DNA from: a virus
Length of the DNA: 59,472 nucleotides
Virus record (IMG/VR): IMGVR_UViG_3300034072_001798
Span: 1-59,472 of that record
Strand: one strand, 5' to 3'
Within the stretch, counting starts at the first letter, position 1, and every line of letters starts with the position of its first letter. Positions 1 to 59,472 of this stretch are shown in pieces. The translations under genes were made by a program, and so were the position numbers. Below the pieces are notes generated by a model, which searched no databases, was not told the origin of the DNA, and was given only the letters and a program-made list of their open reading frames with translations.

Positions 1-1097
1 ATTTTATCATATGATCCTGCTGCTTTATCTCCTTCAATAATATCGTCTTTTGCACCTGCACGGTTTACTTGAGAAACAGACCAAATAGGTAATTGTAATT
101 CTCTAGCAAGGGCTTTAGTGCTAATATAAATATCATCTATTTCATCTTTACGCTCACGATTATTTTTCTTTGAACGAAGGAGATCTACATAGTCAATAAT
201 TACTAAATCAGGTTTAAAATCTTGATCAATACATTTTTTAATATGTGATTCTATTGTTGTAATTGATGCCTTTCCTGGTGAATATTCTTTAATAATTAAT
301 TGTCCTTGTAATTCTGCAATTACTTCTTCTACATTAGTTCTATATTTCTTTTCTGTAATTCTATTTACTGGGATATTTGTAAAGAAAGAGTCATAACGGC
401 GTCCAACATAATCTTCTCCTAATTCAAGAGTGTAATGCAAAACATTATAACCCATTTTAACAGCATAACCACCTAATGCAACAAGAGTCCATGATTTACC
501 ACCACCTGGGTTTCCAAAAATTAAACCAAAATCGCCATTTCCTAATCCACCTTGTAATAGAGTATTAAAAGCATCCCAAGGACAAGGTACTACAGTTCTA
601 TGATCTTCTCTATAACGAGATTCAACTTCTTTGTTATACTCATGACCTACATTTTTGTCTTGTCCCGATTTTAATGCGTTATCAATTAATGAACGAATAG
701 TATCATAATCTCCGGCATTAAGGAAATTAACGCTGCTTAACAACGCTGTTTTTAATTGTTGGTTTTTACAAAAATTTGAAAATTCTTCTTCAATATATTT
801 TAAATCTTCATCGGATGCTTTATAAGCTTCACGAAGTTGTTCTTTAACTGCTACTTGAAGTACTTCATTATCAATTTTTTTCAATTCTACTTTCAACACA
901 TCCATTGAAGGACAAGTATGGTATTTTTGATAATATTTTAGGATTTCTTTAATAACCCATTTGTGTGCTTGATTGTCAAAATATTCTTCACTAAGAACAT
1001 CATGGATATTCAATAAGAATTCCTTATGTGTTAATAATGATGATAATACTTTAATCTGGAATCCAATCCCATATTGGGATAAATTGCTTAGTGTCAT
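1..1097 (-). CDS. gp41: Replicative DNA helicase, DnaB/T4 gp41-like (partial, runs off the left edge)
   Basis: Ring helicase that unwinds DNA at the phage replication fork. About 365 N-terminal residues are visible; the C-terminus lies beyond base 1. The start is the ATG at 1095-1097 (MTLSNLSQYG). An N-terminal helical region of about 120 residues is followed by a RecA-type ATPase core: Walker A GNPGGGKS at about residues 195-202, Walker B-like DLVIIDYVDLL, and the following SVSQVNRAGA segment typical of DnaB/gp41 motif H3. It follows the 5' nuclease gene by 5 bases and closes the replication cluster pol-SSB-UvsX-nuclease-helicase. No primase domain is visible, so priming must be encoded elsewhere. 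The family call is secure; exact orthology to T4 gp41 rather than bacterial DnaB is inferred from context. Confidence 0.93.
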   Translation of the reverse strand, partial: MTLSNLSQYGIGFQIKVLSSLLTHKEFLLNIHDVLSEEYFDNQAHKWVIKEILKYYQKYHTCPSMDVLKVELKKIDNEVLQVAVKEQLREAYKASDEDLKYIEEEFSNFCKNQQLKTALLSSVNFLNAGDYDTIRSLIDNALKSGQDKNVGHEYNKEVESRYREDHRTVVPCPWDAFNTLLQGGLGNGDFGLIFGNPGGGKSWTLVALGGYAVKMGYNVLHYTLELGEDYVGRRYDSFFTNIPVNRITEKKYRTNVEEVIAELQGQLIIKEYSPGKASITTIESHIKKCIDQDFKPDLVIIDYVDLLRSKKNNRERKDEIDDIYISTKALARELQLPIWSVSQVNRAGAKDDIIEGDKAAGSYDK

Positions 1098-1102
1098 ATA
1101 AC

Positions 1103-2143
1103 TTATTTATTAAAACTGTTTAATACTTTAAATGTGTCGTTAACCCAAAACTCAACGTTTTTGATTAAATGGCCCAAACCATCATCGTGGTAAAATCGTA
1201 AAAAGGCCTCAGTATTCAAAACTAAAGTATCATCTTCGGCAAATGCCTCTAAAAACTCTTTATCATTATCATCTAATAAAGGTTTCTTTAAATTCATGAT
1301 TTTATAATTTTGCTCTAGTCTATCACGCTCAAAAGCGATACGAGCATATACCACGTGTTCTTTATGTTTTTGTTCAGAAATTTCGAATAATTCATCTAGT
1401 GTTAATACTCGTTCAGCCAACTCAGGAAATTTCTTCATTAAACCTTTTGCTCCCAACCCTTTTACTCCTGGGATTTTATCAGAATTATCTCCTAATAACA
1501 TTTTATACAAAATAAAATTATCGGCTAATACACCGAATTTTTCTTCAACGGTGGATTTGGTGTAATATTCCCGTTCTATCGGTCTATACACTATAACATC
1601 GTCATTAATTAATTGTATAAAGTCTTTATCAGACGATACTATAAAACATTTAGAATTATATTTTTTAGGTAAAATATCACTATAATAAGCAATAATATCA
1701 TCTGCCTCTGCTTTATCAATTGCAACTGTTTTAACAGGTAGACATTTTAGATAATGAGCGATACGTACAATCTGAGTGATTTTAGCATCATCTTCATCTT
1801 CTAAATCTTCAAATACTTCCCAATTTGTAATTCGAGCCAGGTTACGACCTGACTTGTACTCTGGGAGTAGGTTCTTCCTATTTGTGGAAGAACCCATTCC
1901 GTCGAATACTACAAATACTGATGTTGGTTGGATTTGATTAATTAAGGATCCTAATGAACGCATAAAACCACCTAAACCTCCTACATGTACACCCTGAGAG
2001 TTTACAATGTTCATCATGGCAAAATTTCTAAAAAATAAATTTAAACCATCAATAAGGAGTACTCTATCGTATCTATTTGAGGAGGGTGTTTCCTGCTCCT
2101 CTACTAGATTGTCAAGGAGTTTAAGTAATTCGTTTCTTTTCAT
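1103..2143 (-). CDS. rnh: 5'-3' exonuclease / RNase H (FEN-like, T4 Rnh type)
   Basis: Flap-type nuclease that removes RNA primers and 5' flaps during lagging-strand synthesis. It is 346 residues from the ATG at 2143; a longer reading frame extends upstream but would run back into uvsX, whose stop lies one base before this ATG. PIN/FEN features: LLIDGLNLFFRN near residues 29-40 (first metal-binding Asp), VVFDGMGSS, EADDIIAYY (acidic metal ligands), SSDKDFIQL, then the helix-hairpin-helix signature GDNSDKIPGVKGLGAKG. Length is slightly above T4 RNase H (305). It lies between uvsX and the helicase and is probably co-transcribed with them. It could also be described as a stand-alone equivalent of the Pol I 5' nuclease domain, which fits the family A polymerase in this module. 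Confidence 0.9.
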   Translation of the reverse strand: MKRNELLKLLDNLVEEQETPSSNRYDRVLLIDGLNLFFRNFAMMNIVNSQGVHVGGLGGFMRSLGSLINQIQPTSVFVVFDGMGSSTNRKNLLPEYKSGRNLARITNWEVFEDLEDEDDAKITQIVRIAHYLKCLPVKTVAIDKAEADDIIAYYSDILPKKYNSKCFIVSSDKDFIQLINDDVIVYRPIEREYYTKSTVEEKFGVLADNFILYKMLLGDNSDKIPGVKGLGAKGLMKKFPELAERVLTLDELFEISEQKHKEHVVYARIAFERDRLEQNYKIMNLKKPLLDDNDKEFLEAFAEDDTLVLNTEAFLRFYHDDGLGHLIKNVEFWVNDTFKVLNSFNK

Positions 2144-2144
2144 A

Positions 2145-3227
2145 TTAATCCGGTTCTTGTGTGAAGATATTTTCAGGTTCAAAATTGTCTTGTTCCTCAA
2201 AAATGTCGAAATCCATACCTCCAAGTACTTTCATCCATTCAGATGCATGTGCATCTTTGTATGCTTTAAGTTCCTTATCAGTATCGTTAATGAATCCGTG
2301 TGGAGTCATAATAATTTTTCCTCTTGATTGTACACCATTAATGTGGTTTTTATCAATTTGGATGTTTGTACGTTTAGCAAATTCAACTTGCTTACCATCT
2401 TTAATCGCTTTGATTTTAGATGTACCTGCATTTGAAATGTTACCAAATGTTACTACGAATGTAGCATCAAACCACATTGCAAATCCACCTTTGTTCATCA
2501 ACTTTGGTTGACCCATTGGTACCTCTGCTTTTGCAGTCCATACTTTATTAACACATACTAATGTATTAGTGTATGGTGATGATTCTTTACGTGATAACGT
2601 CATTTTCTGGTTAACATTGTTACCAAATTGGGTTGACATTGCTCCAGCATTCCATTCATTATTATTTTTATTTGATTTTACAGACATTTCACAAGGAATT
2701 GATCCAATTGAATCCCATAGGAACAATAGATCATAAGGTAAATTACCTTTTTTCTGTTCATCTAATAAATCTAAAACAAATGCTGCTACGTCTTCAATAG
2801 TATGTAATGTTTCACGGTCAACATAGATAAAGTTACCTTCGTAATTTAATACTTCACCTGTTTCTTCGTCTACAATTTCATCTACATGAAGACCCATTTG
2901 AACAGCATGTTCCCAATTCCATTTCATCTCAGTTACAATAAACACAGGTAAAACTCTCATTTTCTGAGCTGAAACCGCTGCTTCAATCATAGCGGTTGTT
3001 TTACCTGTATCACTGTGTCCGCGAAGAAGTACAATGTGGCCCATTGGAATACCTGGTACTGAGGTTACATCCTGGAATGCAGGGCTCAGTGGGATCCATT
3101 TTTGCTCTTTAAACTTTACGTTTGAATTAAGCATTTTCTTTTCCTTAAACTTAGTTAAATCAAATTTAGATTTAAGTTCAGAGGAGAGAGCAGCCGTTAG
3201 CGATTCGCTTTTTTTACCTCTTGCCAT
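2145..3227 (-). CDS. uvsX: UvsX-like RecA recombinase
   Basis: Recombinase that forms filaments on ssDNA, performs strand exchange and, in T4-like phages, starts recombination-dependent replication. It is 360 residues with an ATG start (MARGKKSES). Walker A is GHSDTGKT at 70-77 and Walker B is LLFLWDSIG near residue 168. The EMKWNWEHA segment after the first ATPase strand and the MTLSRKE loop region fit UvsX better than bacterial RecA. The C-terminal tail is acidic. It sits 11 bases after the ssDNA-binding protein gene, its functional partner. The mediator UvsY was not recognised in the window. Confidence 0.92.
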   Translation of the reverse strand: MARGKKSESLTAALSSELKSKFDLTKFKEKKMLNSNVKFKEQKWIPLSPAFQDVTSVPGIPMGHIVLLRGHSDTGKTTAMIEAAVSAQKMRVLPVFIVTEMKWNWEHAVQMGLHVDEIVDEETGEVLNYEGNFIYVDRETLHTIEDVAAFVLDLLDEQKKGNLPYDLLFLWDSIGSIPCEMSVKSNKNNNEWNAGAMSTQFGNNVNQKMTLSRKESSPYTNTLVCVNKVWTAKAEVPMGQPKLMNKGGFAMWFDATFVVTFGNISNAGTSKIKAIKDGKQVEFAKRTNIQIDKNHINGVQSRGKIIMTPHGFINDTDKELKAYKDAHASEWMKVLGGMDFDIFEEQDNFEPENIFTQEPD

Positions 3228-3238
3228 GTGTGTTTAGA

Positions 3239-4066
3239 TTAAAATGGTAAATCGTCGTCTTCTTCAAATAAAGCATCAAATTTATCTGCTTTACTTGCTT
3301 GTTCTTTTACCGGGGTTTTGATTGAATAAGCTTTAGAAGGTTTTTCAACAACAACTTCTTCTTTTTCATCATCAATAATAGCACCTTCTTCATACTCATC
3401 TTCAGGAGTCAACCATTCTTGAAGTGCTTGCTTCATTTCATCATATGAGTATTTTTTAAATACTTCCATAGGGTTAGGTTGATTGTCCAACAATGCTTCG
3501 ATAGTTGCTTTGTCTTCAGCCAATAAAGTTTCTTTAACTTTAGGCATAATAGTTGTTTTGTTGTAGTTTGTACCTGTTACTTCAGGACCTACAGTAGTCA
3601 ATGTAATATCACGACCATTCATTACGTCTGTGAAATCACCTACATCCTCGTTATCTGCAAGATTCAAGAAATCCATATACAATTCCTTACCAAATTGCCA
3701 CAACTTAACACCTTCAGATTCTTCGCCACGTACAAGTACAGGAACAAAAATACGCATTTTAGGATCAAGTTTTTTAGCTAAACGCCAGTTTTCCTTGTCG
3801 CTAGTAGTACGCAATTGTTTTGCAAATTCTACGATTGGATCTTTTTCACCAAAGTTAATTGGAGACACCATAGTGTTTTTTCCAATACCATAATGGAAAT
3901 ACATTTCGGTGAATGGGTTTTTCTTGTTGTACTTGGAAGGTACTACACGGACTATTTGTTTACCTACTGAGGGTTTCCAAAAGACAGATTTTTTTTCTCC
4001 GCCGCCTTTACCGGATTGTTTTGACTGCATTGCAGACAGTCGGTTTCTCATTTCATTTAAATCCAT
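3239..4066 (-). CDS. gp32: Single-stranded DNA-binding protein, T4 gp32-like
   Basis: Coats ssDNA and organises replication and recombination proteins. It is 275 residues. The basic N-terminus (MDLNEMRNRL) is followed by the gp32 core segment VFWKPSVGKQIVRVVP, the FHYGIGK strand and a WRLAKKLDPKMRIFVPVLVR segment, then an acidic C-terminal region rich in D/E. Two departures from T4 gp32: there is no cysteine, so the T4 zinc site is absent, and the last residues are FEEDDDLPF, which matches the protein-docking tip of bacterial SSBs (DDDIPF) rather than the T4 tail. The upstream gap at 4067-4123 carries a motif shared with the polymerase gene. The gp32 family call is strong. Confidence 0.9.
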   Translation of the reverse strand: MDLNEMRNRLSAMQSKQSGKGGGEKKSVFWKPSVGKQIVRVVPSKYNKKNPFTEMYFHYGIGKNTMVSPINFGEKDPIVEFAKQLRTTSDKENWRLAKKLDPKMRIFVPVLVRGEESEGVKLWQFGKELYMDFLNLADNEDVGDFTDVMNGRDITLTTVGPEVTGTNYNKTTIMPKVKETLLAEDKATIEALLDNQPNPMEVFKKYSYDEMKQALQEWLTPEDEYEEGAIIDDEKEEVVVEKPSKAYSIKTPVKEQASKADKFDALFEEDDDLPF

Positions 4067-4099
4067 AACTAATCAATTAATGTTTGTAACATAAATATA

Positions 4100-4110
4100 A
4101 TAACCATTTT
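4100..4110 (-). promoter_or_regulatory. Shared upstream element of the replication genes (copy before ssDNA-binding protein)
   Basis: The coding-strand 11-mer AAAATGGTTAT lies about 34 bases upstream of the gp32-like ATG and is followed by a late-motif-like TATATTTATG. It matches the copy at 5846-5856. It may be a promoter allowing separate control of the single-strand binding protein and the genes downstream of it. Confidence 0.35.
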
Positions 4111-4123
4111 ACCGATTACCAAA

Positions 4124-4582
4124 TTAAAGTTCAATAATCTTGTAAACTTTTGTATTAAGTTGTTTAAGGTCCCCATTCTGGGTTAGGAGAATACAATTTT
4201 GATAGTGTTGCCAGTTAACTTTATAGTTAGTATCAACTACTCCACCATTTAATTTTTTAATTAAATCGTTTAGGGCATTAATTGTATATAGGGTATTTGT
4301 TTCTTTCTTGCGATGTACTAGAATCGTATTTAAAGGAATGTTACTTACATTAGCTTGTTCAACATTATATGTAATAACATATTCACCTGTGCTTTTGACA
4401 AATAAAACAAACATTTTATTGTACATAATTGAATATGCTTTCGATATACTCGTAACCATATCTTCAAGCACATCCTCATCCACGAACGTACAAAATAACT
4501 TGTTGTTCAAATCTTTAGTATTTAGTTGGGTTTTCTCCCAATAAATATTATAATGTGTGTCAAAAGTCATAACTGCGTCCAT
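4124..4582 (-). CDS. Hypothetical protein in the replication module
   Basis: A 152-residue protein that I do not recognise. It overlaps the 3' end of the polymerase gene by 23 bases, so the two are probably translationally coupled; a second ATG four codons in (MTFDTHYNIYW) is an equally good start. The composition is mixed, with many Asn, Lys and Thr, no predicted membrane segment and no clear catalytic motif. Its place between polymerase and ssDNA-binding protein suggests a replication accessory role, for example a polymerase cofactor, but that is inference from position only. Confidence 0.7.
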   Translation of the reverse strand: MDAVMTFDTHYNIYWEKTQLNTKDLNNKLFCTFVDEDVLEDMVTSISKAYSIMYNKMFVLFVKSTGEYVITYNVEQANVSNIPLNTILVHRKKETNTLYTINALNDLIKKLNGGVVDTNYKVNWQHYQNCILLTQNGDLKQLNTKVYKIIEL

Positions 4583-5840
4583 TTTTAACCTTTATTTTAA
4601 GTTTTCTTTTATCAAATATATTTTTTATATCTTCCATCAAATTTTCATCCGCAGCATAATCAAATAAAAAACTATCGTACGTATATAATACTATTTTAGT
4701 TTTCTTGCCTTTCAACAATTTATGGATATCCATCAAGATACAAACATTGGTTGCTGTTTCCAAGTTTTGTAAAACATAATTAAACAACTTTTGTGGATTC
4801 ATGTTATCCAGCTCACTCTTTTTAAAGCAATAACTTGAACCCGGTACGATAACTTGACCGGAGTTATTAAACTCATCCCAAGTTATTGTTATAAATTTCT
4901 TTATTTGTTGAAAAAATTCAAGGTGCTCATATTCCTTAAATACGCCTCCGTATAGTTGTTTAAACGTAAGTTCTTTAGCTTCTTTATAACTCGTTCCATA
5001 CATGTCGGCAAAGACTTGGTGAACATCCTGTCCATCAAAATCAAAGGAAACCAAATTGGCAGCAAGGTTAGGATGATATGCACTAATATCGAGCTCAATA
5101 AATTCATCGTTTTGTGGTATGAAGCTCTTTCTAGCGCCCGACTCTTTATTTAATGCTGCAAAGTTAACGCCATTAAAAGAGTTACTTGGTCGTTTTGTTG
5201 TTGTAAAAAGGTTATAATGTGTAAAAACCTTATTGCTACCAACTGAATAGAGTGGATTAGTTGGTTTGAAGTGTTGATTAAAAACTGTTTCATCTATTTT
5301 TATCCCGTTATTTTCGATTCCAAAGAATGCGAGTGTTGTTTTGTTGTTATAAAAATCATAATACTCCGGTAAATCTTGAGTAAAATGTTGTTTTACTTTA
5401 TTATAAATATTTTCACAATACTCATAATGTTTAACTACCGGCACAATCTTGTTGATTTCTTTATTGTCCGGATACTTGTTATAAAAATATGTGTGAGTTG
5501 GTGTTGGGTCTTGTATATACGGAGGAGTAAGTATGTTTACGTCGCGCAAGCCCTTAATTTGAAAATAATATAGTGCATTTTTTTTATCACGCACCCACAA
5601 CCATTCTATATTGTGTAATAACGCATCTATATGCGTTTTACTAACGGATAATGTCTCGCTGTGGGCGACACATAACATATACCCTTTTTGTTCTATAGAC
5701 GGTCTAAAATATATTAAAGACACATCATTAAGTGTAGGATGTATGTTATTATGATAAGGAATTATTTCAATGAATGCCTCCTTATATTGTTTATTTATCA
5801 AATATTCAATTTGATTTTGAGTCTCTATTAACCAGAACAT
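4560..5840 (-). CDS. Family A (Pol I-like) DNA polymerase, compact, proofreading domain apparently degenerate
   Basis: DNA polymerase of 426 residues. Polymerase motif A is ELDISAYHPNLAANL (catalytic Asp about 251). Motif B is EAKELTFKQLYGG, with Lys289, Phe293, Tyr297 and Gly298 spaced exactly as in the Pol I K-x3-F-x3-YG O-helix. The helix LFNYVLQNLETATNV fits the segment between B and C. Motif C is LYTYDSFLFDY (Asp about 389), with Ser where Pol I has Glu. The first 150 residues look like a shrunken 3'-5' exonuclease fold without recognisable D-x-E metal ligands. No 5' nuclease domain is fused; that activity is encoded at 1103-2143. T4-like phages normally carry a family B polymerase (gp43), so this is a replacement or an additional enzyme. 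The start gives essentially no leader after a TATAAT-like element. Confidence 0.85.
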   Translation of the reverse strand: MFWLIETQNQIEYLINKQYKEAFIEIIPYHNNIHPTLNDVSLIYFRPSIEQKGYMLCVAHSETLSVSKTHIDALLHNIEWLWVRDKKNALYYFQIKGLRDVNILTPPYIQDPTPTHTYFYNKYPDNKEINKIVPVVKHYEYCENIYNKVKQHFTQDLPEYYDFYNNKTTLAFFGIENNGIKIDETVFNQHFKPTNPLYSVGSNKVFTHYNLFTTTKRPSNSFNGVNFAALNKESGARKSFIPQNDEFIELDISAYHPNLAANLVSFDFDGQDVHQVFADMYGTSYKEAKELTFKQLYGGVFKEYEHLEFFQQIKKFITITWDEFNNSGQVIVPGSSYCFKKSELDNMNPQKLFNYVLQNLETATNVCILMDIHKLLKGKKTKIVLYTYDSFLFDYAADENLMEDIKNIFDKRKLKIKVKNGRSYDF

Positions 5841-5845
5841 TTATT

Positions 5846-5856
5846 ATAACCATTTT
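5846..5856 (-). promoter_or_regulatory. Shared upstream element of the replication genes (copy before polymerase)
   Basis: The coding-strand 11-mer AAAATGGTTAT followed by AAT lies just upstream of the polymerase ATG. An identical 11-mer occurs upstream of the ssDNA-binding protein gene. It contains a TATAAT-like hexamer and may belong to an early or middle promoter. Only two copies were noticed, so support is limited. Confidence 0.35.
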
Positions 5857-5892
5857 GTAATAATATAAAACCTATTTATAAAATATCCAAGT

Positions 5893-6501
5893 TTAGCTTT
5901 GATAAAATTTAATATAATTTTCTCTTAAAAATAAAGACAAGCCATTAAAACCATTTTTTTCTTCTAATTTAACTATTCTTCTATTAGTGTTAAGTACTTT
6001 TTCTATATTTCCACTAATTTGCCAAGGTAAAGCTACTGTTTTATATAATTGCCATAAATACTCATCATTGTGGGAAGACATATTGTCAAAAGTCTTTTTA
6101 TTTATTTCAATAAATTTTGAAGCATTAACTTGTTTAGCAAAATATCTTGTAAAGTATCCTATCTCATATTCTTGACTAGTAGGTTCTGGGTAAAAAGGGA
6201 TGGGTACTTGTTTATTTGTAGGAATTTCGTCTAGGTTTTGAATGTAAGTATTAACAGATCCTGTACTTACAAACGATGTTTGGATTTCAGTAAATAGTCC
6301 TTGGGTTGGGATAGGTACTAAGTCTAATGGGTCTATTAATTCATCAGGATATTGTCTTGCTTGTGGAGTAGCTCCTAAATATCTTTGTCCTGTGGATAAT
6401 TTATAATAAGGGCCTACATATGGAGATAAATCCGATGCCTTAACCAACTCTCCATTAGAGAATAAATCTGTTTGGATTTTTGTTTTAGGATAGTAAGGCA
6501 T
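5893..6501 (-). CDS. Putative virion protein at the end of the tail module
   Basis: A 202-residue protein beginning MPYYPKTKIQTDLFSNGE. The early YYKLSTGQRYLGATPQ segment resembles a family I recall from uncultured marine T4-like phages, usually annotated as hypothetical or structural. It is the last gene of the late cluster, six bases after the 1025-residue baseplate-like protein, and is followed by the replication module. There is no membrane segment and no catalytic motif. A baseplate or fibre-attachment role is inferred from position only. Confidence 0.65.
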   Translation of the reverse strand: MPYYPKTKIQTDLFSNGELVKASDLSPYVGPYYKLSTGQRYLGATPQARQYPDELIDPLDLVPIPTQGLFTEIQTSFVSTGSVNTYIQNLDEIPTNKQVPIPFYPEPTSQEYEIGYFTRYFAKQVNASKFIEINKKTFDNMSSHNDEYLWQLYKTVALPWQISGNIEKVLNTNRRIVKLEEKNGFNGLSLFLRENYIKFYQS

Positions 6502-6506
6502 TTAAT

Positions 6507-9500
6507 TTATTGTTGGTTTTGAATTGAATATTTTCTATTAGAACTTACTGTAAGACTTTCAATTTTAGTTTCCCATTTATTATCTTTAATAGAATGAGAA
6601 ATACCTTTAATTAAAAAATCAATAACTCCAGTTTTATTACTAGCTGTGTTGGGTCTATAACTATAAGGAAGAATTTGTTCTGTAATTGAAAAACGCTCAT
6701 AATTTCTCATACCTGAAAGTCCATCCATAGAAAGGGATAAATTAAAAGGAATAAAAAATGGTGAGGGCATATTACCTTCCAAAGCATCGTTACCTGTTAG
6801 ATATAAAGCAATATCTCTATTTGCTGATCTAATAGAATCAATAGTATCTTTAGAATAAAATTTATCTTTATATAAAGAATTTATAACTTTTTGAACTGCT
6901 TGTAAATTTTGTTGAAATATTATTTTAGGATCTGCTTTACCTGTTTGTGCTCCTTCAATACTATCTTTATCTAATTTTAGAGTAATTAATCTATCTGTAA
7001 GACCTTTATTTAGTTTAGATAATCCAGTAGCATTTTCACCAACTATGTTTCCAGAAGCTTGAGCTGAAATTGTAGCCATTGCTGCCATATTAGGGGGTAA
7101 TTGGACTTGAAAATCTACATTTTTTATAAAACTACCGTAAGGTGTATTTTCTGTACCTATTCCATATACTTGGAATACCGCCATTTCATTTCTTTTTTGT
7201 TCAGCTGCGTTTATTAATTCTTCAACTCTTTCTATACTGCTTCCTTCAATAATTTTTAATTTATTTGCTTCAGCATCAAAAACGGGTTCTAATTTATTAA
7301 CATTTCCAAGGGCATCATTTATATCATTAAATAATGATGTTAAAAAATTAAGTAAACTAGTTTTTCCATTGGCGTCTGTATTTTTATCAACACAACCTGC
7401 GGCATGATCTAGATTAACATATAAATTCATTAATTTAGCAGCATATTGATTGTTTGGATCATTTACAAAATAAGGTGAAACTGCTTGTAAATCACTAAGA
7501 ACATCCCATTTAATTTCTGTAGGAGTTGATTTTCCATCTTTATCTACAACTGAAAAGGTATTGTTGTATTTACTTGGTATCACACATATTTTTGGGTCTG
7601 CTGAAAATTGTGCTGGGAATCTTAAACAAAAATTATTTTCAACCTCTGTATCTATTTCAAATATAGGATTTGAAGATGGAGGAGGTGTTTGTGATCCTGT
7701 AGGGGTTTGAATAACAGTAGTGTCTGATTGGGGTTGGTCGTTAGTTTTAAATGTTATAGCGTTTGGATCATATTTTTTAGTAGAATCATAAACTAAAAGG
7801 TTATTTTGAATCCATTCTAATAAATAACCTAATCGTACATAATAAAAATTTAAACTTAATTTTGAAGTTCCTGTAGATGAAGGATTTGAAGAATCTGCGG
7901 TAAATGTAAGTTTATAAAGATTACCTTTATTTCCTCCTGCTATTGCTTCTTGTCTCCAATTATATAATTGAAGATTTAAAATAGTTTTATTTTTTGTTTC
8001 TACGGAAGTTATAGGAGATAAAGAACGAATTTCTTCATCTCGTTTTAATTTTTGAGAAGCAGCATCTAAACCTTTTCTTTTAGCTTCATTTTCTTTTTTC
8101 TTTTTTTCTGCTTCTTTTTGAGCATCTTCTTCTGCTTTTCCTAGATTTTGTTTATCAATAGAATTAATAATTGAAATAATCTCGTTAGCTTGCTTTATAA
8201 GATATTTTTTATCAGCTTCATATATTTCATCCCATCGAACTTCAGGTTCTTCACGTATCCATGTAGATTTCCAACTGTAAACATCTGATTTGAATTGGGT
8301 GATGGTATCTTTGGCGGAGGTGTTTGAGTTTTTGTCTGCGGAAACTTGAATGTTTAAAGTTTTAGTAGTTCTTTTTATATTTCTACTAGCTTCTATAGCT
8401 TCAGCATCATTTAAACCAATATCTCTTTGTCTTGGGAAAAGATTTGCTCTATTTTTTATATTTCTTATATAACCAGCTATTTTATCATTAGCATTTTTTA
8501 CTTTTTCTTGGGTTGTTGCTCCAACGGCTTGAGCAGTTCCATCTATTTCTTGGTCAGCAGCATCTATAGCTTTATATTGGCTATCTATATTTGCTTGTTT
8601 TTTAGCAGCTAATTGAGAAGGGGTAAGTTCTGTTTTATTAGTAACAATTCCTGCTTTGTTAATTTTAAGAGATTCAATTATATCTCCTAAACCTACTAAA
8701 TTTAAATCAATATCGTATGAACCATCATCATTAAATTTCCAAGTAAAATTAGTGACTTTACCTAACATTGCATCATAATTATAACTATCTTCCTCTCGTT
8801 GTTTGTGAATAGCTTCTATTATATTTTGTTGGGTTGAACCTTCTTTAAAAAATAATTCAAAGGGTTTAGTTACAAATTCATTTCTTGTTTTTAAAGGATT
8901 ATTATTATTTGTATTTGCTGCTAGTTTATTATCTAACCAAATATTATGACCCCATTCTAAAAGCATTGTGTAACCAATTCTAAAATATAAAGCATCAAAT
9001 ATTTGAAGTTGTTCTACTGAAAATACTTTAATTTTTACTGAAGCTTTAGCAAGTGCTCCTCTATTATAAAAACTTACATCAGCCGATTCAATCATAGGCA
9101 TAGGAACAAAACCTTTAGAGGAAATACCTCCCCATCCATAAGCAGCAATTGTACTTACATAATCATAAGCTCCACTCCCACCATTATCTACAATACCAAA
9201 TTTAAATTTAGGATTTAATTTATCATCTACACCAACTGTACCTCCAAATAAAACACAAGCTTTAGCAAGTTCCATTCCTGTAAGATTTTCATTGATACCT
9301 CTTTCTTTTAATTGGTTTTTTCCTTGAGATAATAAATCACTAGTGGCTCTTTCTTGTGCTGCTGTATCATTTACTGTACTTCCTGAGACTTGGACATCAA
9401 TAGGTGAAGAACTAGTTCCTACGTTAATAGAAGATGCTAATCGTAAAAATGCATTAACATTATTTCCATAAACTATATGAGAATCATTTTTATATCGTGC

Positions 9501-9584
9501 TCCTAAATAGTTTTGTCTATATATTATTTGATCAGTAACGCCTTTATCAAAAACCTCACCTGTAATGTTTCCATTTTTTGGCAT
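6507..9584 (-). CDS. Large baseplate/tail structural protein
   Basis: A 1025-residue protein. The N-terminal 300 residues contain a conserved-looking block (GWGGISSKGFVPMPMIES, then LLEWGHNIWLDN). The middle holds a charged coiled-coil insertion rich in Glu, Lys and Ala, near residues 475-515. A Pro/Thr/Ser linker follows (TPTGSQTPPPSSNP), and then a C-terminal domain with QVQLPPNMAAMATISAQASGN. It lies between the LysM-like wedge protein and the last tail gene, so it is most likely a baseplate hub or wedge component. It could be analogous to the large hub or wedge subunits of other contractile tails, but no specific T4 counterpart can be assigned by eye. Confidence 0.7.
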   Translation of the reverse strand: MPKNGNITGEVFDKGVTDQIIYRQNYLGARYKNDSHIVYGNNVNAFLRLASSINVGTSSSPIDVQVSGSTVNDTAAQERATSDLLSQGKNQLKERGINENLTGMELAKACVLFGGTVGVDDKLNPKFKFGIVDNGGSGAYDYVSTIAAYGWGGISSKGFVPMPMIESADVSFYNRGALAKASVKIKVFSVEQLQIFDALYFRIGYTMLLEWGHNIWLDNKLAANTNNNNPLKTRNEFVTKPFELFFKEGSTQQNIIEAIHKQREEDSYNYDAMLGKVTNFTWKFNDDGSYDIDLNLVGLGDIIESLKINKAGIVTNKTELTPSQLAAKKQANIDSQYKAIDAADQEIDGTAQAVGATTQEKVKNANDKIAGYIRNIKNRANLFPRQRDIGLNDAEAIEASRNIKRTTKTLNIQVSADKNSNTSAKDTITQFKSDVYSWKSTWIREEPEVRWDEIYEADKKYLIKQANEIISIINSIDKQNLGKAEEDAQKEAEKKKKENEAKRKGLDAASQKLKRDEEIRSLSPITSVETKNKTILNLQLYNWRQEAIAGGNKGNLYKLTFTADSSNPSSTGTSKLSLNFYYVRLGYLLEWIQNNLLVYDSTKKYDPNAITFKTNDQPQSDTTVIQTPTGSQTPPPSSNPIFEIDTEVENNFCLRFPAQFSADPKICVIPSKYNNTFSVVDKDGKSTPTEIKWDVLSDLQAVSPYFVNDPNNQYAAKLMNLYVNLDHAAGCVDKNTDANGKTSLLNFLTSLFNDINDALGNVNKLEPVFDAEANKLKIIEGSSIERVEELINAAEQKRNEMAVFQVYGIGTENTPYGSFIKNVDFQVQLPPNMAAMATISAQASGNIVGENATGLSKLNKGLTDRLITLKLDKDSIEGAQTGKADPKIIFQQNLQAVQKVINSLYKDKFYSKDTIDSIRSANRDIALYLTGNDALEGNMPSPFFIPFNLSLSMDGLSGMRNYERFSITEQILPYSYRPNTASNKTGVIDFLIKGISHSIKDNKWETKIESLTVSSNRKYSIQNQQ

Positions 9585-9585
9585 A

Positions 9586-9906
9586 TTATATTCTATTTAA
9601 TGTATTAAAAAGAGTTTTAGCAAGTGATACATTATACGGAATTCTTATTTCAAGTCCAACAGGAATAAAAAGAGAATTTTGAGGAATTATATCTGGGTTA
9701 CCTGAAGCTATAATCCACCATAAATTTACATCGCCATAAAATTGTTGGGCTAATAAATCTAATCTATCTCCTAAAGTTGTATAAGCATAAGTATCATTAA
9801 TGTCATTAGGTAATTCTGGGTATCTTATACTTTTTTGAATTGGAATAGTTTTATTTCCACCTAATTCTATAAAGGGAACTAATAAATTATTATCATATCT
9901 ACTCAT
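9586..9906 (-). CDS. gp53: LysM-domain baseplate wedge protein, T4 gp53-like
   Basis: A 106-residue protein. Residues about 40-90 form a LysM-like unit: TTLGDRLDLLAQQFYGD, then LWWIIASGNPD, then IPVGLEIRIP. This is the pattern of gpX/gp53 tail proteins that clamp the baseplate around the tube end. T4 gp53 is longer (196 residues) but carries the same kind of domain. It is one base from the 1025-residue baseplate gene and five bases after the 430-residue tail protein. The LysM-type assignment is strong; identity with gp53 rather than gpX is inferred. Confidence 0.75.
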   Translation of the reverse strand: MSRYDNNLLVPFIELGGNKTIPIQKSIRYPELPNDINDTYAYTTLGDRLDLLAQQFYGDVNLWWIIASGNPDIIPQNSLFIPVGLEIRIPYNVSLAKTLFNTLNRI

Positions 9907-9911
9907 TACTA

Positions 9912-11204
9912 TTAAATATTAGTTGATGAAGGAGATGTAGTATTTTTATATCCTCCAGAATTATTATTTGGATCTCCTGTTTTACCAAATGATATAAACG
10001 GAGCATTTACTTGAGTACCATCTATTTCTATAGGTGCATCTGAGGATGGTAAAATAAATTTATCACTAACAGTTTGAGGAATAAAATTATGAATTGGTGT
10101 AAATTTAATACTTTTAATTTCAATTAATTTAGGCATAATATAACCATTTGGTTCTGGGGTACCAAATTCAGTTCTAGCTATATCCCAACCTGCTTCATCG
10201 GGAAAATCAAAATTAATACCTCTAATTATGCCTGGAAGATCTGTAATATAATCCCCAATAGTAATTTTAACTAAATTACCACGCATAAAACCACCTTGTG
10301 TATAATCAGGTGCCATCAATGATGCTAGATAATTTAATTTACTATATACGGCAGATTGTTCATCTTTTGACATTACAGGAACTTGTAAACTAAATCCTAA
10401 ATCTCTACTAAAACCTCCATATGAATAAAATTTTTCTCCTCTACCCATATATTTTATTTCATTCCAATCAGCTCCATAATTATCTGAAAGTCCAGTTAAA
10501 TAGGCTCTAAAATGAATATAAGTATTATTTCCTGAACCATCATTATTGATCTTTTGAATATAAAAAGGGACAGTATCAGTTAAATAAGCATCCTCAGGAC
10601 CTGTTGAACTTTGATATAAAGGACTTACAGTAATTGAATCTGTACGTTTAGCACTTCGTGCGGCTGCCCCCGCTGCTCTGCGTTCTGCGTTATTTTTAAA
10701 AGTTGCAGGTTCACCATAAGTACTTTCACGAGTAAAAGTTGGATTTAATCCAAAACTAAAAGTATTTCTAACATTTACACCTGTAGGTGCTAATGCAGTA
10801 TTAGCAACATATGATCCTGGGTTGATAAATTGGTAACGTCTTACATCACTTCCATATTGTCGAATATTTTGTGTAAGAAGTAAAGCTTGTTGTTTAGCAA
10901 GAAATTGTAAACCTTGTTCAGTAATTAAAAATTTACTAATTCGTTCAGTATCCTGAAAGGTAGATCTAGATAATACACCTTGTCCTCTATAAAGACCATC
11001 AATAAGTGTTTGAGGTGTTTGTTGACTATCTAAAGAAGGTAATGGTGTTGTAATTAATGGCTTAGATTTTGATCCATTACCTGCAACTCCTGCATCTCCC
11101 GGGGTTCCTGCTTCCCAGGAAACTTCCCTAGGGTTATAGGTATAACCTTTGCCTCTGTAAAATTTAAAGGATCCTGGTTCTGTAAGGAGTGTTACTAAGC
11201 CCAT
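9912..11204 (-). CDS. Putative baseplate/tube-initiator-like tail protein
   Basis: A 430-residue protein. The C-terminal half has the pattern MGRGEKFYSYGGFSRDLGF, then KLNYLASLMAPDY, then GNLVKITIGDYITDLPGII. I associate this with phage proteins of the tail-tube-like fold that cap or initiate the tube at the baseplate (functional analogues of T4 gp48/gp54). The N-terminal 100 residues are low in complexity and include GTPGDAGVAGNGSKS. It sits between a 54-residue gene and the LysM protein, as expected for a protein joining tube and baseplate. The family assignment is from memory and moderate. Confidence 0.6.
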   Translation of the reverse strand: MGLVTLLTEPGSFKFYRGKGYTYNPREVSWEAGTPGDAGVAGNGSKSKPLITTPLPSLDSQQTPQTLIDGLYRGQGVLSRSTFQDTERISKFLITEQGLQFLAKQQALLLTQNIRQYGSDVRRYQFINPGSYVANTALAPTGVNVRNTFSFGLNPTFTRESTYGEPATFKNNAERRAAGAAARSAKRTDSITVSPLYQSSTGPEDAYLTDTVPFYIQKINNDGSGNNTYIHFRAYLTGLSDNYGADWNEIKYMGRGEKFYSYGGFSRDLGFSLQVPVMSKDEQSAVYSKLNYLASLMAPDYTQGGFMRGNLVKITIGDYITDLPGIIRGINFDFPDEAGWDIARTEFGTPEPNGYIMPKLIEIKSIKFTPIHNFIPQTVSDKFILPSSDAPIEIDGTQVNAPFISFGKTGDPNNNSGGYKNTTSPSSTNI

Positions 11205-11210
11205 TAACTA

Positions 11211-11375
11211 TTATCTCGGTTGATTTGCAGTGTATTTTGTTGGTTCTGATGCTAGATCTAATTGGGATGCTGCTTTATATTGTTTTTCCAATTTTGATTT
11301 TTGTTGGTCTTCGATTTTTGGAGTTTGTCCAAATAAACTCAACGTGCTTTTTTTTAATAAGTCTAAGATTGCCAT
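11211..11375 (-). CDS. Small hypothetical protein between tape measure and baseplate genes
   Basis: A 54-residue ORF with an ATG at 11373-11375 and a TAA at 11211-11213. It begins MAILDLLKKSTLSLFGQ, then becomes hydrophilic with many Lys and Gln, and ends TANQPR. A late-motif copy (11386-11397) lies 10 bases upstream, and the gene fills the gap between tape measure and the 430-residue tail protein exactly. That supports it as real despite its size. Function is unknown; an adaptor role in the tail tip is possible. Confidence 0.65.
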   Translation of the reverse strand: MAILDLLKKSTLSLFGQTPKIEDQQKSKLEKQYKAASQLDLASEPTKYTANQPR

Positions 11376-11385
11376 AGTTTTTTTG

Positions 11386-11397
11386 TTTATAAATATT
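11386..11397 (-). promoter_or_regulatory. Late-motif copy (AATATTTATAAA)
   Basis: On the coding strand this matches the consensus NATATTTATAAY seen before many late genes. The gap to the ATG of the 54-residue gene is 10 bases. See the finding on the late motif. Confidence 0.5.
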
Positions 11398-11409
11398 AAA
11401 AATTAAAAA

Positions 11410-14199
11410 TTATTGTTGTTTATAGTTAGATAAAGCTAATGTAGTTCCTACTTTATTTCCGTCAATCATTACTACACCTTCTTTTCCTAAAATTTGTTGT
11501 AATAAAGATGATACTCTTTGGAGTTCTGCTACTACAGCATTATTATCTCCACCACCACCACCTTTTTTATTTTTATTAAATAAATCAGTTCCAGCAATTA
11601 CGTCATCTCTATCATTTAATTGGATAGCACCTTCTGGACCTAGTAATGTTCTTTTTCCATATCCTCCTTCTGAATAAACGTCATTACCTTTAGCTTTTTG
11701 TTCTTGAGAATTAAAATATAGTGCAGCAGCAGCTCCAGCAGCTAAGGCTATACCAGCAGCAACACCTAAGGTGGCAGCAGACATACCTGTTACTTGAGCA
11801 ACTGCTTTTAAAGCTTGTGCTGCAGCTTCTCTAATTCCTAATAATATTCTTCTACCTAAAGATGCTTCTTCTTTTGAGTTTAATCCAGCAATAACTATTT
11901 TTACTGCTTGAATACCTTTTTGTATACCTTCATATATAGCTGTAGCTTTATTAATGGCTAACTGAGTGAATTGGATAGCTTTCATAGTTAAATAAAAACC
12001 TCCTACGGCAGTTGCTATTATTCCAATAGTTTTTTCCATTGTTGTAAATTCTTGATTACCTTCAAATAATTTACTTATTAAACTACCTATTGAACCTACT
12101 ATTTCTACTATTATATCTTTAACACTAACAATAACGGGGTAAATTTTATCCCATAATGAAGAAATTACAGGCATTAAATCCATTGCTAAGTTTTTTAACA
12201 TTTCAAATATTGGAGTAACAAATTCTTTAACACCTTCAAAAGCACTTTTAATACCTTCGGTCATTATTTTAACATTACCTGTATTTGTAAGCCATTCTTT
12301 TACTCCTTCAAAAATAGGCCAAACAATTTTCCATAATTCTGTAAATAAAGTATTAATTATAGGCATAAGGGCTATTGCTATTTCATTCATAGCAGATTCA
12401 AATTGTTGATACATTGCTCCTAAAGGACCCATTGATGCTTTTCTAGCATCTTCTTCGTTTTTTATAGCTTCAGCAAGTGATGCCATAGAAGTCATAGCAG
12501 CTACTCCTTGTTTTTGAAGATCTAAAGTATCTTGATTTGAAGCTTCATTTTTCTTTTGATTAGATAACATATCAGCTAAGGAATCACCATTCATACCTAA
12601 TGCTTTACCTAAAGCATCTTGTTGAAGACGATTCATTTTACTAAATTCAGCAGCTGTAACTCCTTGTTCAGCTAAAGCTGCCATTAAATCTTCATTTTTA
12701 CCATTTAAAGCTGCTTCTCTTGCTTTTTCAAGATTTAATTCTTTACCTGTTAATAATTCTGCTTCCATTTCAGCAGCAATTGAGTCTTCAATATTTAATA
12801 AAGCATTTGCTATACTTTCAACTTGTTCCATTTCAAGACCTAATTTTTTAGCTTGAACAACAGCTGATGTAATAGCTTTTCCGGATCCTTGGAAACTTAA
12901 AGCAACACGGCTAGAGACTTTAGATACACCTTCCATTACCGATTTCATACTTACATTTACTTTTAAACTTTTAAGAGATTCTTGAGCTTGTGTAGCAATT
13001 TCTTCAGCCACATGGCCTGCTTCTTCACCTGTAAGTTTTGAAATATTGTATATTTTGCCTAAAACATCTCCACTTACACCTCCATGAACATTTAGTTTCA
13101 TAAAGGTTTTCATTGTTTCGGCACCTAGCTTTTCAGTTCCTTGGATTTGACCATAAATAGCACCTGCAGCAGCGGTTGCTTGATCATGAGTCATACCCAT
13201 AGCACCACCTATTCCTCTTGCTTCTCCGGCTACTTTAGCACCCATTGATGCTGAAAGTCCTAATTCTCTAGTTAAATTAGCTGTTTCCTGGCTAATTTCT
13301 GCCATAAAATCACGGGCTTCTCTACCCATTTCCTTAAACTTACCGAATAAAGAAGTAGCCATTCCTATTAAAGCTAAAGGACCTAAAGCAGATTTTAAAG
13401 CTGTACCAAAGGCAGCAATACCTACTCTCATTTTACCAAAAACACCTAATGCTTTTTTACCACCATCCGTTAATTCATAAGTTAAATCTTTTGCTTTTTG
13501 GGCAGCAGCATCTAATCCTAATTTTTTACCTAAATCACCAAAACCTAATTTTTCTAAAAGTTTATTAGCTCCCATTAATGATGAAGTAAATAAACTTTGA
13601 GATTTAACTAAATTTTCTTGATAAGTTTGTTGAGTTTTTAAAAATTCGTTATTTCCTTCTAATGCTTTTGAAGTTTCTTGTAATAACATGTATTGTTTTT
13701 CTTCAGCTGAAAGATTTTCTAGTTGGGTAGATAGACCTTTTTGACGGGAATATAATTGTTTTGCTAAAGTATCTGCTTGTTCTTTAGCTCCTTTAACACC
13801 TAATTCTTCTTGTTTTCTTAAATCTTCTAAGATTTTTTTAGAATTAGCTAAACCTTTTTCTTGGTTTTTAATAAATTCTATTCTTTTTTTCCCAGTATTA
13901 CCTATTTCTTTTTCAAGATTAAGTTGAGTCCTTGCTACTTCATTTTGTAATTTTTTATTTTTGGCAATATCTTTTTCTACATCTTTAAGAGTATTATATT
14001 CGGATGATAAAGATTGGGTTAAATTAACTGCTTTTTTAGTTAAATCAGCTGATAATTTGTCTTGGGTAAATTTATCTTTTGCGTTTTTAACTAAAAAAGA
14101 CATCTTATCATTTAGAGTAGATACAAGATTTATTTGTTCCGATAATGCTTTATTAGCATCCTCTATATTTTGTCTTTGTATTTGATCTTTATTAGCCAT
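11410..14199 (-). CDS. Tail tape measure protein
   Basis: A 929-residue protein that sets tail length and lies inside the tube. The start is the ATG at 14199 (MANKDQIQRQN). A frame-compatible TTG three bases earlier is not preferred. The N-terminal 250 residues form a long coiled coil. The middle is rich in Ala, Gly and Met with repeated helices. Hydrophobic stretches follow near the C-terminal third (AATLGVAAGIALAAGAAAALYF is split by small residues), and the end is GGGGGDNNAVV plus a short tail. Position after sheath, tube and chaperone is diagnostic. At about 1.5 angstrom per residue the tail would be near 140 nm, longer than that of T4 (from general tape-measure scaling, not measured). 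Confidence 0.88.
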   Translation of the reverse strand: MANKDQIQRQNIEDANKALSEQINLVSTLNDKMSFLVKNAKDKFTQDKLSADLTKKAVNLTQSLSSEYNTLKDVEKDIAKNKKLQNEVARTQLNLEKEIGNTGKKRIEFIKNQEKGLANSKKILEDLRKQEELGVKGAKEQADTLAKQLYSRQKGLSTQLENLSAEEKQYMLLQETSKALEGNNEFLKTQQTYQENLVKSQSLFTSSLMGANKLLEKLGFGDLGKKLGLDAAAQKAKDLTYELTDGGKKALGVFGKMRVGIAAFGTALKSALGPLALIGMATSLFGKFKEMGREARDFMAEISQETANLTRELGLSASMGAKVAGEARGIGGAMGMTHDQATAAAGAIYGQIQGTEKLGAETMKTFMKLNVHGGVSGDVLGKIYNISKLTGEEAGHVAEEIATQAQESLKSLKVNVSMKSVMEGVSKVSSRVALSFQGSGKAITSAVVQAKKLGLEMEQVESIANALLNIEDSIAAEMEAELLTGKELNLEKAREAALNGKNEDLMAALAEQGVTAAEFSKMNRLQQDALGKALGMNGDSLADMLSNQKKNEASNQDTLDLQKQGVAAMTSMASLAEAIKNEEDARKASMGPLGAMYQQFESAMNEIAIALMPIINTLFTELWKIVWPIFEGVKEWLTNTGNVKIMTEGIKSAFEGVKEFVTPIFEMLKNLAMDLMPVISSLWDKIYPVIVSVKDIIVEIVGSIGSLISKLFEGNQEFTTMEKTIGIIATAVGGFYLTMKAIQFTQLAINKATAIYEGIQKGIQAVKIVIAGLNSKEEASLGRRILLGIREAAAQALKAVAQVTGMSAATLGVAAGIALAAGAAAALYFNSQEQKAKGNDVYSEGGYGKRTLLGPEGAIQLNDRDDVIAGTDLFNKNKKGGGGGDNNAVVAELQRVSSLLQQILGKEGVVMIDGNKVGTTLALSNYKQQ

Positions 14200-14229
14200 C
14201 AATATTTAATATATGTAATAAATATTAAA

Positions 14230-14251
14230 GGGTATCAAATTTTTGATACCC
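14230..14251 (-). terminator. Inverted repeat between chaperone and tape measure genes
   Basis: A perfect 10-bp inverted repeat (GGGTATCAAA, 2-base spacer, TTTGATACCC). On the coding strand it is followed by CTTTAATATTTATTA, which has a short T-run and a late-like motif. It could be a weak terminator or attenuator that lowers tape measure expression relative to the tail tube. The T-tract is shorter than in the other terminators here. Confidence 0.5.
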
Positions 14252-14259
14252 CTTATATT

Positions 14260-14568
14260 TTATTTTAATTTACCTTTATCAGGATTAACCCAATCTAAAG
14301 TTGTTTTTCCATTTTTACCGGAAGCTTTATTGTAAGCTTCTTGTTGAGATTTATTTTCTTGATCTATTGAATCTTGAATAAATCTAAAAGTAATATTTCT
14401 TAACCAAATAGGCATGTTATATATAGTATTATAATCATAACCTCCACGACCATAAAATACTATTTCATGTATTTGTTTAAAAAGTCGATATCTATACTCT
14501 TGCGTCAGGCCAAAAAAACTGTACCTGTACAGGTACCGCGACCTCCTCTTCGCCATTCGGAGTTTCAT
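14260..14568 (-). CDS. Frameshift extension of the tail assembly chaperone (gpGT-type), or small overlapping gene
   Basis: An open frame overlapping the 3' end of the preceding gene by 77 bases, in a different frame. Read from its own ATG (14568, or 14556) it gives 102 or 98 residues, and the part after the overlap contains YRYRLFKQIHEIVFYGRGG and YNMPIWLRNITFRFIQD. The frames share the codons around a run of seven T at 14512-14518, six codons before the zero-frame stop. Position immediately before the tape measure gene, overlap with the upstream ORF and the slippery run together match tail chaperones that make a short form and an extended form by programmed frameshifting. Independent initiation at ATG 14568 cannot be excluded; AGGAGG lies downstream of that ATG, so it would not serve it. 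Confidence 0.7.
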   Translation of the reverse strand: MKLRMAKRRSRYLYRYSFFGLTQEYRYRLFKQIHEIVFYGRGGYDYNTIYNMPIWLRNITFRFIQDSIDQENKSQQEAYNKASGKNGKTTLDWVNPDKGKLK

Positions 14569-15238
14569 AAATAAAACTCATTTTAACATCTGGTTGGTAT
14601 GTTTTAATATGGGTTCTAAATGCCGATGAATCTTTAGCTAACATGTAATTATCTACAAATTCACGAATTACTTTTTTATCGGTTTCACCATCTACAGAAA
14701 GGATTTGGTGTTTTAAACGAGTTGAAATATCAGCAGATGAATTTTTATTAATACGTTTCATACCTTTAATATCAGCTTCAATTGCTTTTTCATCTCCAGC
14801 TGTAAGATATTTAAATGTAATTTTGTTTTTGGAAAAAGGTAATTCATATTCAAATTCATTTACTCCTTTTTCAACTTTTTCTTCATCTAATTCTATAGAA
14901 GGTAATTCTGAAAGATCTATTGTGATTTCTTCTCCATTATAATTAAAAGGATAATCTTTACCATAACCTAAAATACGAGCTGCTACCATGATTGCATTTT
15001 TATCACCAATTAAAAGATCATCCCAATTAAATTTAGTTATTACAAGAGATTGTAATAATTTATCAATTACTATGCCTTGTTTGATATAATTAAGATTAGT
15101 TAAGATATCTTCTTCTTTCGCGGTCATATATTTAATTTCAATAGTTCCGCTTGATAAGGGATGACCTTCAGGATACAATAAACCTTTTGAAGGTAATTCT
15201 ACAGTTTCTGTAGGGAATTTAAATTTTTGTTCTTGCAT
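14492..15238 (-). CDS. Tail/baseplate assembly chaperone, T4 gp26-like family
   Basis: A 248-residue protein. It has the conserved segment ETVELPSKGLLYPEGHPL, then IEIKYMTAKEEDILTN, which I associate with the T4 baseplate hub assembly family (gp26-like, Pfam T4_baseplate). The rest is an alpha/beta domain with charged helices. The C-terminus reads VPVQVQFFWPDARV and overlaps the next frame. It sits between tail tube and tape measure, where most tailed phages encode their tape measure chaperone (gpG). The assembly-chaperone role is inferred from family and position; a hub component is the alternative. Confidence 0.75.
   Translation of the reverse strand: MQEQKFKFPTETVELPSKGLLYPEGHPLSSGTIEIKYMTAKEEDILTNLNYIKQGIVIDKLLQSLVITKFNWDDLLIGDKNAIMVAARILGYGKDYPFNYNGEEITIDLSELPSIELDEEKVEKGVNEFEYELPFSKNKITFKYLTAGDEKAIEADIKGMKRINKNSSADISTRLKHQILSVDGETDKKVIREFVDNYMLAKDSSAFRTHIKTYQPDVKMSFIYETPNGEEEVAVPVQVQFFWPDARV
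14512..14518 (-). other. Probable programmed frameshift slip site (seven T)
   Basis: The coding strand reads CAG TTT TTT TGG in the zero frame. The overlapping frame reads AGT TTT TTT GGC, so the switch is +1 or equivalently -2. Phe-tRNA can re-pair fully with TTT after either shift. The zero-frame stop lies six codons further on. A 16-bp palindrome lies two bases upstream of the T-run. Confidence 0.6.
14521..14536. repeat. Perfect 16-bp palindrome upstream of the slip site
   Basis: GTACCTGTACAGGTAC reads the same on both strands. As RNA it can form a 5-bp stem with a 6-base loop ending two bases before the T-run. It lies inside the coding sequence (Val-Pro-Val-Gln-Val-Gln) and may help frameshifting or be coincidental. 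Confidence 0.6.
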
Positions 15239-15279
15239 AAATATTTTTTTATAACTTTGTTATCGTATATAAATATATG

Positions 15280-15312
15280 AAAAAAAAAGAAGCTCGCAAA
15301 AATTTGCGAGCT
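15280..15312 (-). terminator. Rho-independent terminator after tail tube gene
   Basis: An inverted repeat AGCTCGCAAA/TTTGCGAGCT at 15291-15312 is followed on the coding strand by TTC and a run of nine T. It lies 22 bases past the tail tube stop. The T-run runs directly into CATATATTTATATA, a late-motif variant 5' of the chaperone gene. Confidence 0.85.
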
Positions 15313-15334
15313 CTTTTAATTTTCTTTTTATCTA

Positions 15335-15823
15335 TTAGAAGTTCAATACACAATAATCAGGTTGAACTACCATTGTAAGGTTTACTGCAGTATCTGCTGT
15401 ATCCCAGTTGTATTCACCAAAGTTAGCACTTGTGATAAAACATCCTTTTAAAATCCATTCTGATACGATATCGCCTACAGGTCCTAATACGTTAAATGTT
15501 AAATCTTTTTTATACATATCTGAATATCCATCACGACCTGTTACGGATTCGTGATGTAAACGTACCCATTCCATTACTGCTTGTGCACCTGAAGGAGTGA
15601 TAGGATCAAATAGTGTAAATGTAATAGGATCCCATTTTGTTATACCTTTTACGTAACGTTGAACGTTAATGTGGTTTAATTGAACAGTACCTGAGTTGAG
15701 AGTAATTGCACTAACACCTTTGATTTCATATGATGGAATACCATCAATATACATGATAAATCTATTCGCCTGTTTTGGTTCAAACGCGGTGAAAAATATT
15801 TCGTTGGAATCTAATATTGCCAT
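15335..15823 (-). CDS. gp19: Tail tube protein, T4 gp19-like
   Basis: Major tail tube subunit, 162 residues, matching the length of T4 gp19 (163). It begins MAILDSNEIFFTAFEPKQ and continues RFIMYIDGIPSYEIKGV, the standard start of gp19-type tube proteins. The beta-strand segments HINVQRYVKGITKWDPITF and LKGCFITSANFGEYNWD follow. It lies directly downstream of the sheath and upstream of the chaperone pair, the canonical order. It has its own late-motif copy (15845-15855) upstream and a strong terminator downstream, which fits high separate expression. Confidence 0.93.
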   Translation of the reverse strand: MAILDSNEIFFTAFEPKQANRFIMYIDGIPSYEIKGVSAITLNSGTVQLNHINVQRYVKGITKWDPITFTLFDPITPSGAQAVMEWVRLHHESVTGRDGYSDMYKKDLTFNVLGPVGDIVSEWILKGCFITSANFGEYNWDTADTAVNLTMVVQPDYCVLNF

Positions 15824-15844
15824 TTGTTTATTTATTTAATTCTA

Positions 15845-15855
15845 TTATAAATATT
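15845..15855 (-). promoter_or_regulatory. Late-motif copy before tail tube gene
   Basis: Coding strand AATATTTATAA, then TAGAATTAAAT, with 21 bases to the ATG of the tail tube gene. It matches the late consensus. Confidence 0.55.
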
Positions 15856-15869
15856 CAATATTTAAAAAA

Positions 15870-17612
15870 TTACGCTGGGAAAGTAGCTCCTGTTGGTAAA
15901 ATGTTAAAATCTAAGTAAATGAATTCTGCAGTTTTAGTAGGTTGAAGATAAATTTGACCAACCATTTGGTTTCTATCAATTACATCTGCAGGATTATTTG
16001 AATCATCCATAATTACTTTAAAAGCAAACAAACCTTGACGTTGTTGTACTGTTTCTAAGTAAGGATTTACAGCTGCTAAAAATGCATTTCTAGTAGCAAT
16101 AGTATTTTGTTCGAATACTAAATTTTGAGCTACTTCTGAAATAAAATTCTTAAGAGCAATTAATAATCTACGAACATTTACACGATCAAGAGCTGATGCT
16201 TTTGTTTGTAATGTTTTCTGACCGTATACTACAACTCCGTTTGCTGGGAATGTTGCAATTGGATTAACTTTATTAGAATATAAAGTATCGCGTTGTGTTT
16301 GAGTTAATTTAAGTTCTGCTTTAACTACTTGAGATAATCCACCTCTGTTAATACCAGCAGGAGCAAACCAAGGTTCAGATACTGTATCATTAAAAGCATA
16401 AACACCTGGAATCATAGTTGATGCTGGAACCCATACTAATTGACCTAAATCTGGGTCAATTGTTTGAACCCATGGCCAATATGAGGCTGCATATGAAGTA
16501 TTTCTTTGATTTGCTTGAACAGATACTGTGTTTACACTTGAGCTATAAGGTACTAAATCCATTACAAAAATATTATCACCTCTGTTTTGAGTATTATTAA
16601 TAACATTGGTGATAACAGAATTATAATTAGCATCAGAATTATATAAACCAGGAATTGCTAATACATTAAATTGGTAAGCATCTTGGTTAGACATTAAAGC
16701 TACTGAGGATGTATAATTGTTTGCTACTAATCCTTGAGTATTTGTACCATTAATATTTTGATAAAAATTAGCACTTCCAGTAATAGTACCTACAGCAGAT
16801 CCAAATGATCCACTTGGGTTAGATGCAGGAATAAAAGGAGTATATGCTGCTTTTGGATTACCATTATTATCGAAATAATTAGGTGTTAAAAAGTAAGGAT
16901 TAATACTAGATACATAAACATATCGTGAATTATTTCTGTATGTACCATAAGAAACCATTTGATTGTTAGTAGTATCTAATTCTTCATAAGTATCACCAAT
17001 TACTCTAGAAAGGAAGTTTGGAGCTGTAGGGTCTAAAGATAAACCAGTCCAAGTTTCTAATACAATTGGATTAGCTGTATTATCATCTCCTCTTCTAATG
17101 TATAAATCAAACGTACCAGAAGATGTATTTGGATTTGCAATTTGGAATCTGATGTTATTTATTGAACCACTTGCTAAAGATCCACTAGCATCAAATGTAC
17201 TTGTACTATTCATTATAGTACCTTCAGAAAATGTGGTTAAAGTAAATGCACTACCACTAGCAACTGCACCGGCAGTACTACCTGAAATGAAAGATGAAGT
17301 TGCTGGGGAATATGATCCACTAGCAACTCTAGTTACAAGTAAAGTTTCGCCACCATTAACGAAGAAATTATATGCTGCAATAGAAGTAAAGAAACTATAT
17401 GTGTTTCCACTACCGGTTCCGTTAGAAACTATTAAAGTAGATCCAAATTTGTTTGTAAAATCACTATATGATGTAACAATTTGGGGCCATTCTACAGGAC
17501 CTAATACTGTAGGGCCTATAATTGCGGCGCTGTTTCTAATAGGTCCTTGTGAAACGAATGAGTTATCATTTTCTCTTGCAAGTACACCTGGTGATATTAA
17601 TGCTTCTGCCAT
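15870..17612 (-). CDS. gp18: Contractile tail sheath protein, T4 gp18-like
   Basis: A 580-residue sheath subunit that polymerises round the tube and contracts during injection. It begins MAEALISPGVLARENDNSF and continues with AAIIGPTVLGPVEWP, the typical sheath N-terminus (SPGV followed by a GP-rich hydrophobic strand). The C-terminal 150 residues carry the conserved sheath core: NGVVVYGQKTLQTKASALD, then RVNVRRLLIALKNFI, and AVNPYLETVQQRQGLFAF. Variable Ser/Thr-rich insertion domains lie between. Length is close to T4 gp18 (659). It is the first gene of the tail cluster after the glycosyltransferases. Confidence 0.95.
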   Translation of the reverse strand: MAEALISPGVLARENDNSFVSQGPIRNSAAIIGPTVLGPVEWPQIVTSYSDFTNKFGSTLIVSNGTGSGNTYSFFTSIAAYNFFVNGGETLLVTRVASGSYSPATSSFISGSTAGAVASGSAFTLTTFSEGTIMNSTSTFDASGSLASGSINNIRFQIANPNTSSGTFDLYIRRGDDNTANPIVLETWTGLSLDPTAPNFLSRVIGDTYEELDTTNNQMVSYGTYRNNSRYVYVSSINPYFLTPNYFDNNGNPKAAYTPFIPASNPSGSFGSAVGTITGSANFYQNINGTNTQGLVANNYTSSVALMSNQDAYQFNVLAIPGLYNSDANYNSVITNVINNTQNRGDNIFVMDLVPYSSSVNTVSVQANQRNTSYAASYWPWVQTIDPDLGQLVWVPASTMIPGVYAFNDTVSEPWFAPAGINRGGLSQVVKAELKLTQTQRDTLYSNKVNPIATFPANGVVVYGQKTLQTKASALDRVNVRRLLIALKNFISEVAQNLVFEQNTIATRNAFLAAVNPYLETVQQRQGLFAFKVIMDDSNNPADVIDRNQMVGQIYLQPTKTAEFIYLDFNILPTGATFPA

Positions 17613-17632
17613 TTTATGAGTTATTTTGTTTT

Positions 17633-17644
17633 GTTATAAATATG
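17633..17644 (-). promoter_or_regulatory. Late-motif copy before tail sheath gene
   Basis: Coding strand CATATTTATAAC, followed by an A-rich stretch, 20 bases before the sheath ATG. It is one of the best matches to the late consensus. Confidence 0.55.
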
Positions 17645-17661
17645 TTAAAGTTTTTAAAAAA

Positions 17662-17907
17662 TTACTTGTTTGTAACTTTACCTGTTTTTAAGTTTAAAAC
17701 TCCTTCACCATATTTTTCTTGTATTTCTTTGCCAAATTTAACAAAACTTTCTTCTAAAATATATAACTCTTGAATTACTTTATTTTTTTCTTGATTTAAT
17801 AATTGTAATTCATACTCTAAAGTACCAAGTTGATGTTTTATTTTTTCTCGTTGATTATTTAGATTATTTATTAATAATAACTCTTCAGGTGTTAAAAACT
17901 TATCCAT
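17662..17907 (-). CDS. Small coiled-coil protein
   Basis: An 81-residue protein made largely of one amphipathic helix: LTPEELLLINNLNNQREKI continues with heptads of Leu, Gln and Glu to about residue 60, ending with GEGVLNLKTGKVTNK. I recall similar short proteins in Bacteroidota-infecting or marine T4-like phages, always unnamed. It lies between the last glycosyltransferase and the sheath gene. A late-like sequence (AAATATTTATT) abuts its ATG. Function is unknown; a tail assembly factor is possible. Confidence 0.7.
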   Translation of the reverse strand: MDKFLTPEELLLINNLNNQREKIKHQLGTLEYELQLLNQEKNKVIQELYILEESFVKFGKEIQEKYGEGVLNLKTGKVTNK

Positions 17908-17927
17908 AATAAATATTTAATTTAATT

Positions 17928-19124
17928 TTAAAAATTTAAAATTTTATTTAAAGAATCAAACACTTTTTCAGGTTTAATTGATTTAGTACATTCAAAATGT
18001 CTTGATGTATTTTTATGGCTAGGACACCATTCCCAATCCCCAGGATTTAACCATTCTTTATTAAAACATCCTGTACAAATATTGGTATCATAATTAAATA
18101 TACGTTCACAATCTGTAAATTCACTATAAGGTAAACTAAATCCAGAGATTAAAATTACAGGAGTGTTAAGAGACCAAGCTAACCATGATAATCCACTTCC
18201 AACACCTATAAAAGCATCAGCATGATTTATATCTACCATTCTATCTTCAATAGTATAATTTCCTGTTTTATCAATTACATTTTTTAATGTTCCCCCTAAT
18301 TTAGAATCATGCCATTTATCTCCTAAACGTTCTTGAGTAATCATTACTACTTTATAACCTTTTTCATTTAAATAATCAATAACAGATTGCCACCCACCAG
18401 GATAGTTCCAATATTTAGCATGTGCCGAAGCATGAGGAGCTATGACAACATATTTACCTTCGATTTGTTTTGCTTTATTTGGAATATTAATTTTAGGTTT
18501 TATTTCAGTATAAGATAAACCTAATACTGAGGTTGATGTTTCCCCTAAAGGATGTTGTTTAAAATCTATTGGTATTTTTGTTTTAACAACTTCTTTATTA
18601 TCATAAAACCATCCAATATTATACATTGCATATAATTTTGGGACTTCAGTACCGGGGGTAACAAATTCTAGTTCAGGATATTCTTTTTCAAACCACTCAT
18701 TGTGAAAAGTAGAACAAATTACATGACATTTATGTTTTTTTCTAAATTCATCAATATATGGAAACCATGCTAATGTATCACCAATAGCTGAGGATTCTAA
18801 ATGGATATAGATTCTTTTATCTTTAGCATCGAATTTATGTTCAAATACTAATTCATTGTTCTCTAGATCATAAACTTCTATTTTCCAATCAATAAAATAT
18901 TCAATACCTGGTTTGGTCCACATATTATTAGAAATTTCTGATTCGTATATCAGATGATTTTTTTGTTGGTCAAAGAATTTTACTAAGTATTTTTTTGAAT
19001 CAGAACCTAATATTTCTAAAAATGCTCCATTTAAAAAATGAACATTAAAAGTATTACTAGTTTTTTTATAAGGTAAATTAAGTTGAGAGATGTTATTATA
19101 CTCCTTGATTAAAACTTCTTTCAT
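17928..19124 (-). CDS. Glycosyltransferase resembling autotransporter O-heptosyltransferases (TibC/Aah type)
   Basis: A 398-residue protein. An N-terminal beta-rich region (residues 1-125; FLNGAFLEILGSD, IDWKIEVYDLENN) precedes a GT-B fold of the GT9/heptosyltransferase type: ESSAIGDTLAWFPYIDEFR, then VVIAPHASAHAKYWNYPGG, and DAFIGVGSGLSWLAWSLN. The C-terminus has a cysteine cluster (CTGCFN, WEWCPSH, FECTKS), which fits the metal-binding module of the bacterial autotransporter heptosyltransferase family that O-glycosylates Ser/Thr-rich repeats. It overlaps the preceding GT4 gene by 29 bases and is the third glycosyltransferase downstream of the Thr/Ser-rich collagen-like fibre, a plausible substrate. 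The family call is good; sugar and target are inferred. Confidence 0.8.
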   Translation of the reverse strand: MKEVLIKEYNNISQLNLPYKKTSNTFNVHFLNGAFLEILGSDSKKYLVKFFDQQKNHLIYESEISNNMWTKPGIEYFIDWKIEVYDLENNELVFEHKFDAKDKRIYIHLESSAIGDTLAWFPYIDEFRKKHKCHVICSTFHNEWFEKEYPELEFVTPGTEVPKLYAMYNIGWFYDNKEVVKTKIPIDFKQHPLGETSTSVLGLSYTEIKPKINIPNKAKQIEGKYVVIAPHASAHAKYWNYPGGWQSVIDYLNEKGYKVVMITQERLGDKWHDSKLGGTLKNVIDKTGNYTIEDRMVDINHADAFIGVGSGLSWLAWSLNTPVILISGFSLPYSEFTDCERIFNYDTNICTGCFNKEWLNPGDWEWCPSHKNTSRHFECTKSIKPEKVFDSLNKILNF

Positions 19125-20055
19125 ATATTTTTATTAATTCTTTTGAACGATTAAACCATGATAATTCTTGAGATGTATTAAAAACTTTTTCTCTATATGA
19201 TTCCCAATTAGACATAATATCTTTTAAACCTTTATCCATTTCAAATACATCTCTAGGAGCTCTCCAAGCACCATGAAAATCTGTATTTAGTTCCCAATCA
19301 GCAATAATTGGTAAACCAGCTGCAGCTGCTTCAACCATTGTTAAATTAGGATGGCCTGCTTCTAACATTGTTGGGTGAATAAAGATATCATGTTGATGAT
19401 AAAGATTTAATAATTCATTATTATGAGTATCGAATACTAAATTTAATTTAGGATAATTTAACATCCATAAATGTGAATTAAAAAAACTTTTATTAGCAGA
19501 AGGACCAGCTATAGTAATTTCTAAATTATTTAACATAGCTAACCCTAAACCGTATGTAAAACCTTTTCTATCATAGGATTGATTTCCTGCTAATCCATTA
19601 TTAGCTATCATTAATAGTTTTGGTTTTATTGGTTTTGGTTTATCAACAGGATAAAAATCATCAGTATTTACACCATGAGAAAAATATATACATTTAGGGT
19701 GATCAAAATAATCAACTAAAAAACGGGCAGGCATTAAAGCTATAATAGAACCTTCAATTGCTTTTAGATTTTCTTTATAAACATGAGATTCTTTACCATA
19801 ATGATAAGCATGGTGATCATGAATTTGATATATATAAGGAATACCTTTTTTAGCTAATTGAATAGCTAAATTTGCTACATGACAGTGTACAATATCATAT
19901 TCTCCTGGGTGGATATGTCCTGACATTTTAATATCAACTTGATGATCTAATTTGGTAAGATTTTGAGTAAATTCCCAAACAATTTTTTCAATAGCTCCCC
20001 ACGATGGAGGGGGAATAGGAATACCACAACCAGGATCTATTTGGCAAATTTTCAT
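19096..20055 (-). CDS. GT4-family glycosyltransferase
   Basis: A 319-residue GT-B enzyme. The N-terminus MKICQIDPGCGIPIPPPSWG, followed by GAIEKIVWEFT, is typical of GT4 enzymes that bind the acceptor through a Gly-rich loop. YDIVHCHVANLA and ALMPARFLVDYF follow. The donor-binding half has LLMIANNGLAGN and the retaining E-x7-E signature in EAGHPNLTMVEAAAAGLPII. It overlaps the upstream 885-residue enzyme by one base (TAATG) and the downstream enzyme by 29 bases, so all three are translationally coupled. It probably extends or starts a glycan on the fibre; the sugar cannot be predicted. Confidence 0.88.
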   Translation of the reverse strand: MKICQIDPGCGIPIPPPSWGAIEKIVWEFTQNLTKLDHQVDIKMSGHIHPGEYDIVHCHVANLAIQLAKKGIPYIYQIHDHHAYHYGKESHVYKENLKAIEGSIIALMPARFLVDYFDHPKCIYFSHGVNTDDFYPVDKPKPIKPKLLMIANNGLAGNQSYDRKGFTYGLGLAMLNNLEITIAGPSANKSFFNSHLWMLNYPKLNLVFDTHNNELLNLYHQHDIFIHPTMLEAGHPNLTMVEAAAAGLPIIADWELNTDFHGAWRAPRDVFEMDKGLKDIMSNWESYREKVFNTSQELSWFNRSKELIKIYERSFNQGV

Positions 20056-22712
20056 TATTCTGTAAATATTAAGGGATTATCTGTTTTACCATCTTTATTG
20101 GATTGTTCTACTATACTAAATCCTGGGAGATGTTTGGTGTAAATTTTTTCTGCTGTACCTACTCTTAATCTAGCTACATTACATATCCATAAATCAATAG
20201 CATCCCAGGGTAATGTTTCTAGCATTACCTTGATTTTTCTAATTTTAACATTATTAATTAAATACGATTGAGCTGGGATAAAAGGAGTTACATCTGTATA
20301 AATGTCTTCTATTTTAGGGCCATTTAAATTTCTATCCTGCCATGGATTACCAAATCCTATAATATCCATATCAGTTTGATATGATAATTTATTAAATCTA
20401 ATCAAAGATTCATATAATTCTTGATAATCACTGTCTATTACAACATCACCTTCTACAATTAATACAAAATCATATTTAGTATTATCTTCAGCACATAAAG
20501 CATTTTTATGAGCTAAATAGCACCCATAATGTCCAGGAGCTAATTTATAGTAGCCTGGTTTATCTTGAACATCTTGTGGGCGAGAACATGTTTCTTTTGG
20601 AGGGAGTTCTTTCCAGATTTCATTAATACGTTGTTCGTATACTATATCTGTTTTTTCACAAAAATCCTTAATGTTTTCTATTGATTTAATTTCTTTAGAA
20701 TTAGAATCAGGTTCAGTAACTAAATGCATTAATTTTATTTTAGGAATATAATGTTTTACTTCTAATTTTCCATTAAATTCTAAATTAGTTACTTGAATTG
20801 TAATAACTTTTAAAGTTTTATGATAATTACCTATGGTAAATTCTACTTCCATTCCTTCTTCATATCGAAAAACTTTGTAATAATCTGTTTTACCCTCTAC
20901 ATTTAATTCATCAAAAAATATTTCATTTTTATCTTTATCGCGTATTACAACTCGAATAAATCTTGATTCTTTACTATTAGAAATTCTAATATAAGGAGCA
21001 AATGAGTTTGGAATATTAGTTGGTAATACTGTGTAATATTCTACTTGGGAAAAATCAGAATGATCAAATGTTTCTAAACTTTTTTGATCAAAAATTTCAA
21101 TATCTTCAAAATATATATAATCAGTACTTCGTTTAAAAATATGATACCACATATTTTCTAAACCATTACTTTCACTTCCTAATTGAAAACGAAGTTGTTC
21201 ATAATCTTCAGCATTATAAATTTGATGAATATGATCAAAAAAGAAATCAGAATGAATTGCACAAAAATAAGTATGTAAAGCATCACCTTCGGAAGCTTTA
21301 TATTTACCAAAATATGCTTTTTTATTATCTAATATTTTAGAAATTTCATCTATATGATGAGATGATTGAATTGTATAATCAAAATTAAGAAAAAATAATT
21401 TTTTATATCCTAAACTTTTTGCTAAAGAAGCACCATTTACATAATTTGAATAAACACTAGGACCATGATATATATCATTATTATTTCCTCTTAAATTAAT
21501 ATAAACTTTATGATCAGGATGATCTGCCCAATAATTACTATAATAGGTATGTTTTGTAAGAATATTATTGTTATCTACAACAACATAATCTGCTTTTGCT
21601 TCAATAGAAAATGGAACAGGAATATGTGATGTAACTAAAACTTTATTTCCTCTAGCTTGAATTGAATCTATAGTTTTTAATGTGGTTTCAATTACAGCAT
21701 CACTTATTGGAAAAGTAGATAAGATAAATATTTCTTCATCTGAATTTGATTCTTTAATACCTAATTTTTTAGCAATTTTGTCATAATTAGTTTTAAAATC
21801 ATCAAATTTTAAATAATCAATAGTAGGGAATTTATTAAAATAATCTAAATAAACAGGAAGGTTATATATTAATGTAGGAATTTGATATGAAATTGCTTCA
21901 CGAATAACTAAAGGCATTGTTTCTTTATCGTTTTCATGACCTCTGGAGGTAAATAAAAATAAATCCATTGCCTGGTAGAACTTATCTACATCTGTGCGTT
22001 CATTCCACCATGTTAAATTTGAGGGTTGATCTTTGGCTAATGGTTCCCAATACCATTTAAAATTATCTGCTCTATTTCCTAAACTATGAAATTCTACATC
22101 AGGAAATTGTCTAGCATATTCAAAAAATTCTGCTTGATTTTTACGAGAAGTATATAATCCTACATGTAAAACATGTTTTTTAGCGGGATCTAATTGTAGA
22201 TTACGCAGTGCCTCTTCACGGTCAGGGCGTTCAATATATTCAATAGGATATTCAACTAATACGCTTGGAACATTAATATCTTGATACTGATTAATTTGCC
22301 ATTGAGATACAAACATAAATTTATCTGGGAAGAATTTTTTATTGTTTGTATCAAAAGATGAATCATGAGATGTTTCTACAATTTTATAATTTCTTTCCGT
22401 ATTATAAATTTGTTTAGCAATATTTTCATCCATAAAAAACTCAGGAATTTCTTCTAAATGAATAATATCCGGTTTAACATGATGAATAATATCAATTAAT
22501 TCTTGTTTATCTTCTTTAAGAGTAAAAAATTTATCAGAATCAACTAAATTAACTATTTTATTTTTAGTTATTACTAAAACGCCTCCAGTACAATCTACCC
22601 ATTCTACAAGATAAATCTCGTAAGTATTTCTAAGTAATTCTATCTTCTTGGTTAAATATTGTGGGAGTCCGCCTGTTGATAAATGTGGGGCAATAAATAA
22701 CAATTTTTGCAT
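20055..22712 (-). CDS. Multidomain glycosyltransferase: GT4-like N-terminus, middle GT-like region, GT25-like C-terminus
   Basis: An 885-residue protein with at least three modules. Residues 1 to about 320 are GT-B/GT4-like: IAPHLSTGGLPQYL, HVGLYTSRKNQAEFFEYAR, LFLFTSRGHEND, MPLVIREAISYQIPTLIY. Residues about 325-520 look like a second GT-A-type region (EIFILSTFPISDAVIETTLK, KKLFFLNFDYTIQ). A beta-rich linker near 570-660 follows. The last 220 residues have the GT25 pattern: APGHYGCYLAHKNAL, then FVLIVEGDVVIDSDY, with DIIGFGNPW and IPAQSYLINN. GT25 includes LPS galactosyltransferases and animal procollagen galactosyltransferases. It lies 53 bases after the collagen-like fibre gene. The GT4 and GT25 parts are clear; the middle domain is tentative. 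Confidence 0.82.
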   Translation of the reverse strand: MQKLLFIAPHLSTGGLPQYLTKKIELLRNTYEIYLVEWVDCTGGVLVITKNKIVNLVDSDKFFTLKEDKQELIDIIHHVKPDIIHLEEIPEFFMDENIAKQIYNTERNYKIVETSHDSSFDTNNKKFFPDKFMFVSQWQINQYQDINVPSVLVEYPIEYIERPDREEALRNLQLDPAKKHVLHVGLYTSRKNQAEFFEYARQFPDVEFHSLGNRADNFKWYWEPLAKDQPSNLTWWNERTDVDKFYQAMDLFLFTSRGHENDKETMPLVIREAISYQIPTLIYNLPVYLDYFNKFPTIDYLKFDDFKTNYDKIAKKLGIKESNSDEEIFILSTFPISDAVIETTLKTIDSIQARGNKVLVTSHIPVPFSIEAKADYVVVDNNNILTKHTYYSNYWADHPDHKVYINLRGNNNDIYHGPSVYSNYVNGASLAKSLGYKKLFFLNFDYTIQSSHHIDEISKILDNKKAYFGKYKASEGDALHTYFCAIHSDFFFDHIHQIYNAEDYEQLRFQLGSESNGLENMWYHIFKRSTDYIYFEDIEIFDQKSLETFDHSDFSQVEYYTVLPTNIPNSFAPYIRISNSKESRFIRVVIRDKDKNEIFFDELNVEGKTDYYKVFRYEEGMEVEFTIGNYHKTLKVITIQVTNLEFNGKLEVKHYIPKIKLMHLVTEPDSNSKEIKSIENIKDFCEKTDIVYEQRINEIWKELPPKETCSRPQDVQDKPGYYKLAPGHYGCYLAHKNALCAEDNTKYDFVLIVEGDVVIDSDYQELYESLIRFNKLSYQTDMDIIGFGNPWQDRNLNGPKIEDIYTDVTPFIPAQSYLINNVKIRKIKVMLETLPWDAIDLWICNVARLRVGTAEKIYTKHLPGFSIVEQSNKDGKTDNPLIFTE

Positions 22713-22765
22713 AACAGTCTATTTCCCATAAATATACGTAAAATTATTTAAAGTACCAAGTTGTA

Positions 22766-25700
22766 TTATCCGTTAGTAAAATAAGTTGTATCAGGTCTGA
22801 AGTTTATTGTATAGTAGGCTCCATTTTGTCTGATTACGTTTCCTACTCCTCTTATAATAGAACCTGCTGCTGTTGGTACGGTTGCACTAACATTACCCGC
22901 AGTTGTTCCTACATAAAGTGGATCACCAATTGTTGCTACACCATCTATTAAGTTAGTAGTATATATACCATCAATTAATACTGAGATTTCGTTTCCAACT
23001 CCAGCAACTGTTCTTAATACTACCCCTAATATAAATTCAGTTGTAGAAAGTGCATCAGCATCTGTTCTAAACCATTGACCTGAGGCAGCCTGGTAATGTA
23101 CTAATTGACCAACTGTTAATGCTTCTCCGGAGGTTTGGCTATGAAGTATTGTTCCTTGAACATAAACTGCAGCTTGATTTGGATCTAATATAGATGTATG
23201 TCCTGGATAAAGTTTAGCGGTAATTGTAGTACCTGAAAGAGCTGTATCACCTGCCCATAAATAATTTTCAGCATCAGACCATAAGACATTTTCTCCAGAA
23301 AATGATACACTACCATTTACATCTAATGTTTGTGTTGGGCCTGTAGTATTAACACCTAATCTAGTATTTGTAATATCAGCATATAAGAATGATACACTTT
23401 GTACTGTTGTTGTACTTGTAGTTCTTACTAAATAATCTGGTTGATTGGTAAATACACCACCACTAATACCTGAGGTACCGTTGATTGATTGACCACTTGT
23501 TCCCGCTACACCACTTGTACCATTAGTTCCGTTTGCTCCTGATGTTCCATTAGAACCTGATGAACCTGAAGAACCTGAAAGCGCACTTACACCTGAATTA
23601 CCTTTGTTTCCTGAAACACCATTTGTACCTGAAGAACCAGTTGTACCTGAAGTTCCTGATGCTCCTGAGTTACCGTTGTTTCCTGAGTTTCCTGAACTAC
23701 CATTTGAACCACTTGTACCTGAGTTACCTGAGTTACCTGAAACTCCGTTGTTTCCTGAGTTACCGTTTGAACCATTAGTTCCGCTTGAACCTGAGCTACG
23801 GCTTAATCCTGAAGTACCTGCGTTTCCTGAGTTACCAGAGTTACCTGAAGTACCATTAGAACCTGATGAACCTGAAGTTCCTGATGAACCTGAAGTCCGA
23901 CTTAAGCCAGAATTACCTGCGTTTCCTGAGTTACCTGAAGAACCTGTTGTTCCGGATGAACCTGAAGTTCCTGATGAACCTGAACTACGGCTTAATCCTG
24001 AAGTACCTGCGTTTCCTGAGTTACCAGAGTTACCTGAAGTACCATTAGAACCTGATGAACCTGAAGTTCCTGATGAACCTGAAGTCCGACTTAAACCAGA
24101 ATTACCTGCATTTCCTGAGTTACCTGAAGAACCTGTTGTTCCGCTTGAACCTGAGGTTCCTGATGAACCTGAGCTGCGGCTTAAACCAGAGTTACCTGCG
24201 TTACCTGAGTTACCGTTTGAACCTGTTGTTCCGCTTGAACCTGATGTTCCTGATGAACCTGAAGTCCGACTTAAACCAGAGTTACCTGCGTTACCTGAGT
24301 TACCTGAAGAACCTGTTGTTCCGCTTGAACCTGAGGTTGCACTTAAACCAGAAGTACCTGAGTTACCTGAGTTGCCAGAGTTACCGTTTGAACCTGTTGT
24401 TCCGCTTGAACCTGAGCTGCGGCTTAATCCTGAAGTACCTGCGTTTCCTGAGTTACCGTTTGAACCATTAGTTCCGCTTGAACCCGATGTTCCTGAAGTC
24501 TGACTTAAGCCAGAATTACCTGCGTTTCCTGAGTTACCATTGGAACCATTGGTTCCACTTGAACCTGAAGTTGCACTTAGACCAGAAGTACCTGCGTTAC
24601 CTGAGTTACCTGCGTTACCTGAAGTACCATTAGATCCTGTAGTTCCGCTTGAACCTGAGCTGCGGCTTAATCCTGAAGTACCTGCATTTCCTGAAGTACC
24701 ATTATTTCCGGAGGTACCATTTGAACCATTAGTTCCGCTTGAACCTGAAGTCCGACTTAATCCTGAAGTACCCGCGTTTCCTGAGTTACCATTGGAACCA
24801 TTGGTTCCACTTGAACCTGAGGTTGCACTTAAACCAGAGTTACCTGCGTTACCTGAGTTACCGTTTGAACCTGTTGTTCCGGATGAACCTGAGCTGCGGC
24901 TTAATCCTGAAGTACCTGCGTTTCCTGAAGTACCATTATTTCCGGAGGTACCATTTGAACCATTAGTTCCGCTTGAACCTGAAGTCCGACTTAATCCTGA
25001 AGTACCCGCGTTTCCTGAGTTACCTGAGGTACCGTTTGAACCTGTAGTTCCGCTTGTACCTGATAATCCTGAGTTGCCATTGTTTCCATTATTTCCAGAA
25101 GTACCATTTGAACCTGTAGTTCCGTTTGTACCTGAATTACCTGAATTACCTGAGGTTCCGTTATTTCCAGAAGTACCATTTGAACCTGTAGTTCCTGATG
25201 AACCTGAGGTACGACTTAAACCGCTTGTTCCTGTGTTACCTGAGGTACCTGCAGTACCAGCTGAACCTGATGTACCTGAGTTAGCACTAGCACCACTTGT
25301 TCCAGCATTACCTGAGGTACCTGATGTACCAGCTGAACCTGATGTACCAGAAGTTGCACTAGCACCACTTGTTCCGGCATTTCCTGAATTACCTGAAGTA
25401 CCGTTTGTACCAGTTGAACCTGAAGAACCTGAAGTTCTGCTTAATCCTGAATTACTAGTATCACCAGATGAGCCATTAGTACCAGATGAACCACTTGTAC
25501 CTGAGGTTTGACTTGGACCACTAGTACCAGCAACACCTGATGTACCTACTGAACCTGTTGTACCTGATGAACCACTTGTGTTTGATAATCCGCTTGTTCC
25601 AGCATTACCTGAGTTTCCTGAAGTACCGTTTGAACCAGTTGTACCTGAAGTTCCTGAGTTAGCACTAACACCACTCGTACCTGCATTACCTGTAGTACCT

Positions 25701-28700
25701 GCTGTACCTGTTGATCCTGAAGAACCAGAGGTAGCACTTAATCCACTTGTTCCGGCATTGCCCGAATTACCATTAGTACCTGTTGAACCTGAAGAACCAG
25801 ATGTTCTACTTAAACCAGAAGTACCATCATTACCTGAGGTACCAACTGTACCTGAAGAACCGGATGAGCCTGAACTACGGCTTAATCCGCTTGTTCCAGC
25901 ATTACCACTTGTTCCATTTGAACCAGTAGTTCCTGAAGAACCACTTGTATTTGATGAACCACTAGTTCCAGCAGCTCCTGTAGTACCTGCTGTACCCGTT
26001 GAACCGGAAGTTCCTGAGTTAGCACTAACACCACTTGTACCGGCATTTCCACTTGTTCCATTTGAACCTGTTGTACCTGATGATCCTGATGTATTACTTA
26101 ATCCACTAGTACCTGCTACTCCTGCTGAACCGTTAGTACCAGTTGAACCTGAAGAACCAGAAGTATTTGAAGCACCTGAAGTACCTGCATTTCCTGAAGT
26201 ACCGTTTGTACCTGTAGATCCTGAAGAGCCACTTGTACCAGATGAACCTGAAGTTCTACTTGAACCAGAAGTACCATCGTTTCCTGAAGTACCGTTTGTA
26301 CCAGCTGAACCGCTTGAACCTGAAGTTCTACTTAATCCTGAAGTACCGTCGTTACCTGAGGTACCTATTGAACCCGAAGATCCTGATGAACCTGAACTAC
26401 GACTTAATCCACTTGTTCCAACGTTACCTGAGGTACCGTTTGTACCAGTTGAACCACTTGTTCCTGAAGTAGCGCTAGCACCTGATGCACCTGCAGCACC
26501 TGAAGAACCTGAAGTACCAGTTGAACCTGAAGAACCACTTGTTCCTGAAGTAGCACTTGCTCCTGAAGCGCCTGCAGCTCCTGAAGAACCTGAAGTTCCT
26601 GTTGAACCTGAAGAACCGCTTGTATTTGATAATCCACTAGTTCCAGCTACACCTGAAGTACCATTTGTACCAGTAGATCCTGATGAACCTGAAGTATTAC
26701 TTGCACCTGATGTTCCAGCATTACCACTAACTCCTACTGAACCTGATGTACCTGTAGAACCACTTGTTCCACTTGTTGCGCTAGCACCACTATTTCCAGC
26801 ATTACCTGATGAACCATTTGAACCTGAACTTCCTGAAGTGCCTGATAATTGACTTAATCCGTTTGTTCCAGCAGCACCTGTTGAACCATTTGAACCTGAA
26901 CTTCCTGATGAACCAGAAACATTACTAATACCTGAAGTACCAGCCGCTCCTGATGAACCATTTGAACCGCTTGTACCTGCAGATCCTGATGTATTTGAAT
27001 TACCTGAAGTACCTGCATCCCCTGTTGAACCATTAGTTCCTGAGGTACCACTTGAACCTGAGCTTCTACTTAATCCACTTGTTCCTAAATCTCCATCTCC
27101 GGAAGTACCGTTTGTACCTGATGTACCTGAAGATCCTGAACTGCGACTTAAACCTGAAGTTCCTATATTACCTGAGGTACCAACTGAACCTGAAGATCCA
27201 CTTGTTCCTGAAATTTTACTTTGACCTGAATCTCCAGCTTCACCTGTTGAACCGTTTGTACCTGAAGAACCACTTGTGCCTGATGTATTACTTAATCCTG
27301 AAGTACCAGCATTACCTGTTGAACCATTAGTACCGCTTGTTCCGCTTGAACCTGAACTGCGACTTAAACCTGAAGTTCCTAAATCTCCATCTCCGGAAGT
27401 ACCATTTGTACCACTTGTTCCACTAGAACCTGAAGTTCTACTTAAACCACTTGTACCTATATTTCCTGAAGTACCAACTGAACCTGAAGACCCAGATGTA
27501 CCACTTGTATTACTTAATCCTGATTCACCAGCAACACCTGAAGAACCTGTAGTTCCTGTTGAACCTGAAGAACCAGATGAACCTGAAGTTCTGCTTAAAC
27601 CTGAGTTACCGTCAACTCCTGTTGAACCGTTTGTTCCAGAAGAACCACTTGAACCAGAAGTTGTACTTAATCCACTTGTTCCAGCATTACCTGAGGTACC
27701 AACTGAACCACTTGTTCCTGAAGAACCTGAAGTAGCACTTTCACCTGAAGTTCCAGCGTCTCCTGTTGTACCGTTTGTACCAGAAGTACCTGAAGAACCA
27801 CTTGTATTAGATAATCCACTTGTTCCAGCTTCACCTGAAGAACCGTTTGAACCAGATGTGCCTGAGGAACCACTTGTGTTTGAAACACCTGAAGTTCCGG
27901 CATCTCCTGTAGAACCTACAGTTCCTGAAGAACCGCTTGTACCTGAAGTAGCACTTTCACCTGAAGTTCCAGCGTCTCCTGTTGTACCGTTTGTACCAGT
28001 TGAACCACTCGTACCTGAAGTAGCACTTTCACCTGAAGTTCCAGAGTCTCCTGTTGTACCGTTTGTACCAGAAGTACCTGAAGAACCAGACGTTTCACTA
28101 TTTCCTGAAGTACCAGCATTACCACTTGTACCATTAGATCCAGTAGTTCCTGAGGAGCCACTTATGTTTGATAATCCGCTTGTTCCAGCATCTCCTGAAG
28201 AACCATTTGTACCTGTTGAACCAGAAGTACCAGATGTGTTACTTAAACCACTTGTTCCAGCATTACCACTAGAACCATTAGATCCTGAAGTGCCTGAGGA
28301 ACCAGACGTTTCACTATTTCCTGAAGTACCCGAAGTGCCTGTTGAACCTGATTCTCCACTTGTTCCTGAAGTACCAGATGAACCTGATTCTCCACTTGTT
28401 CCTGAAGTACCTGAGGTTCCATTTTCACCAGAAGTACCTGATGTGCCTGTTGAACCACTAGTACTACTTACACCTGAAGTGCCTGTTGAACCATTATCAC
28501 CACTTGTTCCACTTGTACCTGTTGTTCCGGATTCACCTGAAATACCTGAAGTACCTGAGGTACCATCTTCACCACTTGTTCCTGAAGAACCAGTTGTTCC
28601 TGATTCACCTGAAATACCTGAAGTACCGAAAGTACCATTTTGACCTGAAGTACCTGCTGAACCAGTTGAACCAGAATTTCCTGAGATACCTGAAGTACCT

Positions 28701-30964
28701 GTTGAGCCATTCTCACCTGAGGTACCTGAAGTACCTGTTGAACCATTATCACCACTAGTACCATTTGTACCTGTTGAACCACTAGTACCACTTAAACCTG
28801 AAATACCAGATGTACCTTCTTCTCCTGAAGAACCATTTGAACCTGATGTACCTGAAGTACCAGAGATAGCACTTTCACCTGAAGTTCCAGCTTCACCTGA
28901 AGTACCAAATGTACCTGATGTTCCGCTTGAACCAGATGTTTCACTATTTCCTGAAGTTCCAGCTTCACCTGAAGTACCAGATGAACCTGAAGTACCGGAT
29001 AAACCTGAAGTTCCAGCTTCACCTGAAGTGCCTGAGTCGCCACTTGTTCCTGAAGAACCTGATGTGCTTGATCCACCAGAAGTACCAGCAGTACCAGTTG
29101 AACCACTTTGTCCTGAAATACCTGAAGTACCATTTGAACCACTTTCACCTGAAATACCTGATGAACCTGTAGAACCAGACTCACCTGAAATTCCTGAGGT
29201 ACCTGTAGTGCCATCTTCACCAGAGGTACCACTTGTTCCTGTGGAACCAGAATTACCTGAAATTCCTGAAGTACCTATAGTACCGTTAGCTCCTGAACTA
29301 CCTGAGGTGCCAGTTGAACCACTTACACCTGAGATACCTGAAGAACCGATAGTACCGTCTTCACCAGATGTACCAGAAGTTCCTGTTGAACCGGATTCAC
29401 TACTTATTCCTGAGGTACCTGTAGTACCATTTTCACCTGAAGTTCCATTACTTCCTGTAGTGCCACTAGTACCTGCTAAACCTGAAGTTCCTAAGGTGCC
29501 ATTTTCACCTGAGGTTCCATTAGAACCAGTTGTACCAGATGTACCACTTACACCTGATGTACCATTTATTCCATTTTCACCTGATATACCATTTGAACCA
29601 TTTGTACCTGAAGTTCCTGATTCGCCTGAAATTCCTGAAGAACCGTTTTCTCCACTTATTCCATTAGAACCAGTTGTACCAGATGTACCACTTATACCTG
29701 ATGTACCGTCTTCACCTGAAGTACCAGATGTACCATTTTCGCCTGAGGTGCCAGCTAAACCTGAACTACCTGAAGTACCGTCTTCACCTGAAGTTCCGGA
29801 TGTTCCTGAAGTTCCTGAAGTTCCACTTGTTCCTGAACCTGGAAGATCACCAGGTCCTGTTCTACCTGAACTACCTATTGTACCACTTGTGCCACTTGTT
29901 CCTGAAGTACCAGATTCACCTGAGGTACTATTTAAACCTGAAGTACCTGAAGTTCCGTCTTCACCACTAGTACCTGAAGTACCAGATTCACCACTAGTAC
30001 CAGATAATCCTGAAGTACCGGATGTGCCATCTTCACCACTTGTTCCTGAAGTACCAGATTCACCTGAGGTACCATCTAAACCAGACGTACCGGATGTACC
30101 ATTTTCACCAGAAGTACCATTTGTTCCTGTTTGACCTGAAGTTCCTGAAGAACCAGTTGAACCTGAAGTACCATTTATTCCTGAAGTACCTGAAGTACCT
30201 GTTAATCCACTTGTTCCGGCTAAACCTGAAGTACCTGAAGTACCGTCTTCGCCTGAGGTGCCATTTGTACCTATTTCACCACTAGTACCAGATAACCCTG
30301 AAGTACCAGATGTGCCATCTTCACCACTTGTTCCCGATGTACCATTTTCTCCTGAAGTACCGGATGTACCATTTTCTCCTGAAGTACCGGATGTACCCTT
30401 TTCTCCTGAAGTACCGGATGTACCATTTTCGCCTGAAGTGCCAGCATCACCTGAAGTGCCAGAAGTACCATCTATTCCTGAAGTACCGGATGTACCAGTT
30501 TGACCTGAAGAACCAGTTAAACCTGAAGTACCAGAAGTACCACTTGCACCACTTGTTCCTGACTGTCCTGTGGTTCCTGAAGAACCAGCAAAACCACTTG
30601 TACCTGAAGTTGTATTTACATATCCTACAACACCTGTGGTTGGGTTATAAGTTACAACATAATTTATATCTTGAACAGGAAGTGTTTGAAGTATAATTGG
30701 TTGAGATGATCCTGAAATTACTAAAGAACCAGTAATAACAGCTGAACCTGAAAAAGGAAATCCTACTCCTGAACCAGAAACATATACTGTAACACCTGTA
30801 GTATCAAAAGTAGTTAGTTCAACTGAACCTGAAAAATTTAGGAAAGGTACACTAGCACTAACTAATGTACCATTTTGATAAATGTCAATTGTACCACTAC
30901 CATCGGTAGAATTTACTTGGTACACACCAACGGGAACTTGATCTAAAAATCTTACTTGAGCCAT
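22766..30964 (-). CDS. Giant collagen-like (Gly-X-Y) fibre protein, 2732 residues
   Basis: Residues 1-115 are a non-repetitive beta-rich head ([32 protein letters not shown]). About 2380 residues of Gly-X-Y triplets follow, dominated by GTS, GSS, GEN, GED, GNA and GSN, with almost no proline. The last 225 residues form a distinct C-terminal domain ([35 protein letters not shown]), similar to phage fibre tip or decoration modules. The N-terminal third has acidic or Asn triplets and the C-terminal part gains LSR-type triplets. From mid-protein on, one Gly per roughly 24 residues is replaced. It is probably a trimeric neck, whisker or tail fibre: it follows the gp15-like gene and precedes three glycosyltransferases. 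Thr/Ser in X and Y are candidate O-glycosylation sites. Confidence 0.92.
23461..30614 (-). repeat. Coding repeat array for Gly-X-Y triplets
   Basis: Roughly 7.1 kb of 9-bp units coding Gly-X-Y, with higher-order units near 72 bp in the part coding the C-terminal half. The opposite strand is open in several long frames because the repeat lacks their stop codons; those frames code Pro/Glu/Val-rich repeats and are shadows. Such an array is prone to slippage and to misassembly, so its exact length may vary between isolates. Confidence 0.9.
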
Positions 30965-30980
30965 TCTTCAGGGTTTGTCT

Positions 30981-30992
30981 TATATAAATATT
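30981..30992 (-). promoter_or_regulatory. Late-motif copy before collagen-like fibre gene
   Basis: Coding strand AATATTTATATA, 16 bases upstream of the fibre ATG, within the 37-base gap after the gp15-like gene. Confidence 0.5.
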
Positions 30993-31001
30993 GGAAAAAA
31001 A

Positions 31002-31955
31002 TTATAGTGCATTAATCCTTTTTTTTGTTTGTAAAGAATTTGTTGGATCTGTGACTGTAATAGTTCCATCGCTGTTAACAGGGCTATTATATAAGGCATC
31101 CAAAGAAGATGCTTCAACTGAAAATATAATTTTTGTTGTTTCTGTATATTTTTTAATAGAATTAATATCTTTTTGTAAAATTTCGGGAACAATATATCCA
31201 TTTAATCTAATATTAAAAGTACTTCTAACTATTCTTTCATCATCTTGGCTTAATTCAGTTTGAAAACCAAAGGAATCAATCATAGCTCTAAATTTATATC
31301 TTTGTGGGTCACCCCAATAGGCATCAGAAGCATATTCAATTGCTTCGACTATTTTGTTGAGTTGTTCTACATAATATGTAAATACAGCACATGTATATGA
31401 TATTGTAATGTAATCCGGAATAACAGTTGCATAATATTGTTTTTCTGGGATTCTATTAGTTAAAACTTTAAAATTATCATATGAATTTCTAGCATCATAT
31501 TTTTTTGTAGAAACACTATAATTATGAGGGTTATTAGCGTCTAATTTATTACCTACAGATCTAACTTTTTCTAAAGACTCACGTTTAAACATAATTAAAG
31601 GAGCCATAATTTTAGATTTTTGATCTCTGTAGTATCCATCTTTTTGAAATGATTTCCATTTTTCAGGAGAACCATAAATTATAGGAACCGGTAAACGAGC
31701 ACCATTTTGTATAACGGAAGGTTGAATAACATTTTCAAAATAATAAAATACAGCTTCATCAATATCTTTAATACCAATACTAAAAGGTTTTGTATTATCA
31801 TTACGAAATGATGTCTGTAATGCACGGTTAACACCAGGAACATTAGAGTCGGCGTAGTTTGGATTTCCCGCTGGTATATACGTTGATACATGCTGTTCAA
31901 CGCTAATTTCACGTTGAGTCTTAGGTGTTGGTTTATTTAATCTTCCATTACTCAT
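31002..31955 (-). CDS. gp15: Tail sheath stabiliser/terminator, T4 gp15-like
   Basis: A 317-residue protein. The layout follows T4 gp15: an N-terminal region leading into VPIIYGSPEKWKSFQ, then PLIMFKRESLEKVRS, then ITISYTCAVFTYYVEQLNKI and IDSFGFQTEL. A C-terminal strand NIRLNGYIVPE ends the core, as in gp15 (VNGWMYPP). T4 gp15 has 272 residues. gp15 caps the sheath and tube and joins them to the neck. It overlaps the gp14-like gene by one base and follows gp13/gp14-like genes in T4 order. Moderate to good confidence, helped by gene order. Confidence 0.75.
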   Translation of the reverse strand: MSNGRLNKPTPKTQREISVEQHVSTYIPAGNPNYADSNVPGVNRALQTSFRNDNTKPFSIGIKDIDEAVFYYFENVIQPSVIQNGARLPVPIIYGSPEKWKSFQKDGYYRDQKSKIMAPLIMFKRESLEKVRSVGNKLDANNPHNYSVSTKKYDARNSYDNFKVLTNRIPEKQYYATVIPDYITISYTCAVFTYYVEQLNKIVEAIEYASDAYWGDPQRYKFRAMIDSFGFQTELSQDDERIVRSTFNIRLNGYIVPEILQKDINSIKKYTETTKIIFSVEASSLDALYNSPVNSDGTITVTDPTNSLQTKKRINAL

Positions 31956-32476
31956 TATAATCTCGATAATTCTATATTAATTTTATCAGATGGAGTATAA
32001 TGTGCTTTACAAATTACAGATACACTATATCCAAATTGACCTAAATCTTCTTCATAGGGGTTATTTCCTTCTCCATCTAAATAAGGATATTCAGGATCTT
32101 TACCTACAAAGAATTGAGCTGTACTAACATTATCTATTTCCCAATATCCATTTTGATACATAATAATATCTCCAGCTTCAGGGTATACATTAGCATCAAC
32201 TAAATCATCTTTTAAAAATTTATAAGTTACTTGCCATTTAAAATCTACCCCAAAATCATCTACTGGGTTTTCAAATTGACTTGTTTCTATTAAAGCAAAT
32301 AATATTACTGGGTCTGCAAAATTTCTACCTTCAACTGATTCACCATACATATTTACTTTAGTTGTAGTAACATTATATTTATAAAACACACATTGTTGAG
32401 AAATAATATCTTGCATCAATTCGCGATTTACGAATCGAAACATAGAAATATCTCTCATTTGTCCGTATAATGCCAT
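31955..32476 (-). CDS. gp14: Neck/head-completion protein, T4 gp14-like
   Basis: A 173-residue protein beginning MALYGQMRDISMFRFVNREL, with KVNMYGESVEGRNF, then VDFKWQVTYKFLKDDL and GDIIMYQNGYWEIDNV. The last pattern (GDII, aromatic, WEI) is typical of neck proteins of T4-like phages. It is shorter than T4 gp14 (256). It is followed at once by the gp15-like gene and preceded by a gp13-like gene. It forms the head-to-tail joining ring by inference from family and order. Confidence 0.65.
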   Translation of the reverse strand: MALYGQMRDISMFRFVNRELMQDIISQQCVFYKYNVTTTKVNMYGESVEGRNFADPVILFALIETSQFENPVDDFGVDFKWQVTYKFLKDDLVDANVYPEAGDIIMYQNGYWEIDNVSTAQFFVGKDPEYPYLDGEGNNPYEEDLGQFGYSVSVICKAHYTPSDKINIELSRL

Positions 32477-32477
32477 G

Positions 32478-33710
32478 TTATCCTATAAATATTGTCATTG
32501 GTACTTGGTTAATCTCAGCAACTCTTGCTACCGATTCTGCTGCTCTTCTTTCAAGTAATGCTTGACGTGAAGTTTGATCAAAATATTCTCTTAATCTTGT
32601 TATTAATGCTGTTTTTTCTGCTTCAGCTGATGTAACTAAAGAATCTCCGTTTAATGTTACTTCAGCTCCTGGGATTGGAACAGAAGCATATTTATTTCTT
32701 ACTAAACCTAACATTTCTTTAGCTTTTGCTAAAGTATATTCAAAAATCCAACTTCTACCTATTGAATTAATTTTAGAATAATTTGGATTTAAATATGGAG
32801 CTGTAGCTGTATCTGTAATTTTATTAGTACCATCAGCAAAGGCTACATCTATTCTATCTTGTATTTTAATAAAATCAAATATTAAATAATGTCCATACCC
32901 TAAATCTCCGCCTCCGTCAAAATCATCTCCTGTTAAACCAGTTCCGGGGATTGGGAATACTGAAATAATATTATTAATGATATTAAAAGTATAATTTGAT
33001 AAAGTTACTGTATTTTGCATTTCAATGGCTTGCAAGTTTTGAATTGTAAAACTTGTAGGCATCATTAAATAATTTGCATATCCATAACCTAAACCATAAA
33101 CACCTGCAGGGGGAACTCCTCCTAATCCACCTTGTCCGGCTAATAAAGTTGGTGAATATAATTGATTAATTGCTGGTGGTGGTTGGTAAAATACATTTTT
33201 AATTTCAATTCCACCGGAGATTCCTAAATCTAAAGCCCATGTGGATAAATCATAATCTTGTACTCCAGGAATAAGTTCTAATTGACCTTTAAACCAAGTT
33301 ACATTACCACCTGCTCCGGCTTCTTCTCCATATTGTTGAGATAATCTAACAATAGTAGAAAATGTAGGTGTAAATATAGAATTATTTACATCTATTAATG
33401 TAGATGCTCCTTCTAAAGATAAATAATTATCTCTTAATTGAAAAGCATATAATTCATTTCCGTATACTGTTACTGCTTCTTCAAAAGCAGCAAAAAAGTT
33501 AATTTGTTGCAATTCAACATTTTCAATAGGATAACCTAAATGTAAGGCACAAAAGTTAGATACTTTATTTGCATCTGTTTGGAATTGGGGATCGTTATCA
33601 TAAAATCCAAACGGTGTTGGAGGAGGCCATTGTCCACTAACATAATAGTCATTATATACTTGAGCAAATGAAGCTGAACCGGGCCAAATAGGGATTACAG
33701 TAGATGCCAT
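32478..33710 (-). CDS. gp13: Neck protein, T4 gp13-like
   Basis: A 410-residue protein. An early helical part (FCALHLGYPIENVELQQINF, then FAAFEEAVTVYGNEL) is followed by TWFKGQLELIPGVQDYDL and a long beta-rich middle with Gly-rich loops (GGLGGVPPAGVYGLGYGY). The C-terminus has EYTLAKAKEMLGLVRNKY and ALLERRAAESVARV. The pattern resembles T4_neck-protein (gp13) of marine T4-like phages, which have the same helix-then-VQDYDL arrangement. Gene order gp13-gp14-gp15 supports it. T4 gp13 has 309 residues, so this one carries insertions. Confidence 0.65.
   Translation of the reverse strand: MASTVIPIWPGSASFAQVYNDYYVSGQWPPPTPFGFYDNDPQFQTDANKVSNFCALHLGYPIENVELQQINFFAAFEEAVTVYGNELYAFQLRDNYLSLEGASTLIDVNNSIFTPTFSTIVRLSQQYGEEAGAGGNVTWFKGQLELIPGVQDYDLSTWALDLGISGGIEIKNVFYQPPPAINQLYSPTLLAGQGGLGGVPPAGVYGLGYGYANYLMMPTSFTIQNLQAIEMQNTVTLSNYTFNIINNIISVFPIPGTGLTGDDFDGGGDLGYGHYLIFDFIKIQDRIDVAFADGTNKITDTATAPYLNPNYSKINSIGRSWIFEYTLAKAKEMLGLVRNKYASVPIPGAEVTLNGDSLVTSAEAEKTALITRLREYFDQTSRQALLERRAAESVARVAEINQVPMTIFIG
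32483..32493 (-). promoter_or_regulatory. Late-motif copy before gp14-like gene
   Basis: Coding strand AATATTTATAG, then GATAAC and the ATG, overlapping the last codons of the gp13-like gene. The spacing to the ATG is only six bases. Confidence 0.4.
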
Positions 33711-33721
33711 AAATTTATTTT

Positions 33722-33733
33722 GTTATAAATATG
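33722..33733 (-). promoter_or_regulatory. Late-motif copy before gp13-like gene
   Basis: Coding strand CATATTTATAAC, 11 bases before the ATG, and starting immediately after the T-run of the preceding terminator. Confidence 0.55.
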
Positions 33734-33763
33734 AAAAAAAAGGGTTCCATTTTAGGAACCCTT
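33734..33763 (-). terminator. Rho-independent terminator after small hexapeptide-repeat gene
   Basis: A 9-bp stem (AAGGGTTCC/GGAACCCTT, 6-base loop) is followed on the coding strand by a run of eight T. It lies 22 bases past the stop of the 117-residue gene. It abuts the late motif of the gp13-like gene. Confidence 0.88.
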
Positions 33764-33785
33764 ATATATTTATTTTTAATTTTAA

Positions 33786-34139
33786 TTAAAATAAAGCAAC
33801 CCATGCACCTCCTGAAGAGAAGAAAGGAATACCACTTGATGAAACAGCAAATGAAGCTGGATATGTAGTAGCTGATGGGAGGGTACTTTGAGTAGTTAAA
33901 GTAATTAAAGAAGATCCTGTTAATACTATTGAACCTGTTATAATAAAATCACCTATCAATACACTTGAACCTGTAATTGTTGAAGAACCAGATACAACAT
34001 TACTTCCTATAGTAGTATTTGAGCCACTAATTATTTGTGAACCAGTTACTGAGTGAGAACCTGTAAAATGTTGGAAGTTAGCATCTAACTCTTGAATAGT
34101 TAATGCTGATCCTTTTGTTTGTCTATACGTTAATGCCAT
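33786..34139 (-). CDS. Small hexapeptide-repeat fibre-like protein
   Basis: A 117-residue protein. The N-terminus MALTYRQTKGSALTIQELD is of a type often seen at the start of short phage fibre proteins. Residues about 28-81 are nine consecutive hexapeptides of the form G-S-x-x-I/V-x (GSHSVT, GSQIIS, GSNTTI, and so on), suggesting a beta-helix or intertwined trimeric beta-structure. The C-terminal 35 residues (LPSATTYPASFAVSSSG) end with GGAWVALF. The hexapeptide part resembles the N-terminal head of the collagen-like fibre ([11 protein letters not shown]). It is flanked by its own late motif and terminator. It is probably a minor fibre or head decoration. Confidence 0.7.
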   Translation of the reverse strand: MALTYRQTKGSALTIQELDANFQHFTGSHSVTGSQIISGSNTTIGSNVVSGSSTITGSSVLIGDFIITGSIVLTGSSLITLTTQSTLPSATTYPASFAVSSSGIPFFSSGGAWVALF

Positions 34140-34149
34140 GGTTTATTTT

Positions 34150-34161
34150 ATTATAAATATT
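34150..34161 (-). promoter_or_regulatory. Late-motif copy before small hexapeptide-repeat gene
   Basis: Coding strand AATATTTATAAT, then AAAATAAACC and the ATG, a 10-base gap. Confidence 0.5.
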
Positions 34162-34666
34162 ATGAAGATGCTACAATGTATTCTAATTGAATAGAACCTG
34201 TATATGTAGTATCTGTATCTCCTGCTTTTGCTTTGATTTCACTAATATAAACAAAATCTGAATAATATTGTTCATCTACATATCCTTCTACAACATAATC
34301 TCCCACCTGTGAGGCATTAAAATCATCATTACTTAACATAAGAGATTTACCCGGATCTACTTTAAACACAACAGACTCATCATTTGTTTTAATAATGTAT
34401 ACACTAGCAAATTTATTACTTGTTGTTAAATTTGTAATTCTAATATATTTAACATCTGAGTTTACAAAGGATCCTGGAGTTTGTTCTGGTTCTGAGTTTG
34501 TAAAAGCTATAATACCTACTCCAGATCCACTAAAATCATATGGAATTGTATCTATCCTACGAACAAATTGGTTAACAGAAGGTATAACAACAGTATTAAC
34601 AGCCGTCTCAATATTATTATTGGGAAGTAAGATTTGTTCCTGTATAGTGACAGTTAAATTTGACAT
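34160..34666 (-). CDS. Putative beta-rich virion protein
   Basis: A 168-residue protein, MSNLTVTIQEQILLPNNN, rich in beta-prone residues. It has FSGSGVGIIAFTNSEPEQTP, YIRITNLTTSNKFASVYI and the C-terminal TYTGSIQLEYIVASS. I recall similar proteins in marine Bacteroidota-type T4-like contigs, next to fibre and neck genes. There is no catalytic motif and no signal peptide. A head decoration or fibre protein is likely by context. Confidence 0.65.
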   Translation of the reverse strand: MSNLTVTIQEQILLPNNNIETAVNTVVIPSVNQFVRRIDTIPYDFSGSGVGIIAFTNSEPEQTPGSFVNSDVKYIRITNLTTSNKFASVYIIKTNDESVVFKVDPGKSLMLSNDDFNASQVGDYVVEGYVDEQYYSDFVYISEIKAKAGDTDTTYTGSIQLEYIVASS

Positions 34667-34680
34667 GATTTATGTGTTTG

Positions 34681-34691
34681 CTATAAATATT
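34681..34691 (-). promoter_or_regulatory. Late-motif copy before the 168-residue virion gene
   Basis: Coding strand AATATTTATAG, 14 bases from the ATG at 34666, in the short gap after the phoH gene. Confidence 0.45.
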
Positions 34692-34710
34692 ACAAAAATA
34701 TTTTTCTTCC

Positions 34711-35445
34711 TTATTTTTTAGCTCTTCCGCTTGTTCCTGCGGAACCAGTTGTAATTCCTATTTCTGCAGCTTCTTCGTACATTTGTAACAGGTCATCTAC
34801 GATAGGATCTCTATGATTTTGTTTAAGAGTAATACCTACCATATTTTTTATTTTACGAGATGCTGTATATAGAAATCTAAAGCCTGAATCACGTTTGGCT
34901 TTTAAATCGACTTGATAATCATCACCACAAACAATCATTTTAGAACGTAAACCAATGCGAGTAGCAATCATTTCCATTTGTTCATGAGTAACATTTTGTG
35001 CCTCATCTACAATAATACAAGAATCTAAGAATGTTCTACCTCGCATAAACGCTAAAGGTACAATTTCTATTTTACCGTCATTAATAAGAGCTTCTACTTT
35101 TTCTTTATCATAAAGAGAATACATATTTTGATAAATTGGTTGTACCCAAGGGTCCATTTTTTCTCTTAAGTCACCTGGTAAGAAACCAATTTCTTCTCTT
35201 GATACTGTTGGGCGAGTAATTATAATTTTCTCAAAATGTCTTCTTAATAGACCATCTAATGCAATTTGACAAGCAAGTAATGTTTTACCTGAACCTGCTC
35301 TACCTGCTAAAATAGTAAGTGTATTATTTAGTATTTCTTCCTTAGCAGCTTTTTGCTCTTCGTTTAACGGGATTTTAAATTTAATTGGATTTTTGATAAT
35401 TCTTTTTTCTCTAAATACCTCATCGGTATGATGGTTTGATGCCAT
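34711..35445 (-). CDS. phoH: PhoH-like P-loop ATPase
   Basis: A 244-residue PhoH-family protein. It has KIPLNEEQKAAKEEILNN (Q-motif-like), Walker A LAGRAGSGKTLLA, the family motif IIITRPTVSREEIGFLPG, Walker B SCIIVDEAQNVTHEQM, sensor-like MIVCGDDYQVDL and SGFRFLY. PhoH is very common in marine T4-like phages. It is thought to act as an RNA-related ATPase or helicase and its role in infection is unsettled. The gene overlaps the end of the phosphatidylserine-decarboxylase-like gene by 26 bases. The C-terminus SAGTSGRAKK is a short Gly/Ser tail. Confidence 0.92.
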   Translation of the reverse strand: MASNHHTDEVFREKRIIKNPIKFKIPLNEEQKAAKEEILNNTLTILAGRAGSGKTLLACQIALDGLLRRHFEKIIITRPTVSREEIGFLPGDLREKMDPWVQPIYQNMYSLYDKEKVEALINDGKIEIVPLAFMRGRTFLDSCIIVDEAQNVTHEQMEMIATRIGLRSKMIVCGDDYQVDLKAKRDSGFRFLYTASRKIKNMVGITLKQNHRDPIVDDLLQMYEEAAEIGITTGSAGTSGRAKK

Positions 35446-36160
35446 TGTCTTTTAAATTAAGTTTTACTAACTTATCGAGACCTGCATTAACGTGCATAGC
35501 ATCATCTAATACAAGCTCGAAATCAAATCTTTCATCCAGAGGTAGAACTAAGTCTACTTGGGAACCCCATCGGATTAAGCTAAATCTTTCATTTTGAGCT
35601 ACTAAATCCATTTGGTGTTTAAAGGGTGCAATCACGTTTACATCCTCATCGGCTATTTGTATTAGATAGTATGTGTAATCTAGAGAAGGAACATACACTT
35701 GGTTAAACATTCGTTCGTTATACTTCAAATAATCCATATTGTTAGGATTGATTACCTTATTTAAGATATCCTTCTCAACCGCTAACATTGGTTTATTTGT
35801 AGATTCAATGGGTTCTAAGTGTCTATATTTAAGTATTCCACCATAGGGTATGCGGTTTATGTGAACGTCATAAAATGACATAAATATACCGATAACCAAT
35901 GAGGGTTTATTATAATCACTATCACCCATTACATCCTTTAAGGTATAATTCATACCTTTAATTTCCACAACTGATTCATCAGGTTGGACTACTTTTTGAT
36001 ATAGAATTGTTCCATCCGCTGGGCTATAAAAATGCTCATAATCAATATAGTTTGGGCGGAGTGGGTCTCTAAAAAAGAAAGTATTTGATAATTCTCCTAC
36101 AGGAAGTTTTTGTAATTCTTTAACTTCACCGTTTAGCCAATCTTCTAGTATTTGAGCCAT
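35420..36160 (-). CDS. psd: Phosphatidylserine-decarboxylase-like protein
   Basis: A 246-residue protein. Features of the PSD family: FYSPADGTILY near residue 43, then GIFMSFYDVHINRIPYGG (the conserved F-x-DVH-x-NR segment with the catalytic His), and RFSLIRWGSQVDLVLP near residue 195, where the Gly-Ser bond would be the self-cleavage site generating a pyruvoyl alpha chain. This fits the short soluble PSD type rather than the membrane-anchored LGST type. The activity would convert phosphatidylserine to phosphatidylethanolamine. It overlaps phoH and abuts the amidinotransferase-fold gene, forming a small auxiliary metabolic cluster within the head and neck region. Family call good; activity unproven. 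Confidence 0.82.
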   Translation of the reverse strand: MAQILEDWLNGEVKELQKLPVGELSNTFFFRDPLRPNYIDYEHFYSPADGTILYQKVVQPDESVVEIKGMNYTLKDVMGDSDYNKPSLVIGIFMSFYDVHINRIPYGGILKYRHLEPIESTNKPMLAVEKDILNKVINPNNMDYLKYNERMFNQVYVPSLDYTYYLIQIADEDVNVIAPFKHQMDLVAQNERFSLIRWGSQVDLVLPLDERFDFELVLDDAMHVNAGLDKLVKLNLKDNGIKPSYR

Positions 36161-37113
36161 TACAGTAAAGTTTTGTTATGATCAACTCTATTCAAATGCA
36201 TCATCATACAAGATAACATAGCACCTGATTTCATATATTCTGATAAGTTGAATATAACAGGTTCCATACCTGCATCAGAACAAATTTTTTCTAATGATGC
36301 AATTTTATGTTTTTCACCTTCATAATATTCATGAGATTTTTTCATTTCAGAAATATTAGAAGCGCATAAAACCATATTACCCATACGTACTGAATTGGTC
36401 ATTCCTCCTAAAGCGTCTTCGACATCTACATCTATAATTTCAGTATATTTTTCTAATAGTTTAATTTCATTTTCGTCATATAGTTCAGTACAAATTAATG
36501 TTTGATCACCATTTAGTGGAAAAATTGAACAATCTAAATGATACAAATATTCATCAGTCATAGCAACTTTAATAATATTCATATCAAAATTTTTCTCCAT
36601 CCACTCGTATGTTTTAATATTTGAACGAATACCATAACCACCTATATAAACATTGTCATACAAATATTTAATATCAGCTTCACCTTCCCATTTATAAGGA
36701 GAAATATGAGTTTTGTAACCTATTTGGTTAAAAAATTTTTCACCAACTAATTCTTCACCTTTTCTAGGATCAGAGGTAAAATTAGATAATAAAATGTGAT
36801 TTTCATTTTTAATGTGAGGTAATTGTAAACCTAAATTAGCTACATAAACTTGATCTTGAAAATTACCTTCTGCGGGGAGCAAATAAGTTAAAGTTTGACC
36901 AGATACAAAATTGTATAGGTCCATAAATTGTTTATAAGCTTTAGGTCTGTTAATAGCTAAATCCTCATCTGTAAGTTCTTGCATCCAAATATTATTGGGA
37001 TCGGATGTAGATAAGGTAAAGGGAAAGTTCATTACAAAACTTTGGATAGGCAACTGACTTGGGGTTTCTTTCATTTTTAAAACATTAGTTAAACTTATTA
37101 TTCTACTATACAT
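36160..37113 (-). CDS. Amidinotransferase / dimethylarginine-hydrolase-fold enzyme
   Basis: A 317-residue member of the pentein (arginine deiminase/amidinotransferase) superfamily. Markers: VMNFPFTLSTSDPNNIWM, EGNFQDQVYVANLGL, a substrate acidic pair in KWEGEADIKYLYDNVYIGG, the catalytic His in YHLDCSIFPL, and a C-terminal catalytic Cys in SGAMLSCMMMHLNR. The best comparison is DDAH-like hydrolases or glycine amidinotransferase-like proteins acting on arginine or methylarginine. It shares one base with the following psd-like gene, so they are coupled. The start may be the second Met (MKETPSQLP, ATG at 37074). Its role in infection is unknown. Confidence 0.8.
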   Translation of the reverse strand: MYSRIISLTNVLKMKETPSQLPIQSFVMNFPFTLSTSDPNNIWMQELTDEDLAINRPKAYKQFMDLYNFVSGQTLTYLLPAEGNFQDQVYVANLGLQLPHIKNENHILLSNFTSDPRKGEELVGEKFFNQIGYKTHISPYKWEGEADIKYLYDNVYIGGYGIRSNIKTYEWMEKNFDMNIIKVAMTDEYLYHLDCSIFPLNGDQTLICTELYDENEIKLLEKYTEIIDVDVEDALGGMTNSVRMGNMVLCASNISEMKKSHEYYEGEKHKIASLEKICSDAGMEPVIFNLSEYMKSGAMLSCMMMHLNRVDHNKTLL

Positions 37114-37134
37114 ATTAGGTAGATACCTATAAGT

Positions 37135-37161
37135 AAAAAAGGCCTAGAAAACTCTAGGCCT
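37135..37161 (-). terminator. Rho-independent terminator after the 212-residue gene
   Basis: An 8-bp stem (AGGCCTAG/CTAGGCCT, 6-base loop) is followed by six T on the coding strand. It separates the 212-residue virion gene from the auxiliary metabolic genes. Confidence 0.85.
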
Positions 37162-37183
37162 CTCTTTAAAGTATTTTTGAATT

Positions 37184-37822
37184 TTAATAAGTCTTATTTA
37201 ATGTAAAAATATCACTATAAATATTATTACCATCATTAGTACTACCCCATTGAGCAGTTATATCAAGTGTATTAGAGATAGTAGTATTAAATGTTGTATT
37301 ATTTACAGTATTAAAAGCAAAGCCTTCAATAGTTCCATTACTGGTTTTTGTATAGTGAAATGCTCCTAATGAAACAATAGATGCTACTCCAGCTGCTCCA
37401 ATTTGTCTGATGGTGAAATCTATATTTAAAGAAAATATATCATCTGTAATGTTTGTAATAGCTTGAGTGCCACTATCTAAAAGGATTAGGCTTCCTGCTT
37501 TTACTTTAATTCGTATAGTCTGATTATTAGCGGCATTTAAAATTCCTCCCATTATTGCTCTAAAACTATCTCCAACTTGAAATCCGTTTGCAGGAACACT
37601 TAAGGTACCTACTCCACTATCTATTAAAGATAGTTCAGAAGTAGTACCTGTTATAGGAGTACTATCTGCTGTTTGAGAAAATAAACCATAGTTGTTTCCT
37701 GGGATATAATTAATTGAGGTAAGTGTAGTATGTTTTGTTATACCATCCTGAACAATGGCAAATAGTTCAGCTCCTGTTAAGGCATTAGCTGTAGGTAATT
37801 GGGAAATAGGTAAATTAGGCAT
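37184..37822 (-). CDS. Putative fibre or head-decoration protein
   Basis: A 212-residue protein. The N-terminus MPNLPISQLPTANALTG, followed by ELFAIVQDGITKHTTL, is a common opening of phage fibre and appendage proteins (attachment region). The rest is beta-rich with repeated aliphatic strands (AGSLILLDSGTQAI; TTFNTTISNTLDITAQWG). It is followed by its own terminator and lies four bases after a 91-residue gene downstream of the major capsid gene. A virion role is likely; the exact part is unknown. Confidence 0.7.
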   Translation of the reverse strand: MPNLPISQLPTANALTGAELFAIVQDGITKHTTLTSINYIPGNNYGLFSQTADSTPITGTTSELSLIDSGVGTLSVPANGFQVGDSFRAIMGGILNAANNQTIRIKVKAGSLILLDSGTQAITNITDDIFSLNIDFTIRQIGAAGVASIVSLGAFHYTKTSNGTIEGFAFNTVNNTTFNTTISNTLDITAQWGSTNDGNNIYSDIFTLNKTY

Positions 37823-37826
37823 AATG

Positions 37827-38102
37827 TTATACTGTTACATAAATAAAAGATCCATCTTCTTGTAAGATAGAATAATAATCTAAGTATTCATCGCTATTAA
37901 TGTAAGATTCTTCTTGAGCTAAAAAACCAACAATATTAGAATGAGGTGCTTTATTTTGAGTACTTATCCAATTTTGTCTTGCTTCACTTAATTGAAACAA
38001 ATATTGGTTATAATAATTAACTTGTTCTTGAAGAGGTAATTGATAAATATGCGACAATTGAGTAAATTGAGGCCAAGTTATTTCTTCAAAAATATTAAAC
38101 AT
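37827..38102 (-). CDS. Small hypothetical protein after the capsid gene
   Basis: A 91-residue protein, MFNIFEEITWPQFTQLSH, rich in Gln, Tyr and aromatic residues and mostly helical up to about residue 70, ending DGSFIYVTV. It follows the strong capsid terminator, with a late-motif variant (CATATGTATAAT) 18 bases upstream of the ATG. It is coupled to the following fibre-like gene by a 4-base gap, so a chaperone or adaptor for that protein is possible. Family not recognised. Confidence 0.65.
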   Translation of the reverse strand: MFNIFEEITWPQFTQLSHIYQLPLQEQVNYYNQYLFQLSEARQNWISTQNKAPHSNIVGFLAQEESYINSDEYLDYYSILQEDGSFIYVTV

Positions 38103-38125
38103 AAAGATTATTTATTATACATATG

Positions 38126-38152
38126 AAAAAAAGCCCCGCTTTCGCGGGGCTT
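38126..38152 (-). terminator. Rho-independent terminator after major capsid gene
   Basis: A 9-bp GC-rich stem (AAGCCCCGC/GCGGGGCTT, 4-base loop) is followed by a T-run on the coding strand and then by CATATGTATAAT. It lies 32 bases past the capsid stop. It is the strongest terminator in the window, as expected after the most expressed gene. Confidence 0.93.
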
Positions 38153-38184
38153 CCTTTCGAAAATTAATCCTAAGTTACTTCAGA

Positions 38185-39957
38185 TTAGATGGTGTTTAAA
38201 CCATTGATGTAAATCTTACCGTAGAATTCAGGACGTAACATCTTCTTAGCGTAACGAGTCAAGAGACCTTTACGTGGAGTAAATGTATCTGGATCGTACA
38301 CTAGAGGAGTCATAATTAATGGAATGTATGGAGCGAATACAGCACCTGTTTCCAAGAACTGAGAACCTCTATAACCCATAAGGATTAAGTTTTCAGTCAT
38401 GTAAGGGTTTTTGTAAACTTTGTAACGACCATTAACTGAACCAACTTTCTGTACACCGAAAGCGTATTCCATTTGATCAGCTTCACCGTTATTAGTAGAA
38501 GCAAATCCTGGGATTGACTCAAGGATAGTAGCGATTGTTGGAGAAGTTACTAAGAAGTTAGCACCTCCACGTAAAGTCAACTGGTGGATTTTGTTAGATA
38601 CTTTTTGGATTTTAGTACCTAATGTTTGGAACCACTGACCTTGTGTGTTGTAGAACGCTTGTGTTGTTGCAGCAGCAGCAAATGTATCAGATGCTGGGTT
38701 GTAAACTGTGTTGTTTACAGCTGACCAATATTCAGTAGCAGCAGCAGCATCTTCAATCAACATATCTAAGATTTCAAGGTCAATTTCCATTGAAATGTAC
38801 TCAGACATGATGTTTGTTAATTCAGCTTCAGCATCGATGTTTTGGTAAGCAGCTAAATCTTGTGCAAATTCAGGTGTCCATACTGCCTTCAATTTCTTGG
38901 TTTTAGCAGTGATGGCTTGAGATTGCATTCTTACGTTAATCTCAGGGATAACGATGTCAGTAGCTGACGCAGCGTTAGGAACTGCAAAAGCACCTTCAGC
39001 TTCGAAATCACCACGACCTGATTGGTTACCACCGATAGCAGATGTTTGGTTGTTACCTGAAGTTACGTTAATACCATCTTGGTTACCTGATTTTTCGTAG
39101 AATACAGTTACTGCTGAACCTGAGTTAGGGATACTAGCAAAGTTAGATGAACCAGTAAAGAAGAAAGCAATTGTACCAGCTGTGTAGTTGTAATTTGTAA
39201 AAGCAGGTAATAAAGTAGTTGCATTAAACAATGAACCTGTAGTTAATACAAAACCACGTGTTGCGTCTTGATCAAATGAAGGAATTGTTGAAGAACTAAT
39301 CGTAAATTTGTAAATTTGACCAGCAGCTACAGAAGCTGAATAAGTAGAATCGAAATTTAATTCAGCCCAAGAAGCAGATACGATTGAACCTGTACCTGTT
39401 GTTGCATTTGGTGCAACACCTGTTAAAGATGAAGTTAAATTTGCAGATGCTGTAAATTGGTTAGTTGCGTAAGTGAAACGACCCTCAGGACCACCATATA
39501 AACCACCTTCAGCAGCTGGAGTAGAGAATGGGAATTGAGAAGCTGTGTTTCTGTTACCATATAAAGATGAACCAGCAGTGAAAGGTGTCTTATTATTACC
39601 ATATTGGAAATCTAAGAAGAACACAAGACCTGAAGGCATGTTCATTGGTTGAACTGAAACGAATTCTTTAGCTACGATAGTACCGAATACTTTACGTACT
39701 AAAGGAAGAGCAATACCAGCCCAGTTCTCACCTTGTCCACCTGAAGTGAATGATGAGTTTGAAGAGATAGTATTGGTTTCAGTTACTAATTGTTTAGCTT
39801 GGTTTTCTAACAAGATAGACATGTTATTTTTATCAAGCTCGGTAAGACCTTCAAGAAGACCGGTTTTGGTCCACTTTCCAGCCAATCTTGCAGCGTCGCT
39901 TTGAAGTGACTTCCATGAGCCAGCTGCGCTTTCGAGTAATTGTTGTACTTGTGACAT
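38185..39957 (-). CDS. gp23: Major capsid protein, T4 gp23-like
   Basis: A 590-residue HK97-fold capsid precursor. The N-terminal 60 residues are helical and charged (MSQVQQLLESAAGSWKSLQ). A probable prohead protease site follows, L-V-T-E at residues 57-60, then NTISSNSSFTSGGQGEN. T4 gp23 is cut at a similar distance (E65). Other gp23 features are WAGIALPLVRKVFGTIVA, MPSGLVFFLDFQYGN, ELTNIMSEYISMEIDLEILD and the C-terminal DTFTPRKGLLTRYAKKMLRP. It lies directly after the scaffold gene, as in T4, and is followed by a strong terminator. Confidence 0.96.
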   Translation of the reverse strand: MSQVQQLLESAAGSWKSLQSDAARLAGKWTKTGLLEGLTELDKNNMSILLENQAKQLVTETNTISSNSSFTSGGQGENWAGIALPLVRKVFGTIVAKEFVSVQPMNMPSGLVFFLDFQYGNNKTPFTAGSSLYGNRNTASQFPFSTPAAEGGLYGGPEGRFTYATNQFTASANLTSSLTGVAPNATTGTGSIVSASWAELNFDSTYSASVAAGQIYKFTISSSTIPSFDQDATRGFVLTTGSLFNATTLLPAFTNYNYTAGTIAFFFTGSSNFASIPNSGSAVTVFYEKSGNQDGINVTSGNNQTSAIGGNQSGRGDFEAEGAFAVPNAASATDIVIPEINVRMQSQAITAKTKKLKAVWTPEFAQDLAAYQNIDAEAELTNIMSEYISMEIDLEILDMLIEDAAAATEYWSAVNNTVYNPASDTFAAAATTQAFYNTQGQWFQTLGTKIQKVSNKIHQLTLRGGANFLVTSPTIATILESIPGFASTNNGEADQMEYAFGVQKVGSVNGRYKVYKNPYMTENLILMGYRGSQFLETGAVFAPYIPLIMTPLVYDPDTFTPRKGLLTRYAKKMLRPEFYGKIYINGLNTI

Positions 39958-39991
39958 TGTTTTTGTTTTGTTTTTTAAATTTGGTTTTAAA

Positions 39992-41239
39992 TTATTTTTT
40001 AATACCGGCTAACATTTGCCATCTAGCAAATTGATCGTTAACTTCTAGAATTGGAGATTTTGTTGGAGCAATACCAGCAGCTTTAGAAGCACCACCAATC
40101 ATTGATTCAGTTACAGAAGATTTTCTTTCTTTAACTTCAGTTGACAATGTTTCGTATACTAATTTAGCTTCTTTTACAGTAGTTGCTTTATCAAAAGCTT
40201 CCAATACTTTTGACTTTTGACTTTCAGTTAAATTCTTAGCTTTAAAGATTTTATTAACGTAAAGAAGTTTTGAATTTAAAAGATTGATTTCGTTAAGTTC
40301 TGATTTTAACTCTTCCATTTCTTTTTTCATTTCGTCAACTTCAACTTCTGCCATAGCTCCTACTTTTTTACCTTTAACAAGGTCTTTAACACCTCTGATT
40401 TTATCTTCAGCATAAGCAGCTATAATAGACATTAAAGGAACACCAATAGTACCTGCAATAGCAGCTAAAATAGCTTGTGTATCTGAAATGTTCATTGCAC
40501 CGATGTCATAAATTTCTTTGACTCTCTTTTTGTAGTCTTCAACGCCTTCTTCTTCAGCAGTGTCTTTTTTGTCACCACGTTTAGCAGCAGGAACGTCTCC
40601 TTTATTACCACCGTACTTTTTTCTTTCCATTAACTCAGTTTCTTCTTCATCTTCGATTTCAACTTCGTCATCTTCTTCTTCACCTTCTACGTTACCCTCT
40701 AGCTCGCCAGCGGATACCATATCAGCGATTACTGATTCGATAAATGATTTTAGGTCATCTTCAGACATATTTTCAAGATCGATTTCTTCATCTTCTTCTT
40801 CAGTCTCTACTTCTTCTTCTTCAGCTACATTGCCGTGAGCAGTAGGGCCTTTAGGGTCGTTGATCAAGTCATCTTCACCTTCCATCATGTCTTCTTTTTT
40901 TCCTTCTTCCATATCATCGAGTTCTCTTAAAAGTTCATCAAGGTCCATTTCGTCAAGTTCTTTACCTTCTTCCATTTCATCTGCTTCATCCATTGTTTCA
41001 GCTTCATCCATTTCTTTGGCTTCGTCCATATCGAAATTTTCCTTCATTTCCTTTTCGTCTTTTTTAGCTTCTTCGATTTCGGCTTCATCCATATCGTCCA
41101 TTTCAGAAAGCTTTGCAGCTAACTTTTCTCTTAGATAAGGGGTGAAAGCTTCTTCCAAAGCAGCTTTTGCATTTGCAATAGCAGTTTCTTTAACAGCTTT
41201 TGCATCAGCGATTGCTTCTTTTAGCAGATCTCTGTTCAT
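39992..41239 (-). CDS. gp22: Prohead core scaffold protein, T4 gp22-like
   Basis: A 415-residue internal scaffold. The start is the ATG at 41239 (MNRDLLKEAIADAKA), preceded by GAGGA, one of the few clear Shine-Dalgarno sites here. A TTG five codons earlier is rejected. Residues 45-215 are extremely acidic, with repeated MDEAE, MDEAD and EEDDEVE units, followed by a coiled-coil region (EELKSELNEINLLNSKLLY) and the C-terminus NDQFARWQMLAGIKK, typical of gp22. The L-K-E/A site at residues 6-8 could be a prohead protease cut. T4 gp22 has 269 residues; the acidic insertion explains most of the difference. It sits between protease and capsid genes, as in T4. Confidence 0.9.
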   Translation of the reverse strand: MNRDLLKEAIADAKAVKETAIANAKAALEEAFTPYLREKLAAKLSEMDDMDEAEIEEAKKDEKEMKENFDMDEAKEMDEAETMDEADEMEEGKELDEMDLDELLRELDDMEEGKKEDMMEGEDDLINDPKGPTAHGNVAEEEEVETEEEDEEIDLENMSEDDLKSFIESVIADMVSAGELEGNVEGEEEDDEVEIEDEEETELMERKKYGGNKGDVPAAKRGDKKDTAEEEGVEDYKKRVKEIYDIGAMNISDTQAILAAIAGTIGVPLMSIIAAYAEDKIRGVKDLVKGKKVGAMAEVEVDEMKKEMEELKSELNEINLLNSKLLYVNKIFKAKNLTESQKSKVLEAFDKATTVKEAKLVYETLSTEVKERKSSVTESMIGGASKAAGIAPTKSPILEVNDQFARWQMLAGIKK

Positions 41240-41318
41240 ACTTTTTGTCCTCAAATTAAATGTTGGAAATACGCTTATTGGTAACGATTGTCGAAGCGTA
41301 ATAAAATTTATTAGCGTG

Positions 41319-41340
41319 ATGCGATATAAGAAAATCGCAT
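41319..41340 (-). promoter_or_regulatory. Hairpin in the leader of the scaffold gene
   Basis: A 7-bp inverted repeat (ATGCGAT/ATCGCAT, 8-base loop) lies about 80 bases upstream of the scaffold ATG. A late-motif variant (CATATATGTATATT) lies further upstream near 41350-41363. The 149-base leader between the protease terminator and the scaffold start is the longest in the window and may control scaffold/capsid output. Confidence 0.4.
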
Positions 41341-41375
41341 ATTACGAATATACATATATGGGGATTCTTTAAAGT

Positions 41376-41456
41376 CGCCTGTTGCATTAAAAAAAGACCC
41401 GCAAGCAGTTCTTATGGTATGCTTACGGGTACATTTATTGCCTAAGGTAGCAGGCG
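41376..41456 (-). terminator. Terminator hairpin within a larger inverted repeat after the protease gene
   Basis: The inner stem is ACCCGTAAGCA/TGCTTGCGGGT (one mismatch, 41397-41430), followed on the coding strand by seven T (41389-41395): a good terminator. An outer 6-bp pair CGCCTG/CAGGCG (41451-41456 with 41376-41381) encloses it and begins three bases after the protease stop. The outer pairing could protect the RNA end or be accidental. Confidence 0.75.
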
Positions 41457-41458
41457 TC

Positions 41459-42064
41459 TTAGAGAATGGGGCAAGTCCCATTAGCGCAAAGTATTTCTGT
41501 TAATATAGAATTTACTTTTGCAAATTTATTTTCGGGAAGATTTTCTTTACCTTCTTTTACCAAATGCATATATGAACCTGGGTTTGAAGGGGTGGAAACG
41601 AAATCCCAACATAATAATTCGAAATCGTCTTGTACTTCTAGAGTTTCACCAATTTGTTTTAATGAACCCATTCCACGAGATGATACGCCTACTGTTACGT
41701 TATTTTCAATTAATGCTTTTAAAATATTACCAGATACTGTAGGTAAAATTTCTAATTTACCTATTACTTTATCTCCATCCCACCAAATATCTCTGATGAT
41801 ATGAGATACATTTTTAAGGTTAATAATTGAAGATTCAGGGTGATCTAATTCACCTGTTGCTCTATTTTCTTTAACAACATCTTGATATTTAGAAATTTCT
41901 CTTTCCCACAATTCTTTTGGATAATATCTTCCATTCCCGTTTTTAACTTCGGCAGTAGCAAGTATCCCTTCAACTAAAGGATTACCAGAAGGTGCTTTTA
42001 AACCTTCAATTAGTTGTATGGGGGCAACTGAAAACGGGATAGTTTCAATTAATACTTGTTTCAT
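41459..42064 (-). CDS. gp21: Prohead maturation protease, T4 gp21-like
   Basis: A 201-residue serine protease of the herpesvirus-assemblin-like fold. It cuts scaffold and capsid precursors after L/I-x-E. It contains LVEGILATAEVKNGNGRYYP, GELDHPESSIINLKNVSHII (catalytic His in DHPE), GVSSRGMGSL (catalytic Ser) and LCWDFVSTPSNPGSYM, the standard gp21 blocks. T4 gp21 has 212 residues. The N-terminus holds V-L-I-E/T, a possible self-processing site. The gene lies directly before the scaffold and capsid genes, as in T4, and has its own terminator. Confidence 0.95.
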   Translation of the reverse strand: MKQVLIETIPFSVAPIQLIEGLKAPSGNPLVEGILATAEVKNGNGRYYPKELWEREISKYQDVVKENRATGELDHPESSIINLKNVSHIIRDIWWDGDKVIGKLEILPTVSGNILKALIENNVTVGVSSRGMGSLKQIGETLEVQDDFELLCWDFVSTPSNPGSYMHLVKEGKENLPENKFAKVNSILTEILCANGTCPIL

Positions 42065-42070
42065 GATTTG

Positions 42071-42679
42071 TTATTTGTCTAAATCGCCGTAGCCACTTGA
42101 TTTATATTTTCCTTTTGGTGCTTTAGGTTCGCCACCACCAACAAAATCTTTAGTGTATCCAATACCTTTAACACCAAATGAAGCATTTGTATGGTAATAA
42201 TTAATATCTTTAGCCATGTTTTTAGCAACAATAGCTTTTAATTCATCAACTGTTTTTTTAGCATTTTTAGGATCAGCCATTTCGGTTAAATAACCTAACA
42301 AAAATGATTGACCATAAAGGTTATCAATATTTTTAGGATCATTATTATCGAATTGATGATCTAAAGCTGCTTGAACATCTTTATCAATTTTTTCGAATGA
42401 GTTTTGGTCACCGTATTCTTTTTTATCTTTAACACCTACTGCTTCTTCAATTTTTTCATTGAAAATTTTAAACCAGTTAGGTTGGGCTTTAGATTGAGTA
42501 ACAATACCACCTATAGCTTCACTTAAAAGACTTTTACTTTTTAAAATATTTACAGCAGCATTAAAATCATTACCATGAGCAATATATTCAGGAAACATAT
42601 TTCTAGCCATTTTAAGGAAATGGTCTTTATTACCTTTTCCTTCTTTTATAAGTTGATATTCTTGTTGTAAGGTTTTCAT
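42071..42679 (-). CDS. Conserved phage protein, possible internal head protein
   Basis: A 202-residue protein, MKTLQQEYQLIKEGKGNKD. The opening ends with L-I-K-E/G at residues 10-13, which fits the prohead protease rule and resembles T4 capsid-targeting sequences. A second candidate site (L-L-S-E/A) lies near residue 55. The C-terminus is Gly/Lys-rich (GGGEPKAPKGKYKSSGYG). I recall similar proteins in uncultured marine T4-like phages, always unnamed. It lies six bases before the protease gene within the head module, so a core or internal protein is likely. The late motif stands only two bases upstream of the ATG. Confidence 0.7.
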   Translation of the reverse strand: MKTLQQEYQLIKEGKGNKDHFLKMARNMFPEYIAHGNDFNAAVNILKSKSLLSEAIGGIVTQSKAQPNWFKIFNEKIEEAVGVKDKKEYGDQNSFEKIDKDVQAALDHQFDNNDPKNIDNLYGQSFLLGYLTEMADPKNAKKTVDELKAIVAKNMAKDINYYHTNASFGVKGIGYTKDFVGGGEPKAPKGKYKSSGYGDLDK

Positions 42680-42681
42680 CT

Positions 42682-42693
42682 GTTATAAATATT
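42682..42693 (-). promoter_or_regulatory. Late-motif copy before the 202-residue head gene
   Basis: Coding strand AATATTTATAAC, then AG and the ATG. The two-base spacing would make a transcript from this promoter almost leaderless, an argument against a pure promoter reading. Confidence 0.45.
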
Positions 42694-42973
42694 ATGTGTA
42701 TAAAATTACGGGTGCACTACCTGCAGCTAAACTACAAGAAGTTATAAATAAAGGAATAGTAGCTCCTGCAGGAATGGTGAATGATACACCAGTTGCTTCT
42801 ATAATTGCTTGATTTGCTTGTAATCCGTTCCCGTACTTAAATGCAGAAATTGTTGATCCGGTTGGTGAAGCTGCCGATCCAGTTCCCAAGGAAATTATTC
42901 CAGCAAAAGATCCAGTAACTGAATTTCCTGCTGTTAAAAGTACTCCACCAAAATTTATTGGTATATTTGCCAT
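42692..42973 (-). CDS. Small putative decoration-like protein
   Basis: A 93-residue protein, MANIPINFGGVLLTAGNSV, with many Gly, Ser, Ala and Thr and beta-prone strands (ISLGTGSAASPTGSTISAF; VSFTIPAGATIPLFITSC). No charged helices and no membrane segment with a signal. Composition and position between head genes suggest a small capsid-surface or minor structural protein. Family not recognised. Confidence 0.65.
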   Translation of the reverse strand: MANIPINFGGVLLTAGNSVTGSFAGIISLGTGSAASPTGSTISAFKYGNGLQANQAIIEATGVSFTIPAGATIPLFITSCSLAAGSAPVILYT

Positions 42974-42974
42974 A

Positions 42975-43832
42975 TTATTGTTTTTTAAATAAGTCTATTA
43001 AATCGTTTAAATAATCATTTGCTAAATCTGTTCCATAAACAACAGAAAATGAATTTGGATTTTCTCTGTAGTAATCCATTGTATCATGTTTTGCTGCTTG
43101 TAATAAAGGAATTAAAGCATTTAATTTTTTTTCTAAAGTATCAAATCCTTCTAATCTATCTGTTATAAATTTTCTTTTATCAGGATCTGTAATGTTAATG
43201 CCATTAAGAAAATCTTCAACATCTGTTGCTTCCATTACTCGTTTAACTTCAATACCTTTAGCTTTTTTATTTAATTCTTTTTGATTAACTAATTTGTATT
43301 TAAAGTCTTTAACATAAACATTATCTTTAACACCTTCAGGACCTGCTTTAGGACCAGGACCAAATGTTGCTCCAGGACCTTCATTTACTTTTTTCCATCC
43401 AGCTTGCGTATAAGCGCCATATGTTGATTTGCGAGGAGATGGACCTGTATGATTTTCACCTTCTCCACCCGAAATAAATCCTGAGTTTGAGGATATGGTA
43501 TTATCTTCTGCTATCATTTTAATTCTAGCATATTCTTCAGGATAATTTTTTCGAACATGAGTACGTAACTCATTAAATATTTTAGTTAATTCTTGCTGGA
43601 GTTTTAACATTGTAGAATCTGAACGGAGGGCTTTGTTTCTAACTAAAGAATCCATAAATTCTTTAGATTTTTTTAAATTTCTAAATACTGAAGTAAAATC
43701 GGGAGTGTCTTCAATATCCCAAGTAATTCTACCTGTTTCAGGATCAATATCAGTAACTGTAGATTTTGTACCTTTACTGTACTCTACATCACCAATTTTT
43801 AATTCCTTTAATTTATATTTAAACTTATCCAT
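42975..43832 (-). CDS. Head-associated protein sharing the capsid protease-site block
   Basis: A 285-residue protein. The start is the ATG at 43832 (MDKFKYKLKEL), which overlaps the preceding stop by 8 bases; a TTG four codons earlier is rejected. Residues 1-106 are mostly helical and charged. Then comes M-I-A-E at residues 106-109, followed by DNTISSNSGFISGGEGEN, nearly the same as residues 61-77 of the major capsid protein. The section after it is Gly/Pro-rich (GPGATFGPGPKAGPEG). The C-terminal half is helical. It is probably cut by the prohead protease and is a capsid or core component. No known family was recognised. Confidence 0.75.
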   Translation of the reverse strand: MDKFKYKLKELKIGDVEYSKGTKSTVTDIDPETGRITWDIEDTPDFTSVFRNLKKSKEFMDSLVRNKALRSDSTMLKLQQELTKIFNELRTHVRKNYPEEYARIKMIAEDNTISSNSGFISGGEGENHTGPSPRKSTYGAYTQAGWKKVNEGPGATFGPGPKAGPEGVKDNVYVKDFKYKLVNQKELNKKAKGIEVKRVMEATDVEDFLNGINITDPDKRKFITDRLEGFDTLEKKLNALIPLLQAAKHDTMDYYRENPNSFSVVYGTDLANDYLNDLIDLFKKQ

Positions 43833-44682
43833 TTGATTTAACAAGTTCTTCTAATAATGAAAAATATTGTAACAAATTAATTAATTCATTATCACCAACA
43901 TTAGATACTTTTCTTAAAGGTGATAACATATTATTAACTTCTGTTATTTTAATTTGAATAGCTTTATCTTTAATATTAGGAGTAAGTTTAGTTAATTCTT
44001 CTTTAATTTGTTGAATTTTATTATTATAAAATTCTTTTAATTTTGGAGTTGAATCAACTGAATTGATGAATTCTTTTAAAACTTCTTTTTGGTAATTATT
44101 CAAGGTAGCATATTTACCATTGAATTTTTCTAACATTACTTTGTAAGTTAAAATACGTAAATCTTTATCGTATGATTGAAATTCTGTCATTAAATCATCT
44201 TCTACTTTTTGTTTATCAACAATACGTGTTGTTAAACTTTCTAAAATAGCAATTTTATTGTTGATTATTTGATCAGGATTTGATAAATTTTCACTATTAT
44301 AAATCTCAACTAATGTATATAAAGCAGCATGTATTTTATAATTTGGTAATTTTGTTTTAAAGAACTCATCTAAATTATAATATTCAGATATTTCTTTAAT
44401 CAAATTATATTTTTGTCTTTTTAAAGCACCTCTGTTTAAATTTTTAGAGGATTCAATAACTGAATTAATTACAACTTCTGCTTTGCTTTCTGTAATATTT
44501 TTATGCTTGGATAGAGTTTCATACAATTTGTATTCTCTTCCTAATTCTGTTTTAACAAAATATTTTTTTAGAATATTGGTTGCTTTTGAATCTTTTCCTG
44601 ACAAAGTATCTGAAGTAATTTGTCTTACTAAAAGTTCAAACAGAATTCCAGTATTCTTGTACTTAGAATGTTTTATATTCAT
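43825..44682 (-). CDS. Conserved helical phage protein in the head module
   Basis: A 285-residue, Lys/Asn/Leu-rich, nearly all-helical protein. It begins MNIKHSKYKNTGILFELLV, a start I recall from uncharacterised proteins next to the portal in marine T4-like phages. There is no Cys or His cluster and no P-loop. It lies between portal and the shared-block head protein, overlapping the latter by 8 bases. A prohead core or assembly role is inferred from position. A late motif (44696-44707) precedes it. Confidence 0.7.
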   Translation of the reverse strand: MNIKHSKYKNTGILFELLVRQITSDTLSGKDSKATNILKKYFVKTELGREYKLYETLSKHKNITESKAEVVINSVIESSKNLNRGALKRQKYNLIKEISEYYNLDEFFKTKLPNYKIHAALYTLVEIYNSENLSNPDQIINNKIAILESLTTRIVDKQKVEDDLMTEFQSYDKDLRILTYKVMLEKFNGKYATLNNYQKEVLKEFINSVDSTPKLKEFYNNKIQQIKEELTKLTPNIKDKAIQIKITEVNNMLSPLRKVSNVGDNELINLLQYFSLLEELVKSNG

Positions 44683-44695
44683 CCCTATAGGTTTT

Positions 44696-44707
44696 ATTAT
44701 AAATATA
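44696..44707 (-). promoter_or_regulatory. Late-motif copy before the 285-residue helical protein
   Basis: Coding strand TATATTTATAAT, 13 bases from the ATG, in the gap after the portal gene. Confidence 0.5.
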
Positions 44708-44716
44708 TAAAGATTT

Positions 44717-46618
44717 TTATTCTCTTATTTGATTTTCATCTAATAATGAAGATTTCGGTTTATCCTCATTAAATGAAATTTTTTTAACTACACTTTCAAT
44801 TAATGTTTTATTTTTAAGATAAACTTGTTTAGCTTCTAATGCTAGTGGAGAATCACCTTTATATTCTGGTTTGATTGAGTCTGATTCGTTATCGTCTTTT
44901 TTCATTCCTTTATTACCTAATCTATCTTTACCGAAATTATCATCTTGAGTATTTCTAGTAGTTGATTTTTCTTCAGGACGACCCATTTTTAAATCATCTC
45001 CGTATCCTACAGGAACATTATCTGGTTCAGAATATATTCTTCCTTTACCATAAAGTGAAGCTAAATCGTGTGGTGTACCATATGATTTACCTGTTACTTT
45101 AGGATCATTACCTTCTTCTTCTAATTGTTTATATCTAAAGGTACGTTTTTGGTCTTCAGCTAATAAATCTCTATATTCATCGTACTCATCTTGGCTAAAG
45201 TTAAATATATGATCATAAATCCAATCAGTAGGTAATAACTTAGTTTCCATAATCTTTTGAGCTAAGTCTACTTTTTGAGTTAATAATGCTATTTTTTCTT
45301 GGTCATATATAATTGATGGACCCGTTAAATCTAATTCAAAATTAGTTAATTCTTCACCAGTGTATCCTTGCGAATATAAATGAACTAACGCGATCTTATA
45401 TAACTCTGATAGAACAATGCGTTGTATACGGTCAATTGTGCGAGCAAAACGTATATCTTCAGCGGCTAATGTTGCTTTACCAGTTAAATCTTTTTCATAG
45501 CCCATAAATGCTTTAGGCACCTTAAGGGCAGCAAATAATTTATCACGTAAATAAGTAACATCTTGAATTCCATCATATTGTAAACCAGGTGTAGTTTCAA
45601 TTTTAGTTGATGTATCATTTCCACGAATTGGAATATAAAAGTCTTCCAATAAGTTTTGCATGTTATATTTTAAATTATACTCACCGGTTTGACTATCCAT
45701 TAATGGAGTACGTTTCATAGTAGAAATAGTTTTCTGCATGAAATTTTCTACTTCATTAGGAGGAATTGAACCAACATTAATATAAAATATGCGACGATCA
45801 GGACTACGAGAAATTCTATGGATTAACATAGCATCCTCCATTAAAACGTATTGTTTAAAGATACGACGAGCAGGTTCTAAATATGAACGACCATAAGGAA
45901 GATAATTAACATCTGTTAATAATCTAAAATGAGCCATCTCATAATTATCAAAATAAATACCGGGTTGGTTATCTTGGTATTGACCTAATACTGGAGTACC
46001 ATAATAACCTGAACCACCAGCATAAATACCTTCTGGGGAATATCTAAATCTTACAGCATTTGGATGTTCTTTATCATAATTTTCTTGTCTTTCAATATGG
46101 TAAGCAGTGTATGGGATTACATTATAAACTCCATATTTTTCTGCGATTTCCATTTTAAGGAAAAAGTCACCATATTTACACATTTGGCGAATCCAAGACC
46201 ATAAATTAAATTCGATGTTTAATACATCATAAAATAAATTATAAAGGATTTGTTGTACATCTTCGTTATTTGATTTAATACGAAGTACTTCTCCCATATC
46301 ATTTTTTAATGTACTTTCATCAGCTATAATATCAAGGGCAGAAGCAACAATAGCATCATAATCCATATTATCATAGTCTGAATAGACCATGGTTCTTAGG
46401 TATTGCCAATTTATATTAATCTGGGAACCTAAAAGTGAAGTTGATGCTGGGGAGTATAAGCGATTATATCTATCCATTAATGAATTTGTAGCTACATCCC
46501 CGGATTGTTGGATAGAATCTACATCCATTACTTTTAATTCATTTCCACCTACGTTTCTTACGATAACATCTGTTGAAAACAAACGTTGTAATCGGGTGAA
46601 TAAACTAGTATCTGCCAT
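44717..46618 (-). CDS. gp20: Portal protein, T4 gp20-like
   Basis: A 633-residue subunit of the portal ring through which DNA is packaged and ejected. It contains YDNMDYDAIVASALDIIADE, FNLWSWIRQMCKYGDFFLKM, MAHFRLLTDVNYLPYGRSYL, RRIFKQYVLMEDAMLIHRIS (the long portal helix region), VPKAFMGYEKDLTGKATLA and a C-terminal charged tail. All are standard gp20 segments. T4 gp20 has 524 residues; the extra length is in the acidic, low-complexity C-terminus (KSTTRNTQDDNFGKDRLGN). It follows the terminase gene by 29 bases. Confidence 0.95.
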   Translation of the reverse strand: MADTSLFTRLQRLFSTDVIVRNVGGNELKVMDVDSIQQSGDVATNSLMDRYNRLYSPASTSLLGSQININWQYLRTMVYSDYDNMDYDAIVASALDIIADESTLKNDMGEVLRIKSNNEDVQQILYNLFYDVLNIEFNLWSWIRQMCKYGDFFLKMEIAEKYGVYNVIPYTAYHIERQENYDKEHPNAVRFRYSPEGIYAGGSGYYGTPVLGQYQDNQPGIYFDNYEMAHFRLLTDVNYLPYGRSYLEPARRIFKQYVLMEDAMLIHRISRSPDRRIFYINVGSIPPNEVENFMQKTISTMKRTPLMDSQTGEYNLKYNMQNLLEDFYIPIRGNDTSTKIETTPGLQYDGIQDVTYLRDKLFAALKVPKAFMGYEKDLTGKATLAAEDIRFARTIDRIQRIVLSELYKIALVHLYSQGYTGEELTNFELDLTGPSIIYDQEKIALLTQKVDLAQKIMETKLLPTDWIYDHIFNFSQDEYDEYRDLLAEDQKRTFRYKQLEEEGNDPKVTGKSYGTPHDLASLYGKGRIYSEPDNVPVGYGDDLKMGRPEEKSTTRNTQDDNFGKDRLGNKGMKKDDNESDSIKPEYKGDSPLALEAKQVYLKNKTLIESVVKKISFNEDKPKSSLLDENQIRE

Positions 46619-46638
46619 TGTTTTTTAATTCGTTATAT

Positions 46639-46649
46639 ATATAAATATT
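46639..46649 (-). promoter_or_regulatory. Late-motif copy before portal gene
   Basis: Coding strand AATATTTATAT, 20 bases upstream of the portal ATG, in the 29-base gap after the terminase gene. Confidence 0.5.
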
Positions 46650-48219
46650 ATAACAACCATCTAATATCCTCAAATCCACCATCTGTTTTTATTTGATATG
46701 GATTTTTTGGAGCATTTAAGTTGTAAGCACCAACATACGTACTCTTACTCATATTACCAAGCGTAGCTCGAGTCATATCATGAGATTGTTGCTGGAATTT
46801 TAGTGAGGTATCTCTTAGGTACATTCCAATGCCAAAGCTCATTACTAAATCATCATTATAACCAGATTGAGCTTCAGGTCTACCATTTTTCCAAATAAAT
46901 ACTTTCATTTCTTCTAACAAACGTTTTGAACGAATTGTTACAGAACGATCACCAATATATTCTCTAAATTTATTTACAACTAAAGGTCTTGTTCTTAAGG
47001 ACATTGTAAATCCAGGTGTCATTTCAGAACCACCTTCAAATACTCGCAGATAAGATTCAGCTGTTAATTGGTCAGATTTTGGTGAATGATATAAATTTCT
47101 ATATCCTCTTTCAATTACAGCATCTAATGTTGCCCATCCAATTGATGCATTTTCAATTACCAACATTGCATTATTATATTCGGATCCTAATCCAACTAAA
47201 AAATATCCAAATTCTTTAGGGGGAAGTTGTCCTTTATATTCAGCAACTTGTGTGTTAGTTGCAATATCAATTACGTGACACGCAGAAGAGTCTTTACCAT
47301 CACCTCGGGCTACGTCAGCTACTATTATATATTCACGTGTATAATCTGCTGGTTCCCATACCCATAAATTTTGGTCGGCTCCTCTACGTTCAAGTGGTTC
47401 TTTTATTGTTGTTTCTTTTATAAAATCAACCCATTCAGGATAAAATACCACATCACCTGAGGTACTAAAATCACAGTCACATTCTTGAGATGCTAATCTA
47501 GGGTCACCTAAAAGTTCATCTTGGCGTTTTCTCCAAGTTTCATCTCGTTCAGGATGAACGTACCAAGGTAGCTTGATAGGTAAAAAGTCGTTCTCTGCTG
47601 ATTCCGCTGATACCCATGTTTTGTGGAACCAATTCCCAGTTCCATACGGTGTTGAAAGTACTATTGCTCCACCACCCGTTGCTAGTGTTTGTTGTGCTGA
47701 TGCCCATATTTCTCCGATTTGTTCAATGAAAGCTGCCTCATCGACTATTAGTAAAGATACTGCTTCTGATCGACCAGCATCACTACTTGCTGAGGTAGCT
47801 TTGATTTGTGATCCGTTACTTAATCTTAATGTTAATTTATTATGTTCGTCTGCTGATATTTTAAGCCATGAAGGTAAATTATCAAACATAAACTTAACCT
47901 TTGTAACCATGTTTTTAGCAGTTTCTTGCTTAGTTGCAATACAAAGTACGTTTTTATCTTTATGAAATAACATTAACCATAAAGAATAACCTGCTGCTAG
48001 TGTTGATATACCTAACTGGCGAGATTTTAGTACGATTGAATATGGATTATCTCTAAATAAACGTAGTGTTTTTTCCTGGAAAGGGTATAGGTTAAATAAT
48101 ACTCTACCTCTTTGTGGGTGTTGAATGTGGCAATATTTTTTCATAAAATGCGCAGGATCTGCTGCACATTTTAAATACTCTTCACGTATTATTTGCCTTA
48201 AATCGGGTTGTTGACTCAT
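46648..48219 (-). CDS. gp17: Terminase large subunit, T4 gp17-like
   Basis: A 523-residue packaging motor with ATPase and nuclease domains. The start is the ATG at 48219 (MSQQPDLRQII), overlapping the previous stop as ATGA; the frame extends 16 codons further upstream but that part lies in the preceding gene. The ATPase has a Walker A-like SRQLGISTLAAG (T4 has SRQLGKTT), Walker B LLIVDEAAFIEQI and the coupling STPYGTGNWF. The nuclease has IIVADVARGDGKDSSACHVI (first Asp), LVIENASIGWATLDAV and the final YNDDLVMSFGIGMY (last Asp). No small terminase (gp16) was recognised nearby. Confidence 0.96.
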   Translation of the reverse strand: MSQQPDLRQIIREEYLKCAADPAHFMKKYCHIQHPQRGRVLFNLYPFQEKTLRLFRDNPYSIVLKSRQLGISTLAAGYSLWLMLFHKDKNVLCIATKQETAKNMVTKVKFMFDNLPSWLKISADEHNKLTLRLSNGSQIKATSASSDAGRSEAVSLLIVDEAAFIEQIGEIWASAQQTLATGGGAIVLSTPYGTGNWFHKTWVSAESAENDFLPIKLPWYVHPERDETWRKRQDELLGDPRLASQECDCDFSTSGDVVFYPEWVDFIKETTIKEPLERRGADQNLWVWEPADYTREYIIVADVARGDGKDSSACHVIDIATNTQVAEYKGQLPPKEFGYFLVGLGSEYNNAMLVIENASIGWATLDAVIERGYRNLYHSPKSDQLTAESYLRVFEGGSEMTPGFTMSLRTRPLVVNKFREYIGDRSVTIRSKRLLEEMKVFIWKNGRPEAQSGYNDDLVMSFGIGMYLRDTSLKFQQQSHDMTRATLGNMSKSTYVGAYNLNAPKNPYQIKTDGGFEDIRWLL

Positions 48220-48620
48220 AACAATATTAAAATTAAAGCAATAGCATTCAAACCAGCAACTCCCCAAGCAATTTTGGTTTTAGTTTTCTGTTTTTGAAAT
48301 TGTTTGTCTTTAATTTTGATTTCAGAATCCTTATTTTGGATAATCTGTTTAAAACTTACTTCATTTTTTTGATATAAATGAATTGTACTATCTTGTTTAA
48401 CAATAACAGAATCTTGGTTTGTAACTATTTGAGTTAATAAAAGAGTTGAATCTCTAGATATATCTAATTGGGTTAGTAAAAAATCTCTTTCAGTTTTTAC
48501 TAATAATGCTCTTTTTAATGATTTACAAGGAACACAACAAGTGCTATCATTGGAAAGCGTTTGTGAATTCGCTAATAACGGCAGCGTTACTAAGAGAATT
48601 AATGCGATTAGATTCTTCAT
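48216..48620 (-). CDS. Exported coiled-coil protein with C-terminal membrane anchor, spanin-like
   Basis: A 134-residue protein. The N-terminal signal-like segment MKNLIALILLVTLPLLANS is followed by QTLSNDSTCCVPC, then a coiled coil (residues 40-110) and a C-terminal membrane segment AWGVAGLNAIALILILL. A signal peptide plus a C-terminal anchor with a coiled coil between them is the layout of single-protein spanins. The cysteines do not form a canonical lipobox, so lipidation is doubtful. It overlaps the preceding membrane protein by 74 bases, as Rz/Rz1 pairs do. A lysis role is therefore possible but no endolysin or holin is recognised beside it. Confidence 0.7.
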   Translation of the reverse strand: MKNLIALILLVTLPLLANSQTLSNDSTCCVPCKSLKRALLVKTERDFLLTQLDISRDSTLLLTQIVTNQDSVIVKQDSTIHLYQKNEVSFKQIIQNKDSEIKIKDKQFQKQKTKTKIAWGVAGLNAIALILILL

Positions 48621-48897
48621 TGTATTTTTGTTTATTTTTTTTAGCTTTAATCTTTAAAAGAGCTAATTTCTTTTTATCTTCTTCTACTTTAAGTTTATAT
48701 TCTTTAATTTCTAAAGATAAAGAGTGGATTATAACTTGATTCGAATCAATATTAGCTTTTAAAGAATCATTTTGACGATGAAGACTTTCGATTTTATTTT
48801 TATAGTCTATATTTTTAGCATAATTAATATTATTGTATATAATTACAACAATTAATATTACAGTGGCATAGCTAAGAATTTGATAAATGTATTTCAT
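48547..48897 (-). CDS. Membrane-anchored coiled-coil protein, i-spanin-like
   Basis: A 116-residue protein with an N-terminal membrane segment (ILSYATVILIVVIIYNNI, residues 7-24). A long Lys/Asn/Ser-rich coiled coil to the end follows (EIKEYKLKVEEDKKKLALL). The topology matches inner-membrane spanins (Rz type): N-in anchor with a periplasmic coiled coil. Its 3' end overlaps the next gene, an exported membrane protein, in another frame. An alternative is a structural or host-membrane factor unrelated to lysis. Confidence 0.7.
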   Translation of the reverse strand: MKYIYQILSYATVILIVVIIYNNINYAKNIDYKNKIESLHRQNDSLKANIDSNQVIIHSLSLEIKEYKLKVEEDKKKLALLKIKAKKNKQKYNEESNRINSLSNAAVISEFTNAFQ

Positions 48898-49319
48898 TAT
48901 TCTTCACCGTCATCATCCATTGAAGGATTAATCATAGCTTCAATTTCTTTTTTAAGCTTAGTTAAATTCTTTAATTGACCAACGTATTTTTGCTTTTCAG
49001 CACCTTCAGCTGATTTGTATTTATTTACAATAGATTTCATCTGCTTAACTACCTCACCATATTTAGACTGTAATTTAGCAATTGAAGCATTAGCTGCGAT
49101 ATCCTTAGCTGTAGGTTCAGTATCAAATTCTTCTTCATTTTCTAAAGTAACAGTTCCACCTGCTTTTAAAGTATTAACAGGAGTTACTTTATCTTTTGAA
49201 GCAGAAAATTTAGGATCTTTCTGGAGGTCATCTACAGCTCCTGGTCCTACATAAGTAGCTTCGGATAATTCATTTACAATAAGTTCTTTAATATATTCTT
49301 TAGCTTCAGATTTTTTCAT
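48897..49319 (-). CDS. Probable internal head protein with capsid-targeting-like N-terminus
   Basis: A 140-residue protein. The first 20 residues (MKKSEAKEYIKELIVNELSE) form an amphipathic helix ending in L-S-E before Ala, a fit to the prohead protease rule. The rest is charged, with a coiled-coil segment near 85-130 and an acidic end (MDDDGEE). The opening resembles that of the 158-residue protein at 57063-57539 (MKKSELRDKIKML). It lies between the lysis-like pair and the kinase gene, close to the head module. Function is inferred only. Confidence 0.65.
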   Translation of the reverse strand: MKKSEAKEYIKELIVNELSEATYVGPGAVDDLQKDPKFSASKDKVTPVNTLKAGGTVTLENEEEFDTEPTAKDIAANASIAKLQSKYGEVVKQMKSIVNKYKSAEGAEKQKYVGQLKNLTKLKKEIEAMINPSMDDDGEE

Positions 49320-49334
49320 TTGTAAAAATATTTT

Positions 49335-49346
49335 GTTATAAATATT
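49335..49346 (-). promoter_or_regulatory. Late-motif copy before the 140-residue protein gene
   Basis: Coding strand AATATTTATAAC, 15 bases from the ATG; it overlaps the stop region of the kinase gene. Confidence 0.5.
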
Positions 49347-49875
49347 ACAAAGAAAGGGCAGATTTCACTTGTGCAATACGTTCTTCAGTAGAACCACTAA
49401 TAATTGTATAATTTTTAAATTTATATTTATATCGTTTAATTATATTCTGGATTATAAAATCAATTAATTCACGATATTCTAGATCAGTTTCACGAACACC
49501 ATTGTCTTCCATATCAACTCCTTCAGGAGAAACATAAAAAATATAATCATATTCAGATAATAAACGTGCCGCTAATGTTTGAAAATCATCGGCTTCATGA
49601 TAATCAATTGATTTAGCTGCTTTAGTAAATGCCATAACATCAATAATAGTACGGTCTGTAATAATATTTTCGCACATTAATTCACTAGCTCGCTCAGCCA
49701 AAAATACAATTTGACCTTTAATTGTTGAATCTGTGTTTAATGGGATACCTAACTCCATTAAATACTTTGAGCGTTCAGTTCTAAATTGATAATCTTTAAA
49801 TTCAGGTAATTCCTTCAACGCATTTACAAGCGTTGTTTTACCTACTGACATTGTTCCGCAAAAACCTATTTTCAT
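49345..49875 (-). CDS. P-loop nucleotide kinase-like protein (NadR/AAA_28 type)
   Basis: A 176-residue protein. Walker A is FCGTMSVGKTTLVNAL (residues about 5-20); then RTERSKYLMELGIPL, the acidic SELMCENIITDRTIIDVMAF and YDYIFYVSPEGVD. The arrangement is that of NadR-type nucleoside or ribosylnicotinamide kinases and the wider AAA_28 group found in phages. Substrate is unknown; NMN/NAD salvage or nucleotide phosphorylation are the usual ideas. It overlaps the cupin gene by 4 bases, so the two are translated together. Confidence 0.8.
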   Translation of the reverse strand: MKIGFCGTMSVGKTTLVNALKELPEFKDYQFRTERSKYLMELGIPLNTDSTIKGQIVFLAERASELMCENIITDRTIIDVMAFTKAAKSIDYHEADDFQTLAARLLSEYDYIFYVSPEGVDMEDNGVRETDLEYRELIDFIIQNIIKRYKYKFKNYTIISGSTEERIAQVKSALSL

Positions 49876-50255
49876 CCTTGTGAATCTCCTTTTTTAACTC
49901 GATAACTATCTTCTTCAAAATGTTTTGTTGATACTTCAAAAATTGTAGCTTCATCGGTAAGTGCCATTAATTGATGAGGTTGACCACGTTCTAAATCTAC
50001 AACATCTCCTTCTTTAAGCCACACTACTTTTGTTTCTGCTGTTTCAGTATTAATCCATCTATATTCAAATTCTCCTTTAGCTACATACCATGATTCTTCT
50101 TTAATCAAATGATAATGCATTGAAAATTTTTTACCTTTTTCAAATACAAGGAGTTTACCACAATAAGCATCATGATTTACAATCCAAAGTTCATGACCCC
50201 ATGCTTTTTCATATCTATCTCCCTTGCGGGGAATTGGTTCATATTTGTGTCCCAT
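49872..50255 (-). CDS. Cupin-domain protein (mannose-6-phosphate isomerase type II-like)
   Basis: A 127-residue single cupin barrel. It has RYEKAWGHELWIVNHDAYCG, then KFSMHYHLIKEESWYVAKG (metal-binding His, His and Glu of motif 1) and LERGQPHQLMALTDEATIFEV (motif 2 His). The pattern resembles the isomerase domain of GDP-mannose biosynthesis enzymes. It may provide or modify sugars, which could link to the glycosyltransferases, but that is inference. It overlaps the kinase gene by 4 bases and follows a small gene by one base. Confidence 0.82.
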   Translation of the reverse strand: MGHKYEPIPRKGDRYEKAWGHELWIVNHDAYCGKLLVFEKGKKFSMHYHLIKEESWYVAKGEFEYRWINTETAETKVVWLKEGDVVDLERGQPHQLMALTDEATIFEVSTKHFEEDSYRVKKGDSQG

Positions 50256-50256
50256 T

Positions 50257-50517
50257 TTAAAATCTATTTGTTTGTCCTTTTAATCCAGGATTTTTATACC
50301 AAGGTAATCCTTCTCTTTCCTTGCGAGCTTGTCTCCACTCTTCTTCTGTTTTTTTAATACCATTAAGATAATATTCACGTTTACGATTATCACCTTCTGG
50401 TATTAGTGCCGGACCTTCCCAGTTATGAAGTTTATTATCGAAAACATATGCTATTGTACCATCTACTTTAGTAAGTTTCTTTGATGGGGTGTACTTGTGG
50501 TTTGATTTTTGTTCCAT
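50257..50517 (-). CDS. Small conserved phage protein with GPA/YYLNG motif
   Basis: An 86-residue protein, start ATG at 50517 (MEQKSNHKYTPSKK), preceded by AGGAGA; a longer frame upstream would run into the flavoprotein gene. The central segment KLHNWEGPALIPEGDNRK, then EYYLNGIKKTEEEW, is a motif I recall in many T4-like phages as a hypothetical, similar to repeats of the type 'G-P-A ... Y-x-x-N-G'. No catalytic site is evident. Confidence 0.7.
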   Translation of the reverse strand: MEQKSNHKYTPSKKLTKVDGTIAYVFDNKLHNWEGPALIPEGDNRKREYYLNGIKKTEEEWRQARKEREGLPWYKNPGLKGQTNRF

Positions 50518-50518
50518 A

Positions 50519-51886
50519 TTAAAATAAATCTCCTGTTCCTTGTTCGTAAAGATACAAATCATTTTTATGTTCTCCAAGTATAGATTCACAAACATAAATT
50601 GCTTGTGCTCCTGATACTGTAATACCTCGTGCTGATAAAGCATCACCTACAAAGTGTACATTTGCATAATCAGCTAATGCTAAATTACTATAATCTACTT
50701 TAACTTCAGGTGATAGATATTTTACTTCAGGAATATAAATACCCCAATCGTCTTGTAATGTTGGGAATACTTTTTTCATGTCTTGAATAAAATCCATAAC
50801 ATATTTAAAGTAACCTTCCATAGCAGGTTCAACAACATGAGCTAATGTATCTAAACTAATTTGAGTTGCTGTTACACCATTACCTTCAGATGTAGTTGAT
50901 GGTTGACGAGATGGACTATAATATAAACCAGTACCATTTGCTTGTACTTTATTTACTACATCACGTGACCATTTAAACGGATCTTCAATACCATTAATTT
51001 CCATTAAGATACCGAAATTAGTCATATTATTTCTATATGCTTCGTCTTTCTTAGCATGTCCATTATATGAATGATCACCATATGTTTCCTCTACAGCAAC
51101 ATAAGCAGCATTATTATTTGTACAGAATGAACGTAATGAAACTCCTTCATCTTCAAATTTTCTATATAACTTAAAGTCATATGAAATATCGATTAGTTTT
51201 TGAAAGTGTTTTTGTGGTGCTTCAAATCGAACTCCAATTTGTACTGATTTGGGTTCATCTGGGAGTTCGTATTGGTGGGCTAGCTCTTGAGCAAAATCAA
51301 TGCCTGATTTACCTACTGCAAATATAAGTTCATCATATATTAAAGATTTAATTTTTCCTAGTTTAACAGGTAAAGAAGAATAACCTAATGAATTTTTATT
51401 AAAATTAACATCAGTTACTTTAGTTTCCCAAATAAACTTTACACCTTTTTCAACTAAATAATCATACCAATTTTTAGCAATTTCAGATAGATAATCTGTA
51501 CCTACGTGCCATACTGGGAATAAGCGTAAACCAAAATAGGGTTTGATAAATTCAGGTTCTGCTTCAGGATTTGAACATTGTACTTCTTCTGGTTTAGGGT
51601 GGAAACGTTTGAAATTGGTAATGACTTGATCCATCAATTCCATTGCTTTTTCCTCACCACAATATTTTGATAGTTGACCTCCAATTGCTGTGTGATAAGT
51701 CAATTTACCATCAGACCAACCTCCAGCACCTAAGAAACCTGTCATTACTTCTTCAGGTTTACGTTGGTATGGATCTTTACCCATATCAATTACAGTGATC
51801 ATTTCACCAGGATAACCGTTATCAACAAGTTTTGTTGCTGCATTTACACCTGCTACTCCTGCTCCTACAATTACTATTTTTTTCAT
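50519..51886 (-). CDS. FAD-dependent oxidoreductase
   Basis: A 455-residue flavoprotein. The N-terminal dinucleotide-binding fold has KIVIVGAGVAGVNAATKLVD. The motif GFLGAGGWSDGKLTYH and the second half (VQIGVRFEAPQKHF, YSPSRQPSTTSEGNGVTA) resemble the uncharacterised FAD-dependent dehydrogenase group (COG2509 type). The C-terminal FAD site is VHFVGDALSARGITVSGAQA. No membrane segment is visible. It is an unusual auxiliary gene for a phage and lies in the accessory cluster with the cupin and kinase. Substrate is unknown. The upstream gap holds a terminator and a late-motif variant. Confidence 0.85.
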   Translation of the reverse strand: MKKIVIVGAGVAGVNAATKLVDNGYPGEMITVIDMGKDPYQRKPEEVMTGFLGAGGWSDGKLTYHTAIGGQLSKYCGEEKAMELMDQVITNFKRFHPKPEEVQCSNPEAEPEFIKPYFGLRLFPVWHVGTDYLSEIAKNWYDYLVEKGVKFIWETKVTDVNFNKNSLGYSSLPVKLGKIKSLIYDELIFAVGKSGIDFAQELAHQYELPDEPKSVQIGVRFEAPQKHFQKLIDISYDFKLYRKFEDEGVSLRSFCTNNNAAYVAVEETYGDHSYNGHAKKDEAYRNNMTNFGILMEINGIEDPFKWSRDVVNKVQANGTGLYYSPSRQPSTTSEGNGVTATQISLDTLAHVVEPAMEGYFKYVMDFIQDMKKVFPTLQDDWGIYIPEVKYLSPEVKVDYSNLALADYANVHFVGDALSARGITVSGAQAIYVCESILGEHKNDLYLYEQGTGDLF

Positions 51887-51919
51887 TTTATAATCAGCGT
51901 TTAATATTTAAATATACAT

Positions 51920-51954
51920 AAAAAAAGTGGCGTCTCCAAATTGGATGACGCCAC
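51920..51954 (-). terminator. Rho-independent terminator after the 202-residue membrane protein gene
   Basis: An 8-bp GC-rich stem (GTGGCGTC/GACGCCAC), extended by TCCA/TGGA, is followed by seven T on the coding strand, then ATGTATATTTAAAT, a late-motif variant in front of the flavoprotein gene. Confidence 0.9.
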
Positions 51955-52004
51955 AGCTGTCAAGTTTTTAAGAAAAATCGGCGGGCTATGAATCCGCCTA
52001 TAAA

Positions 52005-52613
52005 TTAAGCAAATAAACCTGAAATGAATTGTTTAATTTCACCTCCTTTAACAGCACTTAAAGCTGTTTCTAAAGTAGCTAAAGATAAATTTTTGGCTTG
52101 GAGTGCTTTAACGGCTGTTGCTCCTGAAGCAACCAAGAAAGTAGCTACAATTACGTGAAAAATACCATTTGCTATTTTTTTAGCTTTAGTTTCATCTTTA
52201 ACGAATTTTTTAACAACTGCTGTTAAAGGAACCATATATAAATGATGTAATTCATCAGCAATTTTACCTAATTTAGTCATCCATTGTTGATAAGCATCTT
52301 GATCGGTTGGTTTTTTACCTAACATTTTATTAACCATATTACCAGCTGCTTGACCAAATTTAGCAACTAATCCCATAATAGCGGGGAGTGCAATAGCAAT
52401 ACTAGCTACTGTTAATAAACCTTCGTTAGTTGTTTTTGATGCTTTAGCTAATTCAGTATCCATAGTTTTTAATATAGAAGACATTTCATCTTTTACATCA
52501 TCTACTACAGCTTGTTCTTTATCATCTAAGTTAATATCAACTTCTTTTAAATTTTTTTCTAACTGTCCCTCAGCTAAAAATTTTCTTAAATCAAATGCGT
52601 CTGCTTGTTTCAC
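52005..52613 (-). CDS. Membrane-segment protein with capsid-targeting-like start
   Basis: A 202-residue protein. I choose the GTG at 52613 (translated M-KQADAFDLRKFLAEG), which overlaps the previous stop as GTGA; an ATG 18 codons upstream lies inside the previous gene. The start holds F-L-A-E/G at residues 12-15, a fit to the prohead protease rule. Two hydrophobic segments follow (TVASIAIALPAIMGLVAKFG near 82-101 and IFHVIVATFLVASGATAV near 162-180). It resembles the partial protein at the right edge (58795-59472) in overall design. It may be a head-packaged membrane-active protein or a holin-like protein; neither is proven. Confidence 0.65.
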   Translation of the reverse strand: MKQADAFDLRKFLAEGQLEKNLKEVDINLDDKEQAVVDDVKDEMSSILKTMDTELAKASKTTNEGLLTVASIAIALPAIMGLVAKFGQAAGNMVNKMLGKKPTDQDAYQQWMTKLGKIADELHHLYMVPLTAVVKKFVKDETKAKKIANGIFHVIVATFLVASGATAVKALQAKNLSLATLETALSAVKGGEIKQFISGLFA

Positions 52614-52873
52614 GATTTGTGTATTTTTAATTTTAATGTTCCTGTTCCTTTGATTACACGATGCCACTCATGTTTTGATATAAATATGGGTGAATTTATA
52701 GAAGTTGGTAGTTGATTATCAAGTTGCAATTTCCAATCTGTTTCTCCAATTATTTCAACTGTTCTATTTTCATTATCACGATGCCATAAAAGTTCTATTG
52801 GATCTATATTTTCGTTAAATTCACGAATAATATATTTGTCAGTAACTTTTATGTCTGTGTATGGTTTACTCAT
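52610..52873 (-). CDS. Small conserved phage protein with WHRD and HRVIKG motifs
   Basis: An 87-residue protein. The start is the ATG at 52873 (MSKPYTDIKVTDK), overlapping the previous stop by 8 bases. It contains ELLWHRDNENRTVEIIGETD, then WKLQLDNQLPTSI and EWHRVIKGTGTLKLKI. I recall this as a widespread small phage protein with a cupin-like pattern of His residues, function unknown. A metal-binding role is plausible. Confidence 0.72.
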   Translation of the reverse strand: MSKPYTDIKVTDKYIIREFNENIDPIELLWHRDNENRTVEIIGETDWKLQLDNQLPTSINSPIFISKHEWHRVIKGTGTLKLKIHKS

Positions 52874-53525
52874 CGTAATTAAATTTTGTAGCATTTGCTG
52901 CTGTCCATCTATCTTGATTTTCACATATCCATGTTTTGGTAGAAAATCTAAAATATGGAATTTTTAAATTTGTTGAAGAGGTTTGTGATTGATGTTTCCA
53001 AATAATTCTATTATTAGGTTGAGCAGCAAATTGACCATTATCTAATTTAATAATATTAAATGATTTGTGTTCATTTGGTGTTTCAGCCCATGAAATATCT
53101 AATTCATTTGGGTCTGAGGAGCATGAGTCTATAGTAAATAGGTAATATCCAGGGGCTCTAGTTTGGTCTTTCATTACTACTTCACATCGAGCGTTTCGTA
53201 GTCTTTGTTTTTTAACTACAGTTATATTATATGAAAAACAATCCCATAATTGAAGCCAATCTAAAGGATATAATTCATCTTCTTTTATATCTGTTTTCCA
53301 AACATAAGCATGTAAAGGTAATTTATCGTATAAAGCACCATAATCATGTATTAATGATTCAAAATATAGTGCTTGATTAGGAATAGATTTAGTAGATATC
53401 CAATGAGCAGATTCAAATTCCCCTTTTCCAAGAGGATTTTCATTTTCATCTACTTGGAAATCATACAAAAATTCTTTTCTAATAAAAACTTCTATTGGGG
53501 GGATATTTGCTATTAAATAGCTCAT
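52866..53525 (-). CDS. Conserved T4-like phage hypothetical protein
   Basis: A 219-residue protein. Conserved blocks: NIPPIEVFIRKEFLYDF, YGALYDKLPLHAYVWKTDI, LQLWDCFSYNITVVKK, APGYYLFTIDSCSSD and EHKSFNIIKLDNGQFAAQPN. I recall these blocks in a protein conserved in T4-like cyanophages and related marine phages, with no known function. It belongs to the run of small, coupled genes 52005-54966. The strong conservation of acidic and aromatic residues hints at an enzymatic or DNA-related role, but nothing specific can be claimed. Confidence 0.8.
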   Translation of the reverse strand: MSYLIANIPPIEVFIRKEFLYDFQVDENENPLGKGEFESAHWISTKSIPNQALYFESLIHDYGALYDKLPLHAYVWKTDIKEDELYPLDWLQLWDCFSYNITVVKKQRLRNARCEVVMKDQTRAPGYYLFTIDSCSSDPNELDISWAETPNEHKSFNIIKLDNGQFAAQPNNRIIWKHQSQTSSTNLKIPYFRFSTKTWICENQDRWTAANATKFNYDE

Positions 53526-53855
53526 TTATTTTTTATTTCGAATTAATAATTCACCTAAAACCTCTAAACGACCAACCTCTCTTTGAAATTCGATTTGAGT
53601 CATATCTAATGAAATTTTTTTATAGGTTTCTTTAAATTCTTTTTCAGCTTCTTTAAAGTCCATTTTACCTTCATTTGCCTTTTTATAGTAAGGAGCTTTT
53701 ACTTTAAAGTGATGCCAAGTTAAAAGTGCTAATCCACCTTTTTTTTCTGCTGTTTCAGCTATTTTAGCAGCACCCTTGCCTCTAATATTAGCAAATTCCT
53801 CAAAAGTTTCCTTAAGTTTTTTTGCTTCGTTTATTAAATTAATTAATTTTATCAT
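53526..53855 (-). CDS. Small basic protein with capsid-targeting-like N-terminus
   Basis: A 109-residue Lys/Glu-rich helical protein. The first ten residues MIKLINLINE end in I-N-E before Ala, closely imitating the ten-residue capsid-targeting sequences of T4 internal proteins (MKTYQEFIAE/A, from memory). The rest (KKLKETFEEFANIRGKGAAK, EKKGGLALLTWHHFKVK) is basic and helical. It is one base from the downstream conserved gene. It is probably packaged in the head; function unknown. Confidence 0.65.
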   Translation of the reverse strand: MIKLINLINEAKKLKETFEEFANIRGKGAAKIAETAEKKGGLALLTWHHFKVKAPYYKKANEGKMDFKEAEKEFKETYKKISLDMTQIEFQREVGRLEVLGELLIRNKK

Positions 53856-53880
53856 TAATTATAAAGTTTATATAATTTAT

Positions 53881-54216
53881 TTAATTATTCCAAGGAGGAG
53901 TTAAAGATATTATAGTAGGATTTATTTGTTCGTTTATGTTATTTTGTAATAAATCATAAATTTCTTGAACACCTACAACTCCAAATGTATCTTTTACCCA
54001 TGTAATTACTTGTTCCTCTGTTAAAGATTCATATAAGGTAAAACTATTAGGATTTGGAGATGGAAGAATTAAAGATCCTTGTAATTGAAAAGAATATTCT
54101 ATTTCTTCTATAATTTCTATTGCTGTACATTTCCAATGTGCTTTATACACTACATTAGATAAACCATTTTCATTAGTTTTACATTCTAAACTTGATATTG
54201 TCCAATTTATTTCCAT
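53881..54216 (-). CDS. Small conserved hypothetical protein
   Basis: A 111-residue protein, MEINWTISSLECKTNENG. It has VVYKAHWKCTAIEI and EEQVITWVKDTFGVVGVQEI, a pattern seen in small phage proteins adjacent to fibre genes. No catalytic residues are evident. It follows the fibre-like gene by six bases and is probably co-expressed with it. It could be a fibre chaperone or attachment protein. Confidence 0.65.
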   Translation of the reverse strand: MEINWTISSLECKTNENGLSNVVYKAHWKCTAIEIIEEIEYSFQLQGSLILPSPNPNSFTLYESLTEEQVITWVKDTFGVVGVQEIYDLLQNNINEQINPTIISLTPPWNN

Positions 54217-54222
54217 AATATA

Positions 54223-54966
54223 TTACATTATACCTCCAACAATATTATTAGCTATATTTTCAGCAATTAAAAACATTGTACCATTCGAACCGGCAATAGG
54301 TTGAATTTGTGCCGATGCACCACCAGCACTTATAGCTACGTTAAATGTAGTATGTCCTGCTGCTGTAGTGCTACCACTAAAAATAATATGACGTTGAGTT
54401 GCGTTTGTATTTCTAATCCAAACTCTAACTTGTCTTCCTGAAGACAGGTTACTAATAATTAAACTTCGGGTTGTGGTAAAAGAAGCTACCCAATATAAGG
54501 ATTGAGTTAAAGAAGCATCAACTGTTACATTTCCATCTGTGGTCCGTGAAAAACCAGCTAGAGAATCTCTATTTAATATACCTGCTCTAAGTTCACCTGT
54601 TGAAGGATTAAAAGTTAAATTAGAATCACTATAAAAAGATTCTCGTGCAGGAGAACCAGGGTTAGCATCAACAAATGTAGGATAAAAAATTGCATTAGTG
54701 TTATTTTGAACTACTAAACTTTGAGATGAATATAATCCCCAAGAAGATGTATTAGCTATTGAAGATGTTACTGTAAGATTATTTGTAGTTGCATTATATG
54801 TAAATGTAGAACTATCAACTCTAGGTAACCGACCCCCAGATGTACTATCTACAAATACAGGGTAATAAGGTCCTGTACCTGTTGAGGTATTAGTTATATT
54901 GATAGTTGATGATGTGTTAGCTAATGATGATGTAATAGCTACTCCGTTTATTGCTGTAACTCCCAT
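54223..54966 (-). CDS. Fibre-like structural protein with duplicated module
   Basis: A 247-residue Ser/Thr/Asn-rich, beta-prone protein. Two related modules are visible: YYPVFVDSTSGGRLPRVDSS followed by FTYNATTNNLTV (residues about 34-69), and FYPTFVDANPGSPARESFYS followed by LTFNPSTGELRA (residues about 94-130). This Y-P-x-F-V-D repeat is common in phage and bacterial fibre or adhesin stalks. A C-terminal jelly-roll-like region (SGRQVRVWIRNTNATQRHII) follows. It is probably a fibre, whisker or head appendage. Confidence 0.72.
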   Translation of the reverse strand: MGVTAINGVAITSSLANTSSTINITNTSTGTGPYYPVFVDSTSGGRLPRVDSSTFTYNATTNNLTVTSSIANTSSWGLYSSQSLVVQNNTNAIFYPTFVDANPGSPARESFYSDSNLTFNPSTGELRAGILNRDSLAGFSRTTDGNVTVDASLTQSLYWVASFTTTRSLIISNLSSGRQVRVWIRNTNATQRHIIFSGSTTAAGHTTFNVAISAGGASAQIQPIAGSNGTMFLIAENIANNIVGGIM

Positions 54967-54980
54967 AATTTATATTTTAT

Positions 54981-55613
54981 TTACCAAAAACCTGAAAAGT
55001 TTGATTTTAAACCTAATAATTTAGCATATCGTGGTAAACGACATGACCAATATGATGCTTTTGTTCTATCATTACGAGTTGAACATTTATGTCTTTTAGC
55101 AAAAGCAGTTCTTGCTTTTGAATTATTAATTTTTGCTTTTAACCCACCTGAACCAAAGCGTACTGTTTTAATTCGTTTGGTTTTAGGATCACGCACATAT
55201 ACTTTATAAGCTTTACCACCTGATGTTGAACGCATTGGTTTTCCAATGGGTGGGTCTTTCTTTTTGGTTTTAGCTTCATTTAAATTGAATTCCTCATCTT
55301 CCATAATAAAATCTAAAGGAACACGAGTACCATCTTCTAAGATACCATATTCACCTAAATTAGTTTCAGTTAAAATAGATAAATCATCAGCATTGGTTAC
55401 TTCAATTATACCACGAGAATATAAAGTACGTGCTTCAGCCCATAAATTAAAATAATTTGATGAACCTGCACGATATACATGTTCTGTAAGCGGTTTTTTA
55501 TTGTCTATATGGTATTTTAAACCCTCAGACAATATCTCACGCGGTGCTAAATTTTCATTTAACATAAGCGCAGGTTTTTTAGTATCACAAGTATTGCATC
55601 CGCAGCTACACAT
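54981..55613 (-). CDS. Basic internal/virion-like protein with Cys-rich N-terminus
   Basis: A 210-residue protein. The N-terminus MCSCGCNTCD is a tight Cys cluster (possible metal site) and is followed by I-L-S-E/G at residues 27-30, a possible prohead protease site. The C-terminal 95 residues are strongly basic: KAYKVYVRDPKTKRIKTVRF, GSGGLKAKINNSKARTAFAK, CSTRNDRTKASYWSCRLPR. I recall this basic domain from marine T4-like phages without a known function. DNA binding inside the capsid is a reasonable idea. Confidence 0.72.
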   Translation of the reverse strand: MCSCGCNTCDTKKPALMLNENLAPREILSEGLKYHIDNKKPLTEHVYRAGSSNYFNLWAEARTLYSRGIIEVTNADDLSILTETNLGEYGILEDGTRVPLDFIMEDEEFNLNEAKTKKKDPPIGKPMRSTSGGKAYKVYVRDPKTKRIKTVRFGSGGLKAKINNSKARTAFAKRHKCSTRNDRTKASYWSCRLPRYAKLLGLKSNFSGFW

Positions 55614-55622
55614 ATATTTTTT

Positions 55623-55634
55623 ATTATAAATATT
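55623..55634 (-). promoter_or_regulatory. Late-motif copy before the Cys-rich basic protein gene
   Basis: Coding strand AATATTTATAAT, 9 bases before the ATG, overlapping the stop of the previous gene by two bases. Confidence 0.5.
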
Positions 55635-57060
55635 AATATGCTTTAATAAATACAGAACTTATATCGCTCTGGCTTTTAGCATAGTTTATCAAGGAAGATA
55701 TAAATATGTTTCTTTGTCTTTTAGGAGCAGATGATACTATATCAATAAGATTAAGTGCTAAAAATTTTGAATATTTTTTATCATCTCCTGCTTCTTTATA
55801 AAAATTATCGAATTCACCTTGAACGTGTTTTTCAAATAAATTTTTAAATTCAGTTTCAAACTCAGGGGTTGGATTTTTAACTAAATTTCTTACTTCAGAA
55901 GGGTCTTTAGTTTGAGGTAATCCTACTTTAGATAATAATTGATTAACTAATCCTAAAGATACTTTACCGTGTTTTGCCTCAGTTCCAATAATTTCACCTT
56001 GAAACCCAGACATATTTTCAAATGTTCTAAATTGAATTTTACCACCTGAGTAGTTAATATAGGCATCTTTGGATTTATCACTTGAAGATACACTTTCGTA
56101 AGTATATTGTTGTTTAGGAGAATCGTTAACAACATCAATTTTAGCATCTGATGTTTTCTTTAAAGATACTCCTATCAATTTATTAGAATCAAATAATTTT
56201 TTAATTAAAGCATTTAATTCATTAATTTCAGTAGGAAATTCTGTTGACTTAACTTCAGGATTAACCATCCAAATATCAGCAGGATTCCATTTATTTATAT
56301 TTCCAGTTTCACCTGATTCTTTTAATGCTAGTTTAGCTGCTGTATTTATTCTATCTACAAATTCAGAACCTCTATGAAATTCAAAATTACCAGGATATGA
56401 GGAAGCTAATTTATTTGCTATTGAAATAGAAGAAGTCATCCAATCTGGGTTAGAATTTAAAAATGATTCTATTTCTTCTATACTATTAGTAGTGTTTGAA
56501 GTAGATTTAGCTTTAGAATAATTTTCAGGAGTTAAATCTTCTTTTGATATATCTTTTCCTAAAACATTATATCTAATAGAATTAACTACTGCTTGTGCAG
56601 ATTCAGCTAAAGCTGTATTTGCGGCACCACCTCCTGAACCTTTACCCCCACCAAATTCTGCTGATTTTTTTAATTTTCCTGAAGATAAAGTGACTGATGT
56701 TCCATTTGAATCTCCAGTTACTGTGATTTTTTTAGCTTTATTTAATGCTTGAATTAAATCGTCTTGAGATGAAGATTTATTAAAATCAACGCCATCAATA
56801 TTAACTTTATTTAAAGTAATAGTTCCTCCATCTTCTAATTCAAAAGAACTATCATTAAACAATTTTTCAATAAATTTAGGAATACGAGGTGCTCTTTTTT
56901 GTAATTCAGCAGGTGTTAAACCTTCATTTACTTTTACATCAATATTAAATTTTTCTAATAATTGTTCCAATAAAAGAATATCCTGCTCATTATTCATGTC
57001 AGGATATCCTTTATCAAATTTATAAGAAAATTTTTTAAAAAATATGTCGAAAACGTTCAT
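55633..57060 (-). CDS. Large hypothetical protein
   Basis: A 475-residue protein that I do not recognise. Features: a Gly/Lys-rich low-complexity loop GGGKGSGGGAANT (about 137-149), then AQAVVNSIRYNVLG, then INKWNPADIWMVNPEV and ALIKKLFDSNKLIGVSLKK, which reads like a conserved core. The WNPADIW/LIGVSLKK pair reminds me of a nuclease-like or unknown virion domain, but I cannot name it. The start may be a later Met (MNNEQDILLL). It lies in the run of small late genes with internal-protein-like neighbours. Confidence 0.7.
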   Translation of the reverse strand: MNVFDIFFKKFSYKFDKGYPDMNNEQDILLLEQLLEKFNIDVKVNEGLTPAELQKRAPRIPKFIEKLFNDSSFELEDGGTITLNKVNIDGVDFNKSSSQDDLIQALNKAKKITVTGDSNGTSVTLSSGKLKKSAEFGGGKGSGGGAANTALAESAQAVVNSIRYNVLGKDISKEDLTPENYSKAKSTSNTTNSIEEIESFLNSNPDWMTSSISIANKLASSYPGNFEFHRGSEFVDRINTAAKLALKESGETGNINKWNPADIWMVNPEVKSTEFPTEINELNALIKKLFDSNKLIGVSLKKTSDAKIDVVNDSPKQQYTYESVSSSDKSKDAYINYSGGKIQFRTFENMSGFQGEIIGTEAKHGKVSLGLVNQLLSKVGLPQTKDPSEVRNLVKNPTPEFETEFKNLFEKHVQGEFDNFYKEAGDDKKYSKFLALNLIDIVSSAPKRQRNIFISSLINYAKSQSDISSVFIKAY

Positions 57061-57062
57061 GT

Positions 57063-57539
57063 TTATGCTGTTGTTTCTTCTTCTTCAGCTGCTGGTTCTT
57101 CTGCTGCTGGTTCTTCTGCTGTTCCTTCAGCTGGGGCTTCTCCTTCTGCAGGAGTTGGAGCTCCATATGCTAACAATCTAGCAATAGATTCGGCAGCCAT
57201 TTCTTCTTCACCTAAGTTTAATAAATAATATTTTTTACCTTCAACTTGAGCAATCCAACTTCTTTCAGTATAAATTAACATAAAATTTTCGTCGTTACCA
57301 AGTACAATTCTAAATGTTGTTGGACGAGGAGCAACCCATTCTATAGCTTTCATAAAGACCTCATACTGATCAGTTAAAAGATCTGTAATTATGTCTTTTA
57401 ATTTTGGAAATTTAGTTAAAACAGGGAATTTTTCAGCATCAAGAGTAACCTCTCCACCTTTATCTAAATCGATGGTTTTAGCTTTATACGTTTTTTGTAC
57501 AAGCATTTTGATTTTATCTCTTAATTCGCTTTTTTTCAT
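57063..57539 (-). CDS. Hypothetical protein with acidic PAE-rich tail
   Basis: A 158-residue protein. The N-terminal helix MKKSELRDKIKMLVQKTYK resembles the start of the 140-residue protein at 48897-49319. A compact alpha/beta core follows (LTKFPKLKDIITDLLTDQ, TTFRIVLGNDENFMLIYTE). The last 30 residues are a low-complexity acidic tail of Pro, Ala, Glu and Thr. It shares one base with the next gene upstream. Likely role: core or internal head protein, by similarity of the N-terminus and position only. Confidence 0.65.
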   Translation of the reverse strand: MKKSELRDKIKMLVQKTYKAKTIDLDKGGEVTLDAEKFPVLTKFPKLKDIITDLLTDQYEVFMKAIEWVAPRPTTFRIVLGNDENFMLIYTERSWIAQVEGKKYYLLNLGEEEMAAESIARLLAYGAPTPAEGEAPAEGTAEEPAAEEPAAEEEETTA

Positions 57540-58621
57540 TATTTAGACTTTAACTGCTTAACTATTTTTTCTGCTAAATAAGGTTTAATTATTTTTTCAG
57601 CTGTTTCAATTTTATCATCATTCATAGCTTTTCTTGCTTGTTTGATATTATTTTGATCATCAGCTGCTTTATTTTTTGGATCTTTTAAAGCTTTAGTAAT
57701 TTTAGCAGCTAATTTATCTACTTTAGTTGTTTCACCTTCCATCATTGAAGCTTCAGGTTCATTCATATTAGATTCTTTACCTGTTAAGGTATCTACAGCA
57801 GCATCAATAGCTGGTTCTTTTAGTTCAAAGTCAAGATAATGTTTAGCTGAAACCATATTATTCATAGCAGTAGTTATTTTTGATTGCCACCAACCTGGGA
57901 AATCAATTTCTTGGCCTGTTTCTTCTAATTCATCAGTTATAGCATATAATTCCATAGCGTATTTTCCAATACGATATAGTTCTGCTTTAATCATATGTGG
58001 TTCATTATCTTCGTGACCTAAGTCGATATCTTCTTTCATTTCTCCTTTTGCTTTTTTGATAGCAGCATCACGCTTTAAAAGATAATCTTTAGAATCGATA
58101 TCTCCGTCTCCGTCCATATCTTCTTTTTTACCTTCTTTTAAAGCAAGTTTGTCTGGGGCGTATTGGTTATAAAGATTTTTGGCTTCTTTACCATATCCCA
58201 TAGCATCTAATTGTTTTACAAGTTTTAAAAGATTATCATTTTGGGCTTCTCTTTCAGGATTAATATAATCAGCCATGAAATACCACCAATCGTTAGTTTT
58301 TAAACCTTTCTCCAATTCATCCATCATCATAGATACTTGGCCTAGTTCTTGTTCTCCTTCATATCTATCAGCACCAACTTCAATATCCGCTTCTTGCATT
58401 AATGCTTTGCGAACCATTTCTTTAAGTTTATTTTTGTTTTCTGATTCTGCCATTTTTTTAGCTATGTTTGTTGCACGTCCATACATGACTGCTTCAGCAT
58501 CTTTGCCGTAGCGTTTAACAAGAGCGGACTTGTTTTTCTTCAAGTCCTTAATTACTTTTTCTCTTGCTTCTAATTCGGCTTTTGTAAGCTTCTTTTCAGT
58601 TATATTACTTTTTGTCTTCAT
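57539..58621 (-). CDS. Hypothetical charged protein, possible head-core protein
   Basis: A 360-residue Lys/Glu/Asp-rich helical protein. The start is the ATG at 58621 (MKTKSNITEKKLTKAEL); a further in-frame ATG 15 codons upstream lies deep in the histone-like gene. The gene overlaps that gene's end by 17 bases. Segments: LVKRYGKDAEAVMYGRATNI, MVRKALMQEADIEVG, KEDMDGDGDIDSKDYLLKRD (a DxDGDGxID calcium-binding or dockerin-like loop) and IDFPGWWQSKITTAMNNM. The acidic/helical composition resembles core proteins. Function is not known. Confidence 0.7.
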   Translation of the reverse strand: MKTKSNITEKKLTKAELEAREKVIKDLKKNKSALVKRYGKDAEAVMYGRATNIAKKMAESENKNKLKEMVRKALMQEADIEVGADRYEGEQELGQVSMMMDELEKGLKTNDWWYFMADYINPEREAQNDNLLKLVKQLDAMGYGKEAKNLYNQYAPDKLALKEGKKEDMDGDGDIDSKDYLLKRDAAIKKAKGEMKEDIDLGHEDNEPHMIKAELYRIGKYAMELYAITDELEETGQEIDFPGWWQSKITTAMNNMVSAKHYLDFELKEPAIDAAVDTLTGKESNMNEPEASMMEGETTKVDKLAAKITKALKDPKNKAADDQNNIKQARKAMNDDKIETAEKIIKPYLAEKIVKQLKSK

Positions 58622-58775
58622 CGATTGACGCTTTTCTGTATTCGGTAACCAATTTCTTGATTTCACCTAATGCTTTGCGAGCGCGACCATGAGCAGCTTT
58701 TGATTTTCCAGCATGTTCTGCTTTAAATGATTCGTAAAGTGCTTCAATTTTTTCAAAAATTTCTTGAGTATTCAT
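58605..58775 (-). CDS. Histone H1-like (Hc1-type) DNA-binding protein
   Basis: A 56-residue basic protein, ATG at 58775 and TAA at 58605. It begins MNTQEIFEKIEALYESFKAE and continues with KSKAAHGRARKALGEIKKLV, then TEYRKAS. The IEAL...K-AA-x-RARKAL-x-EIKKL-x-x-EYRK pattern is that of the short histone H1-like proteins of Bacteroidota (Hc1 family, about 55-60 residues), which bind and compact DNA. It may condense phage or host DNA or be packaged in the head. It overlaps the next gene by 17 bases. Horizontal capture from the host is plausible. Confidence 0.8.
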   Translation of the reverse strand: MNTQEIFEKIEALYESFKAEHAGKSKAAHGRARKALGEIKKLVTEYRKASIDEDKK

Positions 58776-58794
58776 AATTTTTATTATTTATAGA

Positions 58795-59472
58795 TTAATT
58801 ATTAATTCGTTGCCACATTGGGAAAACAACTTCTTTGATTTTCATGGAAGAATCTTTATCATCTTTCATGTCTTTTTCTAATGCTTTAATATGCTCAGCA
58901 TCATCTGCTTCAGCATCTTTGTAATATTTCTTTTTACCTTCTTCCATTGATTTTTCAGCACCTAATAATTTAGCTAAACCAATCAAAGCACCGGCAACTC
59001 CTGCTGTGATAGCAAATCCAGCAGCTACACCAGGACCTAAACTTCCAATTGCTACTGGAATGATAGGAACAAGAAGAGATTTCATTAGACCACCTCCAAC
59101 ATCTTGTAAAGCACTAGCTACTTTTGCTTTAGTATCTCCTTCAGCTTCGTATAAAGATTCATTAAGTTTAGCAGCTACATCTTTTACATTAGAAGTAGCA
59201 GTAACTCCTAATTTAGCTAATTCAGCTTTTAATTGATCTTTTTGTTCATCAGATAATTTACTTACTGTTGCTTCTAATTTATCTTCTACAGCAGTTTCGA
59301 CTTTTTTACCAATTGATGTAACATCTTCTTCACCTTCAGCTATTGCGCCTTTATCAACTACGTGAGCACGAGTAAAGAATGTAATTGTATTACCAATTTG
59401 ATCAGTTAATTTTTTATCACCTAATTTTTGAGCGGCTGCTTGAGCTTGTGTTAAAGCATCTTGTACTGCTTT
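58795..59472 (-). CDS. Large Ala/Lys-rich protein with membrane segment (partial, start beyond the right edge)
   Basis: The frame is open from base 59472 down to the stop at 58795, at least 225 residues; its true start is outside the window. The visible N-terminal part is helical and charged (KAVQDALTQAQAAAQKLGDK), with an I-A-E/G site in GAIAEGEEDVTS. A long hydrophobic segment follows (LLVPIIPVAIGSLGP, GVAAGFAITAGVAGALIGLA). The C-terminus is acidic/basic and ends VVFPMWQRINN. It resembles the 202-residue protein at 52005-52613 in having a charged helical front and an Ala/Gly-rich membrane-like stretch. An internal head protein or membrane-active ejection protein is possible. Confidence 0.7.
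   Translation of the reverse strand, partial: KAVQDALTQAQAAAQKLGDKKLTDQIGNTITFFTRAHVVDKGAIAEGEEDVTSIGKKVETAVEDKLEATVSKLSDEQKDQLKAELAKLGVTATSNVKDVAAKLNESLYEAEGDTKAKVASALQDVGGGLMKSLLVPIIPVAIGSLGPGVAAGFAITAGVAGALIGLAKLLGAEKSMEEGKKKYYKDAEADDAEHIKALEKDMKDDKDSSMKIKEVVFPMWQRINN

Follow-up and report, generated by a model that had tools for sequence, protein, structure and literature searches.

The window analysed here, a stretch of DNA of 59,472 nucleotides, is a fragment of a T4-like phage, as indicated by profile matches to terminase, portal, gp23 capsid, tail sheath and tail tube proteins. Its minus strand encodes a collagen-like fibre of 2732 amino acids (22766..30964; Pfam Collagen PF01391, E = 1.3e-257). 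Three glycosyltransferase genes come next on the same strand, the first of them 53 bases away from the fibre gene: GT-A (20055..22712; 885 amino acids), GT-B (19096..20055; 319 amino acids), which overlaps GT-A by one base, and P0004 (17928..19124; 398 amino acids), which overlaps GT-B by 29 bases. This cassette occupies a variable slot bounded on the left by a gene for a 317-amino-acid protein (31002..31955, minus strand; the order in relatives is g410-g173-g317-slot-sheath) and on the right by the tail sheath gene (15870..17612, minus strand; PF04984/PF17482, PHROG 23). Between cassette and sheath lies a gene for an 81-amino-acid protein without assigned function (17662..17907, minus strand), found at the same place in many relatives. 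The slot carries other cargo too, e.g. a sulfotransferase in the related locus L107. Promoter- and terminator-like sites occurred at chance level only, and a scan of 17000-31500 gave no terminator-like site on the minus strand.

The fibre consists of an N-terminal part of about 110 amino acids, a Gly-X-Y tract (residues 111-2501) and a C-terminal domain of about 230 amino acids (22766..23461, minus strand). In the tract, the spacing between glycines is exactly three residues in 656 cases and six in 65, Ser and Thr make up 70.7% of the X and Y positions, and only three prolines occur in 2391 residues; Lys is absent from X and takes 0.3% of the Y positions (656 triplets). With such a long repeat and its PF01391 match, the fibre resembles a collagen triple helix, and it departs from the rule of Gly at every third place without a break. 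We observed that one Gly is dropped about every 24 residues, giving 65 in-phase replacements with a commonest spacing of eight triplets. Translation, profiles and composition thus confirm a first-pass annotation of the locus, which had described a giant Ser/Thr-rich Gly-X-Y fibre and, 53 bases off, three overlapping glycosyltransferase genes on the same strand. The C-terminal domain, found in seven loci of our scan, has a 33% identical match in the fibre of Flavobacterium phage immuto; immuto has neither a Gly-X-Y tract nor a match to the autotransporter heptosyltransferase (BAHT) family, in keeping with a pairing of the two. The predicted model of the domain is poor (mean pLDDT 48).

Judged by its sequence, P0004 is a member of the BAHT family of protein O-heptosyltransferases. 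It reaches 327.6 bits on the curated model TIGR04414 (cut-off 200) and matches the PDB sequence of TibC with E = 2.6e-58, in line with the earlier remark that the third enzyme is like autotransporter O-heptosyltransferases. Asp116, Ser233, Lys237 and Trp314 align with TibC Asp110, Thr226, Lys230 and Trp305, and the first, third and fourth of these are invariant across 15 aligned phage sequences; the equivalent of TibC Arg286 is present in P0004 but variable among the 15. Cys350, Cys353, Cys367 and Cys379 correspond to the iron-finger cysteines of TibC and are likewise invariant in the phage sequences. An autotransporter O-heptosylation system would include an AIDA-type passenger as partner. 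A scan of 29 of the 56 proteins of the window showed no autotransporter family, and the neighbour of P0004 is the collagen-like fibre. By analogy, the cassette may work like such a system without being classed in it.

Assignment of the other two enzymes is less uniform. GT-A combines an N-terminal GT4 domain (PF00534, 36.1 bits, over cut-off), a middle GT-like domain and a C-terminal GT25-like domain (20058..20777, minus strand). Whereas the GT4 part proposed in the first-pass annotation holds, the GT25 part is weak, because PF01755 stays below its gathering cut-off (17.7 versus 24 bits), the domain is absent from some related cassettes and the fibre has almost no Lys, the acceptor of the GT25 enzymes of the COLGALT type. 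The C-terminal 240 amino acids matched PF01755 at E ≤ 0.1 in 12 of 13 homologues, and the best Foldseek match of the GT-A model is human COLGALT1 (E = 3.1e-12). In this model, residues 1-321 resemble GT4-type enzymes (best Z 18.6) and residues 322-864 gave a VIA Z of 16.1 against COLGALT1, but with an rmsd of 16.9 over 371 residues. Profile searches against PDB sequences with the GT25 domain, and with whole GT-A, yielded no convincing relative. GT-B is a GT4-type glycosyltransferase by Pfam matches that all lie under their cut-offs (best 1.2e-05) and by its PHROG annotation as a glycosyltransferase. DNA glucosyltransferases are well known from T4-like phages, and the GT-A model has one of them, T4 AGT, as a distant fold match (Z 15.7). 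That the three enzymes act on phage DNA bases nevertheless seems barely credible, as BAHTs are a protein-modifying family and the cassette genes lie within the late structural region.

The BAHT branch to which P0004 belongs is recurrently paired with Ser/Thr-rich Gly-X-Y proteins, with conserved gene order and active site. A Gly-X-Y gene is visible at 40 of 80 related BAHT loci and is Ser/Thr-rich in 35 of these. Among the other 40, 38 are too short to be informative, as they stop before GT-A or extend no more than 0.7 kb past it on the upstream side; two (L044 and L057) extend 2.7 and 3.4 kb past it in that direction and show no tract. Five loci (L040, L041, L045, L049 and L056) first seemed to combine a BAHT with a Ser/Thr-poor collagen, which would have spoken against the pairing; this was contradicted by longer stretches of L040, L045 and L056, in each of which a Ser/Thr-rich fibre (650-1013 triplets) lies further upstream, while L041 is a near-copy of L040 and L049 was seen only with a Pro/Gln-rich tract. 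Some cassettes also include Pro/Gln-rich collagen-like proteins. In a rearranged lineage (L054, L059-L064, L071) the fibre lies on the opposite strand and downstream of the BAHT, and the pairing is kept. An exception is L139, which has a BAHT-like gene in a complete slot without Gly-X-Y, and the virus records L137 and L171 have no tract nearby.

Ser/Thr-rich Gly-X-Y tracts almost without proline occur in many phage contigs, and we compared contigs anchored by DNA patterns (Gly-Thr-Ser: 80 fetched, 49 tested; Pro-rich Gly-X-Y: 80 fetched, 55 real tracts, 34 tested). A BAHT over cut-off was present in 20 of the 49 Ser/Thr-rich versus 1 of the 34 Pro-rich contigs (Fisher p = 6e-05), the tested contigs being hand-picked, mostly those that exceed about 15-17 kb and have a confirmed tract, and a few long Ser/Thr-rich ones (such as L176, L198 and L227) being omitted. 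For contigs of 20-90 kb and BAHT at E ≤ 1e-3, the counts were 14 of 38 versus 0 of 25. At the same threshold 28 of the 49 Ser/Thr-rich contigs had no BAHT; every record is either a fragment or one whose completeness is uncertain. For 7 of the 20 contigs with a BAHT, the fetched region contained no Ser/Thr-rich fibre; five of these have it about 11 to 47 kb off or at the far end of the contig. Sheath-anchored relatives gave a similar picture: of seven that show the Ser/Thr Gly-X-Y pattern (in one case by a single pattern match), six have a BAHT at E ≤ 1e-3, versus 8 of 43 without the pattern (p = 0.001). These counts bear on the idea that the enzymes have a different virion protein as substrate, be it the sheath, the tube or a second fibre, and that the Gly-X-Y fibre is a mere neighbour. 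In many relatives the cassette has the fibre on one side and the sheath on the other, and some cassettes contain Pro/Gln-rich collagen-like proteins; both would fit this idea. We consider it highly unlikely, since the BAHT is absent from 35 of the 43 sheath-anchored contigs without the pattern, stays with the fibre in the rearranged lineage, where no sheath is in view beside the two, and is paired with Gly-X-Y proteins in bacteria with no sheath nearby.

Among cellular BAHT loci, 12 of 80 have a Ser/Thr-rich Gly-X-Y tract within 7 kb. Such a tract accompanies 11 of the 12 cellular BAHTs most similar to P0004, two of the 11 on phage-like contigs, and the nearest ones (from Methylobacter and others) adjoin small Ser/Thr-rich Gly-X-Y proteins. 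As a chance control, a looser tract test found Gly-X-Y tracts in 0 of 240 block-shuffled bacterial loci. For a tree of BAHTs, from which TibC was left out, 194 rows were reduced to 121 at 90% identity, and 31 short-flank rows (18 virus, 13 cell) were then removed. In the resulting tree of 90 BAHTs, a single branch (SH-aLRT 100) separates the 31 cellular ones without a tract from all others, a split that takes one change versus a shuffled mean of 26; the tract label over the whole tree requires nine changes. At cellular loci without a tract, all six large neighbouring ORFs tested contain an AIDA stalk domain and three an autotransporter beta-domain; BAHTs are known to act on proteins of this kind. 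The collagen-like gene of Methylobacter luteus adjoins the BAHT gene on the same strand, and since an inverted repeat followed by T's, seen by eye, lies between them, we do not claim a single transcript. The expected conservation of the neighbourhood thus holds: the pairing recurs among related phages, where it outlasts a rearrangement, among distant ones, and in some bacteria outside phages. Part of the association could be due to shared ancestry, to host group and to a common cargo slot.

Could the enzymes instead modify LPS or capsule on the host surface, perhaps as a block to superinfection, and share only a cargo slot with the fibre? GT4 and GT25 types such as GT-A and GT-B are also found in LPS synthesis, the slot is variable, and P0004 weakly matches LPS heptosyltransferase models. 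Its score there is at most 43.9 bits, against 327.6 on the protein O-heptosyltransferase model, and the pairing of BAHT with Gly-X-Y also exists in bacteria without surrounding phage genes and splits by fibre composition. We regard a host-surface role as unlikely.

Since relatives of the key enzyme, in other viruses as well as in some bacteria, are encoded beside proteins with Gly-X-Y repeats like that of the fibre, the cassette probably puts sugars on the phage's own fibre, a reading based on sequence comparison to which we give a probability of about 0.72. The claim of the first-pass annotation that the phage glycosylates its own fibre is upheld as far as the third enzyme is coupled to Ser/Thr-rich Gly-X-Y proteins; its GT25 component is weak. 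For the reaction, donor, sites, enzyme order and benefit, we infer the following. In the infected cell, P0004 would, like TibC, take heptose or a sugar like it from an ADP-sugar that the host makes and attach it to the Gly-X-Y tract. Acceptors would be serines and perhaps threonines, with Y, the position rich in Ser, as the likeliest place; where modification by TibC and AAH has been studied, Ser was modified and Thr was not (PMC4358343). GT-A and GT-B would extend or cap this sugar, and the outcome would be a very long virion fibre with a sugar coat that may provide bulk, solubility, protection or host contact, and possibly, as the first-pass annotation proposed, stability in place of proline, in a tract that also drops a Gly about every 24 residues. 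The suggestion that the system is self-contained is not supported: an ADP-heptose synthase domain was over cut-off in only 1 of 40 BAHT-bearing virus records, mostly fragments. A search of the Winogradskyella genome bin containing L441 likewise gave no genes for donor synthesis.

More tentatively, and at somewhat less than even odds, there may be a prokaryotic collagen glycosylation pathway, in which a distinct BAHT branch, present in phages as well as in free-living bacteria, O-heptosylates Gly-X-Y tracts rich in Ser and Thr, phage cassettes add GT4, GT25-like and methyltransferase enzymes, and lineages that also have Pro-rich collagen-like proteins employ a prolyl-hydroxylase-like oxygenase, giving two modifications as in animals. 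The prolyl-hydroxylase link is suggestive among relatives of the window. Overall, 6 of 34 Pro-rich and 3 of 49 Ser/Thr-rich contigs had PF13640 over cut-off, a difference that is not significant (p = 0.15).

Among the open-access papers listed as matches, none makes a link between BAHTs and Ser/Thr-rich Gly-X-Y proteins, judged from titles and abstract openings, and none names Microcystis phage Mel-JY01. A dedicated modifying enzyme would bear on whether and how proline-poor, Ser/Thr-rich Gly-X-Y tracts make stable collagen. If the proposal is true, a family known from bacterial adhesins gains a new class of substrate, the virion an added coating with a possible effect on host contact, and biotechnology a tool for producing glycosylated recombinant collagen. 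The bacterial pairs, including that of Methylobacter luteus, and phage Mel-JY01 render the question testable already.

Compared with TibC and AAH as described in PMC4358343, P0004 has the catalytic Asp, the sugar-binding Lys, Trp and Arg and the four-Cys iron finger, and its gene adjoins one for a repetitive Ser/Thr-rich protein, as in the pairs with TibA and AIDA-I. In contrast, the partner here is a Gly-X-Y protein and not a beta-helical autotransporter (PMC4358343), the phage BAHTs are joined by, or fused to, further glycosyltransferases, and P0004 has Gly309 where the stereo-selecting residue is Pro300 in TibC and Ser294 in AAH. Mimivirus, a giant virus of amoebae, encodes collagens together with the collagen-modifying enzymes L230 and R699 (PMC9546862) and likewise unites collagen-like proteins and collagen-glycosylating enzymes (predicted here) in one virus; its sugars are linked to hydroxylysine (PMC9546862), whereas the phage has an enzyme of another family and a fibre nearly devoid of Lys. 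Mycobacteriophage virions are glycosylated at capsid and tail tube C-termini (Freeman 2023, cited in PMC12619734), which resembles the virion glycans proposed here from genes; a collagen-like fibre is unmentioned in the part of PMC12619734 that we draw on. Collagen-like proteins of E. coli prophages share phage-encoded Gly-X-Y repeats with our fibre but differ in their Pro-rich X positions and many charged residues, and no glycosylation was found on the recombinant protein (PMC3368898).

The window, 59,472 bases long, derives from a T4-like phage with a contractile tail: it encodes a gp23-type capsid, a portal and terminase of T4 type, a sheath and a tube. Among cultured phages, the closest in the sheath are Flavobacterium phage immuto (52.6%) and Microcystis phage Mel-JY01 (49%). 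An FAD-type oxidoreductase gene (PHROG dehydrogenase, 50519-51886) adjoins the window's packaging genes. The collagen-like fibre (22766-30964, minus strand) comprises 2732 residues, and in 656 cases one glycine follows another precisely three positions on; Ser or Thr occupies 70.7% of its X and Y positions (Y is 60% Ser, X 45% Thr), and three prolines occur in 2391 residues. Three glycosyltransferase genes start 53 bases past the fibre and overlap each other by 1 and 29 bases. The first-pass annotation, which had described a near-proline-free Ser/Thr Gly-X-Y fibre with three close, overlapping glycosyltransferase genes, was right in gene order and composition. Extended triple helices rise about 0.29 nm per residue; if it adopted this form, the fibre would be near 0.7 micrometre long.

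The product of the third enzyme gene, P0004 (17928-19124, minus strand), belongs to the autotransporter O-heptosyltransferase (BAHT) family: it scored 327.6 bits against the curated autotransporter strand-loop-strand O-heptosyltransferase model (cut-off 200), a wide margin, and at most 43.9 bits against models of LPS heptosyltransferases. Its sole clear sequence relative in the PDB is the BAHT enzyme TibC (E = 2.6e-58). The paper on TibC names catalytic Asp110, Lys230, Trp305, Arg286, Thr226 and stereo-selecting Pro300, and Cys339, 342, 358 and 370 as the iron finger (PMC4358343). Of this set, the alignment shows Asp110, Lys230, Trp305, Arg286 and the four cysteines kept in P0004, whereas Thr226 is replaced by Ser and Pro300 by Gly. 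Across P0004 and 14 phage homologues the Asp, Lys, Trp and cysteines are invariant, while the Arg varies. The first enzyme, GT-A (885 aa, 20055-22712, minus strand), carries an N-terminal GT4 domain above the Pfam cut-off. The C-terminal GT25 domain of GT-A is weak by sequence (17.7 bits, cut-off 24), matches in 12 of 13 GT-A homologues at E<=0.1 and is absent from some related cassettes. The best Foldseek match of the predicted GT-A model (mean pLDDT 81) was human collagen galactosyltransferase COLGALT1 (E = 3.1e-12, residues 322-864). Given the rmsd of 16.9, this predicted likeness would hold domain by domain at most, and a common fold is not a common function.

Is the pairing of enzyme and fibre peculiar to this phage? 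Scanning for P0004 relatives found 274 virus stretches, of which 80 were examined. The order fibre, GT-A, GT-B (the second enzyme, 319 aa, 19096-20055, minus strand), BAHT, 81-aa gene (not always present) and sheath recurs often, and some loci have insertions. A Gly-X-Y gene was present in the stretch examined in 40 of 80 loci (35 Ser/Thr-rich, five Pro/Gln-rich); three Pro/Gln-rich cases, traced further upstream, each led to a Ser/Thr-rich fibre, 650 to 1013 triplets long. Among the 40 loci without such a gene, 38 stop before GT-A or cover <=0.7 kb upstream (in L017 and L046 GT-A was not recognised, and the stretch runs 1.3 and 2.0 kb beyond GT-B on its upstream side); in the other two, no tract was found in the 2.7 kb (L044) or 3.4 kb (L057) upstream of GT-A. 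In one sublineage (L054, L059-L064, L071) the fibre lies on the opposite strand downstream of BAHT; wherever the stretch reaches that end, the capsid gene precedes the cassette. In Mel-JY01, 1.7 kb separates a Gly-Thr-Ser fibre from a fusion protein of 1227 residues that begins as a GT4 enzyme and ends as a BAHT (4747-8430 of its locus); its record labels this fusion 'methyltransferase FkbM'. The immuto fibre has a C-terminus related to that of the window fibre and no Gly-X-Y, and no BAHT match was found in this phage. GT-A and BAHT homologues with an adjoining Ser/Thr Gly-X-Y ORF also occur in a huge phage genome (LR756501, 735 kb). In L439, a Ser/Thr-rich Gly-X-Y fibre of 4335 residues (5612-18616) precedes a series of collagen-like genes rich in Pro/Gln.

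In sheath-anchored relatives, the slot that a 317-aa gene and the sheath enclose differs in content and is frequently empty; one relative without a BAHT match carries a sulfotransferase gene there (L107, 6830-7672). Among 50 contigs tested out of 80, BAHT (E<=1e-3) was present in 6 of 7 with the Ser/Thr Gly-X-Y pattern versus 8 of 43 without it (p = 0.001); of the seven, L137 has a single pattern match and L120 is the one lacking BAHT. The eight BAHT contigs without the pattern comprise one with a Ser/Thr Gly-X-Y tract that it missed (L089), two in which an oxygenase homologue accompanies a Pro-rich tract (L106, L109), four whose BAHT lies <=1.3 kb from a contig end (L105, L113, L126, L138) and one with a complete slot in which Gly-X-Y is absent (L139).

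Presence of BAHT was also associated with the composition of the tract. Of 49 contigs tested (out of 80) that matched a Gly-Thr-Ser DNA pattern, 20 carried a BAHT above cut-off, compared to 1 of 34 tested with a Pro-rich tract (Gly-Pro-Y pattern contigs, genuine in 55 of 80; Fisher p = 6e-05). At 20-90 kb and E<=1e-3, the figures were 14/38 and 0/25. As contigs are non-independent and the host group may differ between sets, this is association rather than proof. A Ser/Thr-rich Gly-X-Y ORF lay within the region examined around BAHT in 13 of the 20 contigs; for five of the other seven, the tract was placed farther off, at a distance of about 11 to 47 kb in four contigs and at the contig's opposite end in one. 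Pro-rich collagen-like genes in extended cassettes are adjoined by 2OG-Fe(II) oxygenases, of the superfamily of prolyl 4-hydroxylases (PF13640: L040 6502-7095, L056 5824-6417; BLAST homologues: L106 3047-3670, L109 3899-4513; by eye: L045 4453-5046).

We examined 80 of 387 candidate stretches with the cellular BAHTs nearest to phage ones. L441 (Winogradskyella bin) has sheath and tube genes and is thus a phage contig; its cassette recurs in L442 (Flavobacteriales bin), a hint as to the hosts. The next-nearest adjoin Ser/Thr-rich Gly-X-Y protein genes (L443, L444, L445, L447-L452, L476), in several of whose products inspection by eye suggests a signal peptide or lipobox; L443 lies on a 4.5-Mb Methylobacter luteus scaffold with, by eye, housekeeping genes around. 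Small, apparently exported bacterial examples, not in phages, lie at L443 8935-9798, L448 3694-4125, L449 11240-11668 and L450 8572-9027. A tract test within 7 kb was passed by 12 of 80 cellular loci and 0 of 240 shuffled loci; L446, whose BAHT adjoins a Ser/Gly-rich ORF, fails it. In a tree of 90 BAHTs (quick method, short-flank rows left out, several long branches), the 31 cellular enzymes without a Gly-X-Y neighbour were set apart from all others by a single branch (SH-aLRT 100), the neighbour label changing once among cellular rows and nine times across the whole tree. Ten virus rows lacked a tract within 7 kb; three have a Ser/Thr-rich fibre farther off, and four more the Gly-Thr-Ser pattern elsewhere on the contig. 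The AIDA stalk domain was present in all six large neighbours tested at tract-free cellular loci, and three of them also have the autotransporter beta-domain (five are from the 31-member branch; L472 is off the tree). In both branches the enzyme gene thus adjoins one for a repetitive protein rich in Ser/Thr, which serves as substrate in the known branch; no other result speaks more strongly for the fibre being the substrate.

In the window fibre, 65 glycines are replaced in phase, most often by Arg (23), Ala (16) or Asn (14), within motifs like GLSRTSG, GLSNTSG and GLSATSG, and the modal spacing of these sites is eight triplets. This 24-residue super-repeat (23600-28300; also in fibres of L436, L439, L440 and L166) gives the modal spacing for 28 of the 36 BAHT-linked fibres examined, where one case depends on a single gap and another is a tie. 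The same holds for 2 of 21 other fibres, of which one again depends on a single gap and the second shares its contig with a BAHT-linked fibre. So many replacements would interrupt a standard triple helix at short intervals and limit the collagen reading, and with it the proposed sugar-based stability in place of proline.

Since some bacterial BAHT/Gly-X-Y loci show no recognised GT-A or GT-B homologues, BAHT is likely the first enzyme; it would add the first sugar, which GT-A and GT-B would then extend. Where studied, TibC and the related AAH act on Ser but not on Thr (PMC4358343), so the Ser-rich Y position is the best-guess site. Of 40 BAHT-bearing virus records, one has an ADP-heptose synthase domain above cut-off (four at E<=1e-3); so do 9 of 13 genomes of cellular loci (11 at E<=1e-3), with none found in the Winogradskyella bin of L441. 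This scarcity in viruses and frequency in cells suggests that the donor would be host-supplied. One BAHT-bearing virus contig (L437, 6604-7092) has a heptose adenylyltransferase-type domain above the curated cut-off.

Taken together, the gene arrangement first described is confirmed, and comparison gives good support to the coupling of BAHT with Ser/Thr-rich Gly-X-Y proteins; glycosylation of the fibre is the probable, as yet unproven, chemistry, with a donor that would come from the host. Protein glycosylation by BAHTs and viral collagen modification are both known in kind, and the new element would be a Gly-X-Y fibre as a BAHT substrate class.
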